A stretch of DNA of 64,000 nt from a virus. The position numbers were made by a program, and so were the translations under genes. The first letter of the stretch is position 1; every line of letters begins with the position of its first letter. Location of the stretch: positions 23,722 to 87,721 of the IMG/VR virus record IMGVR_UViG_3300025933_000001. One strand, 5' to 3'. Positions 1 through 64,000 of the stretch are shown here, one piece after another. Below the pieces are notes generated by a model, which saw only the letters and a list, made by a program, of their open reading frames with translations, made no database searches and was not told the origin of the DNA.

Positions 1-2
1 TG

Positions 3-74
3 GTTGATAAGAGTGATTGGAATACTCTTATTGGTATATGCAAGATTGATTTTAGGAAAGGAATAGCTAAATGA
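3..74 (+). CDS. 3' end of an unidentified small gene (partial)
   Basis: The last 23 codons of a reading frame that enters from outside the window and stops at TGA 72-74, inside an ATGA overlap with the next start at 71. The overlap and the AGGAAAGG ribosome site at 54-61 fit the tight small-gene arrangement that follows. A second frame (1-66, hydrophobic) is also open, so the frame assignment is not certain. No function can be proposed. Confidence 0.4.
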   Translation, partial: VDKSDWNTLIGICKIDFRKGIAK

Positions 75-268
75 CAACATTCATTATTCTATACTTAATT
101 TGGTGGCTTGGAGGTTTTGTAGCCTCAGTGTACGTCAGTACTAAGGAATCAAGCTTCACATACATGGAGCTTTTTATAGGCTTGATGGCATGCATGATTG
201 TAGGTTGGTTTCCTGTTTTTGCAATGACATTAGGTGATAAGATTGCTATTGAACGGAGGAATAAATGA
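71..268 (+). CDS. Small membrane protein, two predicted helices
   Basis: 65 residues. Two hydrophobic segments (about residues 4-21 and 34-54) separated by a polar loop, with a basic C-terminal tail (IERRNK), suggest a small inner-membrane protein. The ribosome site AGGAAAGG lies just upstream and the stop overlaps the next start by ATGA, indicating translational coupling. No family recognised. Confidence 0.65.
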   Translation: MTTFIILYLIWWLGGFVASVYVSTKESSFTYMELFIGLMACMIVGWFPVFAMTLGDKIAIERRNK

Positions 269-495
269 GAATATCTGTTATCGAAGGTGATAGTGGTTTT
301 AATTGTTGGCAAGATTTCTCCAAAGCAGTTGTCACACTTGATGGAGAACCTGTATATAATGTGTTAACAGCCGACGAGATGCTTGGCTTTGTCCTTGTAC
401 AAGATAGAAACGAATGGGGATTTCTACAATTTGACGAAGACGGAGAAATTCTTACAAAGAAGCTACGAGGACGTGTAGTTATTACATTCTGTTAA
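265..495 (+). CDS. Hypothetical protein
   Basis: 76 residues, soluble and acidic. It starts in an ATGA overlap with the membrane-protein gene before it, with GGAGGA at 255-260 as ribosome site. The sequence looks like a small beta-rich fold, but no motif is recognised. Confidence 0.65.
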   Translation: MRISVIEGDSGFNCWQDFSKAVVTLDGEPVYNVLTADEMLGFVLVQDRNEWGFLQFDEDGEILTKKLRGRVVITFC

Positions 496-534
496 ATATT
501 ACATTCTCCTAATTCCCTTAAGAAAGGATGTTAC

Positions 535-849
535 ATGGAATCCTGCTCAGAGAGTGACACATCGCTGGCTAATGTTCTTGCTTTCATACAACTAATGCAA
601 CAGAGGGACAAATACACATCTTCTATAAAGAATATATCAGGGATTGTAGCCTCTATCGAAGTGGATGGGAAAGATTGTCACCTATCACTTGATGATTTAG
701 TTGATGTTGCATCCAAAGCAGCATATCTTGGAAGAGTTATGAAACAAACAACTATTGACATTGATCTTTTGACGGAGAACAATCGTCTAAGAGAAAGACT
801 AATGAAGCTTAGGAACGCTTTCATAGAGGAATTGTCCAACGATCTTTAA
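535..849 (+). CDS. Hypothetical protein with C-terminal coiled coil
   Basis: 104 residues. The last third (LLTENNRLRERLMKLRN) has heptad-like leucines and charged residues typical of a short coiled coil, which suggests oligomerisation. Ribosome site AAGAAAGGA at 521-529. No family recognised. Confidence 0.65.
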   Translation: MESCSESDTSLANVLAFIQLMQQRDKYTSSIKNISGIVASIEVDGKDCHLSLDDLVDVASKAAYLGRVMKQTTIDIDLLTENNRLRERLMKLRNAFIEELSNDL

Positions 850-867
850 CCACCTGAAGAGGCAGTC

Positions 868-1110
868 ATGGATACACCTGAAGACTTTGGCACACAACAC
901 AAACAACATCCTATAGCGGATAGTGTTGGAGTGATAACAATCTACGGAATCCCTATGGGATTTACAATAATCCCAGTAGACTGCCCTCCTGAAGTAGAAA
1001 GAGTGATAGAACAAGCTATCAAAGAAGGAAAGACACCAAAGCAAATATGGAGGCTTGCTATCAAACATGCTCCAAGCCTTGGTACTGTAATTTATAAACC
1101 TAAGACTTAA
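868..1110 (+). CDS. Hypothetical protein
   Basis: 80 residues, soluble. GAAGAGG at 855-861 is a suitable ribosome site. Spacing to the preceding gene is short, consistent with one operon. No domain recognised. Confidence 0.6.
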   Translation: MDTPEDFGTQHKQHPIADSVGVITIYGIPMGFTIIPVDCPPEVERVIEQAIKEGKTPKQIWRLAIKHAPSLGTVIYKPKT

Positions 1111-1165
1111 AATACAAACAATAAATATGAGTAAACGTAACAACAGACAGACAAAGGAATTGAAT

Positions 1166-1441
1166 ATGACCTCTACCACAGACGCAAGTAATATCAATGT
1201 CGATGAAAATAAGCAATCCCTCCCTCCTGTAACACAATGGGCTGAAGACATGGGTTTTAGCAAAGGAATAAGAGCAGCTTACTCTGTGTATGTGCATGAG
1301 CAGCCAGATACCCCTGTGTTTACAAGTAGCCATAAGTACAAAGCTTCCGTGAAAGATAGTACAGGGAAGGTTTTATGTGATTGTTATACTGTACAGGATG
1401 CTGTAATCATTGCAGAGGCTTTGGAGAAGGCTAAAGCTTAA
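1166..1441 (+). CDS. Hypothetical protein, last gene of the left operon
   Basis: 91 residues from the ATG at 1166. An in-frame ATG at 1127 would add 13 residues, but AAAGGA at 1153-1158 sits at ideal distance from 1166, so the shorter start is preferred. Followed by a strong hairpin terminator. No family recognised. Confidence 0.6.
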   Translation: MTSTTDASNINVDENKQSLPPVTQWAEDMGFSKGIRAAYSVYVHEQPDTPVFTSSHKYKASVKDSTGKVLCDCYTVQDAVIIAEALEKAKA

Positions 1442-1462
1442 TAATCAGGAAAGAACTTAAAT

Positions 1463-1490
1463 AGCGCACTATCTTGGTGCGCTTTATTTT
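1463..1490 (+). terminator. Rho-independent terminator
   Basis: A 7-bp stem (AGCGCAC 1463-1469 with GTGCGCT 1477-1483) and a 7-base loop, followed by a T-rich run. It closes the operon 71-1441. Confidence 0.8.
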
Positions 1491-1505
1491 ACCTATATTC
1501 TCTGT

Positions 1506-1530
1506 AAGGAATATGTTACGAATATTCCTT
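1506..1530. repeat. Inverted repeat between two terminators
   Basis: AAGGAATAT (1506-1514) pairs perfectly with ATATTCCTT (1522-1530) around a 7-base loop. No T run follows, so it is not an obvious terminator. It could be an operator or an RNA-processing hairpin upstream of the HNH gene. Confidence 0.6.
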
Positions 1531-1558
1531 GTAAGGTATATTTTACAATTAACTTAAG

Positions 1559-1585
1559 AAGGGCACTTTTGGTGCCCTTTTATTT
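1559..1585 (+). terminator. Second Rho-independent terminator
   Basis: AAGGGCAC (1559-1566) pairs with GTGCCCTT (1572-1579), loop of five bases, then TTTATTTT. It lies directly ahead of the HNH gene and insulates it from upstream transcription. Confidence 0.75.
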
Positions 1586-1617
1586 TGTCTAATAATAACG
1601 TAGGAAGGATGGAAAGA

Positions 1618-2808
1618 ATGCAGGTTGGAGAGAAATATAAAACAAAACATTGGGGTGAGGTGGAAGTGTTGGAAATCTTACCAAAGAGAATGGTAAAGAT
1701 CGTCTTTCTGAATACAGGGCACATAAAGTCTACAAGAAAAGATGCTCTTGAAATGGGGTACGCAACCGACTCAGAAGCAGAAGAGGGAGGGATGCTTCCT
1801 GAAGTTGAGTATAAGAAAGTCTCGTCCGAGGATGCTTACATACCTTCAGGAACTGTCTTTGAAAGTAAAAATTGGGGAAAATTTGAGGTAGTGGAATACC
1901 TTGGCAGCAAAAATATAAAGATAAGATTTTTAGCTACAGGCTGTGAACAAGTAACACAAAGATACACTATCGAAAACGGACTGGTCAAAGACTACATAGC
2001 AGAAGCCAAGATTAAAGAGGAAAAGAGATTACTGGAGGAAGAACAGAAACGGCAGAAAGAAAAGTTGAGGGAAGAAGCTAAACTAGAGAGATTGAGGAAA
2101 GATAAAGAGATACAAGAAAAACGTAGGAAAGAAAAAGAGTTAAAACAAGCTGAACTACACAGACGTAGGCTGGAAAAAGCAGAGGCTAGGAATGCAGAGT
2201 TTGTAGGGTTCACAAACACTGATACTTACGGATTAGAATATACGGTGGTAGGAAGGAAAGGTATTAACAAAGTATGGGCTGTACAATACAAAGAGTCCGG
2301 CAACACTTATGAATGTAAGGAAGGTCTGATACTGAAAGGCCATGTTTTGGATAAAAATCATCCGAAATTTAAAGAATTAGAGAAAGAATATATAAGGCGT
2401 AAGAGCATAGAGTGGTACGAGAAAAATAGAGAATCGGCTATAGATGCTGCTAAAACTTATCAAAAGAACAATTTAGATAGGGCTAGGATTAAGAATCAGA
2501 AGAGAAGGGCTAAGAGAAAGAAAATTGGTGGAAGTCATACTTTAGAGGAAATTGAACAGATGTTGGAGGATCAAAACTGCCAATGTAATTGTTGTGGAGA
2601 AATATTAACTAAAAGCAATAAACATCTAGATCATATTATGCCTGTAGCGTTAGGTGGCAGTAATTCAATAGAGAATCTTCAATGGCTTTGTCAATTTTGT
2701 AACATTAGCAAGTCAGACAAACATCCAGACGAATGGGCTATCTACTCAGCTACTGAAGAATTTAAGCTGAGAAGACAGGCAAGACTTCAAAATTCAATTT
2801 TAAACTAA
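1618..2808 (+). CDS. HNH endonuclease with N-terminal DNA-binding repeats
   Basis: 396 residues. Two similar repeats of about 45 residues (cores HWGEVEVLEIL and NWGKFEVVEYL) match the repeats often found ahead of HNH domains in phage homing nucleases. A long Lys/Glu coiled coil follows (about residues 130-190), then a weaker third repeat. Near the C-terminus is an HNH domain with zinc ligands CQCNCC and CQFC and the catalytic DHIMP. The start at ATG 1618 is chosen because AGGAAGG (1602-1608) is correctly spaced; TTG 1585 lies inside the terminator hairpin. Terminators on its left and a gene-free stretch on its right fit a self-contained mobile insertion. Confidence 0.85.
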   Translation: MQVGEKYKTKHWGEVEVLEILPKRMVKIVFLNTGHIKSTRKDALEMGYATDSEAEEGGMLPEVEYKKVSSEDAYIPSGTVFESKNWGKFEVVEYLGSKNIKIRFLATGCEQVTQRYTIENGLVKDYIAEAKIKEEKRLLEEEQKRQKEKLREEAKLERLRKDKEIQEKRRKEKELKQAELHRRRLEKAEARNAEFVGFTNTDTYGLEYTVVGRKGINKVWAVQYKESGNTYECKEGLILKGHVLDKNHPKFKELEKEYIRRKSIEWYEKNRESAIDAAKTYQKNNLDRARIKNQKRRAKRKKIGGSHTLEEIEQMLEDQNCQCNCCGEILTKSNKHLDHIMPVALGGSNSIENLQWLCQFCNISKSDKHPDEWAIYSATEEFKLRRQARLQNSILN

Positions 2809-3096
2809 AAATAAAATTTCAAAACACGATTTTCAGGCAGAAACTATAAATTAAGTTCTTGTAATATCCATAGGAGTATGCTTGGAAATTAGTCATTCAG
2901 CGGTTGTGTTGCGAAGCCAGGGACATATCTATCCGATACCGGCCCTAGGTTCTATCAAAAATATCCACAAGCCATTTTCTCTTCAAGTTAGTACCTTCCT
3001 ACCCTCTTTAGCATCGACGCCTCTACGGGCCTCCTATCGCTTCCTATGGCTATGTGTAAAACCTAGAACGATCGTAAATACCTCTTGATTTTGTGG
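2809..3096. other. Gene-free segment between HNH nuclease and recombinase
   Basis: No convincing gene. The only open frame (2882-3088, TTG start) has no ribosome site and an unprotein-like composition. The segment contains TATCCACAAGCCAT at 2962-2975, a 14-base direct repeat of the sequence at 4161-4174 and one base short of a DnaA box. Confidence 0.6.
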
Positions 3097-3102
3097 TATA
3101 GT
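3094..3102 (+). promoter_or_regulatory. Extended -10 promoter for the recombinase
   Basis: TGGTATAGT at 3094-3102 is an extended -10 element (TGnTATAGT). No good -35 is present at the usual distance, as is normal for this promoter class. The recombinase start lies about 30 bases downstream. Confidence 0.55.
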
Positions 3103-3133
3103 GAACTTTCCACTACTGTATGAAGAGGTTGAT

Positions 3134-3838
3134 ATGAAACAAGCTATAGGGTATGTCCGTGTGAGTACTAAGGAACAAGGCGATAGTAAGCTTGGGCTAG
3201 AGGCACAGAGGAAAGCAATAGAGGAGTTTGCGACAACACATGGTTATGAACTACTCACCACACATGAGGAAGTTGCCAGCGGAGGAAGTGGACTAGATGA
3301 ACGTAAGGTTTTGCGTCAGGCACTATCACAAGCAAAGAAACTGAAGTGTTTTATTCTCATCTCTAAGTTGGATCGGTTATCTCGCGAGGTTAGCCTAGTC
3401 AGTAGTCTGATGACTCAGCGAGTGCCCTTTGTATGCTGTGACCTAGGTGACAGTGTTGATCCATTTGTGTTGCACATCTATGCCGCATTTGCTGAGTCAG
3501 AGCGAAAGCGTAACAGTGACCGTACTAAGGCAGCATTAAAGGCCATTAGGCACAACATAGAGGCCAATGGATACCACATCAGCAAAGCAGGCAATAAGAT
3601 CGATAAGCTAGGCAACCACAACAATTTGCACTTAGGTAGTGCTAAGGGTAGAGCTGCTGTAAAGGCTTACGCTGATGAGTTTGCACACAAACATAAGCCC
3701 TCTATAGAGCGTATGCGTAGTCAAGGAATGACATTACAGGCTATTGCTAGAGAGCTTAATGATCAAGGTGTACCAACACAACGTAACGGTACATGGACTG
3801 CTACGAGTGTTAGTAACCTCATTAAGAGGTGGAAGTAA
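3134..3838 (+). CDS. Small serine recombinase (resolvase/invertase family)
   Basis: 234 residues. The N-terminus is a resolvase catalytic domain: IGYVRVSTKEQ carries the nucleophile Ser11, followed by the conserved KLDRLSRE segment (about residues 85-92) and the AESERKR helix that binds the site. The C-terminus (GMTLQAIARELNDQGVPTQ and WTATSVSNLIKRW) is a helix-turn-helix of the recombinase type. At this length it fits resolvases and invertases, not large serine integrases. The ATG at 3134 follows GAGG (3125-3128). It lies between a 14-base direct repeat (2962/4161) and next to a DnaA-box origin-like segment, suggesting multimer resolution, inversion or movement of this module. Confidence 0.85.
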   Translation: MKQAIGYVRVSTKEQGDSKLGLEAQRKAIEEFATTHGYELLTTHEEVASGGSGLDERKVLRQALSQAKKLKCFILISKLDRLSREVSLVSSLMTQRVPFVCCDLGDSVDPFVLHIYAAFAESERKRNSDRTKAALKAIRHNIEANGYHISKAGNKIDKLGNHNNLHLGSAKGRAAVKAYADEFAHKHKPSIERMRSQGMTLQAIARELNDQGVPTQRNGTWTATSVSNLIKRWK

Positions 3839-3915
3839 TAACACTACTAATAGTAAGTAACTATTGTACCTACCGTAGTTAATAGTCTTTAGCTACACAA
3901 CTAAGCCCACACACT

Positions 3916-3951
3916 AAGCTAAGTACTCTAGTTTGTTACTTAGCTTTCTTT
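3916..3951 (+). terminator. Probable terminator of the recombinase gene
   Basis: AAGCTAAGTA (3916-3925) pairs perfectly with TACTTAGCTT (3937-3946), an 11-base loop between them, followed by TCTTTC. The T run is weak, so termination efficiency is uncertain. Confidence 0.45.
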
Positions 3952-4119
3952 CAGCTTGTAAGTAAAAGTCTTTCCATTCTGTTAAGTAATTATTATTTTG
4001 TCATTGTTTGTAGGAAACTAAGGTTTCGTACTCAAATAATAGAACAGTCGTACTATTTTTAAGAAGACTATAGCAGGTTCGCCAAAGTAGCGAAACAAAC
4101 ACACAGCATTACAAATAAT

Positions 4120-4199
4120 GTTAATAACCCTGTGGATAACTTTTAAGTTATTAACAATGTTATCCACAAGCCATAATTGTACTAATAATGGTAATTATG
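4120..4199. promoter_or_regulatory. Putative replication origin: interleaved DnaA-box dyads
   Basis: Two exact consensus DnaA boxes face each other: TGTGGATAA (4131-4139) and TTATCCACA (4160-4168). They interleave with a second inverted pair, GTTAATAAC (4120-4128) and GTTATTAAC (4147-4155); each pair has an offset of 27 bases. An AT-rich stretch and a CATAATT/AATTATG dyad (4172-4199) follow, suitable as an unwinding element. DnaA boxes recruit the host initiator DnaA; that this is the phage origin is inference. Confidence 0.55.
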
Positions 4200-4586
4200 A
4201 TACTACTTAGTAATTATAATCCTCTGTAATTCCCTATAATTCGTACACAAACACATATTCTGTAAAGAAAGATTCTATAGCTTTGCACACACAACAAGGA
4301 TGCTTCTGTAAGTGGGGTATTTTGTACACAACACAAGATATTATTGCGATAGCGTAATAATACATTTACCCCACAACATAGAGATTATGCCGTGAAAACG
4401 GCCATATGCTAGTGCGTCAGCACACAACAACCCTCTATGCGCTGGAAAGCGCCCTATAGCCTGTATTATTTGGTAGGAGGGGGAGATTACGTAAGTAATC
4501 CATTCTCCCCCTATAACATAGCTCTATGGTCGTTATCACGACATGTTCATAAGGCGCTTGCCAGCGCATAATATAGCTACGTAAGA

Positions 4587-4615
4587 TTGCTTTCTACCTA
4601 CGTAAGTAGTATAAT
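4587..4615 (+). promoter_or_regulatory. Strong sigma70-type promoter for the gene at 4672
   Basis: TTGCTT (4587-4592), a 17-base spacer, then a perfect TATAAT (4610-4615). The spacer contains the dyad CTAC-GTAA-GTAG (4598-4609), a possible operator. Transcripts would begin near 4622, so the hairpin at 4625-4640 would form the very 5' end of the message. Confidence 0.7.
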
Positions 4616-4624
4616 AACACTGTT

Positions 4625-4645
4625 AGGGCTTAGAAGCCCTTTTTG
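4625..4645 (+). terminator. Terminator hairpin closing the structured segment
   Basis: AGGGCT (4625-4630) pairs with AGCCCT (4635-4640) with four-base loop TAGA, followed by TTTTTGTGTTT. It can end transcripts arriving from the left. For transcripts initiated at about 4622 it is too close to the start to terminate and would act as a 5' protective hairpin. Confidence 0.65.
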
Positions 4646-4671
4646 TGTTTCTCTTACAATTTATTAACATT

Positions 4672-5217
4672 ATGTCTAAATTCGTACGCACTACTATAAC
4701 CAACCCTGATGGTAGTATTTCTCCAGCTAGAATTAACACAGAAACTGGGGAGATAAAACCCTATAAACACTGGAAACAGAAAGAGAATGAAGAATTCAGA
4801 AAACAGCTAAAACTTAAGCGAAAAGACGGAATAAATGATGCTACAAAACCTTTATTCTGGGAAATTATTCCTCCTCCGGCGATAGCTGGAGGGAATGAGA
4901 AGAAAGAGAATAAGGCTATTAGGAAGAGTAAAGAAAACGTAAATAACATCTATCTTCAAGAGTTCCTTACACTCTCTGAAGCTATCGAAGATGTACCTAT
5001 TTTAGACAACTTGATTACAGGAGTAAGTAAATTGGATTCAGGAAATAAAAACCCGATCAATAAAGGTTTGTTGTTTAGTATGCTAAGAGATTTAGACGTT
5101 ATCAATGTTACTACAGTGCAACAATACACTGGTTATTCTGAGAGATATTGCCGTAAGCTTGTTCAATACTTGTTTGTGCTTTCTACGGCATTTGATAACG
5201 AGATTGAGAAGAATTGA
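4672..5217 (+). CDS. Putative DNA-binding protein beside the origin
   Basis: 181 residues. A basic, Lys-rich N-terminal half (about residues 25-85) is followed by an ordered C-terminal part with a probable helix-turn-helix (TTVQQYTGYSERYCRKLVQY, about residues 145-165). ATG 4672 is preferred over GTG 4645, which sits in the terminator tail. No Shine-Dalgarno sequence precedes either start, which is unusual in this genome. Its position beside DnaA boxes and a strong promoter suggests a replication or partition regulator, but no family is recognised. Confidence 0.6.
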   Translation: MSKFVRTTITNPDGSISPARINTETGEIKPYKHWKQKENEEFRKQLKLKRKDGINDATKPLFWEIIPPPAIAGGNEKKENKAIRKSKENVNNIYLQEFLTLSEAIEDVPILDNLITGVSKLDSGNKNPINKGLLFSMLRDLDVINVTTVQQYTGYSERYCRKLVQYLFVLSTAFDNEIEKN

Positions 5218-5308
5218 CGTATTTTATTATAATACTGTGGCCGTAGCATTTTACCCTGATTAATTATTAAGCAAATCCTTGATAGAATGCGGGTTACAGG
5301 CTATCGTC

Positions 5309-5317
5309 TGTGGATAA
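5309..5317 (-). promoter_or_regulatory. Isolated DnaA box
   Basis: TGTGGATAA, the exact complement of TTATCCACA. It shares 13 bases (CTGTGGATAACTT) with the box at 4131, so the putative initiator-like gene is flanked on both sides by DnaA boxes. Confidence 0.5.
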
Positions 5318-5359
5318 CTTACTCATTGGAAACGTAGTAAATAATTGCACAAAAGAAAT

Positions 5360-5394
5360 AAGCCTAGACAGACAGTCTGTGTCTGTCTAGGCTT
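5360..5394. terminator. Bidirectional terminator between converging units
   Basis: A perfect 15-bp stem (5360-5374 with 5380-5394) and a 5-base loop. It separates the rightward gene at 4672-5217 from the leftward small-gene cluster that starts at 5401, so it probably stops transcription from both sides. Confidence 0.8.
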
Positions 5395-5400
5395 TAGTTC

Positions 5401-5553
5401 TCAATAATCTTTGAACTCACTTGTGTCAAAGATTGCAGCAGTGTAACCGTTAGACCATGCTTTGTGCTCACTTGTGCCTTCGGCGTATGGGTTATTGAGG
5501 ACAGATTCCTTATTGTAGAAAGCATTGAATCCTTGTTGGTAAGCTTCAGTCAT
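5401..5553 (-). CDS. Rmf/CrpP-like miniprotein
   Basis: 50 residues. The pattern EAYQQGFNAF, then NNPYAEGT, then HKAWSNGYTAA matches the ribosome modulation factor/CrpP family (G-x-x-A, NPY-x-x-G, W-x-x-G-Y/W-x-x-A). In bacteria Rmf dimerises ribosomes; phages and plasmids carry many uncharacterised relatives. It has its own strong promoter (5593-5621) and an AGGAA ribosome site. Function in the phage is inferred only from family resemblance. Confidence 0.6.
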   Translation of the reverse strand: MTEAYQQGFNAFYNKESVLNNPYAEGTSEHKAWSNGYTAAIFDTSEFKDY

Positions 5554-5592
5554 GATCTATTCCTTTCCATGAGTGGTTAGTTGATGGAATGA

Positions 5593-5621
5593 ATTATAGA
5601 GAGATTATCTTACTGTGTAAA
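5593..5621 (-). promoter_or_regulatory. Leftward early promoter, AGATWATCT spacer class
   Basis: Reading leftward: TTTACA (5621-5616), 17-base spacer CAGTAAGATAATCTCTC, TATAAT (5598-5593). Its spacer is nearly identical to the promoters at 8457, 9882 and 12079. It drives the Rmf/CrpP-like gene. Confidence 0.8.
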
Positions 5622-5624
5622 GCA

Positions 5625-5831
5625 TTATATGTAGAACGTTGATCTTTGCTTTATCATCTCATCTAGAGGCATTACTTTCACTCCTTTGTAATCTCTGTCA
5701 GGCTTCAATACTTCAGGGCTTGCGATCTTCTTTGCTTCTTTCTCTGTGTCTGCTTCTACAATACAGGCGACAACGTGTAAAACGTTGACATATTTGGTTT
5801 GTGGCTGTCTGTACACTAAGAATAGGCTCAT
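5625..5831 (-). CDS. Hypothetical early protein
   Basis: 68 residues. The first half is hydrophobic beta-like (VLHVVACIVEADTEKEA), a pattern seen in small phage proteins of ferredoxin-like fold. ATGA overlap with the gene upstream; AAGGGA ribosome site. Its end abuts the promoter of the next cassette. Confidence 0.65.
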   Translation of the reverse strand: MSLFLVYRQPQTKYVNVLHVVACIVEADTEKEAKKIASPEVLKPDRDYKGVKVMPLDEMIKQRSTFYI

Positions 5832-6052
5832 TTTATCCCTTTCAACACTCGTTTCAAGTATAACTCCAACATCCCCAATTCAAACTCTACTTTCTGCCTT
5901 CCATTCTTTTTAGCTTTCTGCATAGCATTCTGAATGTCTAGCATTGTCTTGTTAGCTCGATACTGAAGCTGATAATTATTTATCAATGATTGTTCGTTGA
6001 CGTTTACACTGCCAAACATTAAATCTCTGGACAGTTTTTCATAATTACTCAT
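5828..6052 (-). CDS. Hypothetical early protein, helical
   Basis: 74 residues, mostly helical and basic at the C-terminus (LYLKRVLKGIK). The ATG at 6052 is chosen because GGAGGG (6058-6063) precedes it; it lies just after the stop of the upstream gene. No family recognised. Confidence 0.65.
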   Translation of the reverse strand: MSNYEKLSRDLMFGSVNVNEQSLINNYQLQYRANKTMLDIQNAMQKAKKNGRQKVEFELGMLELYLKRVLKGIK

Positions 6053-6053
6053 T

Positions 6054-6251
6054 CTATCCCTCCACAACTCTAAACTGTGTTTGTTCTTCGCCTTCCATCA
6101 TCTCCCATCTGTTTTGAGACTCTATCCACTTAGTAGCATCCTCCTCAGATGAATACTCAGCTAGACAATCAAAATCATGATGTGCTGCAAACCAATTCCC
6201 TGTTTGTGTATTGTAAAACTGTACACTGTACCACTTAGCGTTATCTCTCAT
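6054..6251 (-). CDS. Hypothetical early protein
   Basis: 65 residues with aromatic-rich N-terminus (WYSVQFYNTQTGNWF). The acidic remainder resembles small phage proteins of about this size, but no named family is recognised. It is followed within two bases by the next start. Confidence 0.6.
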   Translation of the reverse strand: MRDNAKWYSVQFYNTQTGNWFAAHHDFDCLAEYSSEEDATKWIESQNRWEMMEGEEQTQFRVVEG

Positions 6252-6321
6252 TTATAGCCCCTACAATCGATTATTCTGTGTTGGACATAGGCAGATATGC
6301 CATTGCGTGTTTTGACAGCTT

Positions 6322-6426
6322 CTAGCCTTGTTTTAACGAAGATAAAACCACTTCTACTAATGCTCCTACTGCTAAAGATAAGCTACTGACTGCCATTACT
6401 GTGAGAAGAATTTCATGGATTGACAT
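6322..6426 (-). CDS. Single-helix membrane miniprotein
   Basis: 34 residues, one hydrophobic helix (MAVSSLSLAVGALVEVVL) in almost the whole length. AAAGGAG at ideal distance supports the start. It is preceded by its own promoter (6459-6486). Function unknown. Confidence 0.55.
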   Translation of the reverse strand: MSIHEILLTVMAVSSLSLAVGALVEVVLSSLKQG

Positions 6427-6458
6427 TTCATTACTCCTTTGCGTTGTTGATGTATTGA

Positions 6459-6486
6459 ATGATAGTAGGTAATCTTACTCTGTCAA
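6459..6486 (-). promoter_or_regulatory. Leftward early promoter
   Basis: Leftward TTGACA (6486-6481), 16-base spacer beginning GAGTAAGATTACC, then TATCAT (6464-6459). The spacer keeps the GTAAGATTA part of the conserved class but not the full palindrome. Confidence 0.7.
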
Positions 6487-6513
6487 TAGAGTTTGTGACT
6501 ACAAATACCTGTT

Positions 6514-6600
6514 TTAACGAAGATAGACAACTATTCCAGCTACAGAAAGAGAAACATTAAACACTACAATAAGCACGGACAGAATAATTTGTGTTGTCAT
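6514..6600 (-). CDS. Single-helix membrane miniprotein
   Basis: 28 residues, one transmembrane helix (IILSVLIVVFNVSLSVAGIV). It begins in an ATGA overlap with the gene at 6597-6797. Its end carries the 16-base sequence TGTTTTAACGAAGATA (top strand) that is repeated at the end of the other miniprotein, but in a different reading frame. Confidence 0.5.
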   Translation of the reverse strand: MTTQIILSVLIVVFNVSLSVAGIVVYLR

Positions 6601-6797
6601 TTGTTCTCTTTCTTGTGTTTGTGGAGTGCTCTAGCAACTTCCTTAAGCTTGTTAATTCCATCATCCATGATATAGAGCCAGTTTATACAAGCATCCACGT
6701 TGTCAAATTCCCTTAGTGTTTTATTCAACTCATCCGACAGCATGAATTTCTTAGTTCCTTGCCAAGCATGCCAATTGTTGAAAATAAATGGTTTCAT
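6597..6797 (-). CDS. Hypothetical early protein
   Basis: 66 residues, aromatic-rich N-terminus and basic C-terminus (HKHKKENK). Coupled by ATGA overlaps to both neighbours, so it belongs to the same small operon. No family recognised. Confidence 0.6.
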   Translation of the reverse strand: MKPFIFNNWHAWQGTKKFMLSDELNKTLREFDNVDACINWLYIMDDGINKLKEVARALHKHKKENK

Positions 6798-6940
6798 CTC
6801 TTACCCCACTTCTTTGTTTTGCCTGTTTGCGTATCTGTAATCTCTGCACTTGCCATGCCTGACGATATCAGCCCCACCACAATCAAAACTACAGCAATGG
6901 CGAGAGCACCAATGAATTTTAAAATTAAGTCACCCATCAT
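6794..6940 (-). CDS. Single-helix membrane miniprotein with polar tail
   Basis: 48 residues. One strongly hydrophobic helix (about residues 5-26) and a Lys/Thr-rich tail. ATGA overlaps with genes on both sides. Function unknown. Confidence 0.55.
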   Translation of the reverse strand: MMGDLILKFIGALAIAVVLIVVGLISSGMASAEITDTQTGKTKKWGKR

Positions 6941-7407
6941 TCACCAAAATAGAATTGTTGACAAAATGTAATGATAGCCTCTTGTTCTTCCCTGCTAATA
7001 CGTAACTCTTGCCAAGGGGTGCCCCATGACCTGTATTCCAGCCATGTGACAGACGGCTCCTTAAACACATCTAATTCGCCTCTGATCCGTACTTCTGGGC
7101 CTCCTCCGGCAAGCAAGATCATAAACTCCAAGGCTGTTAGTTCTTTGCCAATGTCTTGCCAAGCTGATCTCACTTGTACATCATATGCACTCTCTCTGAT
7201 CTTTTCTTGTACATCATCACGAGATAGGAAATAGTTGTCTGTAATCTTTTGTAATTCTTCCAACTCTTCTTGTTCATCTTCGTCCAATTCCTCCTCATTC
7301 TCTTGCAATTCCTTCAATCTGTCATAATCCACATTCAAAGCTTTAACAAGAGATAGGATTGATTCTAGTTCTGTTTTAGCTACTTCTAGTCCGTCATTTT
7401 GTCCCAT
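6937..7407 (-). CDS. Hypothetical early protein, acidic coiled coil
   Basis: 156 residues. The N-terminal half is a very acidic helical region (ENEEELDEDEQEELEELQK); the C-terminal half is Trp/Glu-rich and globular. Start at ATG 7407, after a GGGGGG ribosome site; the frame is open further upstream but overlaps another gene. Acidic early phage proteins often mimic DNA or bind host enzymes; that is speculation here. Confidence 0.6.
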   Translation of the reverse strand: MGQNDGLEVAKTELESILSLVKALNVDYDRLKELQENEEELDEDEQEELEELQKITDNYFLSRDDVQEKIRESAYDVQVRSAWQDIGKELTALEFMILLAGGGPEVRIRGELDVFKEPSVTWLEYRSWGTPWQELRISREEQEAIITFCQQFYFGE

Positions 7408-7432
7408 GATTGCCCCCCTATTGTTTAGATAA

Positions 7433-7621
7433 TTAAAGCTTATGACGAATTCTCTGTGACTCACTTACCAAATCAAGCCATTGATCCTCATCTAGATCGT
7501 TTGTGTCTGTTACACACTCAAGCCTAAGCAACTCAAGCATAATTGCTCCGTCTGTATCATCTGCTGAATTTCCCATTAATTCTGCAATCTGACTTGATTT
7601 GGTTTCATCTGTAATTTTCAT
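7433..7621 (-). CDS. Hypothetical early protein
   Basis: 62 residues, helical and acidic. No recognised family. It follows a frameshifted-looking small frame by a few bases. Confidence 0.6.
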   Translation of the reverse strand: MKITDETKSSQIAELMGNSADDTDGAIMLELLRLECVTDTNDLDEDQWLDLVSESQRIRHKL

Positions 7622-7623
7622 TG

Positions 7624-7769
7624 TTATACCTCTTGATACGCAACACGCTCTATCATTTCGTTTGTGTGGTCACAGTACAGTTCTTCATTATCCCAATTAA
7701 CAGCGGCACCACAGACACACCATCCTTCAGTGCTTTTTCAAAATCTTCAACGGTTTTGATGAAATCCAT
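7624..7769 (-). pseudogene. Possible frameshifted small gene
   Basis: A start at 7769 opens a frame (MDFIKTVEDFEKALK...) that ends at 7653. A second frame over the same stretch and ending at 7624 reads EGWCVCGAAVNWDNEELYC, a zinc-ribbon-like pattern CxC...YCxxH, but has no start. Joined by a one-base shift they would form a natural small protein. It may be a decayed gene, a sequencing error, or two unrelated frames. Confidence 0.35.
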
Positions 7770-7806
7770 TTTGTTTCCCTCTGCTGTTTGCTGATTCGAT
7801 GAGTTC

Positions 7807-7834
7807 ATTATATCACTGTGACATAATCTTACAA
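7807..7834 (-). promoter_or_regulatory. Leftward early promoter
   Basis: Leftward TTGTAA (7834-7829), 16-base spacer, perfect TATAAT (7812-7807). GTAAGATTATG overlaps the -35 and spacer, echoing the conserved early-promoter box in a shifted position. Confidence 0.6.
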
Positions 7835-7835
7835 G

Positions 7836-7943
7836 CTATTTCGTAATTATTTCTTTCATCTTCCCTATGTCAATTTCATTTTGAATACCTTTCAACTCAG
7901 AAACAATCCTGTTTGCATATCTTTCGGCTTTTTCAGTAATCAT
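7836..7943 (-). CDS. Hypothetical miniprotein
   Basis: 35 residues, helical and charged. GAAAGGAAA upstream is a good ribosome site. Last gene of the cassette driven from 8457-8485. No family. Confidence 0.45.
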   Translation of the reverse strand: MITEKAERYANRIVSELKGIQNEIDIGKMKEIITK

Positions 7944-7955
7944 TTCTATTTCCTT

Positions 7956-8075
7956 TCAGCAATAATAGTTGTCAACATCTGAGGCCATGAAATAAGCTTG
8001 TGCGATAATATTACTCCATGTTGGGAAGAAAAGGCAACCAAAATCATCGGTATATGTGTAGCGTGAGCGCATCAT
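7956..8075 (-). CDS. Hypothetical miniprotein
   Basis: 39 residues, aromatic-rich (FGCLFFPTW). Ribosome site GAGGAAA. Two in-frame ATGs lie side by side; the first is used here. No family. Confidence 0.45.
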   Translation of the reverse strand: MMRSRYTYTDDFGCLFFPTWSNIIAQAYFMASDVDNYYC

Positions 8076-8084
8076 TCTATTTCC

Positions 8085-8258
8085 TCAATAATTTAAATAC
8101 TCTCTAACCGCTTGTAACTCTGCTTTCACATCCTCCATTTGCTCGAATGCTTTACCATCCTTGCAATATACAGATGCCACCGTAATAGTATCATCTGAAT
8201 GTCCTACCACTTCAACATTATGCTGTTGGAGGATTTTGATTAGGGTTTGGATAGTCAT
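8085..8258 (-). CDS. Hypothetical early protein
   Basis: 57 residues, with an alternating beta pattern (VEVVGHSDDTITVASVY) then a helix. ATGA overlap with the upstream gene. No family recognised. Confidence 0.55.
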   Translation of the reverse strand: MTIQTLIKILQQHNVEVVGHSDDTITVASVYCKDGKAFEQMEDVKAELQAVREYLNY

Positions 8259-8425
8259 GATTTTTGCAATTCAGATATGTACGCATCCGTTAATTCTATA
8301 GATTCTTTATTATCAAAACCTCCAGCTTTGTAATACTTGAAAATAAGTTCACGAAGGGATGGTTCTGGCCCAAACTTCTTATAATCGGGAAGTTGAGGTT
8401 TTGTGTCGAAGATATCTTTACTCAT
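8255..8425 (-). CDS. Hypothetical early protein
   Basis: 56 residues. ATG 8425 follows AAAGGAAGAAAG. An in-frame ATG at 8458 overlaps the promoter -10, so it would not be transcribed and is rejected. First gene after the promoter at 8457-8485. Confidence 0.6.
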   Translation of the reverse strand: MSKDIFDTKPQLPDYKKFGPEPSLRELIFKYYKAGGFDNKESIELTDAYISELQKS

Positions 8426-8456
8426 GCTTTCTTCCTTTCGTCGATTTGTTGAATTC

Positions 8457-8485
8457 ATTTTAGAGAGATTATCTTACTGTGTCAA
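8457..8485 (-). promoter_or_regulatory. Leftward early promoter, AGATWATCT spacer class
   Basis: Leftward TTGACA (8485-8480), spacer CAGTAAGATAATCTCTC (17), TAAAAT (8462-8457). One of four nearly identical promoters. Confidence 0.8.
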
Positions 8486-8513
8486 GCGTTAAGAAACGCT
8501 GTGACAACAAACA

Positions 8514-8747
8514 CTAAGCAATGCGCAACTCTGGCTTAATCGCTTGAGGCAACATCCTAGACACAGCATAAGAATACAGGCCAAGCTCAACACGTTTTGC
8601 TTCATATGCTGCAATAGCAAACCTATCTCCGAGCACTATTAACATGCTGTGTAGCTGTCTAAAATGATTCATAGCGAATAGCAATTCCTCATTGCTAATT
8701 CTTCCACCATCCAGAAACGAATCGTATATTTGTTGTAAGGTTCTCAT
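8514..8747 (-). CDS. Hypothetical early protein
   Basis: 77 residues, helical. ATG 8747 is preferred (AAGGGAAAA upstream, just after the preceding stop at 8758) over a further-upstream start that overlaps the previous gene. No family. Confidence 0.6.
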   Translation of the reverse strand: MRTLQQIYDSFLDGGRISNEELLFAMNHFRQLHSMLIVLGDRFAIAAYEAKRVELGLYSYAVSRMLPQAIKPELRIA

Positions 8748-8757
8748 GTGTTTTCCC

Positions 8758-8985
8758 TTAAATAAGCTTTTGTTGAATAGGGCGAGCATTGATTAGTGGC
8801 TTGACTTCGATTCCACGTTTTACTAAGTATTCCTTAGCCTTAATCCACTTTTCCCGAGCATGCATTACGCTTGATTCTTCCACATATTCAGTAATTGGGA
8901 AAGCTTTCTTTGCATCAAGTTGCAAAAGTGCTTCATTATGGATATTGTCAATCATAACTTTGATTTCGTTTTGTTTGGTTTGCAT
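8758..8985 (-). CDS. Hypothetical early protein
   Basis: 75 residues, helical and basic at the C-terminus. AAGGATG ribosome site. No family recognised. Confidence 0.6.
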   Translation of the reverse strand: MQTKQNEIKVMIDNIHNEALLQLDAKKAFPITEYVEESSVMHAREKWIKAKEYLVKRGIEVKPLINARPIQQKLI

Positions 8986-9024
8986 TTTGTCATCCTTCCT
9001 TGAAAAGTTGTTTAAGAGTGTTAC

Positions 9025-9210
9025 TTAATCTTTATATTCACCAAGTTTTAATTCCATTGCAATTTCTTCCATGAGGCAATGTCCATCACAATCTGCCTCA
9101 TCGTAGTGCACTGTTTCACTCAACAGGTTTAGCACATAAAAAGAATTGTTTTGTTTCTGTAGCAGATCGTAAGCCGCCTTTAAGAGTACGTCTTTCCTGT
9201 TCTCATCCAT
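9025..9210 (-). CDS. Hypothetical early protein
   Basis: 61 residues, acidic, with DEADCDGHC in the middle that could bind a metal. It directly follows the promoter at 9243-9271. No family. Confidence 0.6.
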   Translation of the reverse strand: MDENRKDVLLKAAYDLLQKQNNSFYVLNLLSETVHYDEADCDGHCLMEEIAMELKLGEYKD

Positions 9211-9242
9211 CTGAGATTCCTTTCTGCGTTTCGTTAATTACT

Positions 9243-9271
9243 ATCGTAAGCTTGTTACTTATCTGTGTCAA
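9243..9271 (-). promoter_or_regulatory. Leftward early promoter
   Basis: Leftward TTGACA (9271-9266), 17-base spacer, TACGAT (9248-9243). The -35 is perfect; the spacer starts CAGATAAGTAAC and lacks the AGATWATCT palindrome. Confidence 0.65.
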
Positions 9272-9274
9272 GAG

Positions 9275-9517
9275 TTAGTTGTTTTCGTATATGCCAATGT
9301 GCGCATAGTCTCCATTTGGCAATACGCCAGAAACAATCTCATCCCAATTCCAACCTAATACCTCTTGAAACTTTTTAGCAGCAACATAATGATTTCCAGC
9401 GCTACAAAGCGAATGATCATAAGACACAGTGATTGACTTCACGCCTTCGGCACTTGCCCTAATCTTGCTAGGCTTGGTATCTGTTGGGCTGATGTATTTG
9501 GTTACTATTGCTTTCAT
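9275..9517 (-). CDS. Hypothetical early protein
   Basis: 80 residues. The sequence (IVTKYISPTDTKPSKIRA, then HYVAAKKFQEVLGW) resembles a widespread small phage protein of unknown function; the family has no name I can give with certainty. Confidence 0.7.
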   Translation of the reverse strand: MKAIVTKYISPTDTKPSKIRASAEGVKSITVSYDHSLCSAGNHYVAAKKFQEVLGWNWDEIVSGVLPNGDYAHIGIYENN

Positions 9518-9527
9518 GGTTATCCTT

Positions 9528-9713
9528 TCAAAGTTGTTCGTTCAAAGCTTTATAAGCTTCAATGGCTTCCTTCACATTTCCTGCAGCATCGCGCAAAGCT
9601 TTGTATTTAGGCTCTAAACTAGGTACACATCTTTGCAATTGCATTTGATGCATTTCGATAGTAGCTTGCCAAAGGTTTATATGATTTTCGTATATAGGTT
9701 TTTCTTTACTCAT
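9528..9713 (-). CDS. Hypothetical early protein, helical
   Basis: 61 residues, largely alpha-helical with a possible coiled coil at the C-terminus. No family. Confidence 0.55.
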   Translation of the reverse strand: MSKEKPIYENHINLWQATIEMHQMQLQRCVPSLEPKYKALRDAAGNVKEAIEAYKALNEQL

Positions 9714-9719
9714 GGTTGT

Positions 9720-9848
9720 TTATCCTTTGTTTAGTTCGTTAGCTTTCTGTTGGCAAAACTTTTTACCACATCCAATGAAGTAATAAACTCTTACCTTTGA
9801 ATCTAAAACAGACCATTTGCCTTGATACTTGGTTACTAGGTAATTCAT
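9720..9848 (-). CDS. Hypothetical early miniprotein
   Basis: 42 residues, basic, with two cysteines (GCGKKFC). It is the first gene behind the promoter at 9882-9910. No family; no strong ribosome site. Confidence 0.45.
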   Translation of the reverse strand: MNYLVTKYQGKWSVLDSKVRVYYFIGCGKKFCQQKANELNKG

Positions 9849-9881
9849 GATAAGTCCGTTTCTTTGTTCACCGTAAGAATC

Positions 9882-9910
9882 ATTTTAGAGAGATAATCTT
9901 ACTGTGTCAA
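9882..9910 (-). promoter_or_regulatory. Leftward early promoter, AGATWATCT spacer class
   Basis: Leftward TTGACA (9910-9905), spacer CAGTAAGATTATCTCTC (17), TAAAAT (9887-9882). Confidence 0.8.
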
Positions 9911-10092
9911 GATTGTTTTGTTGCTTTGATGTGTTTTGTGACAGCAATTTTTGCAGCATGTACACTCTTACATTCTCTCTTCCAGTCGTATCCATAACCA
10001 GACGGAGAATGTAACACTATGATGGTTTCCTTTCTGTCAAGGATAGAACCTTGAATGCTGTAATCTTGTTTGTAGTTTATTGACCAAAACAT
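9907..10092 (-). CDS. Hypothetical early protein
   Basis: 61 residues, basic. ATG 10092 follows GGAGGG. The C-terminus (SVHAAKIAVTKHIKA) is helical. No family. Confidence 0.6.
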   Translation of the reverse strand: MFWSINYKQDYSIQGSILDRKETIIVLHSPSGYGYDWKRECKSVHAAKIAVTKHIKATKQS

Positions 10093-10093
10093 T

Positions 10094-10273
10094 CTACCCT
10101 CCATTCCTAATAGCAATCATTGCCTTAAGTGTACCTTTGATTTCTGCAATATCTTTCTGCTGCTCAAGAATAATCTTCTGCATGCCTTCTAGAACTTTAT
10201 CTTGTTGGATAATCTTTTCTTTCAGAATAGCCACACCGGACATTCTATCGAGCACGTCTGTTAACAAGTTCAT
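10094..10273 (-). CDS. Hypothetical early protein, coiled coil
   Basis: 59 residues, almost entirely heptad-like helix (KEKIIQQDKVLEGMQKIILE). ATGA overlap with the gene upstream; its last codons carry the ribosome site of the next gene. Confidence 0.55.
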   Translation of the reverse strand: MNLLTDVLDRMSGVAILKEKIIQQDKVLEGMQKIILEQQKDIAEIKGTLKAMIAIRNGG

Positions 10274-10473
10274 CGTGCATCCCTCAATCTCTTAATCGCT
10301 GCAAAGAATTCTTCTGCTCTCTTTTGGCTCTGATCAAGAGTTTCATTGATTTCAGCAATATCTTTTTCGGCTTTGTTGATTGCTGCGAATATTAGTTGTG
10401 CCTCGTCCTCTGTTATCACCTCTTGAGAAACATCCTCAAACCTGTTTTGTGGGATATGTGTCAAGATAAACAT
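10270..10473 (-). CDS. Hypothetical early protein, coiled coil
   Basis: 67 residues with a long acidic/basic helix (INKAEKDIAEINETLDQSQK). It could pair with the adjacent coiled-coil product. First gene of its cassette... the promoter 10506-10534 lies just upstream. Confidence 0.6.
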   Translation of the reverse strand: MFILTHIPQNRFEDVSQEVITEDEAQLIFAAINKAEKDIAEINETLDQSQKRAEEFFAAIKRLRDAR

Positions 10474-10505
10474 GGCAATGCTCCTTTCAGGAATATAATA
10501 TCACT

Positions 10506-10534
10506 ACATTAAGGGAAAACTGCGGATGTGTCAA
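10506..10534 (-). promoter_or_regulatory. Leftward early promoter
   Basis: Leftward TTGACA (10534-10529), 17-base spacer, TAATGT (10511-10506). Its spacer is unrelated to the conserved class. Confidence 0.65.
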
Positions 10535-10767
10535 CTTACTTGTTTGATATAGATAATGCAACCATCCTCACCCTTGAATGCCTCAGTTCTCATAGTGCCA
10601 AAGCTGATTTCGTACAAAATACCGATCCATGTAAAACCGACACGATGCTTTTTGAGATGTTGCTTTAATGCACGTTTGGCATGCCACATCCAACCGTTGA
10701 CAGTAATTGTTTCGTCTATGTGGCATTCTGTCGTATGGCTCACTACTCGAAATGTCTTAGTACACAT
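10531..10767 (-). CDS. Hypothetical early protein
   Basis: 78 residues. ATG 10767 follows GGGAG. Contains GWMWHAKRALKQHLKKH, a basic amphipathic helix that could contact nucleic acid. No family. Confidence 0.6.
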   Translation of the reverse strand: MCTKTFRVVSHTTECHIDETITVNGWMWHAKRALKQHLKKHRVGFTWIGILYEISFGTMRTEAFKGEDGCIIYIKQVS

Positions 10768-10834
10768 TACCAATTCTCCCTATAGATAGTTACCAGTAAG
10801 TTTTTCTGTTTTTGTTATTATTGGTAACAGATTA

Positions 10835-11026
10835 TTACAATTCTTCGAGCAACACAAGTTCTATTTTTCTAAATTGCTCCGGCGTGATTCCGATATATTT
10901 TGTCTTACCTTGTTCAGAACCGATCTGTATCCATAAGCTGCCATTTTTGTTAGCAGGAATCAATGGAAGAGGGCAAGCAAATTCTAATTCCGCTTCTATA
11001 TAGCGTTTCCTTGCATCATTAATCAT
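10835..11026 (-). CDS. Hypothetical early protein
   Basis: 63 residues, globular, ends in an acidic helix. ATGA overlap with the HTH miniprotein upstream suggests they are co-translated. Confidence 0.6.
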   Translation of the reverse strand: MINDARKRYIEAELEFACPLPLIPANKNGSLWIQIGSEQGKTKYIGITPEQFRKIELVLLEEL

Positions 11027-11199
11027 TTTGTTCCTTCCTTATCCTGTGTTTGTTGATTTCTGAGATTCCTCTGTTGACGTAATACATGGTAAACACTTTC
11101 CCTGCATACGCCAGCTTGTTTAGCGGCTTCTCTAACAGAGATTCCGATTGCCACAAGTTCAAGCGCATGTTTCATTTCTGCCGATTGTTTAGCTGCCAT
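11023..11199 (-). CDS. Helix-turn-helix miniprotein
   Basis: 58 residues. ISVREAAKQAGVCRESVYHV (about residues 20-39) is a canonical helix-turn-helix of the resolvase/transposase type, with a basic tail. Too small to have another domain, so it is probably a DNA-binding regulator and a candidate for reading the repeated dyads in the early promoters. No sequence family name is certain. Confidence 0.6.
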   Translation of the reverse strand: MAAKQSAEMKHALELVAIGISVREAAKQAGVCRESVYHVLRQQRNLRNQQTQDKEGTK

Positions 11200-11202
11200 T
11201 TC

Positions 11203-11436
11203 TTATTCCTTCACTTCAAAAATATATTCTTGACAATCGCAAGCCAACACGCCTAGATAGCTAGCATCATGTTGATGTTTAAATCCGTAGTCTTCACAAG
11301 ATAAGGGAAACGACAATCCCTCATTCTTAAGCCAATTATCAATTTCCTCTTCTTCTTCGTCTGTTAAATTTGAAGAATCCCCATTTATCAGGTATGGTGC
11401 CCAATGTGATGGAAGAATATAAGTTTCTGTTTTCAT
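11203..11436 (-). CDS. Hypothetical early protein
   Basis: 77 residues. TDEEEEEIDNWLKNEGLSFP followed by an aromatic/acidic stretch resembles a widespread small phage protein family of unknown function. ATG 11436 follows GAGGG; a longer frame upstream overlaps the previous gene. Confidence 0.6.
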   Translation of the reverse strand: MKTETYILPSHWAPYLINGDSSNLTDEEEEEIDNWLKNEGLSFPLSCEDYGFKHQHDASYLGVLACDCQEYIFEVKE

Positions 11437-11438
11437 GA

Positions 11439-11732
11439 TTATTCCCTCACATAAATCAAATAAATCACACCGTTGCTTCTGTCGCCTTCGCGCCTGACGA
11501 ACTTTGCGCCAAACACGCCAGCTTTTTGCAAAGCAGTTCCTGCATAACAATCTCGTTTGTCGTTATATCCTATCTGCTTTCTCTGTCTTGTTACATATAG
11601 TTCTGCAGATGGATTAGTAATGGCTGTGTCTTTTTCCTTGTATGCAAAAACTGTGTGTCTTGCTATCGGGTTTCCGTTAACATCATGTCCGAAATTATCA
11701 AGCATGACTGCAAAACGTTGGTATTGTTCCAT
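11439..11732 (-). CDS. Hypothetical early protein
   Basis: 97 residues, basic, beta-rich. First gene behind the promoter at 11762-11791. No family recognised. Confidence 0.6.
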   Translation of the reverse strand: MEQYQRFAVMLDNFGHDVNGNPIARHTVFAYKEKDTAITNPSAELYVTRQRKQIGYNDKRDCYAGTALQKAGVFGAKFVRREGDRSNGVIYLIYVRE

Positions 11733-11761
11733 GGTTACGCCTCCTCTTAAGTAGTGTGATT

Positions 11762-11791
11762 ATATTACAGCAAATCGCTTTACCTTGTCAA
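11762..11791 (-). promoter_or_regulatory. Leftward early promoter
   Basis: Leftward TTGACA (11791-11786), 18-base spacer, TAATAT (11767-11762). The -35 overlaps the stop codon of the preceding gene. Confidence 0.6.
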
Positions 11792-12045
11792 TACTTATTC
11801 AAAGCTAAGATTCGATAGGCATCTACGCCAAACTTATAAGGCTTGTTGTCTATCATACAAGCTTTAATCACTGCGCAGCGTGCAATGTCAATGATAGTGG
11901 TGATTTCACCCATAACATTTAGCCTTCCACGTAATGCTTTGTCACTGTCAGGCAACATGCTAAAGACAGTTTGTGCCGTTTTATACATCATCATGTAGCG
12001 AGTTGCTTTTGTTCTTGCGGTTAACTTTTTCTCTATCGAATTCAT
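11788..12045 (-). CDS. Hypothetical early protein
   Basis: 85 residues, helical, basic N-terminus (KKLTARTKATRYMMMYK). It stands alone between two promoters. No family. Confidence 0.6.
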   Translation of the reverse strand: MNSIEKKLTARTKATRYMMMYKTAQTVFSMLPDSDKALRGRLNVMGEITTIIDIARCAVIKACMIDNKPYKFGVDAYRILALNKY

Positions 12046-12078
12046 TTTTGTTCCCTCCTCTGTTAGTTGATAAGTAGT

Positions 12079-12107
12079 ATTCTAGAGAGATAATCTTACT
12101 GTGTCAA
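12079..12107 (-). promoter_or_regulatory. Leftward early promoter, AGATWATCT spacer class
   Basis: Leftward TTGACA (12107-12102), spacer CAGTAAGATTATCTCTC (17), TAGAAT (12084-12079). Spacer identical to that at 9882-9910. Confidence 0.8.
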
Positions 12108-12110
12108 CTT

Positions 12111-12159
12111 AAAAAAGCCCTTGTGGTTAGCAAGGGCAATCTCTTGGGGGTGCAAGAGA
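12111..12159 (-). terminator. Leftward terminator, two hairpins
   Basis: Leftward: first hairpin TCTCTTG/CAAGAGA (12159-12140), then GCCCTTG/CAAGGGC (12137-12117) followed by six T. It closes the gene at 12162-12626, and the next promoter begins immediately after it. Confidence 0.8.
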
Positions 12160-12161
12160 AA

Positions 12162-12626
12162 TCAAAGACCAGCTTCAAGTAGTGCTTTTGCGATAGCTAC
12201 AGACAGTTTTTGCAGCTTTTCATCATCAATCTGCTTTCCTTCCTGTTGCATATCGACAGCTTCATTAAGCACATCTGCGACTTGTTGTTCGGCTTCTACG
12301 CGGCGTTTTGCAGCTTCAGAGCGAGCATTAGCACGTCCTTTCTTTTGATCATTGTCAACGGCTAGAATGTTTGGTACTTTGCGGTATGTACGCGGCAAGC
12401 GTTGTCTAATGTATACTTCTTGGCCTGTAGCTTCAGCAAACCGTTTTGCAAGTACTTTGCTATCAGCTTCAGACAATTGAGTTGTGTTCTTGTAATAGTC
12501 GAAACCCACATACTTGGGTTTTTCATCGCCCTCCTGCCATGCTTTCATCCTACCATTGTTGAGAGTATCAGCGATGAAAACTACAGGTTTGTTTTCGTGG
12601 TCAAGGCGGCAAAGAATTTGAGTCAT
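12162..12626 (-). CDS. Hypothetical protein, basic central region
   Basis: 154 residues. N-terminal beta-rich part, then a basic middle (KKGRANARSEAAKRRVEAEQ) and an Ala/Leu-rich helical C-terminus. Flanked by its own promoter (12702-12730) and terminator, so it is a single-gene unit. Possibly nucleic-acid-binding; no family recognised. Confidence 0.7.
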   Translation of the reverse strand: MTQILCRLDHENKPVVFIADTLNNGRMKAWQEGDEKPKYVGFDYYKNTTQLSEADSKVLAKRFAEATGQEVYIRQRLPRTYRKVPNILAVDNDQKKGRANARSEAAKRRVEAEQQVADVLNEAVDMQQEGKQIDDEKLQKLSVAIAKALLEAGL

Positions 12627-12701
12627 GTTAAAAGCTCCAGTAAGTTAGTAATAGATTGATTCGTTGCTTGCTTGTTAGAGTTGCGCTGAATCGATAACCG
12701 A

Positions 12702-12730
12702 ATAGTACATAGCGTTTTCTATTTATGCAA
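12702..12730 (-). promoter_or_regulatory. Leftward promoter
   Basis: Leftward TTGCAT (12730-12725), 17-base spacer, TACTAT (12707-12702), giving a leader of about 70 bases before the start at 12626. Confidence 0.55.
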
Positions 12731-12753
12731 GGGTTTTTAACTAAATAATTAAC

Positions 12754-12779
12754 CTTTCCATAATTAGTTATATGGAAAG
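12754..12779. repeat. Inverted repeat upstream of the promoter
   Basis: CTTTCCATA (12754-12762) and TATGGAAAG (12771-12779), perfect 9-bp arms, 8-base gap. Located just upstream of the promoter at 12702-12730, a plausible activator or repressor site. Confidence 0.55.
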
Positions 12780-13231
12780 AGTCACTAGCAGTTAAAAATT
12801 TCTCTTGATAAATGCTGAAAACGTTCTAAGATGCTATAAGCCGATAAAAGTTTGCTCGAAGGTTTCTCTTCGCCTTTCGCAAGCATTGACGGTCTATTAC
12901 ATATAGAGGAGTGATTGCATAACTATTCTTTGTTGATTCTTTAGACCTGTTTTATGGCGTGTGATTGCGCCTGTTGTTTGACGTGTGTCAGAGGGATTGT
13001 TTCGCCCTTTCGTTTCATCCTGCTTATTGCTTGGAGGGTTCGCTATGCCTGTTTAATTACTTGTTACTAATGCTTGATTACTGAAAATGGATAGTAGTTA
13101 GCTATCCATAACAATTTGCTATCTGTTTGCGCTGTTAGCGATGGGCTTTCTATTGCCTTTTCGTTAATAGTGCTAAACATTTCGCGCCTATACCACATTT
13201 ACAGGTAGAGGAGGGCAGCTATTGTGTAAAA

Positions 13232-13326
13232 ACAACATATTGTTGTATGGAACCAACGTTTTGTTTGTTTCACACGACAGTTTTGTCACGTCTATACAAC
13301 ATTGTTGTATAAAAACAACGGTGTTG
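13232..13326. promoter_or_regulatory. Cluster of ACAACA-type dyads (candidate operators)
   Basis: Three dyads: ACAACA-TAT-TGTTGT (13232-13246), TATACAACA-T-TGTTGTATA (13293-13311) and CAAC-GGT-GTTG (13316-13326). The first two centres are 63 bases apart, about six helical turns. An imperfect CACGACA...TGTCACG dyad lies between them. The TATACAA half-site recurs in the promoter at 16595-16623. Confidence 0.55.
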
Positions 13327-13593
13327 CTATTTTACAACTTAAAATTTACAATTTTGACAACACTTTTGGCCTGTCCTCGATCAGAAACTGGAGTTGGGCT
13401 GCGGAGGAAAACACTCTAAGAAGGACTTAAATTTTTCCCCCGAACTTTTTGAGAATTTCAGGCCAAACGAATTTGAGATTCCAAAATGTCTGAAAGTTTT
13501 CCCTGCAGAGCCTTGATGTGTAAACATTGTACTACCATGTGTAAGGAAAATGCAACCAAAAGTGCTGTCAGGGTAAAAGATATTTACAGTTTT

Positions 13594-13914
13594 CTACCAC
13601 AAATCTTCAGTACACAGCGATCCTTTAGTCTGCAACCTTCCACTCTTCACTTGATTAGCAAGCAAGGCGATCATTGCAGCTTCTTCCCTTGTTACAAACT
13701 TGTATTCATTTGTAATGAAGCCATGCTTACCTTTGATAGGATGGGGGTAGTTGCTATCAGCTAATCTTGCCAAGATATGTTTATGTCTATTAGGAGGAGC
13801 AAGCCAATAGCACACTCCGTCATGGTCAGAAATAATAGCAGCAGCTACAATTTTAGGGACATGCGGCTCTGCTGAATTGTATACAGGGAGGAAGTCTACG
13901 TTCTTAACTATCAT
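13594..13914 (-). CDS. Hypothetical protein of a common phage family
   Basis: 106 residues. GFITNEYKFVTREEAAMIAL, a Gln-containing turn and a terminal EDLW resemble a small protein family seen in many phages whose function is unknown. Abuts the next gene upstream without a gap. Confidence 0.65.
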   Translation of the reverse strand: MIVKNVDFLPVYNSAEPHVPKIVAAAIISDHDGVCYWLAPPNRHKHILARLADSNYPHPIKGKHGFITNEYKFVTREEAAMIALLANQVKSGRLQTKGSLCTEDLW

Positions 13915-14109
13915 TTACTCTTTCAACTCTTCGATTAACGATTCCAGCATTTCTGCTGATTCATAATACTCTACCATATCCTTTTGAGGATTGCCAATGT
14001 AACAGCATGACTCATCAGTTTCTATTCTCTTTGCGTGATATCTGCAACCTCTCGCTGCTGTTTTAAGACATTCGATCAATTCTTCATTAACTTCTATGAT
14101 GACTTTCAT
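13915..14109 (-). CDS. Hypothetical protein
   Basis: 64 residues, acidic, helical, three cysteines. ATGA overlap with the upstream gene. No family. Confidence 0.6.
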   Translation of the reverse strand: MKVIIEVNEELIECLKTAARGCRYHAKRIETDESCCYIGNPQKDMVEYYESAEMLESLIEELKE

Positions 14110-14495
14110 ACATCCTCCTCGGTGATTGTCCAGCGTTTGACTTGAAGGTCTTCATGAGATGTGTAGCACAATCGCGTTACCGCCTCTTCCTCAGTCAAGA
14201 AAACTTCTGCTGTATTCCTAAGACCATTATAGCCGTCAAGATATTGCCCTGTCGTGCTACATTTAAGTACAAACACCTCTTTAGTGGTTTTGATAGAAGC
14301 TGTCTCTCCTACAAGTTCGCAGGCTTCTGGTGGGACAAAGAAAGTGTCAAAACCTTCGTATATAGCATTGCCATGGTCACTAATTTTACCAACAACAAAC
14401 TCAAGACCAACTAACCCACGTACATACAGGGTGTGATCCAGAGAGTGTTTGCTTCTTACAATCCTCACCCTCTGCCCAATTTCAAACTTATCCAT
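14106..14495 (-). CDS. Protein with KOW/SH3-like N-terminus
   Basis: 129 residues from ATG 14495 (AAGAGATGAT upstream). FEIGQRVRIVRSKHSLDHTL is the start of an SH3-like barrel of the kind repeated in several genes here (19667, 20786, 27155). The rest is unassigned. Confidence 0.6.
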   Translation of the reverse strand: MDKFEIGQRVRIVRSKHSLDHTLYVRGLVGLEFVVGKISDHGNAIYEGFDTFFVPPEACELVGETASIKTTKEVFVLKCSTTGQYLDGYNGLRNTAEVFLTEEEAVTRLCYTSHEDLQVKRWTITEEDV

Positions 14496-14609
14496 ATCAT
14501 CTCTTCTATATCGTACAAATCCATCAATCAAATCTGGCAATCTTGGTTCAAATCCTCGAAATGCCTATCCAAATCCCGGAAACACTTGCGGAAATTCCGT
14601 AAACTTAAA

Positions 14610-14999
14610 TCATAAACCGAAAAACTCTTTTATGTCATAGGAACAACAGCTAATACTCTTACTACGAATGAAAAGAGCTTGTGTGTATCCTTTAATAACA
14701 TCCTCTTCGTCTATTTCAAAGACAGAAATAACAAACCCTTTAGCATGTAAATTCATTAGCCAATCGTTATTGTATATCCAGTTTCTAAGCTGACCTAAAG
14801 AAGAGAAGCCAAATATGTATTCTTTCTGTTCTAACAACGTCATCAAACTCCACTGGGTATTAATCAAGCTGTCCCTATACGGTGGAGGATGTTTACCCTC
14901 ATCGATAGGGACGGGGTAATCATCATCAGTGTACGCAGTAATCTTTTTACTCCAATACATACCTACACCTTCTTCATCCTCGATTCTGTAAACAAACAC
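14610..14999 (-). CDS. Hypothetical protein
   Basis: 129 residues, acidic N-terminus, globular, Trp- and Tyr-rich. It is the first leftward gene behind the divergent promoter pair at 15031-15112. No family recognised. Confidence 0.6.
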   Translation of the reverse strand: MFVYRIEDEEGVGMYWSKKITAYTDDDYPVPIDEGKHPPPYRDSLINTQWSLMTLLEQKEYIFGFSSLGQLRNWIYNNDWLMNLHAKGFVISVFEIDEEDVIKGYTQALFIRSKSISCCSYDIKEFFGL

Positions 15000-15030
15000 A
15001 TCACTCTCCTTGTCAGCATTAGATGTAAGA

Positions 15031-15059
15031 ATCTTACTTACCTACTTTATCAGTGTCAA
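15031..15059 (-). promoter_or_regulatory. Leftward promoter of a divergent pair
   Basis: Leftward TTGACA (15059-15054), 17-base spacer, TAAGAT (15036-15031). Confidence 0.7.
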
Positions 15060-15082
15060 TACGTGTTTTATTTTAAATGCGC

Positions 15083-15112
15083 TTGACAATAGATAAGAAC
15101 GTTACGTACAAT
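15083..15112 (+). promoter_or_regulatory. Rightward promoter of a divergent pair
   Basis: TTGACA (15083-15088), 18-base spacer, TACAAT (15107-15112). The two -35 boxes of the divergent promoters are only 23 bases apart. Confidence 0.7.
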
Positions 15113-15142
15113 GTGTTCATTGTCAAACAAAGGAGAGACGAG

Positions 15143-15346
15143 ATGACTACACTTTACGCAGAATTGGGAGAAACGGTTTATAGATTTCTGGAACGTTGTA
15201 TCCAATATTGCAACGAAGCTTCAGCTAGTTCTGTAAAAGCTGTACATAACGGTGTTACAATATACGTGTACAAAGATGGTAGTATTTCTGATCTGTGCGA
15301 TAAGTGGAGTTTGCAGAGACAAATGAAAAGGATTGATAGTTACTAG
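15143..15346 (+). CDS. Hypothetical early protein
   Basis: 67 residues. ATG 15143 follows AAAGGAG; an upstream in-frame ATG at 15077 lies before the promoter -10 and is rejected. First gene of the rightward unit. No family. Confidence 0.65.
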   Translation: MTTLYAELGETVYRFLERCIQYCNEASASSVKAVHNGVTIYVYKDGSISDLCDKWSLQRQMKRIDSY

Positions 15347-15356
15347 GGGAAGATAA

Positions 15357-15599
15357 ATGGAGTTCGACGATTGCAGCGTGTCACCAACTGGCAAACATAG
15401 TGAATCTTGGTTTGTTAACGATAACTGCCAGTATTGCAAAACAGGATTACGAACAGATGACAAATTCGTAACTTTGCCGATATTATTAACTCCAGAAATG
15501 GAGTCAGTTATCGAAAACAGGAATAGCGTTTATCAATCAGCACAAGAGCTTTTTGACGCACTTGTAGCCGCCGCCCGCGCCGCACAGGAGAAAGCATGA
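15357..15599 (+). CDS. Hypothetical protein with CxxC motif
   Basis: 80 residues. CQYCKTG (about residues 24-30) suggests one half of a zinc site. The C-terminal end turns Ala/Arg-rich and GC-rich, marking the start of a composition change that continues into the next two genes. Confidence 0.6.
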   Translation: MEFDDCSVSPTGKHSESWFVNDNCQYCKTGLRTDDKFVTLPILLTPEMESVIENRNSVYQSAQELFDALVAAARAAQEKA

Positions 15600-15793
15600 A
15601 AAAGTACGTGGTAACAATCACCGTAGATGCGTCTGTTTGGGTTGAGGTCGAAGCCGACAGCGAAGAGCAAGCGAAGGAATTGGGAATGCAAAAGGCCGTG
15701 AATCCTTGTCTGTGCCATCAGTGCTCCAGCGAGGTATTTGTGGGCGACTTGATCGAAGCCGTCGAAGCATCGGAGATCAGCCATGACCACTAA
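15596..15793 (+). CDS. Hypothetical protein, GC-rich gene
   Basis: 65 residues. A beta-rich start (YVVTITVDASVWVEVEADS) and a CLCHQC motif. ATGA overlap at its start. Base composition is clearly richer in G+C than the surroundings, a sign of recent import from another phage. Confidence 0.65.
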   Translation: MKKYVVTITVDASVWVEVEADSEEQAKELGMQKAVNPCLCHQCSSEVFVGDLIEAVEASEISHDH

Positions 15794-16079
15794 CCAAGAC
15801 GCGCTTCGCATGGCGCTGGAAGAAATAAAAGACCTGTTACTGCTGGCGAAAATTCAAGGATCACGCAAGGACTGTAATGGGTTGATAGAGCGTGCCGAAC
15901 TGCTTGTCAATGCTGCTCTCTTAGTGCATCCGGCGAGTAAAGAGAATATAAGAGAGCAGATTGTATCTAAACTTGAGTATGCTATAGATTGTATTAAAGG
16001 CGATGAGTATCGTGCCCTTGATCCTATCCACGATGTTATTGACATAGTGAACAACCTGTTTGTAGAAAGTGACAAATGA
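15783..16079 (+). CDS. Hypothetical helical protein
   Basis: 98 residues, all-alpha. The first third is GC-rich like the preceding gene, the rest AT-rich, so a recombination junction may lie near 15870-15950. No family. Confidence 0.6.
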   Translation: MTTNQDALRMALEEIKDLLLLAKIQGSRKDCNGLIERAELLVNAALLVHPASKENIREQIVSKLEYAIDCIKGDEYRALDPIHDVIDIVNNLFVESDK

Positions 16080-16570
16080 CCCTAGCCTATGACGCTATGA
16101 TGTTTGCAAGACAAGTGCACAAAGACCAGAAGAGGAAATATACGAATAATCCTTACAGCGATCATCTTGCAGAAGTTGCAGGCATTGTATCCACTGTTCT
16201 TTCTTCCGAGAAAGCAATTGCTGTAGCTTGGCTACATGATTGTATGGAAGATCAAGGTGTATCATTTGATGATCTTTTCAGAATGTTCGGTATTGATGTT
16301 GCTAGAGGTGTGTTGGGGTTATCCGATATGGAGGAAGGTAATCGAGCACAACGCAAAGCAGCTTCAAGGGAACGTCTTGCCAAATCTGACAAATGGATTC
16401 AGACAATCAAGTGTGCCGATTTGATTAGTAACACTTCCAGTATTGTGCAGCATGACCCTAAATTTGCTAAAGTCTATCTGGAAGAGAAGGTATTGTTGCT
16501 AGATGTTTTGACAAAAGCAGATCAACGTCTTAGAAATATTGCTTACAGCCAAGTTTTACAATCTTTGTGA
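16076..16570 (+). CDS. HD-domain hydrolase of the MESH1/SpoT type
   Basis: 164 residues. H15, R20/K21 and PYSDH (26-30), the metal-binding HD at 54-55 with ED at 58-59, and KCADLISNT in the second half follow the order seen in (p)ppGpp hydrolases of the MESH1/SpoT family. These enzymes remove the 3'-pyrophosphate of alarmones; NADPH phosphatase activity is also known for MESH1. A phage copy could blunt the stringent response. No synthetase domain is present. ATGA overlap at its start. Confidence 0.7.
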   Translation: MTLAYDAMMFARQVHKDQKRKYTNNPYSDHLAEVAGIVSTVLSSEKAIAVAWLHDCMEDQGVSFDDLFRMFGIDVARGVLGLSDMEEGNRAQRKAASRERLAKSDKWIQTIKCADLISNTSSIVQHDPKFAKVYLEEKVLLLDVLTKADQRLRNIAYSQVLQSL

Positions 16571-16582
16571 CAGTTGTCACAA
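16565..16582. promoter_or_regulatory. 18-bp perfect palindrome
   Basis: TTGTGACA-GT-TGTCACAA, spanning the end of the HD gene. It resembles the imperfect CACGACA...TGTCACG dyad near 13272-13290. A likely operator upstream of the promoter at 16595. Confidence 0.55.
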
Positions 16583-16594
16583 CGCTTGCAACAG

Positions 16595-16623
16595 TTGCAC
16601 TATACAAATAGTAGTTGTATAAT
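16595..16623 (+). promoter_or_regulatory. Promoter with embedded operator dyad
   Basis: TTGCAC (16595-16600), 17-base spacer, TATAAT (16618-16623). The dyad TATACAA (16601-16607)...TTGTATA (16615-16621) fills the spacer and overlaps the -10, so a bound protein would block polymerase. Confidence 0.65.
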
Positions 16624-16645
16624 TAACACTGTTAGTTAACTTTGT

Positions 16646-16661
16646 GGAGGTAGGTATGTAA
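16646..16661 (+). promoter_or_regulatory. Start-stop element in the leader
   Basis: GGAGG (16646-16650), a 5-base gap, ATG (16656-16658) and directly TAA (16659-16661). This is the best ribosome site in the area but encodes only Met. It lies in the leader of the 699-residue gene, whose own start has only AAAGAAA upstream. Confidence 0.5.
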
Positions 16662-16716
16662 CAATCTTAAGTGTATTAAATGTAGTAAAAATCTATTAAC
16701 AACTTAAATAAAGAAA

Positions 16717-18816
16717 ATGACTGTACGAAAAACAATTAATAAAGCAGCTTCTGCAGCAATTGCTGCATTTATTCTTGCTGGATGTATGCAAATTCCAGCA
16801 CAAGCAGCCAACTGTGATGATCCTGCAATCACCACTGTTAAAGCGGAAAACCTCACAGGAGCAGCACAAGTAAACCAGCCTATTACTTTCGGGCATGTAT
16901 TTGCCAAGGGCGATATTCCAGCCAACCACTTAGTAGAAGCAAAGCTTGCAGACAACAGTGTTATTCCTCTTCAAAATGATGTGAAAACACGTTACGAAGA
17001 TGGTAGTATTAAACACGTTATCTTGTCAGGCGTGATTCCGAGTATTGCTGCCGGTGAAGTTAAGACTCTTAGCCTCGGTATGTACAATGTCACTGAGCCT
17101 ACGTCCACCTCTAAAGTAGCTAGTTTCTCTGCAAAACATGCCCCTAAAGTTGTTATCACTTTGAATGGTGTGCAATACACTGCAGACCCTGCAGCGAAGC
17201 TCCAGTCTGGCAGCTACAAGCAATGGCTGAGCGGTAGTATTGTCAACGAGTACCTTGTCAATGTACCTCTTACAGATGCTAATGGTGTAGCACACCCTCA
17301 TCTGAATGTTCGTTATGCAATTCGAGCCAATAGCACTGTAGATGCAGGTCGTTTTGACATCACTGTCGAGAATAACTGGGCTTATGAACCTAATCCTTCC
17401 AACCTAACATACGATGTAGCAGTTTATTTAGATGGTCAGAAGGCTTATGAAAAACTTGGTGTGACGCACTACCACCATTCACGTTGGCATAAGGTGTTTA
17501 GCGTAGGTTTGGCAGATAAAGCAAACATCAAGTTTGACCTGCCGTACATGATTAAGACAGGCGCTATTCCTAACTATGATCGTAGTGTTGTTATTACACA
17601 AGCTAATATCGATAGTTGGAAGAGCCAATATGCAAAGGCAAACGTAGATATCATGGGGCTTGGTTTGGTTTTCCCATATATGCCTAACGTTGGTGGTCGC
17701 CCTGACATTGGAATCCTGCCCGGATGGACAGCAACCTACCTGCTAACTCAAGATAAAGACATGAAGGGTATGGTGTTGAACTCTGGAGATGAAGCTGGCA
17801 GTTTTTCTATGCATTATCGTGACAAGAATACGGATCGCCCGTTGCGCCTCATTGATTGGCCATGGGCCGGATGGGGTGGTAACCTTGGAGATTCCAAGAA
17901 TCCAGCCACAGGTAAGTACGAGCGATTTACAGATTGTGTGAATAGCTGTTCTTCACCTTATACGTTTGAAACTGCTCACGTACCGTCTCTATCCTTTGTT
18001 CCTTACATGATTACTGGAGACTATTACTATCTCGAAGAGATGGAATTCTACATGATGGCTTCTGCATATCATATGAATCCTTGGTATCGAGGTACACCTC
18101 CGAGTGATGGATTGTTTGTTAATAATCAAATCAGACAGCAAGCTTGGGAACTGCGCGGATATGCTGAAGGTGCTTTCCTGATCCCGGATAATGACACTCT
18201 TAAGAGTGAAGCTACTCGTATCCTTTCCAAGAATTTGGAATGGTATAACGCACAATACGCTAACAACCCTGCTGCTAACAAGCTTAGTATTTTCGTTCAT
18301 AGCTATGCGTTTAACGAAGAAGATAAGCGTATGTATAAAGATTGGCAAGGAGATTTCTTTACAGCAGCCATCGGACGTGCTGTCGAGCTTGGATTCACAG
18401 ACGCAGTGCCGATGCTGAAATGGAAAGCTAAAGGGCCGGTTGATCGTATGATTGCTCCCGGCTTCTGCTGGATCACTGCAACTCCTTACTACTTCCAAGT
18501 AAGGGATGGTGTAACAAGCGACTATCCAATTTATGACTCATGGGCTAAGGTGTATCAACAATCTCAACCTGATAATGTTCGTGCAACAACTTGTGGTAGT
18601 GCTGAGATGGCTGTTGCTCTTGGTATGCCAAAAGCAGGTATGATGATTGGTAACGATGCTACTAACAGTGGATACCCTGCAAATATGCAAGCTGCTCTTG
18701 CATATGCTGTTAATTCAGGTATTCCGGGAGCTACAGATGCTTGGAACAAGTTCATTTCACGTCCTGTGACAATGCCTTGGTCTTCAGGCCCACAATTCGC
18801 TATTGTTCCTCGCTAA
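16717..18816 (+). CDS. Exported protein similar to exo-rhamnogalacturonan lyases
   Basis: 699 residues. The N-terminus is a Sec signal with lipobox-like FILAGC (Cys about 22); a signal-peptidase I site after AQA is also possible. About residues 40-125 (QPITFGHVFAKGDIP, then RYEDGSIKHVIL) resemble the RIFT-barrel domain of PcRGLX/YetA-type rhamnogalacturonan lyases, and the long C-terminal part looks like an alpha/alpha-toroid. An exported, probably periplasmic or outer-membrane enzyme from a phage is unusual; it might remodel surface polysaccharide after infection. It has its own regulated promoter and terminator, so it behaves as an independent cargo gene. The enzyme assignment is an inference. 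Confidence 0.6.
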   Translation: MTVRKTINKAASAAIAAFILAGCMQIPAQAANCDDPAITTVKAENLTGAAQVNQPITFGHVFAKGDIPANHLVEAKLADNSVIPLQNDVKTRYEDGSIKHVILSGVIPSIAAGEVKTLSLGMYNVTEPTSTSKVASFSAKHAPKVVITLNGVQYTADPAAKLQSGSYKQWLSGSIVNEYLVNVPLTDANGVAHPHLNVRYAIRANSTVDAGRFDITVENNWAYEPNPSNLTYDVAVYLDGQKAYEKLGVTHYHHSRWHKVFSVGLADKANIKFDLPYMIKTGAIPNYDRSVVITQANIDSWKSQYAKANVDIMGLGLVFPYMPNVGGRPDIGILPGWTATYLLTQDKDMKGMVLNSGDEAGSFSMHYRDKNTDRPLRLIDWPWAGWGGNLGDSKNPATGKYERFTDCVNSCSSPYTFETAHVPSLSFVPYMITGDYYYLEEMEFYMMASAYHMNPWYRGTPPSDGLFVNNQIRQQAWELRGYAEGAFLIPDNDTLKSEATRILSKNLEWYNAQYANNPAANKLSIFVHSYAFNEEDKRMYKDWQGDFFTAAIGRAVELGFTDAVPMLKWKAKGPVDRMIAPGFCWITATPYYFQVRDGVTSDYPIYDSWAKVYQQSQPDNVRATTCGSAEMAVALGMPKAGMMIGNDATNSGYPANMQAALAYAVNSGIPGATDAWNKFISRPVTMPWSSGPQFAIVPR

Positions 18817-18831
18817 TATGAGGTAATATAG

Positions 18832-18865
18832 AGCCACTACATTCTTACGGGTGTAGTGGCTTTTT
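18832..18865 (+). terminator. Rho-independent terminator
   Basis: AGCCACTACA (18832-18841) pairs with TGTAGTGGCT (18852-18861), followed by TTTTT. It ends the unit of the exported protein. Confidence 0.85.
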
Positions 18866-18889
18866 GTTTATGTAGAGAAGAAATAGTTC

Positions 18890-18917
18890 TTGACGTAGTA
18901 GGTAGAAACTGTAATAC
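18890..18917 (+). promoter_or_regulatory. Rightward promoter
   Basis: TTGACG (18890-18895), 16-base spacer, TAATAC (18912-18917). Confidence 0.6.
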
Positions 18918-18949
18918 TTAACGTAACAATTTTACTTAAAGGAGAAATC

Positions 18950-19297
18950 ATGACATTAGCTTTATTGGTATATCTGGCAGGTGTATTACATGGTGTACAG
19001 TTTGTTTTTGTTCTCTGTGGAATTGCTCTTGCTGTTATTTCACTCATGGGTGTATTTGACAACTGTAAGAAGAGTGCTGTCAAGTACGGTACTGCAGCAG
19101 CTATTGTATTTTTAATAGCAGCTCTCATCCCTTCGGAGAAGACAATGTATGTTATGGCTGGAGCATACGCGACACAACAGATTGCAGAAAATCCCAACGT
19201 ACAACGTATTGGTGGTAAGATCGTTACAGTGATCGATAAGAAGCTTGATGAGATTATTGATGAGGGTGTTAGCAAGGTTAAGGAGAGTACGAGATGA
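18950..19297 (+). CDS. Membrane protein with amphipathic C-terminus
   Basis: 115 residues. Two hydrophobic helices (about 4-35 and 48-72) and a soluble, charged helical tail. AAAGGAG precedes the start. No family; could be a host-envelope or superinfection factor. Confidence 0.65.
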   Translation: MTLALLVYLAGVLHGVQFVFVLCGIALAVISLMGVFDNCKKSAVKYGTAAAIVFLIAALIPSEKTMYVMAGAYATQQIAENPNVQRIGGKIVTVIDKKLDEIIDEGVSKVKESTR

Positions 19298-19473
19298 TTG
19301 TAGCTCTCTTATGGACACTCCTTACAGTGAACGCTTCTTCTACATCTAACATCAATATTGTGGGACATTACGTTCAAGAGGCTGAGTGTAAGAAAATTCG
19401 CAATGTTGTTCTTAACATGAACTCATCTTTAAAAGCAGAGTGTGTATTAGCTGAAACAGTGGTTGTTAAATAG
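19294..19473 (+). CDS. Small exported protein
   Basis: 59 residues. A short hydrophobic N-terminus ending NAS (about residue 15) looks like a signal peptide; two cysteines (AECKK, AECVL) could form a disulfide in the periplasm. ATGA overlap with the membrane protein before it suggests a joint envelope function. Confidence 0.5.
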   Translation: MIVALLWTLLTVNASSTSNINIVGHYVQEAECKKIRNVVLNMNSSLKAECVLAETVVVK

Positions 19474-19482
19474 GAGATTGAA

Positions 19483-19674
19483 ATGACTCTCAAAGAAGCC
19501 CTACGTAAAGCTGACGAAGCCGAGAAGGAAATGTATTGTGGACAATGGCCTCAAGCTGTAATAACATTAGCTAAAGAAGTAAAGAAGATACAGAGGAAAT
19601 TGAATAAGCAGGATGTTCTTTTATATGTATGCAGCCAGTGTGGCCTGACAATTAAGGAGAAGAGTGATGAGTAA
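19483..19674 (+). CDS. Small protein with CxxC motif
   Basis: 63 residues, helical and basic, ending with CSQCGLTI, a rubredoxin-like zinc knuckle half. No family. Confidence 0.6.
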   Translation: MTLKEALRKADEAEKEMYCGQWPQAVITLAKEVKKIQRKLNKQDVLLYVCSQCGLTIKEKSDE

Positions 19675-20047
19675 ATTCAAAGTTAGTGATTGGGTTATTT
19701 GCATGAATAACGGTTTTTGCGATTTAATGGACAGGCAATTGTATGAAGTTGAAGACGTTGATATTGATGGGTATGTGAAGCTTATTGGGACAGGTAGCTA
19801 CTATTTCCCAGAAAGATTTGAGTTATATTCTACTAAGATTCAACCTCCAAGTAGGCCAGCACCACCTATGCCACAAGTGAATCCACCTAAAGCAGAAGAG
19901 ATTGAGATACCAATTCGTAAGACACCTGAGAAACAACTTCTAGAGATTAAGTACGCAGGCATGACTGTTACGCTTGATCCTGCTAAGCTAGAATCTAAAA
20001 AGTTTGCTACTAATATTATTGACGCTATTTACGAACAGGGCGAGTAG
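19667..20047 (+). CDS. SH3-like protein with Pro-rich linker
   Basis: 126 residues. N-terminal SH3-like barrel (SDWVICMNNGF...RQLYEVEDVD), a proline-rich linker (about 60-75) and a helical C-terminus. Overlaps the preceding gene by eight bases. Function unknown; similar barrels occur at 20786 and 27155. Confidence 0.65.
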   Translation: MSKFKVSDWVICMNNGFCDLMDRQLYEVEDVDIDGYVKLIGTGSYYFPERFELYSTKIQPPSRPAPPMPQVNPPKAEEIEIPIRKTPEKQLLEIKYAGMTVTLDPAKLESKKFATNIIDAIYEQGE

Positions 20048-20048
20048 T

Positions 20049-20282
20049 ATGAAAATAACTTCCTTTAGGAACGGACTAACAGTACGTGAGCTAAAAGAGC
20101 TTATCAAGGATTGGCCTGAAGAAGATGTATATGGCAACCCTTGTGAGGTGTGGATGGCAACAGGTAAGGGTCTTTCTTGCATGGTTGTTGAAGTGACACC
20201 ATTGAATTATAGAAAGATAGATGGTTTTGTATGGTCGGACATATTGTTTTGTGTAGACGATAGTATTTGGGAGAGTAAATAA
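20049..20282 (+). CDS. Hypothetical protein
   Basis: 77 residues. TVRELKELIKDWPEEDVYGN followed by EVWM resembles a small phage family of unknown function with a conserved L-x-x-x-P-D/E-D-x-x-V core. The ATG at 20049 follows the previous stop by one base. Confidence 0.65.
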   Translation: MKITSFRNGLTVRELKELIKDWPEEDVYGNPCEVWMATGKGLSCMVVEVTPLNYRKIDGFVWSDILFCVDDSIWESK

Positions 20283-20464
20283 TGTACGTGTTTCAATTGT
20301 GTGATCAATTAAAAGAATCGTTTGAATTGGTACAAGAAGCTTTGTCCAGAATGCAGGAAAGAGGGGAGATTACAGGGTTTGTTCCTAATGATGAATATGC
20401 TTTCGTAGAGCTTACAGGGAAAACTAGGGCTGTTATGATTTTGAATGGAGATGGACATGATTGA
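20282..20464 (+). CDS. Hypothetical protein
   Basis: 60 residues, mostly helical. Start overlaps the preceding stop (TAATG). No family. Confidence 0.6.
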   Translation: MYVFQLCDQLKESFELVQEALSRMQERGEITGFVPNDEYAFVELTGKTRAVMILNGDGHD

Positions 20465-20657
20465 ACAGAAAACTGTCACCATTTCAGTAGACGAATATCG
20501 TGAATTGTTAGAAGATCGGGAAAAGTTAATTATTCTTTATATAATCGGAGCAGATTATTGGAATAAATATAATCTTGCAATGGACGGACTTGATAAACAT
20601 ATGGAGCAGATTTGCGGAGAGGGCGATGGATCAGCAAAAGACAATCACTATCACTGA
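20457..20657 (+). CDS. Small helical protein, tandem paralogue 1
   Basis: 66 residues from ATG 20457 (GGAGATGG upstream). EQKTVTISVDEYRELLED and the following helix match the next gene product almost position by position, so the two arose by tandem duplication. Confidence 0.6.
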   Translation: MIEQKTVTISVDEYRELLEDREKLIILYIIGADYWNKYNLAMDGLDKHMEQICGEGDGSAKDNHYH

Positions 20658-20799
20658 AGATGAGTATTACGATCTAATGCAAGATTGGGTAATTCTTAAT
20701 GCTCTACGTAATGCTGGAGTGGATAATTGGGAACATTACGATACAGCTATGGAAAATGCTTGTAAGGAGTTGGAAAGGATTGAAGATGACAACGTTTAA
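20626..20799 (+). CDS. Small helical protein, tandem paralogue 2
   Basis: 57 residues from ATG 20626 (GGAGAGGG upstream). QQKTITITEDEYYDLMQD aligns with the paralogue upstream. The genes overlap by 32 bases. Function unknown. Confidence 0.6.
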   Translation: MDQQKTITITEDEYYDLMQDWVILNALRNAGVDNWEHYDTAMENACKELERIEDDNV

Positions 20800-21121
20800 G
20801 AAGGGTGACAAGGTTGTTTGTGTTGATGCAGAGAATTCTTCTTTGTTATTGAAGAATGGAAATGTTTACACTGTGAAAGCTTTCGTAAGTAAAGAGATTT
20901 CAGTTAGTGGCGATGACGAAGTTATCCTTGAAGAGTTCGATAATATAGTGAGCGGGGGAGGATTTTTTACTACACGTTTTAAGCTGGCAGAAGAACAACC
21001 ATCTAACAACTTCAAAATCACTGTAGAGAAAGCTGGAGATGTTGTACGTATTGAAGTAGAAGGTAAGGTGACAAAAGAGCAGATGAGTCATGTGTTGTCT
21101 TTGGTGGAGGTGTTGGGATGA
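20786..21121 (+). CDS. SH3-like protein
   Basis: 111 residues from ATG 20786. FKKGDKVVCVDAENSS...GNVYTVKAF is a small SH3/KOW-like barrel found in many phage proteins; the C-terminal half is a separate beta-alpha segment. Overlaps both neighbours. Confidence 0.65.
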   Translation: MTTFKKGDKVVCVDAENSSLLLKNGNVYTVKAFVSKEISVSGDDEVILEEFDNIVSGGGFFTTRFKLAEEQPSNNFKITVEKAGDVVRIEVEGKVTKEQMSHVLSLVEVLG

Positions 21122-21339
21122 GCAAGATTAATATTGTTCATCTGTATGATGACAACGATTGCGAGCAGTGTGGAGGAAGCTATGCTGAAGGGTTTGAAGT
21201 GACAATTGATGGAGAGTCTTTTGGTAATTACATGCCTAAAGCTAGCTGTTGTGACAGCCGATCTTACGGTTTTGAAATTCTGTTAGAGCATTTGCTTAAG
21301 CATTTTGGACATGATGTTGAAATGGAGACAATGGTATGA
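21118..21339 (+). CDS. Hypothetical Cys-rich small protein
   Basis: 73 residues. CEQCGG and SCCDS motifs and several acidic residues suggest metal binding. ATGA overlap with the gene before. It ends the small-gene operon before an independent HNH unit. Confidence 0.6.
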   Translation: MSKINIVHLYDDNDCEQCGGSYAEGFEVTIDGESFGNYMPKASCCDSRSYGFEILLEHLLKHFGHDVEMETMV

Positions 21340-21369
21340 TGGTTAAAGTGGAAGGTAAGTGAAAACCAT

Positions 21370-21398
21370 TTGAATATTTTATACACGTGGAGTATAAT
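21370..21398 (+). promoter_or_regulatory. Promoter of the HNH gene
   Basis: TTGAAT (21370-21375), 17-base spacer, perfect TATAAT (21393-21398). GGAGG and the HNH start follow within 25 bases, so the nuclease carries its own promoter. Confidence 0.7.
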
Positions 21399-21420
21399 AA
21401 CATCTTTATGGAGGTTAATT

Positions 21421-22071
21421 ATGTTAGTTAACGGTAAAGATGTTACGGAAAAGAAGTGTACAAAATGTGGTGAAGTTAAAAGTATTGATAATTTTAGTCC
21501 TACTAAGAGGTTTGAAGATGGGAGTATCAAATATGTCAGCAGTTGGTGTAATTGGTGTAAAAACGAGACCCAGTTACATAAAAAGGGAGGAAGAGTAAAA
21601 CCAATCCCTGTGGTTACAGATGAGGGGAAAGAATGTTTAGAGTGTCATGTTATAAAATCTTTTGACAATTTTTCTCCTGCAGCAAGAGGTAGGATGGGTG
21701 TTTCTGCTTATTGTAAACCTTGTATGAGTAGTAAGGCACAACGTAAACCTGAGTACAAGGAGAAGAACAGAGAGAGTATGCGAAGTTACCGCAAACGCCA
21801 TCAAGCACGTTGGAGAGCTAAACATCGACTACATCAATTCAAACGTAGGCAGAAAATTGAAGCGACAGACGACGGAACGGTAGACGATGTTGTTCTTGAT
21901 ATTATTTACCGTCTTGTGTACTGTTACTGGTGTCAGAAAGAGACTATTCCTGAGGAAAGAACATTGGAGCATATTAAAGAGCTATCCGAAGGCGGAGAAC
22001 ACACTTTAGATAACGTTGCCATGGCTTGCAGGTCATGCAATTCAGCAAGGAAAGGAAGAACAAAGAAATGA
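21421..22071 (+). CDS. HNH endonuclease with two zinc ribbons
   Basis: 216 residues. Two Cys4 modules (CTKCGEVK...CNWCK and CLECHVIK...CKPCM) precede a basic linker and a C-terminal HNH domain (YCYWC, LEHIKEL, DNVAM, CRSCN). This is the layout of phage homing nucleases. It ends in an ATGA overlap with thyX, so thyX translation is coupled to the insertion. Confidence 0.85.
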   Translation: MLVNGKDVTEKKCTKCGEVKSIDNFSPTKRFEDGSIKYVSSWCNWCKNETQLHKKGGRVKPIPVVTDEGKECLECHVIKSFDNFSPAARGRMGVSAYCKPCMSSKAQRKPEYKEKNRESMRSYRKRHQARWRAKHRLHQFKRRQKIEATDDGTVDDVVLDIIYRLVYCYWCQKETIPEERTLEHIKELSEGGEHTLDNVAMACRSCNSARKGRTKK

Positions 22072-23036
22072 AAGAAATTATTGGCAAGGCAGGCATCTCA
22101 GCTAAGGTAATTTGTGACAGCATTAGCGAAGCAGGGGTACGGCTGATAACCTATGAGATTACCTATCCACGACTGGTACTGAGTGAGGTCAACACCCATA
22201 GGATGCTATCTAAGAACTCTGCGAGTAGCCGTGCTATTCCGTTTGCTAAGATGAAGGAACAGCTTACGGGGAAGCCTGTACGGTTTGGGCAAGCTAATCC
22301 GGGTATGCAAGATAAAGGGGAAGATTATGATGGCGTTGTAGCACACCCACGAGATAAGACAATTTTAATGACTCCTCAAGAAGCTTGGGAGAAAGCTAAA
22401 GAAGATGCTGTAGGTTGGTCTGAGGCTTATTACAATGCTGGATTTCACAAACAAGTTTTTAATAGATTAAGTGAAACATTCCAGATGATGAAAACTGTAC
22501 TGACAGGCACAGAGCTTGAGAATTACTTCTGGCTTAGAAATCACGATGCTGCTGATCCGTCAATTTCAGAACTCGCTCGTTGCATGTGGGAAGCTAGAGA
22601 AGATAGTAAGCCTAGGTTGTTGAAAGCTGGTGAGTGGCATTTGCCTTATATCACCACTTATCGACATAATGATGAGATTGTCTACTACATTCTTGACGAA
22701 AAGAACCACAAAGTAGAATTATTTTTAGAAGACGCCATCAAAGTAAGTTGTGCTCGATCTGCCGCAGTTTCCTTCAGGAACACAGATTACGGTGTAGAGA
22801 AATCTCGTGAAGTGTTTGAAAGATTAGTAGGGGATGATCGTAAGCATGGTTCTGCCACAGAACACGTAGCAACGCCCTTAGCGTCAGAATTTGATGGAGA
22901 GTTCCCTTATGGGGCAACACATAAAGACAGGAATGGAGACTTCTGGTCCGGGAATTTCATGGGTTGGTTGCAATACAGGCAGACTATAAAAGGACACAAC
23001 TATGCAAGAAAAGTCATCGATGTTGGATCAGCTTAA
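22068..23036 (+). CDS. thyX: Flavin-dependent thymidylate synthase
   Basis: 322 residues. VNTHRMLSKNSASSRAIPF is the ThyX signature region (RHRxxSxNxxSxR variant with Thr for the first Arg). The GSATEHVATPL segment and the late RHN-type residues fit the long phage form. ThyX methylates dUMP to dTMP using methylene-tetrahydrofolate and FADH2. It works with NrdA/NrdB downstream to raise dTTP. ATG 22068 is chosen (AAGGAAG upstream). Its 3' end overlaps a nuclease remnant. Confidence 0.85.
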   Translation: MKEIIGKAGISAKVICDSISEAGVRLITYEITYPRLVLSEVNTHRMLSKNSASSRAIPFAKMKEQLTGKPVRFGQANPGMQDKGEDYDGVVAHPRDKTILMTPQEAWEKAKEDAVGWSEAYYNAGFHKQVFNRLSETFQMMKTVLTGTELENYFWLRNHDAADPSISELARCMWEAREDSKPRLLKAGEWHLPYITTYRHNDEIVYYILDEKNHKVELFLEDAIKVSCARSAAVSFRNTDYGVEKSREVFERLVGDDRKHGSATEHVATPLASEFDGEFPYGATHKDRNGDFWSGNFMGWLQYRQTIKGHNYARKVIDVGSA

Positions 23037-23094
23037 AGAGACATTCTACTATGATGAGACAAGTCCAAGCGGGTTAAGGTGGAAAGACGATTGA
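23002..23094 (+). pseudogene. Remnant of a homing endonuclease N-terminus
   Basis: 30 codons overlapping the thyX end in another frame. LKETFYYDETSPSGLRWK is the typical first strand of HNH/AP2 phage homing nucleases (LxxxFxYDxxxGxLRWK), but a stop follows two codons later and no HNH part exists. A leftover of a lost or partly deleted insertion. Confidence 0.5.
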
Positions 23095-23104
23095 TGCAGA
23101 GGGT

Positions 23105-23305
23105 ATGAAGTATGCGGAGATGTACCTAGCAAAATATGATGGTGCTATAGGTACTGCAATTCGTCGTAAATTAGATGGTAAAGATGAGGTGTTGTGGTTC
23201 ACTGGAGAGGGAAGTATTACGTCTATGAGTATTCAATATTTCTCTGCATACTACACAATTATTCGTCCCTACCAGCCCGGTGAACAACTGATTATTACAA
23301 GATAA
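23105..23305 (+). CDS. Hypothetical protein
   Basis: 66 residues, SH3-like alternating beta pattern. No family recognised. Confidence 0.6.
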   Translation: MKYAEMYLAKYDGAIGTAIRRKLDGKDEVLWFTGEGSITSMSIQYFSAYYTIIRPYQPGEQLIITR

Positions 23306-23315
23306 GGAGCTTAAC

Positions 23316-23498
23316 GTGAATGTTAAAAGGTACGATACAGATGATTCACTACATGGAGCATTTATGACTGAACGTATTGACGGAGATTATGTTTCTTACA
23401 ATGACTATCTCGATTTGCATGATGAGCTTATTGATACACAACTGGAGCTAAGACGGTTGAGAGAAGTTATCAAGAATGTTTATCTTGAGTATTGTTAA
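23316..23498 (+). CDS. Hypothetical protein
   Basis: 60 residues with GTG start after AAGGAG. Acidic, ends in a helix (LIDTQLELRRLREVIK). No family. Confidence 0.55.
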   Translation: MNVKRYDTDDSLHGAFMTERIDGDYVSYNDYLDLHDELIDTQLELRRLREVIKNVYLEYC

Positions 23499-23501
23499 GA
23501 T

Positions 23502-23732
23502 ATGAAAACATACCAAGAAATACTTGATGAAGTATTCTTGCAAATGCAACAATGTCGTACAACACCGACAAGATTGTACGTGAGCGAGGATATTGAAAAT
23601 ATTATCACGGACTATGCAAGAAAGCACTGTATATATCCATCATACTTAGCAGAATATTGTGTGGTTCAGAAGGTGTACGGATTAACTATGTATGTAGTTA
23701 AAGATGAAACTAATCATGTAAAGGTTTGCTAA
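23502..23732 (+). CDS. Hypothetical protein
   Basis: 76 residues. No family; ends a base before the next start. Mixed alpha/beta composition. Confidence 0.55.
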   Translation: MKTYQEILDEVFLQMQQCRTTPTRLYVSEDIENIITDYARKHCIYPSYLAEYCVVQKVYGLTMYVVKDETNHVKVC

Positions 23733-23733
23733 C

Positions 23734-23973
23734 ATGGAACAACTAAAAGGATTATATTTCTTCTTGATGTCTGAGGGAGAATATTCAGATTATGGTGTTA
23801 ATGCTTTGTACGTATCTGATAAACCAATCACAGAGGAAGATTGGCATAACTTCTGCACAGCAGAGTCTGAGTTTAGAGAGAAGGTAGGAAAGCAGACTGT
23901 TACGGCAGCCTACTCTCCTTATGTACCGAGAATGGCAAAAGAAACGAGGTTCTTACGAAGAAATGTTTGCTAA
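23734..23973 (+). CDS. Hypothetical phage protein, possibly frameshifted
   Basis: 79 residues as read. LYFFLMSEGEYSDYGVNALY is the opening of a familiar phage protein of unknown function. Related proteins, as I recall, end in a DYxELW-type motif; that motif is present here in the +1 frame (23921-24025), suggesting a one-base disruption or a +1 frameshift near 23920-23965. Confidence 0.55.
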   Translation: MEQLKGLYFFLMSEGEYSDYGVNALYVSDKPITEEDWHNFCTAESEFREKVGKQTVTAAYSPYVPRMAKETRFLRRNVC

Positions 23974-24025
23974 GGCTTACAATTTGACGAAAGTGGATTA
24001 TCAAGAGTTGTGGTTTAATTATTGA
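23921..24025 (+). CDS. Small frame carrying a DYQELW ending
   Basis: 34 codons, ATG 23921 with no ribosome site. REWQKKRGSYEEMFAKAYNL followed by DYQELWFNY reads like the C-terminus of the preceding protein rather than an independent gene. It overlaps that gene in the +1 frame. Confidence 0.4.
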   Translation: MYREWQKKRGSYEEMFAKAYNLTKVDYQELWFNY

Positions 24026-24033
24026 GGAGAGTA

Positions 24034-25800
24034 ATGGACAACAAGTGGGGTATTGATCTATCTTACGAACATAAAACTCCATGCCCTCGATGCCGTAAGA
24101 ATGGTAGAGACACTTCAGGCAACAATCTACACGTGTACGGTGAGAACAATGGTGCATATTGCTGGTCATGTGAATTCACCATACCAAGCAGGGTGCATCG
24201 TGAAGCTATGGGGTGGGATGATAACGAAGAAGAGGAAGAAGTGAGCACACGAGAAAAGATTACACCAGAAGAAAATACAAAGATTAAATCTTACACAGGG
24301 AACGATTGTAAAGGATGGAGGGGAATCAAGAAGGAGACTAACGCATTCTTCGGGGTACGTTATGAGTACGATGAGGAGACTGGTGAACCTGTTAAGATGT
24401 TTGTACCTACTACAATCAACTACGAGTTGGTAGGATACAAGACACGGACATTTCCTAAAGACTTTACCAATCCTATTGGTATTGTAGGTAAGGACTGTGA
24501 TTTAGTAGGAGAGTTTCGTTTCAAAGACCACACACGCACTTGTCTTATCGTCGGAGGTGAGACGAAGGTATTGTGTGCTTACCAGATGCTCAACGATGAT
24601 CGTCTTAATCGTGGTAAAGAGGATTTTGAGTCTGTAGCAGTAGTAAGTCCTACAGTCGGTGAGAATGGTTGTGCAAAGCAGATTCAAGCACGCTATTCGT
24701 ACTTTGATCGCTTCCAGAAAATCATCATTTGTATGGATGACGACCCCACCGGACAAGAGGCAAACAAAAAGATAGCTAAAGTATTACCAAAAGGTAAGGT
24801 TTATATTATGAAGATGCGGTATAAGGATGCTGACATCTACATTGAGAAAAACGATGAAAAAAGTTTTATCAAGGACTTCTGGAACGCAAAACCTTATACC
24901 CCGGATGGTATTGTTGCTAGTTCGGAGTTAAGTAGTAAGATTCGAGAGGCTGCTTTGATGCCTAAGATTCCGCTACCACCTTTCATGCATAAGTTGCAAA
25001 AGATGATGGCAGGGGGTATACCTCTAAAAGTCATCATTAACCTAGCAAGTGCGAGTGGAACAGGTAAGTCTACTATCGTTGACGAATGCCTTTACTATTG
25101 GATTTTTAACTCTCCTTACCGTATAGGTGTGGTAACTCTTGAGTCAGATTGTGGGCAATGGGGTACAAAGATTCTTAGTAGGCATGTACAACGTAAAATC
25201 GATCTTATCGAGGATACTGAAGAGAAGATGACCTTTCTTGACAGTCCAGAGGTTCTTGAAAAGGAACGTGAGTTGTTCTTCAAAGAAGATGGTACACCTA
25301 GATTCCATCTTATCGAAGAGCGAGACGGCGGAATTGAATCGCTAAAGGAGTTAGTAAACAATCTTATTATTGCATGTGATTGTCAAGTAATCATTCTTGA
25401 TCCTTTGCAAGATATCTTAGATGGTATAAGTAACGAGGAACAGTCTGTGTTTATGCGTTGGATGAAGGGGATGGTTAAAAGCCATGATGTAACCTTTATC
25501 AACGTTAACCATGTACGTAAGAGCAGTGGAAATCAAAAGGCTAATTCTACAGGTGCTGAGATGCATGAAGAAGATATCATGGGGTCTGGGTCGATTCTGA
25601 AAAGTGGAGCTTGTAATCTCCTCTTCACCCGTAATAAAGAGGCTGAAGACGAATTTGAGAAGAATACTACCAAGATGAAGGCTAGTAAGATTCGTTGGAC
25701 AGGCCGGACAGGTGTAGCTGGAGAATACTATTACCACAATGATACGCATACACTGTGGGATAAGGATGATTACTTGATGACACACCCTCAAGAATTCTAA
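24034..25800 (+). CDS. Primase-helicase, T7 gp4-like
   Basis: 588 residues. An N-terminal zinc ribbon (CPRC about 16-19 and CWSC about 42-45), a TOPRIM domain (IVGGETKVL and CMDDDPTGQE) and a RecA-type helicase with P-loop ASGTGKST (about 341-348), DPLQDI as Walker B and INVNHVRK as motif H4. It unwinds the fork and makes primers for the polymerase encoded at 29395. ATG 24034 follows GAGGAG. Confidence 0.9.
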   Translation: MDNKWGIDLSYEHKTPCPRCRKNGRDTSGNNLHVYGENNGAYCWSCEFTIPSRVHREAMGWDDNEEEEEVSTREKITPEENTKIKSYTGNDCKGWRGIKKETNAFFGVRYEYDEETGEPVKMFVPTTINYELVGYKTRTFPKDFTNPIGIVGKDCDLVGEFRFKDHTRTCLIVGGETKVLCAYQMLNDDRLNRGKEDFESVAVVSPTVGENGCAKQIQARYSYFDRFQKIIICMDDDPTGQEANKKIAKVLPKGKVYIMKMRYKDADIYIEKNDEKSFIKDFWNAKPYTPDGIVASSELSSKIREAALMPKIPLPPFMHKLQKMMAGGIPLKVIINLASASGTGKSTIVDECLYYWIFNSPYRIGVVTLESDCGQWGTKILSRHVQRKIDLIEDTEEKMTFLDSPEVLEKERELFFKEDGTPRFHLIEERDGGIESLKELVNNLIIACDCQVIILDPLQDILDGISNEEQSVFMRWMKGMVKSHDVTFINVNHVRKSSGNQKANSTGAEMHEEDIMGSGSILKSGACNLLFTRNKEAEDEFEKNTTKMKASKIRWTGRTGVAGEYYYHNDTHTLWDKDDYLMTHPQEF

Positions 25801-25845
25801 CAACATTACTTACGGTAAGTAGTCCTACTACCTATTTGCTAGAAC

Positions 25846-25873
25846 TTGACATATTAGTGATTCGTGGTATATT
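25846..25873 (+). promoter_or_regulatory. Promoter of the HNH/AP2 gene
   Basis: TTGACA (25846-25851), 16-base spacer, TATATT (25868-25873) with an extended TGG upstream. The start codon lies about 25 bases downstream, again an HNH gene with a private promoter. Confidence 0.65.
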
Positions 25874-25897
25874 ATAGTCTTTAGATAGATAAATAGT

Positions 25898-26491
25898 ATG
25901 CCTACTTACATAAAAGAAGTACCAACAAAGGAGTGGTTGTTAGAACGTTTCTATGTTGAAGGTGGTTTCGTTTACTGGAAGCATAAGACGATTAGTAGAG
26001 GTCGGAAGAGTGAGAGGGGAGGTAAGCGTGTCAATACCTATATCGACGAATGTGGTTATTATAGAATTGGCATTGAACGTAAGACCTACCCTCTTAGTAG
26101 GATTATCTACCAAATGTATTACGGGGATTTAACACCAGAATATGAAGTAGATCATATAGACAGAGATAAGTTAAACAACCACATTACCAACTTACGTAAA
26201 GTGTTGCAGGAGGTTAATAAGAGGAATAAGACTAAGCAAAAGAACGCAGGCTCTGATAACACAGGAGTTTGTCTTAACCGTAAGCACCATCCTGCACCAC
26301 ACCAAGATAAGTACTCTGACTACTACGTAGCAAGATGGTATGATGCAGATGGTGTACTACGAGGTAAGCACTTTAGAATTGATAAACTTGGTGCTGAAGA
26401 AGCATATCGACAAGCTGTTGAATATCGAGCTAAAATGATCGAGCAATTGAATCAACAAGGTCTGAACTATTCAGATACACACGGAACTTAA
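25898..26491 (+). CDS. HNH endonuclease with AP2-like C-terminus
   Basis: 197 residues. The early segment LLERFYVEGGFVYWK is the usual first strand, then EVDHIDRDKLNNHITNLRKV is the HNH core (DH, N, N). The C-terminal half (GVCLNR...YVARWYDADGV...AYRQAVEYR) is an AP2-type DNA-binding domain. It sits between the primase-helicase and downstream genes, a common target for homing nucleases. No clear ribosome site. Confidence 0.85.
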   Translation: MPTYIKEVPTKEWLLERFYVEGGFVYWKHKTISRGRKSERGGKRVNTYIDECGYYRIGIERKTYPLSRIIYQMYYGDLTPEYEVDHIDRDKLNNHITNLRKVLQEVNKRNKTKQKNAGSDNTGVCLNRKHHPAPHQDKYSDYYVARWYDADGVLRGKHFRIDKLGAEEAYRQAVEYRAKMIEQLNQQGLNYSDTHGT

Positions 26492-26503
26492 AGGAGAACC
26501 AAA

Positions 26504-26785
26504 ATGGCAACTAAAAAGCCTAGCGTAGCAACACAACTTAAAGCAGCGAAGAATGAAATTGCATTTCTCGCTAATGAGCTTGCAGCAGTAAAGAAAGCTA
26601 AAGAGAGTGCTGAATCAAACAAAGATTATTATTACAAGGAAAAGACCTCTCTTCAGAAAGAGTTATCAGATATTCACGATCTTATCGATGTGCTAGAAGG
26701 TGCAATTCCTAAGCGTAAGGATGGAGAATATACAGACACTCCTGTAATGCTTCGATTGGCTTCTTGGTTGGCAAATAGGAAATAG
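26504..26785 (+). CDS. Coiled-coil protein
   Basis: 93 residues. A long heptad region (about 10-65) rich in Lys, Ala and Glu. AAAGGAG upstream. Probable structural or scaffold role, no family. Confidence 0.65.
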   Translation: MATKKPSVATQLKAAKNEIAFLANELAAVKKAKESAESNKDYYYKEKTSLQKELSDIHDLIDVLEGAIPKRKDGEYTDTPVMLRLASWLANRK

Positions 26786-26793
26786 GAAACTAA

Positions 26794-27141
26794 ATGACCT
26801 ACAGCCTAAGTAGTGAAATCTCGCAAGATCATCCTAAACAAGAACTCTGGAAGCAACAACGTGAAGAACGAGGATTCGATGACACAGAGCTTTGGAACTT
26901 AGATAGTACAATTGCTCAATTCATTCTCCCTCGATTGAAGAGGTTTAAGGAGATGACAGACAAGTACCCCAACCCTGACTTCAGCAGTATGGAGGAATGG
27001 AATGAAGCTCTTGACAAAATGATTGGTGCGTTTCATTTCATGGTGGAAGAGAAGTATGGCTGTTTTGATGGGCCAATGTTTGAAGATGCTGAAGAGGGGT
27101 TGAGATTGTTTGCTCAGTATTTTGGTAATTTGTGGCTGTGA
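26794..27141 (+). CDS. Conserved phage protein of unknown function
   Basis: 115 residues. LWKQQREERGFDDTELWNLD then TIAQFILPRLKRF is a highly recognisable phage family without a known function, found in many unrelated phages. Fully helical. Confidence 0.75.
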   Translation: MTYSLSSEISQDHPKQELWKQQREERGFDDTELWNLDSTIAQFILPRLKRFKEMTDKYPNPDFSSMEEWNEALDKMIGAFHFMVEEKYGCFDGPMFEDAEEGLRLFAQYFGNLWL

Positions 27142-27154
27142 ATAAGGAGACTAT

Positions 27155-27907
27155 ATGAAGCTAATGAAATTTAAAGTGAAGAACCCAGAGCATTCTGCGG
27201 AGATTCAGAATGCATTGTTTAAGGCTGGATATGATTGGGCATGGCAAGCAAACAAGGGTGAGGTTATGTTTACCGAGTCTCCTTGGTTGTTTGCAGGTAT
27301 AGGTGCAAAATACGATGAAGATGGTAATCCACGACAAAACGCAATAACTAGGGCTGACACAGATGATTGTTATGAATATGAGGATCATGTAGAAATGTTT
27401 GTTGTGGATGGAGAGATTATGAGTAGAGAGCCTAAGTTTAAGGTTGGAGATAGGGTTGTTTGTGTTGACGATGATGATGGTTTTAATAACTACGTAAGAC
27501 TAGATGAAACTTACACTGTTACTAAAGTGGAAGTTGACGACTATGAAACGTATGTTTATCTTGACGGAGTTGGTGATCAGGCATATGACGGATTTGTTGA
27601 ATCTCGATTCGAGCTGGCTAAGAACGATCCAACCATAGGGCGTAGAATCACTGTAGATGAGATGCTAGATAACATTGCTAAGTCTACTCCGGGAGCTACA
27701 CAAACTATTACTACGTTGGTTGATGAGTATATTGAGGAAAACAAAGAACCTATTGGCTTACGTCCTAAGAGTGTTGTAGACAAAGAGCGTATCTTGGAGA
27801 TTTTGCTAGCTATGGGGAGATTTGTAGATGCTGGTAAGGAAGTTCCTTATAAGTGGCGAGATGAGTTGGAAGATTTGTTTATAGAGGAAAATTATGTTAC
27901 CAAATAA
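27155..27907 (+). CDS. Three-part protein with central SH3-like barrel
   Basis: 250 residues. The N-terminal part (residues 1-90, NPEHSAEIQNALFKAGYDWAW) resembles the start of the next protein. The middle (94-155, FKVGDRVVCVDDDDGFNN) is an SH3-like barrel, and the end is helical. The related first modules suggest domain shuffling between these neighbours. Confidence 0.65.
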   Translation: MKLMKFKVKNPEHSAEIQNALFKAGYDWAWQANKGEVMFTESPWLFAGIGAKYDEDGNPRQNAITRADTDDCYEYEDHVEMFVVDGEIMSREPKFKVGDRVVCVDDDDGFNNYVRLDETYTVTKVEVDDYETYVYLDGVGDQAYDGFVESRFELAKNDPTIGRRITVDEMLDNIAKSTPGATQTITTLVDEYIEENKEPIGLRPKSVVDKERILEILLAMGRFVDAGKEVPYKWRDELEDLFIEENYVTK

Positions 27908-28523
27908 ATTTGTTGTGTCTTGGAATGGAGGAGAAGAGTACAGCTCACTGGTGAGCAAGTTGTACAACCTTGGATACAAGTGGCAGGGTTCAAATGATGA
28001 TGTAGCAATGGCCTGTCAAGAAGGTGTGATATATGCTTACGAGGATAAAGTTCTAAACTACACCAGTTTAGACTACTATCTAAGGTATAAGAAGTGGCAT
28101 GAAGACTTCGTTTTCCTTGAATCATTACCAGACATAAGCAATAAAGAAGATAATATGATTAAATCTAAAGAACTTGATCCAAACGGTATTAATCCTAACA
28201 AACCCGGAGCAAAGCTAGATGCTGGTAAAGCTCCTGTACGTCGAGGATTGCTAGAGTATTTCCCTCGTGCTTGTATGGCTGTAGCTCAAGTGAGTGCTTC
28301 AGGAGCTAAGAAGTACACATGGAATGGTTGGGAGTCTGTAGAGAATGGTATTGATCGCTACGGAGATGCTGAAGTAAGGCATATTTGTAAAGCTGTTATT
28401 GAAGGGCCAGTGGATAATGACTTTGGACATTTGCATGCTATGCACGAGGCTTGGGGAGCTTTAGCAAGGCTTGAGCTTATTCTACGTAAGATGGAGGAAG
28501 AAGGTCATGCTAATCTTTACTAA
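27894..28523 (+). CDS. dATP/dGTP diphosphohydrolase-like domain (DUF5664) fusion
   Basis: 209 residues. The first 85 residues are a small phage module like that of the preceding protein. From about 100 on, GAKLDAGKAPVRRGLLEYFP, then GAKKYTWNGWES, RYGDAEVRH and DNDFGHLHAMHEAWGALARL form the DUF5664/dGTP diphosphohydrolase family. Members related to MazZ hydrolyse dGTP to dGMP. Here it may balance dNTP pools together with the MazG-like protein at 41157. The fusion is unusual. Confidence 0.7.
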   Translation: MLPNKFVVSWNGGEEYSSLVSKLYNLGYKWQGSNDDVAMACQEGVIYAYEDKVLNYTSLDYYLRYKKWHEDFVFLESLPDISNKEDNMIKSKELDPNGINPNKPGAKLDAGKAPVRRGLLEYFPRACMAVAQVSASGAKKYTWNGWESVENGIDRYGDAEVRHICKAVIEGPVDNDFGHLHAMHEAWGALARLELILRKMEEEGHANLY

Positions 28524-28677
28524 AATCCTACTCTCCATATTCCTACTATCAGGATTTGGAGCAATCTTTTCAGACATAGTTAAGCACGAGAAAGCTACTA
28601 CTTTCTTCATAATTACTTACATCCTATCTGCTATGTGTCTAGCAGGAGAGGTTATATATTTTATGTGGAAGGCTTGA
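28507..28677 (+). CDS. Small membrane protein
   Basis: 56 residues from ATG 28507 (GGAAGAAGG). Two hydrophobic helices (about 5-20 and 30-52). Overlaps the end of the previous gene by 17 bases. Confidence 0.6.
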   Translation: MLIFTKILLSIFLLSGFGAIFSDIVKHEKATTFFIITYILSAMCLAGEVIYFMWKA

Positions 28678-28678
28678 T

Positions 28679-29155
28679 ATGAAAGAATTAGTAGGAAAAG
28701 TTGTTACTGGTATCTTTGTAAACGAGGATGAAAGTTTTCTTAAATTCGCTACAACAGAAGGGGATATCCTTTATCACGCTGAAGGCGATTGTTGCAGTGA
28801 AACTTGGTTTGCTGACATCATTTTTAGCTATCACGGAGTTTTTGATTCGTCAGGCGTATCAATACTTGTTTCAGAAGTAGAGGTACTTGATATACCAGAG
28901 TGGATGAATGGTTTAGCTACAAAAGATGGGCGATGCAGACAAGAATACGATCAGGTGTACGGCTACAAACTGAAGTTTAAGAGGCGAACGTATTACGGAA
29001 ACGCTGACGAAGATATTGTAATTGTATATCGCAACTCTAGTAATGGATATTATGGCGGAGATTGTGAGTTTATCAAAGACGAGAATCGACACTACTTTAA
29101 AGAACAATTAGATAGTGCAACTTGGACACAAATTACAGATGATTGGAGGGCTTAA
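28679..29155 (+). CDS. DUF7448-type phage protein
   Basis: 158 residues. ELVGKVVTGIFVNEDESFLK followed by YHAEGDCCSETWFADI is the signature of a widespread phage family (DUF7448) of unknown function; the Asp-Cys-Cys centre could bind metal. Confidence 0.7.
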   Translation: MKELVGKVVTGIFVNEDESFLKFATTEGDILYHAEGDCCSETWFADIIFSYHGVFDSSGVSILVSEVEVLDIPEWMNGLATKDGRCRQEYDQVYGYKLKFKRRTYYGNADEDIVIVYRNSSNGYYGGDCEFIKDENRHYFKEQLDSATWTQITDDWRA

Positions 29156-29326
29156 ATGATCTTTACATTTGGCTTTATTACGATGGTAGCATCGTTCTTT
29201 ATCTGGTACGGCATTGGCATGCCTGTAAACACTAAAGTTGCTAAGTTTCTACAGTTTACAGGGGATGTTGGAGTGTTGATGATGGTGATGTCTGTTTGTA
29301 TGGCTATTTGGAAGTATATGCCGTAA
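29156..29326 (+). CDS. Small membrane protein
   Basis: 56 residues, two hydrophobic helices (about 2-20 and 34-54). Starts immediately at the preceding stop. Last gene before a terminator. Confidence 0.55.
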   Translation: MIFTFGFITMVASFFIWYGIGMPVNTKVAKFLQFTGDVGVLMMVMSVCMAIWKYMP

Positions 29327-29341
29327 GGATGTAATAAGCTT

Positions 29342-29379
29342 GCGTAATAGTGCTCTTATGTGGCATTATTACGCTTTTT
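29342..29379 (+). terminator. Rho-independent terminator
   Basis: GCGTAATAGTGC (29342-29353) pairs with GCATTATTACGC (29363-29374), 12 bp with one G-T pair, loop 9 bases, then TTTTT. It lies ahead of the DNA polymerase. Confidence 0.85.
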
Positions 29380-29394
29380 AGTAAAGGGGGAGAA

Positions 29395-31854
29395 GTGAAT
29401 AAACGAAGACTGTATTGGGATATTGAGGCAACTAATCTATTGAATTCTGACTCGGTAGACTATACAGCCTCGCCATACAAGCTTAAAGATGACTTCAAAG
29501 TACATTGCGTAGGACTGATTGATGTTGACACAGAGGAACAGTTTCAATTCCTACAAGAAGATGTCAAGCTTGTTAGAGAGTTTATCTTAGATGAAGCCTG
29601 TGAATTGATTGCCCATAATAGCATTAGTTATGACCACATGGTAATGATGGCTGCTTACGGGATGGATTTTGATATCGGAGGGAATGAAGCTGGTAAGGTA
29701 GATACTGATAAGTTCTATGACAAGCAGGTAGATTTGTTGTGCGGTAAGCCTTTTACCATAACAGATACTCTTACGATGTCAAAAACTTTGAATCCAGACA
29801 GAGCACAACACAGTATTGATTACTTCGGCAGGATGCTTGGTCTTGAGAAAATTGATTGGAGGGCTAAGGCTGTAGAGCTTGGTCTGATTCAACCGAACGA
29901 CCCAAAGGGAGCAGAGTTTAGAACATTCCATCCTGAGATGGTTACGTACATGATGCGTGACTGTGAAGTTGGTATTAAGGTGTGGAAATTCCTACTGAAA
30001 GAATGGGGTGATTGGAATTGGAAGAGTGCTTACGAGCTTGAGAAGCAAGTGGTGCATGTTATCACACGGCAAGAGCATAGAGGTTTTTGGTTCGATGAAT
30101 CTAAAGCTGTAGAATGTGTTAAAGACCTTGATACCAAAATGTCAGAGTTGAAGGAAGTTGTAGAGCCTTTAATTCCACCTAAGCCACTTACCAAAACTGC
30201 AGCTAAGGAATACATTCCACCGAAGATTCAGTTTAAGAAGGATGGTACTCCTAGTGCCAATATCCAGAAATGGGTTAGAGATAAGCACAATGGCAGTTTG
30301 TGGGAAGAGTCGGGAAGTTGGTGGGCTGTCCTGTATGATAAGACGTACAAACTGCCAATTCCAGCAGAGCCTATCATCTCTACGATGCCTGCAACCATTC
30401 GAGACACAACACACATCAAAGGGTGGCTTGTAGAGCTAGGTTGGCAGCCTAGCAACTATAAAGAGCGTGATCTTACGGTAGATAGTAAGAAGAAGAAACT
30501 GACAGAGGAAGCTTACTACGCAGCTTGTGAGCGATATATTGAACAGACTTTGAGCAGTCCGTTCAAGCGGGATAGGCTAGAACATCTGGAAGTAGCTTCT
30601 GAGGCTGGCTTAAGGAAGAAATTACTTAAGCACGACCACATGAAGCGACCTATGAAGGTGCTGACAAACCCTACATTAACAGTTGGCGTGGAGAAAGAAA
30701 TTGATCCTAAACTCCTAGAGATGTCTGACAAGTTTGCACACGCTAAGGATGTTTCTGATTATCTTACGTATAGCCACAGACGTAATAGCATTCTTGGCGG
30801 TGGATTTGATCCCGATGATTTAGATGACGAGGACGAGTACGCAACCAAGGGATGGCTGAGTGTAGAGCGTATTAAGCAAGATGGGCGAATCCCTACACCT
30901 GCAGATACGTGTGGAGCAGGTACAAGTCGATTTAAGCATCGCTTAGTAGCTAATATCCCTCGTGTTACTTCTATTTACGGAGAACAGCTAAGAGAGTTGT
31001 TCGGGGTTGACGTGGAAGCTGGATTTTTCCAGATGGGTTATGACTTCACCTCTCTAGAGGCAATGATCGAATCTCACTATTGCTGGAGATATGACAACGA
31101 AGATAAGGCTTACTGCTTATCTCTTACACAAGAGAAGCCTAATGATGTTCATACGAGAACTGCCTCTAAGATTTCTGAAGTCTTGGGCAGAGTGTTTGGA
31201 CGATCTCCTGCGAAGACAGTTAAATATTGTTGTGCATATGGAGGGCAACCTAAGCGCGTAGCTAAGACGATTGGTTGTGATTTGCAAGATGGACAACTTA
31301 TATTCAATGCTTATTGGGAAGCTGCTTTCCCTCTTGCAAGTCTGGTTGAGAAGTTAAAGCATTATTGGGAAACTGTAGGAGGTAAGAAGTTTATCCTTGG
31401 GCTAGATGGTAGGAAATTACCTACACGTTCGGCTTCAGCTTTAGTGAATACGCTTTTTCAGTCAGCAGGCGTAATTTGTGCTAAGAGAGCTATGGTGATT
31501 CATGATCGTAAGTTGAAAGCTGAAGGATTATCTGTAGACTTTTGGAAAGACGATTGGAAGAATGAGAAGTTTGTGCAACAACTCATAGCGTATCACGATG
31601 AGGCTCAAATGGAGATGCACAAGAGTCTTATCAGGTGGAAGTTATTTCATACTGAGGAAGAGGCTAAGGCTTTTAAAGCTGTAAATCCTGCTTGGTCTGA
31701 AATAGGACATTCTGGTAAGGGGTATTACGTAGGCTGGTGTAGAGCAGGCGAGCTAGTGAAGGAGGCTGTACGCGAAGCCAGTCAATACTACAAATTGAAT
31801 GTAACGTTATCTGCTGACTACATCTTAGGACGTAATTGGGCGGAGTGTCATTAA
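29395..31854 (+). CDS. DNA polymerase, family A, T7-like
   Basis: 819 residues with GTG start at 29395 after GGGGGAG. The N-terminal 3'-5' exonuclease begins with WDIEATNLL (Asp9, Glu11). Polymerase motif A is DFTSLEAMIESHYCW (near 550), motif B RVFGRSPAKTVKYCCAYG (near 600-617) and motif C HDEAQME (near 733). It is the replicative polymerase of the phage. An internal thioredoxin-binding loop cannot be judged by eye. Confidence 0.93.
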   Translation: MNKRRLYWDIEATNLLNSDSVDYTASPYKLKDDFKVHCVGLIDVDTEEQFQFLQEDVKLVREFILDEACELIAHNSISYDHMVMMAAYGMDFDIGGNEAGKVDTDKFYDKQVDLLCGKPFTITDTLTMSKTLNPDRAQHSIDYFGRMLGLEKIDWRAKAVELGLIQPNDPKGAEFRTFHPEMVTYMMRDCEVGIKVWKFLLKEWGDWNWKSAYELEKQVVHVITRQEHRGFWFDESKAVECVKDLDTKMSELKEVVEPLIPPKPLTKTAAKEYIPPKIQFKKDGTPSANIQKWVRDKHNGSLWEESGSWWAVLYDKTYKLPIPAEPIISTMPATIRDTTHIKGWLVELGWQPSNYKERDLTVDSKKKKLTEEAYYAACERYIEQTLSSPFKRDRLEHLEVASEAGLRKKLLKHDHMKRPMKVLTNPTLTVGVEKEIDPKLLEMSDKFAHAKDVSDYLTYSHRRNSILGGGFDPDDLDDEDEYATKGWLSVERIKQDGRIPTPADTCGAGTSRFKHRLVANIPRVTSIYGEQLRELFGVDVEAGFFQMGYDFTSLEAMIESHYCWRYDNEDKAYCLSLTQEKPNDVHTRTASKISEVLGRVFGRSPAKTVKYCCAYGGQPKRVAKTIGCDLQDGQLIFNAYWEAAFPLASLVEKLKHYWETVGGKKFILGLDGRKLPTRSASALVNTLFQSAGVICAKRAMVIHDRKLKAEGLSVDFWKDDWKNEKFVQQLIAYHDEAQMEMHKSLIRWKLFHTEEEAKAFKAVNPAWSEIGHSGKGYYVGWCRAGELVKEAVREASQYYKLNVTLSADYILGRNWAECH

Positions 31855-31868
31855 CAGTGAGGTGAAGT

Positions 31869-32192
31869 ATGAGCAGGTCTTATTCGTTTGATTCTGTGCA
31901 AGTTGTTGATTGTGACATCGTTGGAAGTGTGGTGCAATGCTTACTGAGAGATATGAAAGTAAATTTCTTCTGTTTCTCAGGTTTCCCGTCAATTGGTATA
32001 GATTATGACGAGGATGGTGAAATTTTTATAATTACGCTCAGTCGTAGTAGCGTTATTAAATCTTCGTTTTGCTTGACAAAAGAGCAAGCTATAAACACGA
32101 GTAAGAGATTTAGAGCGGGGGAGTTGGATCATGATAAATCAATTTTTAAAATAGTACAGAGAGCCATCTCTGAAATTGACAGTTTCGATTAA
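31869..32192 (+). CDS. Hypothetical protein
   Basis: 107 residues, mixed alpha/beta. GAGGTGA upstream. No family. Confidence 0.6.
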   Translation: MSRSYSFDSVQVVDCDIVGSVVQCLLRDMKVNFFCFSGFPSIGIDYDEDGEIFIITLSRSSVIKSSFCLTKEQAINTSKRFRAGELDHDKSIFKIVQRAISEIDSFD

Positions 32193-32200
32193 AACCGCTT

Positions 32201-32359
32201 ATGAACATCTCCTACGATCCAAACGAAGCCCATCTATACCACGTTAAACATCTTATCGAAGAGTGGGAAGATGGCTTAATTACTAAAGAGCAATACCAAT
32301 ATAGATTGAAAGAGTTGGTAGCAATATTAAATTTTGAATTGGAAGCATTGGAGGAATGA
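32201..32359 (+). CDS. Hypothetical miniprotein
   Basis: 52 residues, acidic, helical. Its last codons (GGAGGAATGA) carry the ribosome site of the next gene. No family. Confidence 0.5.
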   Translation: MNISYDPNEAHLYHVKHLIEEWEDGLITKEQYQYRLKELVAILNFELEALEE

Positions 32360-32360
32360 T

Positions 32361-32582
32361 ATGAAAGGTGCAAGGAGCAGTAGAGGTGATGCATTTCTTG
32401 CTGAACTTCGCAGGCTAAGGGAAGAGAATAAGCGTTTAACTCTGAAGATAAAGCAGTTACGAGAAGTTGTAACAGAAGCTGCTTGGGAATGGCAAAGCTG
32501 TGTAGAAGTTGATTTCGCACCTATGAGTTGTGAGGCACATATTGGTAGAGCATTCGATGAATTCATGGTAAAGGAGAACTGA
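32361..32582 (+). CDS. Hypothetical protein with leucine-zipper-like helix
   Basis: 73 residues from ATG 32361. LAELRRLREENKRLTLKIKQ is a heptad-pattern coiled coil. The C-terminal part (AWEWQSC, FDEFMV) is helical. No family. Confidence 0.6.
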   Translation: MKGARSSRGDAFLAELRRLREENKRLTLKIKQLREVVTEAAWEWQSCVEVDFAPMSCEAHIGRAFDEFMVKEN

Positions 32583-32809
32583 TGGGCAAACAACAATATG
32601 CTTTAATGAAATATGATCCAGCAGACGGTACAGAAAAACCATACCCATCACACGCGCAACAGTGGCGCGAGTATCACGGGCAATCAACTGCGTGGCTCTT
32701 TAATCCGTGGACTGGTACAAGGAGAGGAGCCACTGTAGTTGGCAGTGATACATTTGGGCATCTTATTATTCCTCCAGGCGAACCTGTGTATGCATATGAA
32801 AAGAGTTAA
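32582..32809 (+). CDS. Hypothetical protein
   Basis: 75 residues, Trp/Pro/Gly-rich, beta-like. Starts in a TGATG overlap. No family. Confidence 0.55.
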   Translation: MGKQQYALMKYDPADGTEKPYPSHAQQWREYHGQSTAWLFNPWTGTRRGATVVGSDTFGHLIIPPGEPVYAYEKS

Positions 32810-33170
32810 AGCCACAATCGAACAGATAGAGAAGACAAGCCGTACACAAGGCGCTAAAGAGCAGATGTACAAAGAGATGGCTGTAGCTTGCATACGACAT
32901 CTTATTGCTAGAGAGGAAAACATCTTAATCTCTTTTCCATACTTCGTAAAATTTAAAGCTGGAGGGTTTCCTCCAAAACAATTGGTAAAGAAGACTCCTA
33001 CAAGCAACATTTACAAAATAAAAGTGAAGAGGTTGCTTGACTGGTTATTTGAACGAGGTTATTCTAAGTACAGCAGTGAAGACGTTCTCGAAGCTACGAA
33101 GGAGTTTGCTAAGAACCTTACGATGCTGGAGAATGAGATTGACAATATGTTTGACGGAGGGATCGATTGA
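32796..33170 (+). CDS. Hypothetical protein
   Basis: 124 residues, basic N-terminus, helical. ATG 32796 is used; a further in-frame ATG lies at 32790, and there is no strong ribosome site. Overlaps the preceding gene. Confidence 0.55.
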   Translation: MKRVKATIEQIEKTSRTQGAKEQMYKEMAVACIRHLIAREENILISFPYFVKFKAGGFPPKQLVKKTPTSNIYKIKVKRLLDWLFERGYSKYSSEDVLEATKEFAKNLTMLENEIDNMFDGGID

Positions 33171-33355
33171 GTGACATATCTAAATGCTTTGGTACATTGT
33201 GCGATCTTAAGAAAAGTTGTTATCGCTATACAGCAGACGACCACCCTTACAGACAGTCGTATTTTGCAATTGTTCCTTTCAACGTAGAAACACAAGAGTG
33301 TGAGTATTTTTGGGATAACAAGGAGTATGAAAGTGGGAAGACCTCTCGGAAGTAA
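33167..33355 (+). CDS. Cys-rich protein of a common phage family
   Basis: 62 residues, TTG start in a TTGA overlap after GGAGGG. CFGTLCDLKKSCYRYTA then PYRQSYF matches a family of short phage and bacterial zinc-binding proteins of unknown function. Confidence 0.65.
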   Translation: MSDISKCFGTLCDLKKSCYRYTADDHPYRQSYFAIVPFNVETQECEYFWDNKEYESGKTSRK

Positions 33356-33593
33356 GAACAAGCCAAATCAAATCAAAGCAACACCAAATGAAGCATTTAA
33401 AGCTAAAGAGCCTGTTAAAGCTGCTCCACAAACAGGAACATTTCGTGTTGGCAGGATGATCGGTAATGAGTGGGGAATTTATGCATATAGTAGATTTGGT
33501 AGTCCTCCTGTCTGTGTTTTTATATCAGATTCTGAGAGCAAGGTTTGTTCTGTTGCAGAAATACTGAATAAAGCTGTAGAAGGTAGTTTGTGA
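33327..33593 (+). CDS. Protein with N-terminal AT-hook-like motif
   Basis: 88 residues from ATG 33327 (AAGGAG). The start KVGRPLGSKNKP resembles an AT-hook, which binds the minor groove of AT-rich DNA. A 10-residue basic tract and a beta-rich end follow. Possible DNA-binding protein. Confidence 0.6.
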   Translation: MKVGRPLGSKNKPNQIKATPNEAFKAKEPVKAAPQTGTFRVGRMIGNEWGIYAYSRFGSPPVCVFISDSESKVCSVAEILNKAVEGSL

Positions 33594-33679
33594 TCTATTA
33601 TGTGGTACTATACAATCACACTACTTACTTACGAGATGATGTTAATTTATTGGAATGAGTTACTAAAAGGAGAGACAAA

Positions 33680-34051
33680 ATGAATAGTATGCAACATGAA
33701 TTTAACGCTGTATGTGAGCACTTGATTAAGCAAGGTAAGCCAGCAATGGGTGAAGAAGGTTGTATGTACAGAGCTGAAGATGGTGCTATGTGCGCAGTAG
33801 GCTGTAGAATTCCAGATTCATTGTACAAACCGGAGATGGAAGGAATGATGCTGGAGTCTTTGGTTGCACAGTTTTCAGTGTTTCTACCGCCAGAGATTGT
33901 TGAATATTATGACATGTTTAAAGATATGCAACGAGCACATGACAATATGAGCGTACTCGATTCAGATGAGATGATCCCTTTCTTGAAGAGGCAACTCCGT
34001 AAGGTAGCACACGACTATGCCCTTGAAATCCCTTCCTGCATTTCTGAATAG
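33680..34051 (+). CDS. Hypothetical protein, dispersed paralogue 1
   Basis: 123 residues. MNSMQHEFNAVCEHLIKQGK, a YRAEDGAMCAVGCRIPD segment and a helical end match the gene at 35068 closely. Family known in many phages, function unknown. Confidence 0.7.
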   Translation: MNSMQHEFNAVCEHLIKQGKPAMGEEGCMYRAEDGAMCAVGCRIPDSLYKPEMEGMMLESLVAQFSVFLPPEIVEYYDMFKDMQRAHDNMSVLDSDEMIPFLKRQLRKVAHDYALEIPSCISE

Positions 34052-34069
34052 TTGAACAAAGGAATGAAT

Positions 34070-34312
34070 ATGTTTACAATTATCACTTGTGCAATAATCT
34101 GGTTTGCCTGTGGATTCATTGCAGCAGGGTATGAATTTGCTTATTGGCAACGTAGATACCCGATGTTGTCTCGCTACACAACCAAGACAGATGCTAGTCA
34201 TGCTTGGATAGATGTCATATTAGGGTGTGCAGCGTTGTTTGTCGTTGTTGCCAGAGGGCACAACAATCATGGCTGGAAGCTTTGGTTCGGAAAAGGATTG
34301 TATGAATATTAG
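34070..34312 (+). CDS. Small membrane protein
   Basis: 80 residues from ATG 34070 (AAAGGA). Two hydrophobic helices (about 2-20 and 43-58). Located next to an exported nuclease-like gene. Confidence 0.6.
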   Translation: MFTIITCAIIWFACGFIAAGYEFAYWQRRYPMLSRYTTKTDASHAWIDVILGCAALFVVVARGHNNHGWKLWFGKGLYEY

Positions 34313-34622
34313 CAACATTGTGGATAAAATTCTCTTGCCCATCTCTGTTTTGATGGTTGTAGGGTCAGTGATTATTTTCAATAACGCAGAAGCCAGAAGC
34401 TCTAAACCTGTAAGACAATTTGTATCTGTTCACGCATGTCCAGTTACGGGGAAGTTTGAAAGGCATTGTCCTGGCTATGTTGTAGACCACATTGTCCCTC
34501 TGTGTGCTGGAGGACCAGATAAGCCAGATAACATGCAATGGCAGGAAGTGAAAGAGTCTTATAAGAAGGATGCTGAGGAAAGGAAGCTTTGTAAGAGGCT
34601 TAAGAAGGAGGGGAAGGTGTGA
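34302..34622 (+). CDS. Exported or membrane-anchored HNH nuclease
   Basis: 106 residues. A hydrophobic segment (about 10-28, LLPISVLMVVGSVIIF) ending NAEA looks like a signal peptide or anchor. Then VVDHIVPLCAGGPDKPDNMQ is an HNH catalytic core. Such exported HNH proteins occur in bacteria and phages. In the periplasm it could cut incoming DNA of competing phages; that role is inference. ATG 34302 follows AAAAGGA. Confidence 0.65.
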   Translation: MNISNIVDKILLPISVLMVVGSVIIFNNAEARSSKPVRQFVSVHACPVTGKFERHCPGYVVDHIVPLCAGGPDKPDNMQWQEVKESYKKDAEERKLCKRLKKEGKV

Positions 34623-35071
34623 AAGTACTATTTCTTGACTTGGATGGGGTTGTCAACTCTCGTCGTACAGCCGTAGCGTGTGATGGCTATCCTTACGACT
34701 TCAGTAAGAAAGAAATGGAAAGGTTTGATCCAATTGCTTTAAAGCTGATACGTAAGTTGTGTGAAGAGACAGGATGTTCTGTTGTACTCTCTTCTGATTG
34801 GAGATATTCTTGCACAGTGCACGAGGTTGCTAACGGGCTTGATCTACCAGTTATAGATTTCACACCAGTAAAAGGGTTGCATAAGAAAAGAGGTGAGGAA
34901 ATTGCAGCATGGATGTTCGATCACCCTGAAGTAACGCAATATGCTATCGTAGATGATAACAACTGGATGCTGTCAGAACAACAAGATAACTTCGTACAAA
35001 CGAATGAAGAGATTGGTCTTACGTTGCGAGATTATCTAGATTTGAAAGCTATTCTTATGAGCGAGGAATGA
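34619..35071 (+). CDS. HAD-superfamily phosphatase-like protein
   Basis: 150 residues, GTG start in a GTGA overlap. LFLDLDGVVNS is HAD motif I (both Asp), VVLSSDWR is motif II (Ser), and AIVDDNNW the motif IV Asp pair. It lacks a large cap. Related phage proteins act as nucleotide or polynucleotide phosphatases; substrate unknown here. Confidence 0.75.
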   Translation: MKVLFLDLDGVVNSRRTAVACDGYPYDFSKKEMERFDPIALKLIRKLCEETGCSVVLSSDWRYSCTVHEVANGLDLPVIDFTPVKGLHKKRGEEIAAWMFDHPEVTQYAIVDDNNWMLSEQQDNFVQTNEEIGLTLRDYLDLKAILMSEE

Positions 35072-35472
35072 TGAACTCAATGCAACATGAATTTAATGAA
35101 GTATGTAAGCACCTCATAAAACAAGGTAAGAGGGCATCTAAGTATGAAAGGTATGGCGGATGTAAGTATAGGACAGAAGATGGACTTAGTTGTGCAGTAG
35201 GATGTCGCATTCCTGATTATATGTATGATCCTGAATTTGAAGATAGAAATGTCGGCGAATTGATCTCTCGTTACAAAGAGATGATACCTTCTGAATTGAT
35301 TGAATATGAACACATGTTTTCTGCTCTACAATACGTACACGATGATCCAAAAAGTTGGATTACTACAAAAATTTTGAAATTACGACTACGTGAAGTAGCT
35401 AAGTCTTTTGACTTAGAAATTCCAGACATTATCAAGGAGGATAGCAATGAGCAAGAAAGTTGTACACTATAG
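35068..35472 (+). CDS. Hypothetical protein, dispersed paralogue 2
   Basis: 134 residues. NSMQHEFNEVCKHLIKQGKR and YRTEDGLSCAVGCRIPD align with the gene at 33680. It starts with two adjacent ATGs in an ATGATGA overlap. Confidence 0.7.
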   Translation: MMNSMQHEFNEVCKHLIKQGKRASKYERYGGCKYRTEDGLSCAVGCRIPDYMYDPEFEDRNVGELISRYKEMIPSELIEYEHMFSALQYVHDDPKSWITTKILKLRLREVAKSFDLEIPDIIKEDSNEQESCTL

Positions 35473-35653
35473 TAGACTGGTATTTTGCCAAGTAGGATGG
35501 GGAGCACGAGTTGTTCCTGTAGATCATACAAACCATGAGCTAGGCCAGCATGCTACTAATGGGGAGTTGAATACTACATCTACTGTACTATTTTATGATC
35601 CATCTACAGGAGAATTTGAAACTAAGAATAGTATTTATAAACCTCTTATCTAG
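35447..35653 (+). CDS. Hypothetical protein
   Basis: 68 residues. AAGGAGG ribosome site. The pattern of VPVDHTNHELGQ followed by STVLFYDPSTGEFET recalls small phage proteins of unknown function. Last gene before the SSB promoter. Confidence 0.6.
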   Translation: MSKKVVHYSRLVFCQVGWGARVVPVDHTNHELGQHATNGELNTTSTVLFYDPSTGEFETKNSIYKPLI

Positions 35654-35673
35654 TGTTTTTATTGTAATAGTAG

Positions 35674-35702
35674 TTGACAAATAGCAGCAAAATCTGTATC
35701 AT
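35674..35702 (+). promoter_or_regulatory. Promoter of the ssDNA-binding protein gene
   Basis: TTGACA (35674-35679), 17-base spacer, TATCAT (35697-35702). Confidence 0.7.
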
Positions 35703-35753
35703 TGCGATTGCACATGAACGTGTTCAAATAAACTAAATTTAAAGGAAATACAA

Positions 35754-36665
35754 ATGGCTTTCAAACCAAAGCAAAAGAATACCACTACAACTAGCACCTT
35801 CGAACCTCGTAACTTCCCTGTACCGAAGGGTGGAGCACGTAAGGCTCGTGTCTCTCTGATTGTTGATCTTGGTACACAAATTCGTGAACCTTATGAGGAT
35901 CAAGATGGTAAGCGAGTTGAGCCTAAGCCATGTCAACAAGTCGCTGTCTTTGCTGATCTGGTAGCAGATACAGTAGACTATGGTGGTGAGATTGGTAAGC
36001 AACACTATCGTCTTATGCTGAATAAGTCGTTTGCTGGTGTTGTGCAAGGAATCAACTTCGCTTTTGTTCCCCCGAAGGATGCTAAAGGTAATTTGCTGGA
36101 AGGAAAGCCTTGGACTCTTCACCCTGCTAATCTTCTTACAAAGCTTGCTAAGGCAGTGGGAAAGCCTGAAGTAGCTACGACAGGCGATATTGAGCAATTG
36201 CTTGGTGAAGCCTTCATTGCTGAAGTTGAGGTGAATGAGTCAGAAGATAAGAATGGCAAGAAGGATAACGATGGTAATATCATTGTCTACAGGAATGTAA
36301 ACTACAAAGGAGCTTCTAAGGTTCCTATGGTGGAAACTGGAGAGGAAGATGAGGATGGTAATCCGATTGAAGCTCCAACACCTGTAGCAGAACTCAAACA
36401 ACCTGCTCGCTGTGTTACGTTTGAGAATGCGACAGTGGAAGACATCAAGTTTATCCGTCCTAACTTGATTAAGATTATCAAGCAAGCTACCGACTATGCT
36501 GGTAGCCAGATGCAGAAAGCTATCGAAGCTTTTGAAGCACAGCAAGCTAGCAAGAAACAGGAGACAGAAGAGAAGGAAGAAGAACCTAAAAAGCCAGCAG
36601 CTAAGAAGCCTGCAAAAGCTGCTTCTCCGGTGGAAGATGATGAGGATGAAAATATTCCGTTCTAG
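35754..36665 (+). CDS. Single-stranded DNA-binding protein
   Basis: 303 residues. A basic N-terminus, an OB-like core and a Lys/Ala-rich linker lead into an acidic tail ending DDEDENIPF, the classic SSB tail used to bind partner proteins. It would coat single strands at the fork made by the primase-helicase and polymerase. It is a monocistronic unit with its own promoter and terminator, which suits high expression. Confidence 0.75.
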   Translation: MAFKPKQKNTTTTSTFEPRNFPVPKGGARKARVSLIVDLGTQIREPYEDQDGKRVEPKPCQQVAVFADLVADTVDYGGEIGKQHYRLMLNKSFAGVVQGINFAFVPPKDAKGNLLEGKPWTLHPANLLTKLAKAVGKPEVATTGDIEQLLGEAFIAEVEVNESEDKNGKKDNDGNIIVYRNVNYKGASKVPMVETGEEDEDGNPIEAPTPVAELKQPARCVTFENATVEDIKFIRPNLIKIIKQATDYAGSQMQKAIEAFEAQQASKKQETEEKEEEPKKPAAKKPAKAASPVEDDEDENIPF

Positions 36666-36679
36666 TATGTAACTAACAG

Positions 36680-36711
36680 CCCTTACTCTTTATAGGGTAG
36701 GGGTTTTTTTT
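36680..36711 (+). terminator. Rho-independent terminator
   Basis: CCCTTAC (36680-36686) pairs with GTAGGGG (36697-36703), one T-G pair, followed by eight T. Confidence 0.85.
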
Positions 36712-36728
36712 GCTTATGGAGGAAGTAA

Positions 36729-37037
36729 ATGACACGAACAATTAAAGTATTCCCTGATTATTGCAGCACAGGGCTGTGGGAGAATCAAATAAGTGTTGAT
36801 GTAGAGCAATTTGATTGGTTGCCTTTCTCTGCAACTATGGCTCTTCGGTATTGGCATCGTGCATGGGAGATGCTGTACGACTACGAATCTTGTAAGTGGA
36901 TGGGGTCTACTTCATACTATAAAGAGTGGTACGAAGACGGTAAAGAGCTTGTGAATATTATGAATGAGTATTGTCACTACCATGGTATTGAGTTTACCTA
37001 TGCGGCTGAGACGCCTGAAGAATTGTTCGGAGGGTAG
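36729..37037 (+). CDS. Hypothetical protein
   Basis: 102 residues, Trp/Tyr-rich, acidic. Directly abuts the exonuclease gene. No family. Confidence 0.6.
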   Translation: MTRTIKVFPDYCSTGLWENQISVDVEQFDWLPFSATMALRYWHRAWEMLYDYESCKWMGSTSYYKEWYEDGKELVNIMNEYCHYHGIEFTYAAETPEELFGG

Positions 37038-38093
37038 ATGACTAGATTATGTTTTGATATAGATTTTATCCTCTTTGCAGCAGCCTCTGTGGCAGAACAA
37101 AACTACATTGTTGCTACTCACATTCCTACTGGTGAAAAGATGGAATTCGAGAACCGTACAGCACTATGGGGAGATTGGCGTAAGAAGAATGGTGGATGGC
37201 TTGGGCAACAAAATAAAGAAGCTGGAGAAACAATCTATCTAGCAGAAGAGTTTGTTGTAGAAGAGTGTAAACGCCCTAGAATGCTTACGTTTGACGGTAA
37301 GGTAGTAAGCCCTCTCAATGGAGCAAAACGTTTAGTAGACCAGAAGATTGAAGAAATCTGTAAGAAGCTTGGTACGAATACGTATTACGGATACACTGGA
37401 AGAGGGGAAGTATTTAGGCATGACGTAGCTACTTTACAGCCTTATAAGGGCCAGCGCAGTGAAGTTAAACCTCTTATCCTAGAAGAGTTAAAAGATTATG
37501 TAATCGAGAAACATAACATCCAGCTTGTTACAGGTATTGAAGCCGATGATGCCGTTAACATGGATACTCACCAAGCTTACGAACGTTGGAAGAAGTCTAA
37601 AAGTGACGATGATAAGCTTGTGGCTGTGGCAATAGATAAGGACAATAAACAGACGCAAGGCTTCCACTACAACCCTGACAAGGACAGTGCTGTACGTGAA
37701 ATTAATGGTTTCGGTAAGCTGTGGTTGGACAAGAAAGGGGAAGTGGATGGTGAGGGGAGATGTTGGCTTTACTACCAAATATGCTCTAAAGATCAAGCAG
37801 ACAACTATGCCGCTAACTGCATGTCTGAGGTGAAATGGGGAGAAAAGTCAGCCTACGAGGCATTGAAAGACTGTAAGAACGATAGAGAAGCTTGGGAAGC
37901 AATTGTTAGAGTATTCAAGAGGCTTTATCCTGAACCTAAGACAATTAAGAACTTCAGAGGGGATGTTATAACTATTGACTATCTTCATGTTATGCAAGAA
38001 ATGGCTACATTAGCTATGATGCTTAGGTATGCTAATGGAGATAAGATCGACGTAAAAGCTGTACTAACTAAATTAGGAATTGAACATGACTAA
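37038..38093 (+). CDS. 5'-3' exonuclease of the FEN/T7 gp6 type
   Basis: 351 residues. FDIDFILFAAAS provides the first metal-binding Asp pair, GIEADDAVNM the second cluster and KDQADNYAAN the helix-3-turn region typical of flap/5' exonucleases. T7 gp6-like enzymes remove RNA primers and degrade host DNA to feed dNTP pools. A large middle section is unassigned. Confidence 0.75.
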   Translation: MTRLCFDIDFILFAAASVAEQNYIVATHIPTGEKMEFENRTALWGDWRKKNGGWLGQQNKEAGETIYLAEEFVVEECKRPRMLTFDGKVVSPLNGAKRLVDQKIEEICKKLGTNTYYGYTGRGEVFRHDVATLQPYKGQRSEVKPLILEELKDYVIEKHNIQLVTGIEADDAVNMDTHQAYERWKKSKSDDDKLVAVAIDKDNKQTQGFHYNPDKDSAVREINGFGKLWLDKKGEVDGEGRCWLYYQICSKDQADNYAANCMSEVKWGEKSAYEALKDCKNDREAWEAIVRVFKRLYPEPKTIKNFRGDVITIDYLHVMQEMATLAMMLRYANGDKIDVKAVLTKLGIEHD

Positions 38094-38256
38094 GGCAGAC
38101 TTAATCTTAGCTATCCTTGTGGCTACGCAAGAGAGGACAATATTAGTTCCGAGTAGTGGCTGGTATTCGACGAAAGATTACTACGAAGATACCCTGTATT
38201 ACATTGACCCACAAACACTAATTCAACAGCTAGAGAGGATTGGACAAAATGACTAA
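38086..38256 (+). CDS. Hypothetical small protein
   Basis: 56 residues, with a Tyr-rich middle (YYEDTLYYIDPQ). Overlaps the exonuclease end and the next start. No family. Confidence 0.5.
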   Translation: MTKADLILAILVATQERTILVPSSGWYSTKDYYEDTLYYIDPQTLIQQLERIGQND

Positions 38257-38536
38257 GAGAAAGATTACAAAACGTATAGAGTCGTTTATTGACATTAATG
38301 GTTGTTCGATTGAGCAGGTTATCCATTTACTTACGGTTTTTAAGAATCATCATGGTGAAAATGCTATCTTTCTTTACGATTATTGTGACGATGGTTATGA
38401 CATTCATCTTGTGACAGAACGAGAAGAAACGGATGAAGAATACAAAACTCGCACAGACAAGGAGAAGGAACAGAGACAAAAGACAATTGAATACCACCAG
38501 AGGCAACTTGAAATGTTGAAGACACAGAATGGCTAA
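38249..38536 (+). CDS. Hypothetical protein with charged C-terminal helix
   Basis: 95 residues from ATG 38249 (GAGAGG upstream). The C-terminal third is Glu/Lys/Arg-rich helix (KEKEQRQKTIEYHQRQ). No family. Confidence 0.6.
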   Translation: MTKRKITKRIESFIDINGCSIEQVIHLLTVFKNHHGENAIFLYDYCDDGYDIHLVTEREETDEEYKTRTDKEKEQRQKTIEYHQRQLEMLKTQNG

Positions 38537-38705
38537 ATACAAAATGCTAATGGAGGGTGAGGATGGTAAAGAATATCGCATCTTCGTTGACTACGATGAT
38601 GAAATTGCTCTAATTATGACTGTGGATGAAAAAGGCTACACAATAACTTGGGAAGGGCACCCTGATAAGTTTCAAGAGGCTTTGAATGAACTCCAAGGGA
38701 AATGA
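38529..38705 (+). CDS. Hypothetical small protein
   Basis: 58 residues, acidic, beta-alpha. Overlaps both neighbours. No strong ribosome site, so it probably depends on translational coupling. Confidence 0.5.
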   Translation: MAKYKMLMEGEDGKEYRIFVDYDDEIALIMTVDEKGYTITWEGHPDKFQEALNELQGK

Positions 38706-39426
38706 ACTCAAATGTTACACGGGTGGAAGAGGAGGGGGTAAGTCGATAGCTAAGGATATTGCAAGAGCTAAAGCTTATCTCGACAGCACTCGTGAGGAGT
38801 TTCGTAAGAATGTAGAAGCTGCTAAGAAGCATATTGTAGAGGAAGGAGGGGCTTTGTGTGGGCCTGTGGCTTCTAAAGAACCTTGGTTAGTACCCGGAGT
38901 ACCTTGGGCCTCTGAAGCCGCCTTCTGGGGATGGGTACGAGGTGTGCTACGTAAAGGTTGGAGTCGTCACCCTGTCAAAACTGAATATATTAAGAATAAC
39001 CGTAAGAAGATTAAGAACCCTAAACCAAGTAAACGCTTTCCAGAGGTATGGGGAATGACTTGTGCAATCTGTGAGAAAGATACTGTACAATCTGAAATAG
39101 AGATTGACCATATATCAGACACAGGAGGTACGTTTAGAGGCTTAGAAGATGTAAGAAACTATGTAGCTTACTTATACTTGATTGACTTCGACAGTCTTCG
39201 TTGCTTGTGTAAGACATGTCACAAAATCGTCAATTACGCGCAAGCTGAAGGTTTATCTTTCGACGAAGCTAAAGCTGTTAAGGAAGCGTTGGAGTTCCTT
39301 AAGAAAGATAAGAAGATAGTGATTGACTATCTTGCTAAAATGAATTACAATGGTAGCTCTGTAAGTAATGCAGATAAGCGTAGGGAGCTTGTGATTGAGT
39401 TATTTAAGAAAGGAGAAAGACCGTGA
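38686..39426 (+). CDS. HNH endonuclease with P-loop-like N-terminus
   Basis: 246 residues. CYTGGRGGGKSIAKD (about 10-24) fits the Walker A pattern GxxxxGKS, but no Walker B is visible. In the second half, CAICEKDTVQ, EIDHISDTGG and CLCKTCHK form an HNH domain of a large phage family. The N-terminus may be a remnant of another gene or a real nucleotide-binding element. Start at ATG 38686 overlaps the previous gene. Confidence 0.75.
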   Translation: MNSKGNELKCYTGGRGGGKSIAKDIARAKAYLDSTREEFRKNVEAAKKHIVEEGGALCGPVASKEPWLVPGVPWASEAAFWGWVRGVLRKGWSRHPVKTEYIKNNRKKIKNPKPSKRFPEVWGMTCAICEKDTVQSEIEIDHISDTGGTFRGLEDVRNYVAYLYLIDFDSLRCLCKTCHKIVNYAQAEGLSFDEAKAVKEALEFLKKDKKIVIDYLAKMNYNGSSVSNADKRRELVIELFKKGERP

Positions 39427-39473
39427 AAGAAGAACTTAATAAGCTAGAAGGACAACTGAGGGAGATGGAATGA
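39423..39473 (+). CDS. Putative 16-residue coupling peptide
   Basis: GTG start in a GTGA overlap after AAAGGAG, 16 residues (MKEELNKLEGQLREME), ending in an ATGA overlap with the phosphoesterase gene. Likely keeps ribosomes moving across the junction. Whether the peptide has a function is unknown. Confidence 0.35.
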   Translation: MKEELNKLEGQLREME

Positions 39474-40456
39474 AGAATATTGATTGGCACAGTGACGCGA
39501 TTCGATTGGCAGAGACAGGTGTACTCTCTTGGCGTGGAATAGCTAAAGCACTAAATGTACCTAAGAGTTCTGTTTCTGACCTACTCCGTAACTATTACAA
39601 GTGGAAGAAGGAAGAGTGTGTTGCAGAATCAGTTAAAGAGGATACTATCTTCAGCATCGAAACTTCTAAAGATGTGGAAGGACCAGTACACCTGTTCATT
39701 CCTGATTCACAAGTCAAGCCGGGAGTTGATCTTTCTTATCTTGACTGGATTGGTCAATATATTGTACGTAAGAAGCCTGATGTGATTGTTCATGCTGGAG
39801 ACTTCGGGGACATGTCTTCTTTGAGCAGCTATGATAAAGGCAAGCGCACTGCTGAAGGTAAGCGAGTTAACGAAGATATTGCCGTAGCTATCGAAGGTAT
39901 GAAACGATTGTTAAAGCCTTTGTACGAACTACAACAACAGGAACTCAAGCAGCTTGGTAAGATTTTATACAAACCTCGTCTAGTTATTACTTTAGGAAAT
40001 CATGAGTATCGTATAGACAGGTATGTAGATGCTAATCCTGAGTTACATGGATTTCTTAGTACAGGCGATTTGAAATTTGCTGAGATGGGATGGGAAGTCT
40101 ACCCCTTTCTCACTCCTGTCGTGATTAACAAGATTTCTTACTGTCACTATTACCCTAATGTGATGACAGGGAAGCCTTTGTCTGGAACAGCAGCAAACAT
40201 GCTTAAAACTCTTGGTACGAGTTTTACCATGGGCCACCGTCAAACTCTAGACATAGCTACACGTTTCTTACAGACTACGGGCGAGCAGCAGTGGGGAATT
40301 ATCGCAGGCTCTTGCTATCTTCATCCAGAGGAATATAAAGGCGTCCAAGGCGACCATTCATGGAAAGGAGTTATTGTAAAGCACAACGTTAAGAATGGTT
40401 CTTACGATCCTTTGTTCGTAAGCCTGGATTGGCTGAAGGAGGAATACGGATCATGA
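39470..40456 (+). CDS. Metallophosphoesterase with N-terminal helix-turn-helix
   Basis: 328 residues. SWRGIAKALNVPKSSVSDLL (about 20-39) is a helix-turn-helix. The calcineurin-like part shows IPDSQVKPG, HAGDFGDMS, TLGNHEYR and MGHRQT, the usual metal and phosphate ligands. Related phage proteins are annotated as DNA-repair-type phosphoesterases. It may process DNA ends at recombination or replication forks; substrate unknown. Confidence 0.8.
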   Translation: MKNIDWHSDAIRLAETGVLSWRGIAKALNVPKSSVSDLLRNYYKWKKEECVAESVKEDTIFSIETSKDVEGPVHLFIPDSQVKPGVDLSYLDWIGQYIVRKKPDVIVHAGDFGDMSSLSSYDKGKRTAEGKRVNEDIAVAIEGMKRLLKPLYELQQQELKQLGKILYKPRLVITLGNHEYRIDRYVDANPELHGFLSTGDLKFAEMGWEVYPFLTPVVINKISYCHYYPNVMTGKPLSGTAANMLKTLGTSFTMGHRQTLDIATRFLQTTGEQQWGIIAGSCYLHPEEYKGVQGDHSWKGVIVKHNVKNGSYDPLFVSLDWLKEEYGS

Positions 40457-40695
40457 TCCAGAACAAACTCCTGATAGGAAATAACCATCACTCGACACTC
40501 TCTGTAACAATTACAGAAACAGAAGATGAGTTTATATTCGATTGGTATGATTGCTTTGATGATCTATATCATGAAAAACTCAAGAAAGGGATGTATCTGT
40601 CAGAAGCTTATGATGGAGTAGCTAGAATGAATTGTTTTGAGGGAGTGCTCGAAGACTTGAAAAAGAGATTCGCTTACGTATGGGTACTGCAATGA
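40453..40695 (+). CDS. Hypothetical protein, tandem paralogue A
   Basis: 80 residues from ATG 40453 (ATGA overlap, GGAGGAA). KLLIGNN...VTITETEDEF matches the opening of the next protein, indicating a diverged duplication. Confidence 0.55.
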   Translation: MIQNKLLIGNNHHSTLSVTITETEDEFIFDWYDCFDDLYHEKLKKGMYLSEAYDGVARMNCFEGVLEDLKKRFAYVWVLQ

Positions 40696-40895
40696 ACCAA
40701 TTCACCCTACTAATAGGCCACAGAGAAGATTCGATGCCCTTCCTAATAACAGAGACAGATAGCTTATTTAACATAGCTTGGCAAATAAATGGGTTGTGGT
40801 TTAGCATAGAAGAAGAGAAGAATGATTCTCTACGTAACAAGCAAGATTTGATAGCAGCTTTAAAGAGGAAATATAACAACGTGGAGGAAGTGTGA
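40692..40895 (+). CDS. Hypothetical protein, tandem paralogue B
   Basis: 67 residues from ATG 40692 in an ATGA overlap. TLLIGHREDS...LITETDSLFN aligns with the gene before. Function unknown. Confidence 0.55.
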   Translation: MNQFTLLIGHREDSMPFLITETDSLFNIAWQINGLWFSIEEEKNDSLRNKQDLIAALKRKYNNVEEV

Positions 40896-41146
40896 TGTTC
40901 CTACAAAAAGACATTGGTGAAGGATTCCCTGTAAGCCTGATTCTTATCCCTACTGGAGAGATTGCTTTCGCACCTAAGTTCTCCTTTAAAGGGATGTTTG
41001 ATTACAGTACAGAAGGTGTGGAAGTGTTCTTTGATGAAGCTGGTATAGTGATTAATGGAAATGATTATGGCTACCACACACCACTAGCTTACAAAGAGTT
41101 CCCGGATTTGCTTAAGTGGTTGCAAGAGTTGAAGATGACGTTTTAA
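40895..41146 (+). CDS. Hypothetical protein
   Basis: 83 residues, beta-rich, ends in a helix. ATG 40895 overlaps the preceding stop (TGATG) after GGAGGAAG. No family. Confidence 0.55.
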   Translation: MFLQKDIGEGFPVSLILIPTGEIAFAPKFSFKGMFDYSTEGVEVFFDEAGIVINGNDYGYHTPLAYKEFPDLLKWLQELKMTF

Positions 41147-41156
41147 AGGAAATGAG

Positions 41157-41627
41157 ATGACTATTACTAAAGATACAATTGGTACTTCTTACGAAGAGAT
41201 TAAGAAGTTTAATGACATCTCTTCTAACTTGGAAGGAAACCTTGTAGAGAAAGTAGACAATCAGCTTGGTTTTATCTTCGAGGAACTGTCAGAGACTATC
41301 GAAGCATTTGAGAATAAGGATGCTGTAGGACTTCTTGATGGTGCTGTAGATGCATGGGTAACTGTCGGAGGATTGTTGCAGAAGCTTGAAGCCGCAGGGT
41401 TCGATGTAGCTTCAGCTATTCGGAGAGTGGATGAGAATAATCTCAGTAAGTTCGTGCCTACAGAGAACTTTAAGGCTCTTGTTATTCCAAAGGAGTATAA
41501 AGCTACTCTCAACGAGAGGCACAATGTTCTCGTACTTAAGGATCAGAACGGGAAGATTCGTAAGCCGCATAACTTCGTTCCTGTAAGTCTTGGTGATCTT
41601 GTGCCAGATAACTTCTTCGGAGAGTAG
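41157..41627 (+). CDS. MazG-like nucleotide pyrophosphohydrolase
   Basis: 156 residues. EELSETIEAFENKD followed by GAVDAWVTVGGLL carries the ExxE...D metal-binding pattern of all-alpha NTP pyrophosphatases. These enzymes cut dNTPs or NTPs to monophosphates, cleaning nucleotide pools. It lies just upstream of the ribonucleotide reductase genes. AAAGGAAA ribosome site. Confidence 0.7.
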   Translation: MTITKDTIGTSYEEIKKFNDISSNLEGNLVEKVDNQLGFIFEELSETIEAFENKDAVGLLDGAVDAWVTVGGLLQKLEAAGFDVASAIRRVDENNLSKFVPTENFKALVIPKEYKATLNERHNVLVLKDQNGKIRKPHNFVPVSLGDLVPDNFFGE

Positions 41628-41628
41628 G

Positions 41629-42201
41629 ATGTATGTGAAGAGTTATACTGAAAATGGTAAAATGGTTAGAACTAGGGAAGGTGGGTTGTGGTTGAGGATG
41701 AATTCTAGGTGCAACCATCTGCAACTATACCCCTCCTATGTAGGCTGCAGAACATCTGAAAACTTTAAGAATTTTCAATATTTTGCTGAGTGGTGTAATA
41801 AACAAAAAGGATTCTTAGAGAAGAATGAGAACGGCACACACTGGGCGTTGGACAAAGACTTGTTAGGTAATGGGAAAATATACAGTGAAGATGTTTGTGT
41901 GTTTATCCCTTATGAAATTAACGGGTTTCTTGTGAATATGGACAAAAACGTTCGCAGTATTCCAACAGGAGTTACGTTCGATAAATCCAGAGGTTTATAC
42001 AAAGCGAAAATGGGTGAAAAGTACAATCTAGGTCGATTTGAAACCTACGAAGAAGCTGCTGAAGTTTATAAAGTCGCTAAAGAAAGATATGCAAAAGACT
42101 TAGCTATGAAATACGACGAAAAACTTGACAAACGGGTGTATGAATACCTGATGTCTTTTAAAGTAAAAAGGAATACATATGAAGTCAATCAGTGTCACTG
42201 A
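41629..42201 (+). CDS. Homing-endonuclease-like protein with AP2 domain
   Basis: 190 residues from ATG 41629. WLRMNSRCNHLQLYPSYVG, then WALDKDLLGNGKIYSEDVCV and FIPYEINGFL form a diverged HNH-like nuclease domain seen in phages. GVTFDKSRGLYKAKM and LGRFETYEEAAEVYKVA form an AP2 domain. Located between MazG-like and the RNR region, a classic homing target. Confidence 0.7.
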   Translation: MYVKSYTENGKMVRTREGGLWLRMNSRCNHLQLYPSYVGCRTSENFKNFQYFAEWCNKQKGFLEKNENGTHWALDKDLLGNGKIYSEDVCVFIPYEINGFLVNMDKNVRSIPTGVTFDKSRGLYKAKMGEKYNLGRFETYEEAAEVYKVAKERYAKDLAMKYDEKLDKRVYEYLMSFKVKRNTYEVNQCH

Positions 42202-42715
42202 TCTAAAACTCGTACCAGAACTGTCACATCTCAATTATTTTGAGATGATTGATCCGAAGAACGATCATCTGGTAAATCCCTTCCTAGAAATCATGGGCAT
42301 GGATTTGGATTATCCGCTACAATATGTAGCTAAACAACATCGCAACTTACAAAATAAAGTTGTTGTCAATTATATGATTATTGGGGAGACGAATATTAGT
42401 CGTAGCCATGTTACAGGTGAGTGGGGCAGTCTTACAGATCGTATGATTGCAGCAGCTTACCAAGACCCTTCGTTGTGCAGGGAATTGTGTAATCATCTAA
42501 ACACTTCACTGGACTATAACGCTTTTAAAGGTGGGAAAGATCAGCCAGAAGAACAACCTAGTGCTGCAGATTTCCCTGTTACAGAAGAAGAACGGATGAT
42601 TACTGCACAAATTAAACAGTTAGAGGAGCTACTTCTGTTTATTCGAGGCGATCAGCGACGTGAAGATGGAGGGTATAAGTATCCTCACGAGTACAGTGTT
42701 AAGGAAGATAAGTGA
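42179..42715 (+). CDS. Hypothetical protein
   Basis: 178 residues, alpha-helical, with a Pro/Glu-rich linker (about 125-140). AAAAGGA upstream, overlapping the end of the nuclease gene. No family. Confidence 0.6.
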   Translation: MKSISVTDLKLVPELSHLNYFEMIDPKNDHLVNPFLEIMGMDLDYPLQYVAKQHRNLQNKVVVNYMIIGETNISRSHVTGEWGSLTDRMIAAAYQDPSLCRELCNHLNTSLDYNAFKGGKDQPEEQPSAADFPVTEEERMITAQIKQLEELLLFIRGDQRREDGGYKYPHEYSVKEDK

Positions 42716-42972
42716 ACACGATAGAAGAACTTAAGAAAGAGCTTGCAGAGAAGCAAGAATATATTTTACAACTAGAAAAGTATATCAAGCTCTTTAAGAA
42801 AGCAGATACACTAAGCTGGACAGATCGTCTAGGTTGTAAGCACATTGTAACAGTAGAATATGCTACAGAAGTTCTTCACCAATTCTTTGACGATTGGCCC
42901 GGAGGGTTTGAAGAGATTGAAGCAGAACTGAATTATTGGAAGAAGCAAGCTGGTAAGTTGGAGGATGAATGA
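42712..42972 (+). CDS. Coiled-coil protein upstream of nrdB
   Basis: 86 residues, GTG start in a GTGA overlap. The first 30 residues (IEELKKELAEKQEYILQLEK) are coiled coil. Ends in an ATGA overlap with nrdB. Confidence 0.6.
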   Translation: MNTIEELKKELAEKQEYILQLEKYIKLFKKADTLSWTDRLGCKHIVTVEYATEVLHQFFDDWPGGFEEIEAELNYWKKQAGKLEDE

Positions 42973-43961
42973 AGCAAGCAAATATTAAGACGTGGAAAGA
43001 TGGGTACGTAGATGAGTACCCCGAATTTTCAAAACTAGCTGATGAACAGATTAAAATCTTCTGGCCTTGGAATGAGATTAAGGTAGAGAAAGATAAGCAA
43101 GACTTACTGGTAGGAATGACAGAAGCAGAGAAGCATGGTGTTATTTCTGTGTTGAAATTATTTACCAAGTATGAACTGTATGTAGGTAATGAGCATTGGG
43201 GGAGTCGGGTAACAAAAGCTTATCCTCAAGTTGGAGTACAAAGGATGGCATCTGCTTTCGCTCACGTAGAACTTAACAGTCACGCACCTTTCTATGACAA
43301 GATTAACAAGGAGCTTGGTCTGTCGAACTATACGTTCTACACAGAGTACTTGAATGATCCTGTGTTGAAAGCACGTATGGACTTTATTGATAGTATGATT
43401 GCTAATCCTGACGATGAATTATCTATTGCTGTGTTTAGTATGACAGAAGGGGGTGTATTGTATTCTCAGTTTGCTTACCTGAAGCATAATCAGAGTCAAG
43501 GTAAGAACAAGACACAGAATATTGTCCGTGGTATTAATATGTCAGCACGAGATGAAAATCTACACGCTATTGGCGGCAGTGGTCTTGTTCGTACAGCACT
43601 GAAAGAGCAGGAACGTAGTGAATATGAGATGACTCAGTTCAGGCAAGCAGTGCAAGAAGCTGCACAGGTTATCTACGAACATGAGATGCAAATCAATGCA
43701 AAGATTTTTGAGAAAGGTAAAGTTGATGGTATTACGGAACATCAATTGAATAACTTCTCTCAGAGTAGACTAGACCTTTGCCTTGATTATTTAAATGTCC
43801 CTCGTATCTTCCATGTTAAATATAACCCTATAGCAGATTGGTTCTACAAAGGCATCAATGATTTCCAGTACAATGATTTCTTCCAAGGAATAGGTAGAGA
43901 ATATCAAAGAGATTGGGTTAAGACTAACTTTGTATGGCCTAAGAAGCAAATTGAAGCATAA
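42969..43961 (+). CDS. nrdB: Ribonucleotide reductase small subunit
   Basis: 330 residues. Metal ligands are visible as TKYELY, AHVELNSHAPFY, FSMTEGG and SARDENLHA. The subunit generates the radical used by NrdA to reduce ribonucleotides. The helix-B pair reads E-x-x-x-H instead of the common E-x-x-H; the tyrosine of HAPFY is a candidate radical residue. ATGA overlap at its start; nrdA follows after nine bases. Confidence 0.85.
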   Translation: MKQANIKTWKDGYVDEYPEFSKLADEQIKIFWPWNEIKVEKDKQDLLVGMTEAEKHGVISVLKLFTKYELYVGNEHWGSRVTKAYPQVGVQRMASAFAHVELNSHAPFYDKINKELGLSNYTFYTEYLNDPVLKARMDFIDSMIANPDDELSIAVFSMTEGGVLYSQFAYLKHNQSQGKNKTQNIVRGINMSARDENLHAIGGSGLVRTALKEQERSEYEMTQFRQAVQEAAQVIYEHEMQINAKIFEKGKVDGITEHQLNNFSQSRLDLCLDYLNVPRIFHVKYNPIADWFYKGINDFQYNDFFQGIGREYQRDWVKTNFVWPKKQIEA

Positions 43962-43970
43962 AGGAACTAA

Positions 43971-45710
43971 ATGGATTCACTATACGAAAAACTAAGTAAA
44001 GAACGGAAAGAACTACAAGACGCAGGGCTTATGCAAGATTGGTGGTCTACCGGAGCATGGCAACTGTTTAAAGGTAAGTATTTATATAAAGCTGACAATC
44101 CCCGAGAACAGTACGAGCGTATTGCTAAAACTTTGGCACAATACATCAATGTTTACCCGGATTGGTGGGAGACTGAGTTTGCTTCTAAAATCACTGCTAA
44201 AGGAAAATACACTTGGGCAGATGCTTTCTTTGATCAAATGTGGATTGGCGATCTGTCTGGTTCTACACCTGTTGTTAGTAACACTGGTACTGATCGTGGA
44301 TTTTCTATCTCATGTTCAGGGAACGTGGTTCCTAACAGCATCGTAGGTATTTACGAAGCTAAGAAGGAAGTTGCTGTACTTACAAAGAATGGGTTTGGGA
44401 CAGCAAGCTACCTCGGAGACATTCAGCATCGTGGCACTGTAACAAACAAAGGTGTCGTAAGTACAGGTGTTGTTCCTGTAATCCAAGGGTTTGTACAGGA
44501 TACCGGATATGTAGCACAAGGTAGTAACAGGCGTGGTGCGTGGGCAGGTTATCTCCCTATAGAGCATGGTGACTTCTACGAAGTTGCCTCCTATGTAGAA
44601 GAGTTGCCAGATGGTGTTAACATTGGCTGGAATGTACCAAACAGTTTTATTGATAGATTGGATGCAGACGATCTTGAAGCACTTGACAGGTTTCAGACAG
44701 CTAAAACATTGAAAATGAAGACTGGTAAAGGGTACTATAGCTTCATTGATAAGATTAATGCGTTACGTCCTCAGATGTACAAAGACCTTGGGTTGGAAGT
44801 TGTTTCACAACAACTGTGTGCGGAAATTTGCCTACACAGTTCCCCTGATTTGACGTACACATGTGTTCTGTCTTCTATGAACTCTGCACGTTGGAATGAA
44901 TGGAAAGATACTAAGTCTGTGTTTATTGCTACCGTGTTCTTAGATTGTGTTGTAAGCGATTTCCTAGCTAAAGCTAAAGGTGTTGCAGGGATGGAAAAGG
45001 CTGTTAAGTTCACAGAGCTTGGCAGACCTCTTGGATTGGGTGTTTGTGGATTGCATACATTGTTTCAGAAGATGCGTATTCCTTTTGACAGCTTTGAAGC
45101 GCATATGCTGAATAATCAAATCTTCAAGCACATTCATGACCAATCTTTGGAAGCTTCTCAGTGGATGGCTAAGGCTCTTGGAGAACCTGAGTGGTGTAAG
45201 GGCTATGGTGTACGTAATACTCACAGGACTGCCGTAGCTCCAACTAAAAGTAGTGCTCTACTTATGGCTGGTGTGAGTGAAGGTATTAACCCTGATCCTG
45301 GTATGACATTTACACAGCTTACACCTGCAGGGGAGGTAGACCGTGCTAATCCTATCCTCTTAGCTATTATGAAGGAACGAGGTGTGTATGATAAGAAGCA
45401 TATGAAGGAGCTTACTGATGCTCAAGGAAGTGTACAGAATGTCGATTGGTTAACTGACCATGAAAAGCAAGTGTTTAAAACAGCTTTCGAGATTGATCAG
45501 AGAGCTATTATTCGTCTAGCTGCTGCACGACAGCGATATATTTGTCAAGGGCAGAGTCTTAATTTGTTCTTCAGTGCAGATGAAGAAGAGGAGTATATCG
45601 CAGAGGTTCATGCGGAAGCGTTTAGGAATCCTATGATTACAAGTTTGTACTATTGCTACAGCAAGGCTGGCGTTACAGCATCTAAAGGCGAATGTGGAGC
45701 ATGTCAATGA
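43971..45710 (+). CDS. nrdA: Ribonucleotide reductase large subunit
   Basis: 579 residues, shorter than the E. coli enzyme (761) because no N-terminal ATP cone is present, so dATP feedback inhibition is probably lost. FSISCSGN carries the redox Cys, LCAEICLHSS the radical Cys and Glu, and the C-terminal CGACQ the dithiol that reactivates the site. It converts NDPs to dNDPs for replication with NrdB. Confidence 0.88.
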   Translation: MDSLYEKLSKERKELQDAGLMQDWWSTGAWQLFKGKYLYKADNPREQYERIAKTLAQYINVYPDWWETEFASKITAKGKYTWADAFFDQMWIGDLSGSTPVVSNTGTDRGFSISCSGNVVPNSIVGIYEAKKEVAVLTKNGFGTASYLGDIQHRGTVTNKGVVSTGVVPVIQGFVQDTGYVAQGSNRRGAWAGYLPIEHGDFYEVASYVEELPDGVNIGWNVPNSFIDRLDADDLEALDRFQTAKTLKMKTGKGYYSFIDKINALRPQMYKDLGLEVVSQQLCAEICLHSSPDLTYTCVLSSMNSARWNEWKDTKSVFIATVFLDCVVSDFLAKAKGVAGMEKAVKFTELGRPLGLGVCGLHTLFQKMRIPFDSFEAHMLNNQIFKHIHDQSLEASQWMAKALGEPEWCKGYGVRNTHRTAVAPTKSSALLMAGVSEGINPDPGMTFTQLTPAGEVDRANPILLAIMKERGVYDKKHMKELTDAQGSVQNVDWLTDHEKQVFKTAFEIDQRAIIRLAAARQRYICQGQSLNLFFSADEEEEYIAEVHAEAFRNPMITSLYYCYSKAGVTASKGECGACQ

Positions 45711-45862
45711 ACAACCGTAACAACTACGATTCATGGGAATGGAAGCTCATCGAAATGCGCGTAAGAGAGTTAATCCTACAAGGCTGCTCTAACAAAGAAG
45801 CTTGGAGGATTGCTGAAGAGGAGTATGAAGATTCTTTGGAAGATAGTGAAGAAGAATTTTAA
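45707..45862 (+). CDS. Hypothetical miniprotein
   Basis: 51 residues, ATGA overlap with nrdA, very acidic C-terminus (EEEYEDSLEDSEEEF). The N-terminal part is a small helical unit (CSNKEAWRIAEEE). No family. Confidence 0.55.
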   Translation: MNNRNNYDSWEWKLIEMRVRELILQGCSNKEAWRIAEEEYEDSLEDSEEEF

Positions 45863-45871
45863 GTAAATGTG

Positions 45872-45926
45872 TTGACAGCAACGTATGTAGTAAGTAATAT
45901 TATGTACATCGTACAACATACGTTGC
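45872..45926 (+). promoter_or_regulatory. Promoter flanked by a 10-bp inverted repeat
   Basis: TTGACA (45872-45877), 17-base spacer, TAATAT (45895-45900). GCAACGTATG (45878-45887) in the spacer is the exact complement of CATACGTTGC (45917-45926) downstream of the start of transcription. An operator pair suitable for looping or cooperative repression. Confidence 0.65.
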
Positions 45927-45947
45927 AACTAACTAAGGAGAAGAGAA

Positions 45948-46166
45948 ATGTTCTTACCTGTAGATGGAAATCTTGACACCAGTATTGAGGGGTTTATATA
46001 CACAAATAGGGAGCAATGCACCGAGTATGTAATCTTGTATGACAAAACCATCGAGATTCAAGATAGCAGTGAATGCAAATGTTGTATATACATAGAAGAC
46101 ATCCCAAAGCTAATCAAGGCTCTCGAAGCTGCCTACAAACATCAGAAAGGAAAGGAAGTGGTATGA
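45948..46166 (+). CDS. Hypothetical Cys-rich small protein
   Basis: 72 residues. CKCCIYIED motif. AAGGAGAAGAG upstream. No family. Confidence 0.55.
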   Translation: MFLPVDGNLDTSIEGFIYTNREQCTEYVILYDKTIEIQDSSECKCCIYIEDIPKLIKALEAAYKHQKGKEVV

Positions 46167-46369
46167 AAGTTGAACAGAAGGAGAAGGGATTCAACCCAGT
46201 AGTTATCACTCTGGAATCCCAAGAGGAAGTTAATCTTATTGCAGGATTGTTGGGTGCTACCACGGAAACTATTGCTGGAAGATATGGTTGTAACAACTGT
46301 TTTGAGATGTACGATGTACTTAGTAATTTCTCAACAAATTCAGGGCCAAGCAAAGTGAGTATTGCTTAA
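46163..46369 (+). CDS. Hypothetical protein
   Basis: 68 residues from ATG 46163 in an ATGA overlap. VVITLESQEEVNLIAGLLG followed by GCNNC resembles small phage proteins of the same size with the pattern VTLxxxEExxxLxxLL. Function unknown. Confidence 0.6.
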   Translation: MKVEQKEKGFNPVVITLESQEEVNLIAGLLGATTETIAGRYGCNNCFEMYDVLSNFSTNSGPSKVSIA

Positions 46370-46398
46370 GTGAAGAATTAACAACTGTAGTTAACAAA

Positions 46399-46413
46399 TT
46401 AACACAGTAAGAT
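46399..46413 (+). promoter_or_regulatory. Isolated copy of the early-promoter box
   Basis: TTAACACAGTAAGAT, nearly the same as the -35 and spacer start of the leftward early promoters, but on the top strand and without a -10 at the right distance. It lies ahead of the gene at 46439. Confidence 0.35.
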
Positions 46414-46438
46414 TTTTATACAACAAAGGAATGACAAA

Positions 46439-46702
46439 ATGACTAAAGTAGTAAACATTGATAATGCAATTGTAGACACAGAGAAGTTTCGTAGTTACAA
46501 TGATCGTGCTCAACAAATTCTTGAAGAGATTGAACTTCTTCAAGATGACTTTAAAGAGTTGGTAGCAACTATTGCTAAAGAAACAAAGCTAGAGAAGAAG
46601 GAGGTAAGTGGTTATTTCAAAGCAAAAAAGAAAGCCAAAATCAAGGAAGCTGTAAAGAAGGGTGAGTTGTACGATGCCCTTGATGCAGTGTTGGAAGATT
46701 GA
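46439..46702 (+). CDS. DsbA-like dsDNA-binding protein (T4 DsbA type)
   Basis: 87 residues. A helical N-terminal half (ILEEIELLQDDFKELVATIA) and a very basic C-terminal part (FKAKKKAKIKEAVKKG) resemble T4 DsbA, a double-stranded DNA-binding protein that helps late transcription. This identification is by pattern only. Confidence 0.5.
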   Translation: MTKVVNIDNAIVDTEKFRSYNDRAQQILEEIELLQDDFKELVATIAKETKLEKKEVSGYFKAKKKAKIKEAVKKGELYDALDAVLED

Positions 46703-46749
46703 TAGTTAACGAGACAAATACATAACTAAATTAACAAAGGACTAATAAC

Positions 46750-47031
46750 ATGAACGCAATTAAAATTGGAACTATCGTTGTAAAGCTACTGCCTGTTATC
46801 ACTGACACCATTCGCCGGATCGAGGAACTGGACTCCTCTCCCGGCAAAGGTAGCCAAAAACTTGATCTTGCATTGAATATCATCCGTGGAATTTACGAAA
46901 CAACAGACGCCAATCCAGAAGTTTCGTTCGATGACTTGGTTGCAACTATCAAGAAGGTGATTACAGCACTTGTCACTTTCTATAACAGCATTGGTGTATT
47001 TGTTAAGAACCTGAAACAAGACGCGGCGTAA
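46750..47031 (+). CDS. Hypothetical amphipathic protein
   Basis: 93 residues, helical, with hydrophobic stretches at both ends (IGTIVVKLLPVITD and ITALVTFYNSIGVFV). Might associate with membranes. It is the last rightward gene before the converging late region. Confidence 0.6.
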   Translation: MNAIKIGTIVVKLLPVITDTIRRIEELDSSPGKGSQKLDLALNIIRGIYETTDANPEVSFDDLVATIKKVITALVTFYNSIGVFVKNLKQDAA

Positions 47032-47038
47032 GTGTAAC

Positions 47039-47071
47039 AAAAAAGGGCATGCTCCGCAAGGAGACATGCCC
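47039..47071 (-). terminator. Leftward terminator of the lysis/tail region
   Basis: GGGCATG (47045-47051) and CTCC (47052-47055), GCAA tetraloop, GGAG (47060-47063), one unpaired A, CATGCCC (47065-47071). On the leftward strand a run of six T follows (47044-47039), so it ends late transcription coming from the right. Confidence 0.75.
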
Positions 47072-47100
47072 AATATTGCTCTACCACGAGCATTAAGAAG

Positions 47101-47134
47101 GCTTGTGGGTTGCTGAAAGCAACAATCCACGAGC
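47101..47134. repeat. Second hairpin in the convergent gap
   Basis: GCTTGTGG pairs with CCACGAGC around an inner GTTGC/GCAAC hairpin (about 47108-47123). No T run follows. Function unknown; it lies in the 262-base gap between converging units. Confidence 0.45.
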
Positions 47135-47293
47135 ATAATAAAGACAGTGCTGTGGTGAACACTGAACGCAAGAGAGTGAAACACATCAGAGAGATTTCAG
47201 ATGCACCTCAATTAAACCACACATCTTGCAAACAATGCAACACCCTCGATCCTGCCCATCTCTTCTTTGAGGAGGTCGGCGGGATTTTTGTTC

Positions 47294-47671
47294 TCAGCCT
47301 TTGTAGATGTCTCCGTCAAATTTATTGTCAGGAGCTTCATTGACAGATGGCAATTGTTTTGTTGCTTTGGCATCTGTAGACTTTTGCATAGACTCGGCAG
47401 GCTTGACTGCTGGCAAAATTCCAGCTCTTTTGCTTGTAGTGTTGTGTACAACAAACTGGACAGCAGAAACAATCCCGAGAGCAATAGTTGTAGCTTCCTC
47501 GGTTGACAGTTGAACGTTAACAAGATTAAAATCTCCAGCCAATTTAACAAGGGCTACAAGGAATGGTACAAGTAATGTTGCAGCGTTTCCTCCATCTTTC
47601 CATTGTTCTGCGTTCGCAAGCTCATTGCCTTTGCGAAAGAGTGATAACATATCTAATAATCTATTCAACAT
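47294..47671 (-). CDS. Membrane protein next to endolysin
   Basis: 125 residues. ATLLVPFLVALVKLAGDF and TTIALGIVSAVQFVV are hydrophobic segments separated by a polar turn with STEEA. This pattern is found in holin-accessory or tail-lysis proteins next to endolysins. A second open frame overlaps it and runs past its stop, without a believable start. Confidence 0.55.
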   Translation of the reverse strand: MLNRLLDMLSLFRKGNELANAEQWKDGGNAATLLVPFLVALVKLAGDFNLVNVQLSTEEATTIALGIVSAVQFVVHNTTSKRAGILPAVKPAESMQKSTDAKATKQLPSVNEAPDNKFDGDIYKG

Positions 47672-48221
47672 TGTTGTTTTCCTTGTACAGTATTTTCTTT
47701 GCTAATTCGTAGTACTTCTGCCTATCTTCCCAACCGTTAGGTAGGCCAGTTGTTTTGTTTCTTCCATTAATTCGGATGCTTATCTTCAGGAAATCACCCT
47801 CGTCTGCAAGGGTGTTAAGTCCTTTTAGCTGCCAGAACCAAGCAGCACTTCTGCAAGCATTCTCAGGTTGTTCTAACAGTTCGGGGTGTTCTACACAATC
47901 CACACCTGAAGACATCATGAACGAGATGTAATTGAACTTACCTGTCAGTTGGATGAGTCCGCGCCCTTTGTACTTAAGGCCATCCCCTTGTTTCGTATTT
48001 CCAAGATCAAGACGCATCTCGTAAGCTCTACCAGATGCTATCTCCTTCACATATTTAAGCTCCCCACTCTCATGTGCTATTTGTGCTAAGAAAGCTGCTT
48101 GTCTAGCTGGAGTGTTGATGCTATATTCTTCCATTGCTTTGTTGAGATAAGGAAGAAAGATTTCTGCCCTAGAGCCAGCGTTGGGCATTATCTTCCTAAG
48201 CTGCTCTAAGGAAATGTCCAT
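47661..48221 (-). CDS. Endolysin, chitinase-type (GH19) muramidase
   Basis: 186 residues. A single GH19-like domain: FLAQIAHESGELKYVKE with the catalytic Glu51 and Glu60, then KYKGRGLIQLTGKFNY. Such enzymes cut peptidoglycan sugar chains. No signal peptide, so it depends on the holin for release. The start lies close after the holin gene. Confidence 0.88.
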   Translation of the reverse strand: MDISLEQLRKIMPNAGSRAEIFLPYLNKAMEEYSINTPARQAAFLAQIAHESGELKYVKEIASGRAYEMRLDLGNTKQGDGLKYKGRGLIQLTGKFNYISFMMSSGVDCVEHPELLEQPENACRSAAWFWQLKGLNTLADEGDFLKISIRINGRNKTTGLPNGWEDRQKYYELAKKILYKENNNVE

Positions 48222-48223
48222 GA

Positions 48224-48532
48224 TTAACTCAACCCCTTGAGAAACTTATCGAGAATCTTGCCAAACAAACTAATAGCTCTATCACTGAATCTCCCTGATA
48301 TGCCACCAAGAGCTACAGCCGCTAATTCTGGCAACCCTACAGCTTCACACAGCAAAAACACTATAATTGCTGCAAAAGCTGCTGTTACAATCTCGATAAG
48401 AAGATCAGTAAGTTTCCACTTCCTTCCTGTCTTCAGCTTATTCAAATACGACACAACTCCTCCAAATATAGCTAGCAACACTACACATAAATATGTAACC
48501 CATGTAAAATGTTCTGGATTCTTGTCCAGCAT
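48224..48532 (-). CDS. Holin, LydA-like
   Basis: 102 residues. Hydrophobic segments at about 12-28, 48-62 and 68-78, a basic patch KTGRKWK between them and the GGISGRFSDRA segment seen in LydA/phage holin family proteins. It would form the membrane lesion that frees the endolysin encoded directly downstream. Confidence 0.75.
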   Translation of the reverse strand: MLDKNPEHFTWVTYLCVVLLAIFGGVVSYLNKLKTGRKWKLTDLLIEIVTAAFAAIIVFLLCEAVGLPELAAVALGGISGRFSDRAISLFGKILDKFLKGLS

Positions 48533-48536
48533 ATTG

Positions 48537-49058
48537 TTATTCCTTTTTATTTGTTATGTATTGAAGCGAATAACCAAGCTCTAAAGCTTTCTGTACTACA
48601 CCGCTTGGCGTAACCTTACCCCCTAAATCTAGTCCTGATAACCTCCTCATAGCGATTGTAAACTCACTGCATTGCCAGAGATTGTCAGTACCAACTTCCA
48701 ACATATTAAGCTGACCCTCTATAGCCTGCAGTTTAGAATATTCTCCCACCCCCACCCATTTCAAGCCGTATTCCAACTCTGCATCAGTCATTGGCTTATC
48801 TGGAGTTTGAATAAGATAGAATCCTTCATCTGCTAGATTTGACAGAGGGAAGATTCTTACTTTCGGCTCTACTGATTCGATAACAAACACCCTACCAGCT
48901 ACAACCCAAGCTACACAGATGTGGCTATATTCAGATTCTGTAAACACTCTTACAGCCTGCACTTGTAAGTCATACAGGCTGCTCCAAGCCTTGTGTGTTA
49001 GAGCCACTAGATCACCAGACTTAATTTGACTCCTTGCTTCTACGTACGTAGTCATCAT
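48537..49058 (-). CDS. Permuted papain-like (NlpC/P60, YiiX-type) protein
   Basis: 173 residues. GDLVALTHKAW and YSHICVAWVVAGRVFVIE give the histidine-containing half, DNLWQCSEF the cysteine half, the order of circularly permuted NlpC/P60 enzymes. It may cut peptidoglycan stem peptides or act on fatty-acyl bonds. ATGA overlap with the protease gene upstream. Confidence 0.6.
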   Translation of the reverse strand: MMTTYVEARSQIKSGDLVALTHKAWSSLYDLQVQAVRVFTESEYSHICVAWVVAGRVFVIESVEPKVRIFPLSNLADEGFYLIQTPDKPMTDAELEYGLKWVGVGEYSKLQAIEGQLNMLEVGTDNLWQCSEFTIAMRRLSGLDLGGKVTPSGVVQKALELGYSLQYITNKKE

Positions 49059-50143
49059 TTTCTCTCAAAGTACTTACCTATCTTCTTAATTACTGTGACA
49101 GCTAGAATAAACAGTCCGAGCACTTTTACTCCACCTTCATCTTTCTTCTTTGGTTCTGGCTTTGGAGGATTTACAGGTGCTGGTGGAACAACCGGAGGAA
49201 CTATAGGTGGTGTAGGAATCGGCTGAACATTTGTGTCAGGAACTGGAGGCACAGGTGTAGGAATAGGATCAGATTTTATAGGAGTTGGCTTAGGTTGTGT
49301 TAAGTCTTTTCCTACACGTTCTATTCCATTGAATCCTTGGATGGCCCATAGATCAATTACATCTACTACAGCAACCCCTGCAAGACATAGGAAGAATCCA
49401 TTATCACCCCAATCCTTGCCCCAAGAGTTCTGAACAATCCAGCACAATCTTCCATACTTATCTTTCGTATATCCGACAATAAGCATTTCATGATTGCCCC
49501 AATAAGGGTTAGTTGTTGGGTTGACAAATGTGTAAACCTCGTCTTTAGGTAGGTCACGAAGTTTTTCACCAATCCTTAGTCCTAACGCAACGGGCCATCC
49601 TTTAGCAAGAGCGTATTTAATCCTGTAGATCACTTCCTCAGTGCTTGAGAATCTTCCATCAATCTCTTTTAGAGCAATACGAGAATACTTGTCTATCTTA
49701 AAGTTTTTAGCATCATCATAAGCCTCTTGAGGAGGCTCATCGTTTACTTTAGAGAGAATATATGGATAAACTTTCTCTCGTGCTACACCAAAGGTTTTAG
49801 CAGCTTTAAGAGCCATTCTCGCTGTGCTACCACCATCTACCAAAGGGGTGTTAGGGGATAGCAGCTTTCTAGATGTAGCATAGTTAAATAGGATTGATAA
49901 ATCCTTATCATCTACAGCGTCGGTGTCTTGGAATAAGCCTGCTGAAATTAAGAACATCTCGCAAGCTTTAACTCCAATACTGGCTGCTGTGCAAGAACCT
50001 AGAGAAAGTTGATCTTCCCTGATTCCTGCATACTCACGCATATCAACTTCTTCTGGTAGAATGCTATCCTCTGTCTCCAAGATAAAGTCTCTTGGGTCTT
50101 GAGGATCAGGTTGTAGTTTAGCTAGGTAGATGTTCTTATCCAT
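49055..50143 (-). CDS. Papain-like C1 protease with Pro-rich stalk and membrane anchor
   Basis: 362 residues from ATG 50143 (AAAAGGAA). DQLSLGSCTAAS contains the oxyanion Gln45 and catalytic Cys51; GNHEMLIVGY the His (near 217) and IVQNSWGKDWGDNG the Asn (near 237). A proline-rich stalk (about 265-320) follows, then a C-terminal hydrophobic helix (VLGLFILAVTVI). An unusual combination: a thiol protease held at a membrane, placed between tail fibre and lysis genes. It might cleave host envelope proteins, process tail proteins or aid lysis. Confidence 0.8.
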   Translation of the reverse strand: MDKNIYLAKLQPDPQDPRDFILETEDSILPEEVDMREYAGIREDQLSLGSCTAASIGVKACEMFLISAGLFQDTDAVDDKDLSILFNYATSRKLLSPNTPLVDGGSTARMALKAAKTFGVAREKVYPYILSKVNDEPPQEAYDDAKNFKIDKYSRIALKEIDGRFSSTEEVIYRIKYALAKGWPVALGLRIGEKLRDLPKDEVYTFVNPTTNPYWGNHEMLIVGYTKDKYGRLCWIVQNSWGKDWGDNGFFLCLAGVAVVDVIDLWAIQGFNGIERVGKDLTQPKPTPIKSDPIPTPVPPVPDTNVQPIPTPPIVPPVVPPAPVNPPKPEPKKKDEGGVKVLGLFILAVTVIKKIGKYFERK

Positions 50144-50162
50144 TATTATTCCTTTTAATTTA

Positions 50163-50615
50163 TTACAGATTGTTTGCTTGTACGAACAACAACCTAATAT
50201 CTTCATCGGACAAGCCTAGAGCTGCTCCAATAGTTTTTATAAGAGGCTCATCACGTTGGAAGGTGAGAGATTCTTTCCAGTAGATTTCAGCAGTGCGTCT
50301 CTGTACCTCATCAGGAATAGCAGCAATAACTTGGGGGACTAAATCGATAAGACGTGCCCCGTCTTTCTCGTTTAGCATGAGAGCTAACATTGCCTGCCTA
50401 CGAGTGACAAACTCTGGGTAATCAGGTATTGCGTCGCCCGGAGTATCGTCCTCTTCTGAGGGAGGAACCCAACCTTCTGGTACTTCAAATATTTGAGACT
50501 GACCTATTACGTCGAATTGCATTTCAAGATTGCCGTCTATAAGGTAGCGATCAGATAGCACCTCTACTGTTTGGAATGGCCCAAACGTATCGTGTAAAGT
50601 TCCTATTACTTTCAT
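50163..50615 (-). CDS. Tail fibre-associated protein
   Basis: 150 residues from ATG 50615 (GGAGG). The N-terminal half is beta-rich; the C-terminal half (FVTRRQAMLALMLNE...) is helical and recalls phage tail-fibre accessory proteins, such as the C-terminus of short assembly factors. Overlaps the fibre gene by ATGA. Confidence 0.55.
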   Translation of the reverse strand: MKVIGTLHDTFGPFQTVEVLSDRYLIDGNLEMQFDVIGQSQIFEVPEGWVPPSEEDDTPGDAIPDYPEFVTRRQAMLALMLNEKDGARLIDLVPQVIAAIPDEVQRRTAEIYWKESLTFQRDEPLIKTIGAALGLSDEDIRLLFVQANNL

Positions 50616-52660
50616 GCTGCTGCCTCCACTCTGCAAAGGGTAATACCTGTAGAACTACTGACGGTGTTTATTAACCATGTTTCATTGCTTGCACCGGATG
50701 CACCAGAACTTCCGTTAGCCGCTATAAATGGTGGAACATGCATTGTAGATATGCTTGCTGAGTTAGCAACAAGACTCTCCACTTGCCCAACTGTGGTTGA
50801 TGTACCTACGGTGTATAACGTATTACCTCCGATTATGTTTTGATATGACCTGACATTCCATAAATCAGGTACGCTTGCTGGAACAATGGACGATGCCATT
50901 GACTGCACCAGAGAAGTCAGTGAAGGTGATGTACCGGAAGAATCAATGTTAATAACAACACCAACAGTGCTGGCAGCAAGAAAGAAAGTACATATTGAAC
51001 CGGATAATCCTATTGCAGAAATTCCCGCTCCCGCGGACACGTTATTCTTAACCGCTTGTGTTAACTCTGTCCCTGCAGAGGCTGTACCAGATGTATCTAT
51101 CAGGTGATTTATACCTACAGTAGAACTACCACCTGTGTACACTACACAAAGCTTTGTATTACTAACTGCAATAGTATCGAACGTACTAACAGCATTGGCT
51201 GGAGTTACAGCACTGCTTAACGTAGCTACGCTAATTGCTGCTACAGTACCTGACACAGATACAATTGCACCTTTAAACGAGGTGTTCAAGTGAAATACAG
51301 CGATGTTCCCAGACCCCATTGCTTGGGATCGGTAATTACTTGCTGATGTAGATGTAGTCGCTTCCGTTCCAGCAGACAGGGTTGATCCACTAACTGTCCA
51401 AGGCTTGGCATACAAAGTGGATGAAGTTAACTCGATTGCAAGGACAACACTAGAACTCATTGTGTAAATCGTAGGCGAAGAGTTTACACCACTAGCACTT
51501 GTAGCAGATTGTTCAGAACCGATAGTAGGTGTAGTCCCGGAGATACTAATTGCTCTAATGGCAGATGTTGTTGTATCCCTACCATAAGCCACTACAAACG
51601 AGCTACCTACTGCTTTCAGTTGTCCCATCCCTGCAAAGTTGCCAGCCAGTGTTGCAGTACCCTTAGTACCACTGTTTACAGTAATACCTGTAGTGGCATC
51701 AATTGACAACGTAACTGCTTCCATTGCAGTTGTTGAGTTGAACGACACCACCAACACCTGATTTGTTGCTGACAATATGGCTGCAAAAGGTGTACCAGTG
51801 GTAATACCTGTACGGACTGTTGCAACACTGCCCCACGATGCCGTACTTGCATCGAACACCACTGCATAAAGATTAGTGCTACTGAATACCAAGCATGTAC
51901 GATTAGAGTCAATTACCACACGCTTAATAGCAGTACTTGTATTAGTAACAGAGGTATTTACAAGCTGTGCAGTAATACCAACCTTCTCCAAGTTACTAAT
52001 AATCCAAGTACCTGCAGCAGTGCTCTTACCTGATAAGCTAACTACAGCAACCTTTCCGGGCCTAATCCAACCAAGTTGTGTGCCTGATGCATTCTTGATA
52101 CCGTAATCGTAATTACCTGCATTGTGAACCACAAACAAACCTGCACCAAGATCGCAGGTGGTAGCATCAGGTAGAGTTACATACCAACCGGGAGCAGAAG
52201 GGGTGACTGTTTGTGCACCAGCACTTGATGCAACAAGGGTGAGATTACCTGTCGCAGAGGTGCTACCATTGTCCCCTCTGTTGGGGACAGGATAACCCCA
52301 TGTTGTATTATCTAGCGAAGGATCAGTAGTGCTTACACCGGCAACTTTACAACGATATGTCTTGAAGTTGATCGGACTGTAAACGCAAGTTCCTAATGTG
52401 TAGTTTGTACCAGATACCCAAGCACTAGCGCCTGACCCTGAAGCAGCAGCCGCAGCACTAGCAGCAGCAGCAGAAGCTGATGCAGCAGCGTTTGTAGCTG
52501 CAGTTGACGCTGTAGTTTGTTTTGTGCTAACATCTGCAGCAAGAGCATTTGCTTCAGTAACGAACGTAGGCAAAGCAGCTACAAAAGCATCTGCTGTAGT
52601 TGCAAATGCTGCTGGAGTTTGTGACCGTTGTGGTGCTGACGGTAGAGTTGTAATTGTCAT
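50612..52660 (-). CDS. Tail fibre protein
   Basis: 682 residues. An Ala/Ser-rich trimerising helix (about 45-75) precedes a small carbohydrate-binding-like module (WVSGTNYTLGTCVYSPINFK), then a long Thr/Ser/Gly-rich beta region typical of receptor-binding fibres. Confidence 0.7.
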   Translation of the reverse strand: MTITTLPSAPQRSQTPAAFATTADAFVAALPTFVTEANALAADVSTKQTTASTAATNAAASASAAAASAAAAASGSGASAWVSGTNYTLGTCVYSPINFKTYRCKVAGVSTTDPSLDNTTWGYPVPNRGDNGSTSATGNLTLVASSAGAQTVTPSAPGWYVTLPDATTCDLGAGLFVVHNAGNYDYGIKNASGTQLGWIRPGKVAVVSLSGKSTAAGTWIISNLEKVGITAQLVNTSVTNTSTAIKRVVIDSNRTCLVFSSTNLYAVVFDASTASWGSVATVRTGITTGTPFAAILSATNQVLVVSFNSTTAMEAVTLSIDATTGITVNSGTKGTATLAGNFAGMGQLKAVGSSFVVAYGRDTTTSAIRAISISGTTPTIGSEQSATSASGVNSSPTIYTMSSSVVLAIELTSSTLYAKPWTVSGSTLSAGTEATTSTSASNYRSQAMGSGNIAVFHLNTSFKGAIVSVSGTVAAISVATLSSAVTPANAVSTFDTIAVSNTKLCVVYTGGSSTVGINHLIDTSGTASAGTELTQAVKNNVSAGAGISAIGLSGSICTFFLAASTVGVVINIDSSGTSPSLTSLVQSMASSIVPASVPDLWNVRSYQNIIGGNTLYTVGTSTTVGQVESLVANSASISTMHVPPFIAANGSSGASGASNETWLINTVSSSTGITLCRVEAAA

Positions 52661-52669
52661 ATATTATCC

Positions 52670-54502
52670 TTAAACCAATCCTTCTAAATCTAACGAACAC
52701 ACTGAGAGGCCATCCATGTATCCAATATCTATGTCAAAATTCTTATAGAAGCCGTAGACAATTGTCGGCTCGAAGCCATCTCCAACTTCTCCTATATACA
52801 CAACAGGGGTTGCGCGGTAGGAAGCAAGCATGTTTGCTAAGAAAGCTACTGTGGTTGTTTCACAATAGATTGTGAAACTGGCTCTCTTTGCATAAGCACG
52901 TTCTGTGATCGTGAAGTTACCGAAGTTATCTCTAGTCTTAACAGAATAGTCTTGAATACCTATCTTGGCATTTACTTGTGTAGCTCCAATATCTCTTGAC
53001 AAACCTGCTGTAGCAACACCACACAATGCCGTACCACCTGTGTTGTAGACGATGATATTGATTGTAGCGTTAGCGTAGAGAGGTAATCCTGTTACAGCAA
53101 AGTCAGTCTTATAAATGATTGTCTCAAAAAAGTATGAGTACCAATCAGAAACACCATCGTTGTTAATCCCATCTAACAACTGGTCGTAAACAACACCATC
53201 TGTAGCGTCACGAATGAGAATCCTCGCTCCTTGACCTTGAATGTTTAACAGCGTTACAGTGTCGATGGCAGAGCTTAACTTAATAGCTACCATTACTGCA
53301 TCAGCGTTGGAAGTTTGAGATTGAACACTTGTGTCAAACATCTTCCAACGATTCGTATTGCCGTAATCAAGCCAGTAAGTAGGGTTATCTGCAGGAGTTT
53401 TGTTAAGATTGGGGCCAGCTACAGCAGTATGAACACCGGATTGAGTCCCAGATGTGTTGATTGCTCCTGAACCATCCGCTATACTGGAGATACAAAACGA
53501 GTTAGTAAACAGGTTAGTTGTTGACACATAGTATGTAGTCCCTGCTGTAATACCTGTAGGTAGAGCACCTGTCGTACTAAACTGAATAGGTGTTCCGGCA
53601 GAGAATCCGTGTGCTGTCCAGCTTACTACCCCCGGAGATGCAATAGATATTGTTACTGTTGAACTATGACCTTGTAAGGATTGATAAATTTTATGAGTAC
53701 CACTCCCCGGACTACCAACCACCATAACAAAATCACCAGTGTTGTATACTCTTGTGCTGCTATATGCTGTATAGTCATTCTCAGCTACGTTACTAATCAT
53801 TCCAGAAGTATTCACATCAGCAGCACGAGTAGCACTGCTAGAAGTAGTGGTGATATAACTTGTAGCTGCACTACCAGTTTCGAGTTGCATTCCCCAAGCA
53901 TAAAACGAGCCTGATGAGGTTCCATCATTATTACGGATAGAGATTGTAGCTGTCGTACTGGTAGAGGTGAAAGCTAGATATAATCTATACCAACCTAGCG
54001 TTCCTATTTGCTCAATTGTTGCGGTACCTGACCCACTAGTAATAGTAGCTGTCTCTGTAGATAAATCATAATCTGCTTGTACACCACTCACAGTATCTAA
54101 TACTCTTATTTTAGAAGAAGCATTAGCTTTTGCATATAAAGAATCTATGTAAGCAACACCATTACTTACTGTTACAGACTGTGAAATACCCCCTGTTGCT
54201 GCACTGACTGTAATCATATCAGCAGTTGCATTACCATCTGGTGCAGTAGTAGCATTAGCTGTAACACTACAATTTGTTTTAGTCCATGCTGCGTTATCGG
54301 CTTGTTCGCTGTACAATAACAAGTTTGTAGCAGCAGATTCTTCAAGTAATCCTATGGGAATCAATGTTGTAGGGTCGTAACTAAATCTAGGAGTGTCTGT
54401 TGTAGCAGTTTGTAATACTCCAGATTTATCGTAATATTTAGCAGAGCTTGCTCTTGTGAAAGAGCCTGCGTCTGATACTGTAAGTGGTCTAATGATCTTC
54501 AA
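52670..54502 (-). CDS. Virion protein with lectin-like domain (tail tip/fibre)
   Basis: 610 residues; TTG start at 54502, chosen because AGAGGTG precedes it. The first 230 residues (FTRASSAKYYDKSGV, GLLEESAATNLLLYSE) match the head-binding or concanavalin-like modules of phage tail proteins. The middle resembles a CBM-like repeat, and the C-terminal 100 residues form a further beta domain. Follows the tape measure, as fibres usually do. Confidence 0.7.
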   Translation of the reverse strand: MKIIRPLTVSDAGSFTRASSAKYYDKSGVLQTATTDTPRFSYDPTTLIPIGLLEESAATNLLLYSEQADNAAWTKTNCSVTANATTAPDGNATADMITVSAATGGISQSVTVSNGVAYIDSLYAKANASSKIRVLDTVSGVQADYDLSTETATITSGSGTATIEQIGTLGWYRLYLAFTSTSTTATISIRNNDGTSSGSFYAWGMQLETGSAATSYITTTSSSATRAADVNTSGMISNVAENDYTAYSSTRVYNTGDFVMVVGSPGSGTHKIYQSLQGHSSTVTISIASPGVVSWTAHGFSAGTPIQFSTTGALPTGITAGTTYYVSTTNLFTNSFCISSIADGSGAINTSGTQSGVHTAVAGPNLNKTPADNPTYWLDYGNTNRWKMFDTSVQSQTSNADAVMVAIKLSSAIDTVTLLNIQGQGARILIRDATDGVVYDQLLDGINNDGVSDWYSYFFETIIYKTDFAVTGLPLYANATINIIVYNTGGTALCGVATAGLSRDIGATQVNAKIGIQDYSVKTRDNFGNFTITERAYAKRASFTIYCETTTVAFLANMLASYRATPVVYIGEVGDGFEPTIVYGFYKNFDIDIGYMDGLSVCSLDLEGLV

Positions 54503-54529
54503 TAGTATCACCTCTTTCAAAAGAAAATA

Positions 54530-54550
54530 GGGAGAGCTTTTTGCTCTCCC
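54530..54550 (-). terminator. Terminator after the tape measure gene
   Basis: GGGAGAGC (54530-54537), TTTTT loop, GCTCTCCC (54543-54550). Leftward it is followed by TATTTTCTTTT; partial read-through into the fibre genes is likely. Confidence 0.75.
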
Positions 54551-54557
54551 TTTTTAT

Positions 54558-57500
54558 TTACGCATCTACATCTCTAGTTTCAGGCATACCATCAGTATCA
54601 AACTTCTTCAGATACTTAACGATTTCCTTAGTTTGTTGGACATTAGCCACATCACCAGAAATAATGCACTGTTTTAACTCGGCAATTGCTGCTACAACAT
54701 CCGCATGACTTTGCTGAGTTTCAGAGTTCTTAAGCCTACGCATCAACTCAGCATTATCAGCGGCAGGTATGATTCGCTCACCTTCATGAATCTGCGCTAC
54801 CATATCGTGAGGAACATAGTCAGTACCGACATCGAAAGAAGGTAGTTTATTCTTGTACTCATCAGAATTCATGAACGCAGATTTAATGGAATCTAGAGAT
54901 TCCCCTGCATCAAGTTTTCTAGTCCAGAAGTCTACACCAGCAGCTTCACCAACTCTGCCTAAAATAGAAGAGTACAACTGTTGCACTTTAGCTTCATTGG
55001 AGTTTTGGATAGCATCTACTACAGAAGCTACAGACGCGCCTGCTGCAACCTTATCTTTCCAATGCTCTAATCCAGCATCTTCTGCATTGCGGTGCAGGGA
55101 GTCTTGGTAAGCTTTAGAGATAGCTCCTGTGGAAGAAGCATAAGCATTTCCGTTAACATTCCCAACAGCCAAGTTAAAGTTTTGCAAAGCAGCTTCGACA
55201 GATTTTACAGAGCTATCGACACCTTTTATGGCATCAATCTGCTCTTGAGCCTTGCTAACAATACCATCAAGTCGTCCAAGTTCTGCATCTCTTGTAGATT
55301 CTAAGGCTGCTACTTGTGTGTCAGATGTAGTATTTATACTATCAATTGTAGCATTAATAGCATCTATTGTCAATTGAGCAGCATCTTTCTGTCCACCTGC
55401 AGCAGTTGTTAACCCCCCTATCAAGTTGGCTGTTCTGGCCTGATCTGCTGCGTACTCTTGGAATGTAGAGAACATCTGTTCAGCAGGTTTAGCTATTACT
55501 TGTAGAGCGTCATCTAGACCTTGGAACTTCGTCAGATCGCCACCAGAGCCAGCAAATCTCATAGCAGAATCCAAAGTACCTTGAGCTTCCCTTCTACGAG
55601 CAGCCGTAAGAGCAGCAGATTCCACTTGCGTAGACTTCATAGCGTTCTTCAGAGAATCGAAGATTGAGCTAATGGCCTTCTGAGATTCTGTAGCAGCGTC
55701 TAAGGCTTTCTTCTGCAATGCAACATCAGCTTGAGCTTTATCTTTCACTGCTTTGATCTGTGCTTCGTAAGAATCCGTTACCGTCTTCTTCTGGGCTTCT
55801 ACAGACCTCTGCAAGCCTTCAAACGATGAATCGAGTTCACTTACTAAGAAAGTCTCCGCACTTTGCGCTAAAGCCTTTGTAGCAGACTCTGCGGACTCTG
55901 TTACATCAGCAAATGCACTTGACAAACTCAACAACTTACCAACTAGCTTTTCACCCTCGTCACTGCCATCATCCATGCGTTGAACAAGAGCTTTAAACTC
56001 GTCTCTTGTTTTCGGCATAGTTAGGTTCATAGCGTCGAACTCTCTGCTAAGGATTTTGGTCTGTGCTGCAGCTTTCTCTGAATCTGTGTAGAACTTATCA
56101 AAGAACGTTTCAACACCGGACTTGAGAGAATCTAAACCACCAGCACCACGAATAGTAGAACGACTTAACGCACCACCATTCAACCCTGCGGAGTTCATCA
56201 GATCACGAATACTTACCAGTTGCTTGTACGTGTCTATGAGGTCTTGAGCACTTCCGTCCATCGTCGAGATGATGTCAGCAATACCGTTAGAAACATTAAC
56301 CGTCGCATTGTTGAAGTCAGCACCTGTCAGGTTGCTTACCATCTTCATGATTTGCTTATCAGCATCATTTGCAGCACGAGTGTAAGTCTCATGAGCCACA
56401 ATACTGTCACGGATAATCTCAGTCTCTACATCTCCTTGCTTGTTAGCGATACCTGTGTAGTTCACAGCAGTGATGTTCAGCTTTTCAAGAGCATACTGTG
56501 CAGTGTCCACACCGTTAGCTACACGAATAAGCGTCTGGAATGCACCTTCACCAACCTTAGAGAATTGTGCGATGCTAGGCATTGCTGCCTCTGCCATCTT
56601 ATCCCCGAGTGCTCCAAATACAGATTCTAGTTGCTTCTGCACTTCTTCCCCGGATAACCCTTTCAGGCTTACTTTGAATATGCCTGCCTGATCTAGATTA
56701 ACTGCCCTCACAGCATCCTTAATCACACTGCTGTTCTCGCCTAAAGCTGATGCGGATGTGAGAATACTCTGATACGTGTTAGAGATAGTCTTTACAAACT
56801 GATCTCTTAGCTCAGGTGGTAAGTCAGTGAGAATTTGCTGATTAGAAGAACTCTTTGACAATCCAAAGAATGAAGATTTCTCACTATGTACATCAGAGTA
56901 ACCTCTTGCAAAGATATTGTTAGTATCCAGAATCCTACCGATTGTTTGTGGAGTCCAAACAGCAGTTTCCCAATGTTCCAGCGCATCCTTCAGAGGGCTT
57001 ACCAGTTCTCTTTCAAACACGATACCCGAGTCAACCAGCTCTTTAGACGATGAACTAAATCCGAGGAATGACTTAGAGCTTCCTACACCAAGAGCACGTT
57101 GATCTGCATCTGTACCACGTAACATTGAAGTACGAGAGATAGCAGCAGACATGCCAGCAATACCGTCGTTAATACTCTTCAGGTAGTTCACCATGCTTGA
57201 TGTGTAGCTCAGAGCAATGTCAGAGTTAGATTTCAAGAGTTCTAGAGACTTAGTGATAGATTCTGACTTCTTATCTTCTGCTCCGAGGACAGTGCCTGTG
57301 CCTTGAGTTGCTTGTCGTTGTTTTGCAATATCGACAGAAGCTCCGCCACCTCCTCTACCACCAACCATCAACCCTAAGCCTGCCATAATAGCTGCCATTG
57401 CAGCCATACGGAAGAATGCAGAGTAAGGATCACCGTTGGCTTGGTTAGACACGCCAGATACAGCATTAGCTTGAGCTACAGCCATCTTTGCGCCAACTTC

Positions 57501-60500
57501 AGTACCAGCAGATGTAACAGCACTGGTAGCTTGCTCTGTATTACCTGAGACAACCGCTGCAGTTGTTGCTTGAGTGAAGAACATCTTCTTCATGAATAGC
57601 TCAATCTCTCCAGCCAACTGCATAGCACGAAAACCTTGCTCAACTGCTTGCAATACTTGATAGCCTTTGGACTTCTCGTTAAAGAAGTTTTTAGCTGCGC
57701 CAGCCATGTTTGCATACGAAGATAGTTCAGCTTTCTCGCCATCCTTGATTGCTTTCATGTTCACAGCATCAATCTTTGCCTGATCTTTTCCAGCAAGGAT
57801 TAGCCCTGCTTTACGAGCATTTTCAATCTTCTCTTGTGTTGCTTGTTGCTTCACAAATGCAGAAGTAAGCTTACCAACAGCACCTACTGCAGTACCGAAT
57901 GAGGACTCTAAACTAGAAGCAAAATCGTCAGCACCTTTAGCAGCGTCATCCCACATAGTGTCGAATGACAAAGCTGTCTGTTGTACTTGACCTTTAATCT
58001 TCTCTGCTTGAGCAATTAGTTGCTCATTACCAGAAGATTTAGCAGTTGCCATCAACTTATCAGACATTTCTTGCAAAGCAGGAAGTGCATTAGCACGGAT
58101 ACTGTTAGCAAGGCCAGCAGCATTGAACTTAGATTCCCAATCTCCACCAGCTTTAGCAGCAAGATTGATTGTGTTGATGGAATTCTCCATCTCCCTGAAT
58201 TCTGCTTTAAACTTAAAAGAGCCTGTATTAAACAGAGCAACATCTTCCTTAGCTTTAGATTCAGCAGTGAATGCATCACGAGCAGCTTTAAGGGAGTTTA
58301 GTTTTTGAGTAAGTGTTTCAAACGCATTGCCACCATCTGTACCCATATTATTGAAAGCATTAGTCACCTTCTGCTCAGTTGTAGAAATGTCGCTGTCAAG
58401 ATTGCCTAAACTGACTTTCTCTAGCTGACCAAATTTTAGGGCATTAGCTTTAACAAACTCTCCACGAGCTTCCAACTCTTTGACAAGATGTTCTGTAGTA
58501 AACTTCTCGACCTCAGCGAAACGGATAGACTCTTGTTCTTTCATACGCAGTGCTTCGTCACTAGCACTTCTTTGAGCATCTTTTAGTTTATTACCTATCG
58601 ATGCTTTTACAGTTTCCTTGTTCTTAGGGGCAGCAACATCGATCATATTCTGGTAAGCTTGTGCCTCCTTCCGATACATGGCAATTGCAGCCTCACCATT
58701 TCGTTGAATTTGCTCAAGTCTACCAATCTGACCAGTTTTAAATAAAGCATCGTTCTTAGATTCAACATTCTTCAGTTCATGTTTTGCTTCATTCACCTGA
58801 TCTTGAATACGTTTCAACTCAGCTTCATACAAATCATTAGCTCTTGCAGCAGCACCTGGATTATTTCCAAGCTGTGAAAGAACTCCTGTGCCTGCTGCCA
58901 CCTTAGAATTGTCCCTAGCTTGTTTTTCAGAAAGATCGGCAAGCTCTTTAGCTTTCTTACGGACAGCTTCAGCTTTCTTCTCTGCTTCTCCGTAGGCTTT
59001 AGTAGAATCATTCTGAGCTTGTACTAAATCACGCTCTGCCTTCAACACAGCATTAACGTTACTGAGTAGTTGAATACTAGGAGCACCAATCTGATGAGCA
59101 CGATCTAATGAACGTAGCTCAGATGGAGAAAGCTCTGCTTTTAACTTATCAAGGTCTTTTTGCTTCTGTGATACATATTCTGCACCTTGAGCTTTAATCA
59201 TCTCTAATTGTCTTGCTCTCAGAGACTCAGTGTAAGCATCACTAGCATTCTTACCCTTCTTCATCAACTCGATCTGTTTATCGAGACGAGTTGCCTCTTC
59301 GTCCAAAGATTTTGTAAAATCATTGATATAGTTCAAAGAGGCTTGTGCTTCTGCAGACTTACCAATCTCAGATTTCTTAGTCATGAAGTATGTAACTGCT
59401 GCACCAACGGCTAATAGAGCTGCACCTAACAAACCTAAAGACGCTTGAAAGCTGATAGCAGAAATCTTAGCCACGTCAAAAGCGGTTTTAAGAGCTACTA
59501 ACCCTTCGCCAATCCCAACAATCAATCCAGCAACAAAAGATACCGTCTTAAATGTCAAAAACACTTGGACAAGAGTGGTAATAGTATCAATGTTCTTCGT
59601 AACCCATACAGCCATTTCCGCTAAAGCCATTGATATGCTCTGTACTCCAGAAATAAACTCAGGAGAGTTGAACGTTGCTTTCATATGCGTAGCAATCATT
59701 GACAGTTTGGGTGCAATGCCGTCAAATGATTGCATCAATGACGTCTTTAAGGTATTGCTAACACTCTTAAATTGGTTTTCAACAGTAAGTGCCATTGCCG
59801 CAGCACCTATTGCCGTCATACCTGCAGATTCTGCAATCTTGGATTGTAGGTCTTCAAATTCCGAAGCTGCTTCACCTGACTTTTGCCTGTACATGTCAAG
59901 CAATTCGACAAGTGTCTTTAGACCACGCTCATTCGCTAGTCTGTTAAGAGCTACTTTCTGTTCACTGGCAGTTAACTTACTCAAGCCGTCTGACAAGATC
60001 GGGAGGATTTCCGATAGCGACTTAAAGTTACCTTCTTTATCTTTCAAATCCTCGTTAACTGTAATACCAACATCTTTGAAGGTTTGAGTTACCTTTTTCC
60101 CTTCCGAAGCTAGCTCTTTATAAAAGTTCTTCAGTGATGTACCTGCAGCAGAGCCTTGAATACCTAAATTGGACAGAGCTGCGAAAGCAACACCAATATC
60201 TGTCAGTGTCACCCCATACAATTTACCTACTACAGAGCCTGATTTAAATGCTTCAGAAATGCTTTCAACAGATGACATAGAAGCTGCTGCTGTTGCTGCA
60301 ATAGTATCTGCAACATGGTCAAATCCGTTAGCTGTCATACCTAAAGATGTGGACACCTGCACCAAAGTGTACGCAGATTTCTCAATTGTTGTACCACCTA
60401 CAGTGGCCAAATTAAGTGCAGCATGAATACCTATTAAAGATTCTTCAGCACTCTTACCAGCTAAAATGAGCGTTTCAAAAGCTTTTGCAACTTCTTGAGG

Positions 60501-61172
60501 ACCGTAAATACCTTTACCAAGTTCAGTGATAGCCAGCCTCATCTGATTCACACTCTCGATAGATTCGTTACCTTTAACACGAATACTCTCCAAAGTGTGT
60601 TCAACATCTTTACCGACCGATACAATTTGTTTAAAACCTGTGCCTATAGCTAAACCTGCCGCCAATGGGATCATGCTTCCGTAAGTGACCCATAGAGCAC
60701 CTAAAGAGCCAGACAAGCCACGAGCTGCAGCATGTGCATCTTGCATTGCACCTGTATGAGACATAATAGCTTGTGCGCTCTTTCTGGCAGCATTAGCTGA
60801 TTGGTCATAAGCAGCATTCATCTTCAAAGCTTCAGCGTGAGCATCTGCATACGCCTTAGCACGAAGATTAAACATTTCAATATCTCTCTTCTGCTCAACA
60901 GAAAGCTGAGACAATGCCTTAGTAGTAGCATTCGTGCTATCATTTACACGGATACTAATGTTTGTCATTGTGCTCATGGCAGACGAGAAAGCTTGAGCAA
61001 CGACAAGGTTTTGTTGAAATACGTTGGAAAGCTTCTCAATAGAAGCAGTTAAAGAAGTGGCCCTTCTCTCTGCTTTTTCAGCAGTTTGAGAGAATCTGTT
61101 GAGGCCATCGTTAGCCTCTCTAATACCTGTAGAACGTACTTCTACGCCAAGCGTCGCTATATCTAAACTCAT
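54558..61172 (-). CDS. Tail tape measure protein
   Basis: 2,204 residues, the longest gene in the window. Long coiled-coil stretches and hydrophobic central segments (about 535-605 and 1290-1340) are typical. The C-terminus carries DUF4214-like repeats (AYQDSLHRNAEDAGLEHW and LYSSILGRVGEAAGVDFW). At roughly 0.15 nm per residue, a rule of thumb for siphoviruses, the tail would be near 330 nm. It follows the chaperone genes, as expected. Confidence 0.93.
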   Translation of the reverse strand: MSLDIATLGVEVRSTGIREANDGLNRFSQTAEKAERRATSLTASIEKLSNVFQQNLVVAQAFSSAMSTMTNISIRVNDSTNATTKALSQLSVEQKRDIEMFNLRAKAYADAHAEALKMNAAYDQSANAARKSAQAIMSHTGAMQDAHAAARGLSGSLGALWVTYGSMIPLAAGLAIGTGFKQIVSVGKDVEHTLESIRVKGNESIESVNQMRLAITELGKGIYGPQEVAKAFETLILAGKSAEESLIGIHAALNLATVGGTTIEKSAYTLVQVSTSLGMTANGFDHVADTIAATAAASMSSVESISEAFKSGSVVGKLYGVTLTDIGVAFAALSNLGIQGSAAGTSLKNFYKELASEGKKVTQTFKDVGITVNEDLKDKEGNFKSLSEILPILSDGLSKLTASEQKVALNRLANERGLKTLVELLDMYRQKSGEAASEFEDLQSKIAESAGMTAIGAAAMALTVENQFKSVSNTLKTSLMQSFDGIAPKLSMIATHMKATFNSPEFISGVQSISMALAEMAVWVTKNIDTITTLVQVFLTFKTVSFVAGLIVGIGEGLVALKTAFDVAKISAISFQASLGLLGAALLAVGAAVTYFMTKKSEIGKSAEAQASLNYINDFTKSLDEEATRLDKQIELMKKGKNASDAYTESLRARQLEMIKAQGAEYVSQKQKDLDKLKAELSPSELRSLDRAHQIGAPSIQLLSNVNAVLKAERDLVQAQNDSTKAYGEAEKKAEAVRKKAKELADLSEKQARDNSKVAAGTGVLSQLGNNPGAAARANDLYEAELKRIQDQVNEAKHELKNVESKNDALFKTGQIGRLEQIQRNGEAAIAMYRKEAQAYQNMIDVAAPKNKETVKASIGNKLKDAQRSASDEALRMKEQESIRFAEVEKFTTEHLVKELEARGEFVKANALKFGQLEKVSLGNLDSDISTTEQKVTNAFNNMGTDGGNAFETLTQKLNSLKAARDAFTAESKAKEDVALFNTGSFKFKAEFREMENSINTINLAAKAGGDWESKFNAAGLANSIRANALPALQEMSDKLMATAKSSGNEQLIAQAEKIKGQVQQTALSFDTMWDDAAKGADDFASSLESSFGTAVGAVGKLTSAFVKQQATQEKIENARKAGLILAGKDQAKIDAVNMKAIKDGEKAELSSYANMAGAAKNFFNEKSKGYQVLQAVEQGFRAMQLAGEIELFMKKMFFTQATTAAVVSGNTEQATSAVTSAGTEVGAKMAVAQANAVSGVSNQANGDPYSAFFRMAAMAAIMAGLGLMVGGRGGGGASVDIAKQRQATQGTGTVLGAEDKKSESITKSLELLKSNSDIALSYTSSMVNYLKSINDGIAGMSAAISRTSMLRGTDADQRALGVGSSKSFLGFSSSSKELVDSGIVFERELVSPLKDALEHWETAVWTPQTIGRILDTNNIFARGYSDVHSEKSSFFGLSKSSSNQQILTDLPPELRDQFVKTISNTYQSILTSASALGENSSVIKDAVRAVNLDQAGIFKVSLKGLSGEEVQKQLESVFGALGDKMAEAAMPSIAQFSKVGEGAFQTLIRVANGVDTAQYALEKLNITAVNYTGIANKQGDVETEIIRDSIVAHETYTRAANDADKQIMKMVSNLTGADFNNATVNVSNGIADIISTMDGSAQDLIDTYKQLVSIRDLMNSAGLNGGALSRSTIRGAGGLDSLKSGVETFFDKFYTDSEKAAAQTKILSREFDAMNLTMPKTRDEFKALVQRMDDGSDEGEKLVGKLLSLSSAFADVTESAESATKALAQSAETFLVSELDSSFEGLQRSVEAQKKTVTDSYEAQIKAVKDKAQADVALQKKALDAATESQKAISSIFDSLKNAMKSTQVESAALTAARRREAQGTLDSAMRFAGSGGDLTKFQGLDDALQVIAKPAEQMFSTFQEYAADQARTANLIGGLTTAAGGQKDAAQLTIDAINATIDSINTTSDTQVAALESTRDAELGRLDGIVSKAQEQIDAIKGVDSSVKSVEAALQNFNLAVGNVNGNAYASSTGAISKAYQDSLHRNAEDAGLEHWKDKVAAGASVASVVDAIQNSNEAKVQQLYSSILGRVGEAAGVDFWTRKLDAGESLDSIKSAFMNSDEYKNKLPSFDVGTDYVPHDMVAQIHEGERIIPAADNAELMRRLKNSETQQSHADVVAAIAELKQCIISGDVANVQQTKEIVKYLKKFDTDGMPETRDVDA

Positions 61173-61175
61173 GCC

Positions 61176-62095
61176 TTACCCTTCTGTTTTTCTCTTGAAC
61201 ATACTCAATACATTTCTTGTTTGTTTCTCAATTGCATCTCTGTCGATTTCATCTACACTTACTTGCTTGCTGTAAGGAGGTCTTCGTTTAGGATCAGATG
61301 CTTTGCTATACTCTGAAGTGTAAGCTTCAGATAATCTACGAACCACTTGCAATTCCCACGGGGTGATGCTATCCTCTAAACCACTGCATCGTGCCCATGC
61401 TTCTATTTCTTGCCAACTGAGAGGAACTAATCCCATGCCTGTAGGCATAGCCGAGCCAGCACCATAAAAAAGACCTATCAGGTATTCGGCCCCCGGAGGA
61501 ATCTCAGGAAACGGAATCTCTGATAGGTCTTCAGATGCTTCATTTAAATTGTCTTCTTCGTCGTCGGAATCTATGATAACAGTATTATCTTCTTCCTTCT
61601 TACCTTCTCGTTGCTCTCGACGACTTAGTTTGCTGCCATCAGGCGTAGCAGCGAAATATGCTATCTGCCTGACATACAAGACTAACGCATCGACTATGCC
61701 TTGATGAAATTTGCCAAGTCGCTAACGTAACTGTCTACTTGCTCTTTAATCCAACTAAATTTATCATCCGAATACATGCGACGGAATGCATCTGGATTAT
61801 CCAAAGCTTCGCCATTGTAAGTAAAGTTTTCACCTCGTTGTGAACATGCTACAAGAATTTCAACACCCTCTTCTCGTGCAAGCTCTGCAGTCATCTCTTT
61901 ACTCTTACGCTTCAGGCGACGATTCTGAGCAGCATTAGAAGCTGCACGATAAGCCTTAGAGCTTGTACTCCAGAGGACGATTTGGACAGGTTTTGTTTTT
62001 TCTTCATCTGCATACAGAAGCTCTCCTGTGGCAGGGTGAGTCAAGTGTAAAGTGTCAGAATCTTTTACAGCCAAAGTGTTAATGTCGAAACTCAT
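61176..62095 (-). CDS. Tail assembly chaperone frameshift product (G-GT type)
   Basis: The upstream frame (62095 to 61694) and the downstream frame (to 61176) overlap around the heptamer A-AAT-TTC at 61712-61706. A -1 slip there joins residue 130 of the short protein to 176 further residues, giving about 306 residues. The downstream frame has no good start of its own (only TTG 61679). This matches the conserved G/GT frameshift of siphovirus tail chaperones, which load onto the tape measure. Confidence 0.75.
61694..62095 (-). CDS. Tail assembly chaperone, short form
   Basis: 133 residues. The unshifted product, N-terminal domain only, ending DLANFIKA at a TAG. GAAAGG ribosome site. The short and long forms usually bind the tape measure in a fixed ratio. 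Confidence 0.75.
   Translation of the reverse strand: MSFDINTLAVKDSDTLHLTHPATGELLYADEEKTKPVQIVLWSTSSKAYRAASNAAQNRRLKRKSKEMTAELAREEGVEILVACSQRGENFTYNGEALDNPDAFRRMYSDDKFSWIKEQVDSYVSDLANFIKA
61706..61712 (-). promoter_or_regulatory. Slippery heptamer AAATTTC
   Basis: In the chaperone frame it reads A-AAT-TTC, a canonical X-XXY-YYZ slip site; both tRNAs can re-pair in the -1 frame (AAA, TTT). Located four codons before the stop of the short form. Confidence 0.75.
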
Positions 62096-62190
62096 AGTGG
62101 TAGAACCTTTCTGTTTAGTTTATAATTAAAAGAATGAATAAGCGTTTGTGCGCTTTTATGTGATATACTACTTGTGGAATTTAGGTAGGA

Positions 62191-62217
62191 AAGAAGGAGT
62201 TGTTAAAGCTCCTTCTT
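62191..62217 (-). terminator. Hairpin after the tail tube gene
   Basis: AAGAAGGAG (62191-62199) pairs with CTCCTTCTT (62209-62217). The tail following it leftward is only moderately T-rich, so it may lower, not stop, transcription into the chaperone genes. Confidence 0.55.
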
Positions 62218-62263
62218 ATCTTGCTATTATAGCAGCACTACTTACTTAAGTCAAATGTTGCTA

Positions 62264-62710
62264 TCAGACAACTATGATATCATTGTCTAGCTCAAGTTCT
62301 ACTTCATAGCCAGTGATGTTATCTACGCCACCAACGTTAGTTACGATGCCCATGCACTGCGCGGTAAAGTAGTTGATTTCCCCATTCTGCAGAACAATCT
62401 TCACAGAGATAGAGTTGTCAGAAGCTTCTGCAGTACGCAACGCAGTTTGACCAGCATCAGAAGTTCCCGACTTAGCCAGCTTAAGTTGCAGCGTACCATT
62501 GTCATACGAACCACGACGCTTCACAACACGACGATCTGCCAGCGGCATGTGCGTAACTTTGTTATACTTCTTACCGTAGGAGCCGATGTCAGTAACTTCG
62601 CCAACTGCAGTGAACGTGACTGCGGCAAAACCTGAAGCATCGTAGGTAGCAGGGGCAGCACCAATAGAGAACGTAGTACCAGCACTGGTAAAAGCATGAG
62701 AAACAGCCAT
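62264..62710 (-). CDS. Major tail tube protein
   Basis: 148 residues. An Ig-less tube-protein-like fold: FAAVTFTAVGEVTDIGSYGK and VKRRGSYDNGTLQL with a C-terminal beta segment. Its position (terminator, neck on the right, chaperones and tape measure on the left) matches the siphovirus tail order. Confidence 0.75.
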   Translation of the reverse strand: MAVSHAFTSAGTTFSIGAAPATYDASGFAAVTFTAVGEVTDIGSYGKKYNKVTHMPLADRRVVKRRGSYDNGTLQLKLAKSGTSDAGQTALRTAEASDNSISVKIVLQNGEINYFTAQCMGIVTNVGGVDNITGYEVELELDNDIIVV

Positions 62711-62728
62711 TGTAGTTTTCCTTTTTAA

Positions 62729-63076
62729 TTAGACGAGAATGTAGGCAACAGCGGTAGCTGCACCAGTAACAGTAACCGTACCGGCAAGATAAGCAGCGAT
62801 CTTATCCAGACGTACAGCTTTAGCAGCACCTGCCGCAACGGTGATAGCATAACCACCAGACACATCCACTGTGCCACCAAGACCTTCAGGAGAAATCGTA
62901 GTAGAGCCACTACCATCAATAGTGGCAGTAAGAGAGCCACCAGTTGGGTTTTCAATAACAAGAATCTGACCACCACCACTTACGTAAGTAATCGTGTCAG
63001 AAGCACCGAGAGTAGTACGTGTAAGAGTTACGGTTCCATTTGTTCCCGTAATCGTATTAGAAGCAATAACTGCCAT
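62729..63076 (-). CDS. Probable virion protein
   Basis: 115 residues, Thr/Gly/Ala/Val-rich beta structure (TNGTVTLTRTTLGASD), no Cys. Placed between tail terminator and tube genes, it may decorate the tail or head. No family is recognised. AGGAAAT ribosome site. Confidence 0.6.
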   Translation of the reverse strand: MAVIASNTITGTNGTVTLTRTTLGASDTITYVSGGGQILVIENPTGGSLTATIDGSGSTTISPEGLGGTVDVSGGYAITVAAGAAKAVRLDKIAAYLAGTVTVTGAATAVAYILV

Positions 63077-63154
63077 TTATATTTCCTTTAATAATTAATT
63101 ATTAACACAACAACATCTAGCAGATGGCTGTTTGCCACTCTAATAGAATCGTTT

Positions 63155-63550
63155 TCATCGTTCCTGCCTATACTTGAATGTAAGAGGAATCACCCAGTAA
63201 CCATCATCTCTGCTAAAACCTGTACCAACTTGAGGTGGTTGTTCAATAGAAACAGTTCCTGTCTTCGGTACTACGGGATACAAAGCTTTTACACTTGTGA
63301 TAAGATCGCTTGCAGCTTTTGTTCCTACCCCTTCCGGGATACAAATGTTGATTTGCATTAACCCTGTTTCCCTCTCTGTGTCAGCATTAACTGAAGGGTT
63401 GATAGTTACAGACGCTAGAAACTTAATCTCCAAGAAAGCCTTGCCATTTGGTTTTGTAAATGGTACATTCTGCACTGAGACAGGAATTGCAGGAGACTGA
63501 GAAGCACCAAATGTAATTAACTTGCTTTCTAATTCACTGCGTATTGTCAT
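63155..63550 (-). CDS. Tail terminator/completion protein (DUF4128-like)
   Basis: 131 residues. IPVSVQNVPFTKPNGKAFLE then a beta-rich body and YWVIPLTFKYRQER match the tail-completion family that caps the tube. ATGA overlap with the gene upstream. Confidence 0.7.
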   Translation of the reverse strand: MTIRSELESKLITFGASQSPAIPVSVQNVPFTKPNGKAFLEIKFLASVTINPSVNADTERETGLMQINICIPEGVGTKAASDLITSVKALYPVVPKTGTVSIEQPPQVGTGFSRDDGYWVIPLTFKYRQER

Positions 63551-63972
63551 TTGTATTTAGCTCCTGCTATAATTACACTGTTACGGATAAAGCCTTCAGG
63601 AACATTCTTAGAATGTCTGTCATACTCAATTCTATGGAGGTAGGGTACGCTCGAACAGAAAGATAGAAACCCATCTTTACCGTAGAATGTACCAAGATTA
63701 GCTACAAGACTTATGCGCCCTAAACTACCAGCACCTGTCACATCGGAATGAGGGCCAAGCTTACTATCACCGTTTTCATCTACTTTAGTGAAGACAGTGG
63801 TGTTGTACCCATTAGCAGCTACATGGAAATCGTTGATAAGATTTCCTCTTAATACAGGACAGTTGTAGATAACTGTGGAAGCTAGATCAGCAAACACTGT
63901 ATAGCATTTCTGATCTATTTCCTGTTTCACCCTCTCTATATTCCTTTTTAGGCTATCTGTAAAACTTCCCAT
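63547..63972 (-). CDS. Neck/minor tail protein (HK97 gp10-like)
   Basis: 141 residues. The N-terminal helix and the sequence CPVLRGNLINDFHV, then the late FIRNSV, fit head-tail joining proteins of the gp10 type. AAGAAAGGG upstream of the start. Confidence 0.6.
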   Translation of the reverse strand: MGSFTDSLKRNIERVKQEIDQKCYTVFADLASTVIYNCPVLRGNLINDFHVAANGYNTTVFTKVDENGDSKLGPHSDVTGAGSLGRISLVANLGTFYGKDGFLSFCSSVPYLHRIEYDRHSKNVPEGFIRNSVIIAGAKYK

Positions 63973-64000
63973 AAAGCCCTTTCTTATCTTGTAATTGTAG
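63973..64000 (-). other. Right edge, end of an upstream leftward gene
   Basis: The last 28 bases hold the ribosome site AAGAAAGGG of the neck gene and probably the final codons of the next structural gene. Too short to assign. Confidence 0.3.

What the first reader, a model, noticed from the sequence alone, without database searches (positions are those of the whole stretch)
3839..4671. Dense array of tetraloop hairpins: candidate large structured RNA or origin
Seen directly: at least twelve perfect stems (4-10 bp) in about 630 bases, all closed by exactly four bases (GAAA, GGAA, GTAA twice, GTCA, ATAG, TATC, TGCC, GCTC, CAAA, TAAG, TAGA). Nested long-range pairing exists (4312-4319/4367-4374; 4377-4383/4433-4439 enclosing two hairpins; 4478-4485/4505-4512). 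The arms at 4431-4460 and 4540-4575 are inverted copies of each other. Linkers repeat CACAACA, and a Rho-independent terminator ends the stretch. Known phage-borne giant RNAs (GOLLD, ROOL) share size, multibranch layout and location in phages; I see no proof of membership. A DNA-level role in replication is the alternative.
Basis: partly seen in the sequence, partly recalled or inferred. Interest (0 to 1): 0.85.

Follow-up and report, generated by a model that had tools for sequence, protein, structure and literature searches.

The report
Phage origin beside hairpin-rich RNA candidate
An uncultured phage carries what looks like a DnaA-type replication start site and, directly beside it, a roughly 340-base stretch that probably folds as an RNA, has no relative in the collections searched and an untested function.

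Summary
The hairpins are real. In 4014-4645 there are 10 perfect stems of at least 5 bp closed by exactly 4 bases, against 0.9 expected, and almost none with other loop sizes. The fold of 4255-4645 is far more stable than shuffles (z about -7, + strand better than - strand). (a) 3839-4245 is origin-like DNA: two perfect inverted DnaA boxes (4131-4139, 4160-4168) beside an exceptionally AT-rich block (4142-4241). Clustered DnaA boxes occur in all 7 large contigs of this phage clade, 6 of them beside exceptionally AT-rich DNA; permuted 9-mers never cluster. (b) About 4260-4645 is the structured unit, ending in an intrinsic terminator, with GNRA loops on the + strand only. It matches no Rfam family (GOLLD, ROOL, OLE, HEARO included) and has one near-identical relative (99%), so covariation is untestable now. 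A syntenic relative (G010) has a non-homologous hairpin array in the same place. Best reading: a DnaA-type phage origin with an adjacent orphan structured transcript. The RNA's role is inferred, and a DNA-level hairpin role is not excluded.

The parts
1585..2808 (+). HNH endonuclease gene, start of the gene order HNH-resolvase-DnaA boxes shared with G010
   Evidence: Pfam HNH_5 2.5e-11; relative next to the resolvase in G010
3101..3838 (+). serine resolvase/invertase gene
   Evidence: Pfam Resolvase 1.8e-23; syntenic relative in G010
3839..4130 (.). fast-changing spacer after the resolvase (about 9% different from the relative that is 99% identical overall); possible res site, untested
4131..4139 (-). 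perfect DnaA box TGTGGATAA
4160..4168 (+). perfect DnaA box TTATCCACA, inverted to the first
4142..4241 (.). most AT-rich 100 bp near the boxes (76% AT, top 0.05% of windows in the 87.7-kb record); candidate unwinding element; holds two TATAAT hexamers (4215-4220, 4235-4240) without good -35 boxes
   Evidence: no promoter called there
4260..4645 (+). candidate structured RNA, orphan; compact core 4306-4640; true start not known
   Evidence: z -7.2; + z -6.9 against - z -5.0
4312..4374 (+). three-way junction: 8-bp closing stem with a 6-bp arm and a 10-bp arm (loop AUAG)
4377..4439 (+). 7-bp stem enclosing hairpins 4386-4406 (GAAA loop) and 4412-4423 (GUCA loop)
4439..4452 (+). 5-bp hairpin with GGAA loop; GAAA in the relative (both GNRA)
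4436..4457 (+). left arm of a 22-nt inverted repeat; can pair with 4549-4570 instead of forming local hairpins
4478..4512 (+). long hairpin, 8 bp plus 5 bp, GUAA loop
4517..4542 (+). two adjacent hairpins (loops GCUC, UAUC)
4549..4570 (+). right arm of the 22-nt inverted repeat; holds 5-bp hairpin 4554-4567 (UGCC loop) with the same stem as 4439-4452
4625..4640 (+). intrinsic terminator hairpin followed by a T run
4672..5217 (+). 181-aa protein gene, phrog_3360-like family of unknown function, predicted helical C-terminal half; no clear ribosome-binding site
   Evidence: no PDB fold match
5309..5317 (-). third DnaA box, after the 181-aa gene
5360..5394 (.). 15-bp stem, called as a terminator on the - strand, between converging gene blocks

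Best explanation
The interval is composite. 3839-4245 is a replication origin of the phage that borrows the host's DnaA: an inverted pair of DnaA boxes beside an AT-rich unwinding element, next to a serine resolvase that would resolve multimers. From about 4260 a rightward transcript starts at or near the AT-rich element, folds into a chain of tetraloop hairpins including a three-way junction, and stops at the terminator 4625-4640 before the 181-aa gene. Most likely this transcript belongs to the origin: its synthesis helps open the AT-rich element, and its hairpins and terminator limit read-through. Shown: boxes, AT-rich block, their recurrence in the clade, the predicted fold and the terminator. 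Inferred: that it is an origin, that the RNA is made, where it starts, and what it does.
For: DnaA boxes clustered in noncoding DNA in 7 of 7 clade contigs, 13 pairs within 120 bp against none for permuted 9-mers. Six of seven clusters lie within 400 bp of DNA in the top 1-3% of equal segments for AT content. Fold z about -7 on the + strand, better than the - strand, and without G.U pairs -116 against -108 kcal/mol. GNRA loops GAAA, GGAA, GUAA on the + strand and none on the - strand; the one change in such a loop in the relative keeps GNRA. Terminator at the end. G010 has the same gene order and a hairpin array after the boxes: 7 stems against 1.5 expected, z -4.0 on the resolvase strand and -2.4 on the other.
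Against: No transcript data; no convincing promoter. No sequence relative beyond one 99% contig, so no covariation. In that relative two of seven changes (4600, 4601) break a weak stem, and the minimum-energy fold shifts. The link between structure and DnaA clusters is only modest across the clade: none at L079, G007, G020. Isolates KPP10, PseuGes_254 and phiA047 have no clustered boxes. GC skew follows gene strand and gives no independent origin signal.
Confidence: 0.5

Rival explanations
1. DNA-level hairpins: the array works as folded or single-stranded DNA in the origin (priming or primosome-loading signal, or palindromic binding sites) and is not an RNA gene.
For: Hairpin-rich noncoding DNA also adjoins DnaA boxes in G018 and G021, with no consistent strand preference; the - strand of the window array also folds well.
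Against: Strand preference, GNRA loops only on the + strand and a terminator at the + strand end point to RNA.
Confidence: 0.22
2. Leader or attenuator of the 181-aa gene: the hairpins and terminator lie in its 5' leader and control its expression by read-through.
For: Terminator ends 31 nt before the ATG at 4672; no clear ribosome-binding site there; the gene family also follows a DnaA region in G004.
Against: Relatives of the gene in L073, L074 and L161 lack a strongly structured leader; no conserved antiterminator pairing: candidate partners are weakened in the relative.
Confidence: 0.15
3. Trans-acting large phage RNA of the GOLLD/ROOL sort (nanocage or scaffold) that merely happens to lie beside the origin.
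For: Multibranched, tetraloop-rich, phage-borne, own terminator.
Against: No Rfam match, about half the length of GOLLD, no tRNAs, not conserved.
Confidence: 0.08
4. Neutral accumulation of palindromes in a fast-changing spacer, with no function.
For: Absent from all but one relative; the neighbouring spacer changes fast.
Against: Almost exclusive 4-base loops and z -7 are hard to get by drift; 4234-4645 changed 1.7% while 3839-4130 changed about 9%.
Confidence: 0.05

Closest known systems
DnaA-dependent replicon origins (bacterial oriC, plasmid P1 oriR type; from general knowledge)
   Same: Perfect TTATCCACA boxes in an inverted pair beside an AT-rich unwinding block; resolvase gene nearby
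   Different: In a phage with its own T7-type primase-helicase and family A polymerase; no iterons or known initiator found; firing untested
Ori-Finder-predicted origin of Pseudomonas phage vB_PseuGesM_254 (PMC11512268)
   Same: Related DNA polymerase (50%); AT-rich region with DnaA boxes proposed
   Different: That phage has no perfect TTATCCACA box; hairpin array there was not looked for here
GOLLD and ROOL phage RNAs (PMC12286853)
   Same: Phage-borne, multibranched, structured
   Different: No covariance-model match, shorter, no tRNA neighbourhood, no conservation
PAK_P3 sRNA1/sRNA2 (PMC4933390)
   Same: Intergenic RNAs of a phage of the wider KPP10-type group
   Different: About 100 nt, a short stretch conserved among close relatives; no origin link found in the passages read

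Membership tests
GOLLD / ROOL / OLE / HEARO (Rfam) | covariance-model match | tested here: not met
   No hit at gathering score in the window; only unrelated weak hits at E up to 10 in 3839-4700
GOLLD / ROOL / OLE / HEARO (Rfam) | phage tRNA neighbourhood (often seen for GOLLD, ROOL) | tested here: not met
   ARAGORN finds no tRNA in the window
GOLLD / ROOL / OLE / HEARO (Rfam) | homo-oligomeric complex (GOLLD, ROOL, OLE) | not testable with these tools
   needs purified RNA
DnaA-type replication origin | cluster of DnaA boxes in noncoding DNA | tested here: met
   seen in 7 of 7 clade contigs
DnaA-type replication origin | adjacent AT-rich unwinding element | tested here: met
   (6 of 7 contigs, including this one)
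DnaA-type replication origin | GC-skew switch independent of gene strand | tested here: inconclusive
   skew changes at 4-6 kb but so does gene direction
DnaA-type replication origin | initiation at the site | not testable with these tools
   needs replication mapping
structured noncoding RNA gene | fold more stable than composition explains | tested here: met
structured noncoding RNA gene | covariation across homologues | tested here: inconclusive
   only one 99% homologue
structured noncoding RNA gene | transcription as a discrete RNA | not testable with these tools
   terminator present, promoter not identified

The most novel reading that the evidence does not exclude
Phages of this clade carry, at a DnaA-dependent origin next to a serine resolvase, a fast-evolving structured origin RNA whose place and hairpin architecture, but not its sequence, are kept (G000, G010), and which controls firing of the origin.
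Probability: 0.15. Interest if true: 0.75.

Novelty: new member of a known kind. Interest (0 to 1): 0.45.

Why it matters
If true, phages with a T7-type replisome use the host initiator DnaA at a defined site, which is testable, and an orphan structured RNA sits on that site. It would also show that origin-linked RNAs can keep architecture while losing sequence identity, so that Rfam-style searches miss them.

Tried and rejected
Rfam scans at gathering score and at E up to 10: nothing relevant. DNA similarity in phages and plasmids: no match. Two 18-mers in viral contigs: only the known relative; the three genome-contig hits of one 18-mer match 18-20 bases only and look like chance. Two covariance models against 40 records: only the window's own record. 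A general link between resolvase and downstream structure in 37 loci: only a slight mean dip. Structure near DnaA clusters across the clade: modest, fractions 0.02-0.73. Fold of the 181-aa protein: low confidence, no PDB match. Invertible segment between the inverted copies: same orientation in the relative, no support.

Full report
Setting. The window is bases 23722-87721 of an 87.7-kb IMG/VR virus record. The phage has a family A DNA polymerase (best isolate match 53%, Aeromonas phage phiA047), a Toprim/DnaB-type primase-helicase, ribonucleotide reductase, terminase, Mu-type portal and PhoH. The flagged interval lies between a serine resolvase (3101-3838) and a 181-aa gene of unknown function (4672-5217), phrog_3360-like.

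Observation. The hairpins are there and far exceed chance: 10 perfect stems of at least 5 bp with 4-base loops against 0.92 in shuffles, and nearly none with other loop lengths. The fold of 4255-4645 has z -7.2; the site is among the strongest of the whole record on both strands. The + strand is preferred in z and in energy without G.U pairs. Three of the loops closing stems of 5 bp or more are GNRA on the + strand; none on the - strand. No open reading frame of 60 aa lies in the stretch.

The interval splits in two. Structure has its low point at 4159-4278. To its left are two perfect inverted DnaA boxes at 4131-4139 and 4160-4168, with the AT peak 4142-4241. To its right is the hairpin unit with its terminator. 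The one near-identical contig differs by about 9% in 3839-4130, has a 10-bp deletion at 4224-4233, and differs at 7 of 412 positions in 4234-4645: one changes a GNRA loop GGAA to GAAA, two lie in the terminator loop, two in linkers, and two break a weak 4-bp stem. The overall difference between the two contigs is about 1%, so the right part is not unusually conserved; it is the left spacer that changes fast.

Relatives. Six large relatives (helicase 60-68% identical) were read in full. Every one has clustered DnaA boxes in noncoding DNA, which no permuted 9-mer shows, and in six of the seven contigs, this one included, exceptionally AT-rich DNA adjoins them. Isolates KPP10, PseuGes_254 and phiA047 lack clusters. 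G010 keeps the order HNH - resolvase - DnaA boxes - hairpin array; its array (7 stems against 1.5, z -4.0 on the resolvase strand, a GC-rich hairpin at its end) has no detectable sequence similarity to this one. Hairpins also adjoin the boxes in G018 and G021, weakly in G004, and not in L079, G007 or G020. The pattern is therefore suggestive, not general, and was found after looking.

Search for homologues of the RNA. DNA similarity, two 18-mers and two covariance models found only the window's own record and the 99% contig. Rfam gives nothing. It is an orphan, and covariation cannot be tested.

Mechanism. I commit to a DnaA-type origin plus an adjacent rightward transcript, confidence 0.5 for the composite. 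The origin part rests on sequence features that recur in the clade; the RNA part rests on folding, loop type, strand preference and terminator. That the RNA is made, where it starts and that it affects the origin are inferences. The attenuator reading and the DNA-hairpin reading remain open.

Comparison. GOLLD and ROOL resemble it only in being phage-borne and multibranched (PMC12286853); it fails the membership tests that could be run. PAK_P3 expresses two small intergenic RNAs of about 100 nt (PMC4933390), so phages of this wider group do make intergenic RNAs. An origin with DnaA boxes was predicted for PseuGes_254 by Ori-Finder (PMC11512268).

Noticed in passing
window 4131-4168, 5309-5317; G004 73598-73618 and 84488-84515; G007 73989-74052; G010 46828-46888; G018 27101-27890; G020 92994-93037; G021 21948-22651: Clusters of perfect DnaA boxes in noncoding DNA in every large contig of the clade, most beside exceptionally AT-rich DNA; absent in three related isolates.
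   Followed up: yes
window 46940-47190: Second strong structured stretch (z -7.8, + strand), with GCAA and GAAA hairpins, in the gap between converging gene blocks; no Rfam match and no relative.
   Followed up: partly
L097:5100-5600, L098:5060-5560: GC-rich hairpin array 400-900 nt after a related resolvase (CCCCTTCGGGG, GGCCCCAAAAGGGGCC, GGCGCCTAGGCGCCTTTTT), apparently better conserved than its surroundings.
   Followed up: partly
G021:29984-30981 (L055:9984-10981): 1-kb noncoding stretch packed with short palindromes of the GCCATAGGC/GTGCCATTGGCAC kind beside a DnaA box.
   Followed up: no
window 12627-13221: 595-nt gap with a strong + strand fold (z about -6) and none on the - strand.
   Followed up: no
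L042:14000-14160 (G004 74000-74160): Repeats GGTTCCTTGTAAG / AGTCTCTTATATAGGTTGGAAAAATTA just before the relative of the 181-aa gene, iteron-like.
   Followed up: no

What the first reader, a model, noticed from the sequence alone, without database searches (positions are those of the whole stretch)
49055..50143. Membrane-anchored papain-like protease between fibres and lysis genes
Complete Gln/Cys/His/Asn set of C1 peptidases, then a proline stalk and a single C-terminal helix. The layout suggests a protease displayed from a membrane or virion tip. Cysteine proteases of this kind are rare in tailed phages of Gram-negative hosts.
Basis: partly seen in the sequence, partly recalled or inferred. 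Interest (0 to 1): 0.6.

Follow-up and report, generated by a model that had tools for sequence, protein, structure and literature searches.

The report
Phage papain-like protease with membrane tail
A bacterial virus carries a divergent papain-type protein-cutting enzyme, tethered by a proline-rich stalk to a membrane-seeking helix, next to the genes that burst the host cell; such enzymes turn out to be common in environmental phages, but this tethered form is unusual and its job is still untested.

Summary
The gene is on the minus strand (50143 to 49055, 362 aa). Residues 12-274 are a genuine papain-family (C1A) domain: Pfam E=5e-16, predicted fold closest to xylellain (Z 29.3), Gln45/Cys51/His218/Asn239 invariant in 49 aligned relatives. 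A 61-residue stalk with 22 prolines and a C-terminal helix (338-361) follow. "Rare in tailed phages" does not hold: at least 252 viral contigs encode relatives, and xylellain-type C1A in Caudoviricetes is published (PMC10380794). Unusual is the stalk plus hydrophobic, cationic helix, approached by only one unrelated viral contig among the 80 viral and 80 cellular relatives surveyed. The gene overlaps by 4 bp a YiiX-like gene, then holin and GH19 endolysin. It is absent from an otherwise syntenic phage, so it is an accessory insertion. Relatives sit in tail-fibre clusters (some fused to collagen or LamG modules) or, less often, lysis cassettes (one fused to peptidoglycan-hydrolase/binding domains). 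I favour a late, membrane-associating envelope protease of the lysis module, with moderate confidence; virion display is the main rival. The boldest open reading is help with outer-membrane disruption in a phage with no detectable o-spanin in its lysis region.

The parts
49055..50143 (-). C1A (papain-family, xylellain-type) peptidase gene, 362 aa (P0003)
49322..50110 (-). catalytic domain, residues 12-274, with Gln45, Cys51, His218, Asn239
   Evidence: Residue boundaries from the fold alignment and invariant columns
49133..49315 (-). proline-rich stalk, residues 277-337, 22 Pro in 61 residues, predicted disordered
49061..49132 (-). C-terminal helix, residues 338-361: hydrophobic first half, amphipathic cationic second half
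   Evidence: AlphaFold2 helix; hydropathy and hydrophobic moment
50150..50156 (-). Shine-Dalgarno-like run (AAAAGGA) ahead of the ATG at 50143
   Evidence: read directly
48537..49058 (-). YiiX/C92-like (permuted papain fold) gene, start overlapping the C1A stop by 4 bp
   Evidence: NF007458 1.5e-7, below its curated cut-off; phrog_1128 1e-7; conserved in L007 at 58%; AlphaFold2 model too poor to use
48224..48532 (-). LydA-type holin (PF16083)
   Evidence: 1.7e-18; PHROG holin families
47661..48221 (-). GH19-type endolysin
   Evidence: PF00182 3.2e-6; phrog_181 endolysin 1.2e-63
47294..47671 (-). 125-aa hydrophobic protein of the lysis region, conserved in L007
   Evidence: 31% identity; no PHROG or Pfam match
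47212..47550 (-). nested ORF homologous to an o-spanin-like nested ORF of L007, lipobox missing here
50163..50618 (-). gene between the fibre-like genes and the C1A gene (fibre-assembly-like position); left flank of the insertion
   Evidence: phrog_6034 7e-16, unknown function; homologue in L007
50612..52660 (-). 682-aa repetitive late protein beside the tail genes, fibre-like by position
   Evidence: 45% identical to the L007 syntenic protein; no family match
52670..54505 (-). tail/spike-fibre protein
   Evidence: NF048003 GTA_spike_fiber 6e-40; phrog_5939 tail protein

Best explanation
This is a divergent xylellain-type C1A cysteine peptidase acquired as an accessory gene at the fibre/lysis boundary of a tailed phage. 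SHOWN by computation: papain fold, full catalytic set, proline stalk, helical C-terminus, no N-terminal signal, 4-bp gene overlap with the lysis-side genes, and absence from a syntenic relative. INFERRED: it is made late with the lysis genes. The cationic C-terminal helix docks it on a membrane, most simply on the cytoplasmic face of the inner membrane. The roughly 60-residue proline stalk gives the enzyme reach (about 18-19 nm if fully extended as polyproline II, close to periplasm width; recalled geometry). Once the holin opens the inner membrane and the endolysin cuts the wall, the protease attacks envelope or peptidoglycan-bound proteins and so helps the final envelope break-up. Substrate, topology and timing are untested.
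For: Identity. Late-strand position with a 4-bp overlap to the YiiX-like gene, then holin and endolysin. Tail helix. A similar proline linker plus amphipathic C-terminal helix in the unrelated contig L058, where the C1A gene follows two small membrane-protein genes. C1A in or beside lysis genes elsewhere: one ORF in phage MMB025 with Rv2525c glycoside-hydrolase-like and PG_binding_1 domains; directly after a GH25 endolysin in THSA-485A; beside a GH108-like endolysin and an Rz-like spanin in L040, beside an SLT-like transglycosylase and an Rz-like spanin in L055, near an Rz-like gene in L066 (which locus carries the GH108 and the SLT match was read from the sequences). Small membrane proteins are enriched next to viral C1A genes: 21 of 286 neighbours within two genes against 24 of 819 farther away, one-sided Fisher p=0.0017 (crude hydropathy criterion).
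Against: No signal peptide and a short hydrophobic core, so membrane insertion and periplasmic access are unproven. Lysis enzymes are a minority context: four lysis-enzyme Pfam matches (Phage_lysozyme, Amidase_2, SLT, GH108) among 140 neighbours scanned from 53 non-fibre loci (only 25 of 39 matched families are shown). A larger group (23 of 76 non-redundant viral loci) has the T4-like fibre neighbourhood. The gene's own upstream side is fibre-like genes. L007 does without it, so it is dispensable.
Confidence: 0.4

Rival explanations
1. Virion protease: the enzyme is carried on the tail tip or fibres, the proline stalk is a spacer and the C-terminal helix docks it to the virion or inserts in the host outer membrane; it clips surface proteins or biofilm during adsorption.
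For: Fibre-like genes lie directly upstream. In other phages C1A is fused to collagen repeats plus a fibre-type C-terminus (L041) or to a LamG domain (L036). Fibre/LamG-type proteins neighbour C1A in 17 of 82 loci, 16 entries at the -1 position, with T4-like baseplate families among the neighbours. These fibre-cluster C1As form a viral group in the tree.
Against: No fibre or virion-binding module in the window protein; it lies outside the fibre-cluster group on a long branch; a hydrophobic C-terminal helix is not a known virion docking module (recalled); the gene overlap is with the lysis side.
Confidence: 0.27
2. Host-takeover or counter-defence protease tethered on the cytoplasmic face of the inner membrane, cleaving a host membrane or defence protein.
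For: No signal peptide, so a C-tail anchor would leave the enzyme in the cytoplasm. Patchy distribution and absence from L007 fit accessory cargo. In many loci the neighbours are ordinary metabolic genes.
Against: Position in the late strand beside lysis genes rather than among early genes; a long rigid stalk is not needed for cytoplasmic targets.
Confidence: 0.2
3. Soluble enzyme with a membrane-active cationic tail, like endolysins that permeabilise the outer membrane with a C-terminal amphipathic helix; the tail's membrane activity, not tethering, is what matters.
For: The last 18-residue windows are amphipathic (moment 0.58) and end in a lysine/arginine-rich stretch, with the same moment in L058. 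Kongari et al. (PMC6139136, section 15 read whole) describe such tails in membrane-active endolysins as a possible route in phages without spanins.
Against: The first half of the helix is fully hydrophobic, more anchor-like than a soluble amphipathic tail.
Confidence: 0.13

Closest known systems
Xylellain (Xylella fastidiosa C1A peptidase, PDB 3ois)
   Same: Same fold over residues 3-273 (Z 29.3, rmsd 2.6, 244 aligned, 30% identity); same catalytic set
   Different: Window protein adds an 86-residue C-terminal tail (proline stalk plus helix) and is very divergent (terminal branch 2.07 against a median of 0.25)
Xylellain-type C1A peptidases of Myo- and Siphoviridae reported by Kordis and Turk 2023 (PMC10380794; passages read)
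   Same: Short bacterial-type C1A peptidase carried by a tailed phage
   Different: The passages read name no stalked or membrane-tailed form and no lysis context
Papain-endolysin fusion ORF of Alicyclobacillus phage MMB025 (PV686781.1)
   Same: C1A domain in a lysis gene; a phrog_1128 (YiiX-like) gene lies 1.2 kb upstream
   Different: One multidomain ORF with glycoside-hydrolase-like and peptidoglycan-binding domains; Gram-positive host
Collagen- and LamG-linked C1A proteins of T4-like environmental phages (L041, L036)
   Same: C1A domain tethered through a spacer in the fibre region
   Different: Tethered to fibre modules rather than to a hydrophobic helix
Two-component spanins (Rz/Rz1; PMC6139136)
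   Same: Lysis-cassette proteins with a membrane anchor and, in Rz1, a proline-rich region
   Different: Spanins have an N-terminal membrane segment or lipobox and are not enzymes; P0003 has neither and is an enzyme by all sequence criteria

Membership tests
Peptidase family C1, subfamily C1A (papain) | Profile match over the curated cut-off | tested here: met
   PF00112 59.8 bits against 20.7
Peptidase family C1, subfamily C1A (papain) | Gln, Cys, His, Asn in order and conserved | tested here: met
   Q45, C51, H218, N239 invariant in 49 sequences; positions checked
Peptidase family C1, subfamily C1A (papain) | Papain fold | tested here: met
   Foldseek E 1.1e-15 and VIA Z 29.3 to 3ois; model pLDDT over 90 in much of the domain
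Peptidase family C1, subfamily C1A (papain) | Peptidase activity, E-64 sensitivity | not testable with these tools
   Needs expression and assay
Xylellain-type group | Closest solved structure is xylellain | tested here: met
   Rank 1 by Foldseek and by VIA, 4.3 Z units above the next entry
Xylellain-type group | Nested with them in a tree | tested here: inconclusive
   Long-branch row, placement unsure; xylellain itself was not in the tree
Phage endolysin | Recognised peptidoglycan-hydrolase or wall-binding domain | tested here: not met
   Only C1/peptidase families matched in P0003
Spanin (i-, o- or u-spanin) | N-terminal membrane segment or lipobox | tested here: not met
   Neither in P0003 started at 50143; the lipobox scan reports none for this gene
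PEP-CTERM or LPXTG-type sorted proteins (considered for the C-terminus) | Match to a curated sorting-signal model | tested here: not met
   No NCBIfam match at all up to E=1 for P0003
Peptidase C92 (YaeF/YiiX) for the neighbour 48537-49058 | Profile match over the curated cut-off | tested here: not met
   NF007458 31.1 bits against 216; no Pfam match at E 0.01; so 'YiiX-like', not filed as C92

The most novel reading that the evidence does not exclude
The stalked, membrane-tailed C1A protease performs or replaces the outer-membrane disruption step of lysis: a proteolytic alternative to spanins. By my scan the window phage has no lipoprotein-signal ORF in any frame in its lysis region, and its nested o-spanin-like ORF lacks the lipobox, whereas the syntenic phage L007, which lacks C1A, keeps an o-spanin-like lipoprotein and a weakly Rz-like gene there. 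Against it as a general rule: L040 and L055 carry C1A together with Rz-like and lipobox genes, and the window phage does carry one large lipoprotein-like gene elsewhere (16717-18816).
Probability: 0.12. Interest if true: 0.8.

Novelty: new variant of a known kind. Interest (0 to 1): 0.42.

Why it matters
The spread of papain-type proteases through tailed phages is noted in print, but I found no described role for them. This case offers a tractable form: one gene, full catalytic set, an evident tether, a syntenic phage that lacks it, and a lysis cassette without a detectable o-spanin. How phages without spanins break the outer membrane is an open question (about 13% of genomes in PMC6139136), and this gene can be tested in a standard lambda-lysis assay.

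Tried and rejected
C1A-C92 pairing as a rule: suggested by the window and L003, but PF05708 was found in only 1 of 77 records (1 of 40, 0 of 37; the 77 include L007, which has no C1A). The looser phrog_1128 was found in 7 of 50, which include the window's own record and L007's; of these only the window, G022 (L032) and MMB025 have it within about 2 kb of C1A, with L003 adjacent by Pfam. Kept as suggestive only.

C1A as a general spanin replacement: rejected, because L040 and L055 have both.

A close family of the window protein: a single-protein scan found only a 99.87%-identical contig (L002, the same phage population; 15 differences in 11,756 bases, one in this gene) and a 30% relative. A PEP-CTERM or LPXTG reading of the tail: no NCBIfam match. 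Structure of the neighbour P0004: mean pLDDT 42.7, unusable. PHROG scan of ten small membrane neighbours: two gave Rz-like matches, most nothing. Paper searches for a phage C1A function found only the gene-transfer statement of PMC10380794; this covers the held open-access library alone. Papers: PMC10380794, PMC10318531, PMC7824862, PMC12090721 and PMC9862828 were seen as passages, PMC6139136 as passages plus section 15 whole; all others only as search listings. The lipobox scan used a home-made criterion; five mononucleotide shuffles of the window gave 0 hits, weak antisense hits do occur in real sequence, and a looser pattern listed six window ORFs from 45.7 kb on, one of them antisense to the endolysin (47755-47931, +), which I did not count.

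Full report
CHECK OF THE OBSERVATION. The stretch 49055-50143 encodes a 362-aa protein on the minus strand. The start at 50143 is preceded by AAAAGG; an upstream in-frame start at 50206 would overlap the previous gene and is unlikely. The catalytic domain matches Pfam PF00112 at 5.4e-16 and solved C1 peptidases by sequence, best dipeptidyl peptidase I 2.1e-12 and xylellain 3.1e-9. Gln45, Cys51, His218 and Asn239 are present and invariant across 49 sequences. An AlphaFold2 model built on 48 viral relatives (mean pLDDT 79.3, much of the domain over 90) matches xylellain 3ois first by Foldseek (E 1.1e-15) and by VIA-align (Z 29.3, rmsd 2.6, 244 residues, 30% identity; the next entry Z 25.0). The tail is as described: residues 277-337 with 22 prolines, predicted disordered, then a helix 338-361. 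The hydrophobic core of the helix is short (19-residue mean hydropathy 1.72) and its last part is amphipathic and cationic (moment 0.58), so 'membrane-associating' is safer than 'transmembrane'. There is no N-terminal signal. The gene's G+C content (41.4%) is like that of the window (40.7%).

SURROUNDINGS. The window is G000:C1:23722-87721 of an 87,721-base virus record. On the minus strand, in order, lie a tape-measure protein, a spike-fibre/tail protein, a 682-aa fibre-like protein, a 151-aa gene, the C1A gene, a YiiX-like gene overlapping its stop by 4 bp, a LydA-type holin, a GH19 endolysin and a small hydrophobic protein. A second contig (L002) is 99.87% identical over 11,756 bases, with an identical protein.

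INSERTION. The phage contig L007 is syntenic on both sides: the tape measure 41%, spike-fibre 50%, fibre-like 45%, 151-aa gene 29%, YiiX-like 58% and small hydrophobic protein 31% identical. It has no C1A gene: the 151-aa homologue is followed after 8 bases by the YiiX-like homologue. Holin and endolysin also differ between the two. The C1A gene is therefore an accessory insertion (or was lost in L007) in a mosaic lysis region.

RELATIVES. Annotated phages have fewer: 2 records with the window protein as query, 19 and 20 with two other members, among them Burkholderia phage FLC9, Lak phages, THSA-485A and MMB025. In a tree of 161 sequences, viral and cellular members need 12 changes of label (53.8 in shuffles): clustered, yet interleaved, which fits repeated exchange. 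The window protein is a long branch (2.07) with no safe position. Kordis and Turk (PMC10380794, passages read) already state that xylellain-type C1A peptidases were acquired by Myo- and Siphoviridae.

ARCHITECTURE. Of the C1A ORFs in these viral and cellular loci (171 ORFs examined, duplicates included), the proline stalk with a strongly hydrophobic C-terminal helix occurs only in the window and its duplicate loci. L058, an unrelated contig with the C1A gene between two small membrane-protein genes and terminase-like genes (the latter by eye), has a shorter proline-rich linker and an amphipathic cationic C-terminal helix (moment 0.58). Other tethers exist: collagen repeats with a fibre-type C-terminus (L041), an N-terminal LamG domain (L036), a Thr-rich tail (L079), a 126-aa extension (L016 group).

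CONTEXT OF RELATIVES. Two contexts recur. (a) Fibre clusters: fibre/LamG-type proteins neighbour C1A in 17 of 82 loci; 23 of 76 non-redundant viral loci share this T4-like neighbourhood; PHROG and Pfam hits of 104 immediate neighbours include LamG (11), baseplate wedge and tail-fibre families. (b) Lysis genes: MMB025 has C1A, a Rv2525c glycoside-hydrolase-like domain and PG_binding_1 in one ORF; THSA-485A has C1A directly after a GH25 endolysin; MW202426 has a peptidase about 1.1 kb before tail-collar, XhlA and endolysin genes; L040, L055 and L066 have Rz-like spanins next to C1A and, in the first two, a GH108-like endolysin or SLT-like transglycosylase. Among 140 neighbours of 53 non-fibre loci, four lysis-enzyme Pfam matches were seen in the 25 of 39 families shown, alongside ordinary metabolic genes, so lysis is a minority context. 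Small membrane proteins are enriched near C1A (21 of 286 against 24 of 819, p=0.0017), but the criterion also catches signal peptides.

SPANIN TEST. A scan of all frames for lipoprotein signals found none in the lysis region of the window; in the 64-kb window it found one, at 16717-18816, in a 699-aa ORF; two weak ones lie in the remaining part of the record. L007 has a lipobox (LTGC) in a nested ORF at the syntenic place and a weakly Rz-like gene. The window's nested ORF (47212-47550) is homologous (30%) but has no lipobox. This either/or pattern rests on a single pair, and L040 and L055 have C1A together with Rz-like and lipobox genes, so it is a lead, not a finding. Kongari et al. (PMC6139136, section 15 read whole) describe about 13% of the phages they examined as spanin-less, mention cationic amphipathic C-terminal helices as a possible alternative route, and note that proteins with other anchors could act.

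MECHANISM AND VERDICT. The best-supported reading is a late, membrane-associating C1A protease of the lysis side that attacks envelope proteins after holin and endolysin action; virion display is the main rival because of the fusions seen elsewhere; cytoplasmic-face host takeover cannot be excluded, since the protein has no export signal. Identity is near certain; the mechanism is inference at about 0.4. The kind (phage-borne xylellain-type C1A) is known; the stalked, membrane-tailed form in a lysis region is a new variant.

Noticed in passing
window 47212-47550 (-): Nested ORF in another frame of 47294-47671, homologous to the o-spanin-like nested ORF of L007 (9659-10027) but without its lipobox.
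   Followed up: partly
window 16717-18816 (+): 699-aa ORF with a lipoprotein signal (LAGC) among the plus-strand genes; no PHROG match.
   Followed up: no
L003 2691-9292: One viral locus carries a caspase-like C14 gene, a C1A gene and a C92 gene, with the last two adjacent.
   Followed up: no
L007 12147-15019: Two separate ORFs match the window's ribonucleotide reductase (43971-45710), and a further ORF beside them (12147-12734) is homologous to window 25898-26491; possibly a homing-endonuclease insertion.
   Followed up: no
window 54558-61172 (-): The tape-measure protein ends with repeats that look like DUF4214 by eye (recalled, not tested).
   Followed up: no
L065 4732-5034: A small membrane protein with its own proline-rich tail directly follows a C1A gene.
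   Followed up: no
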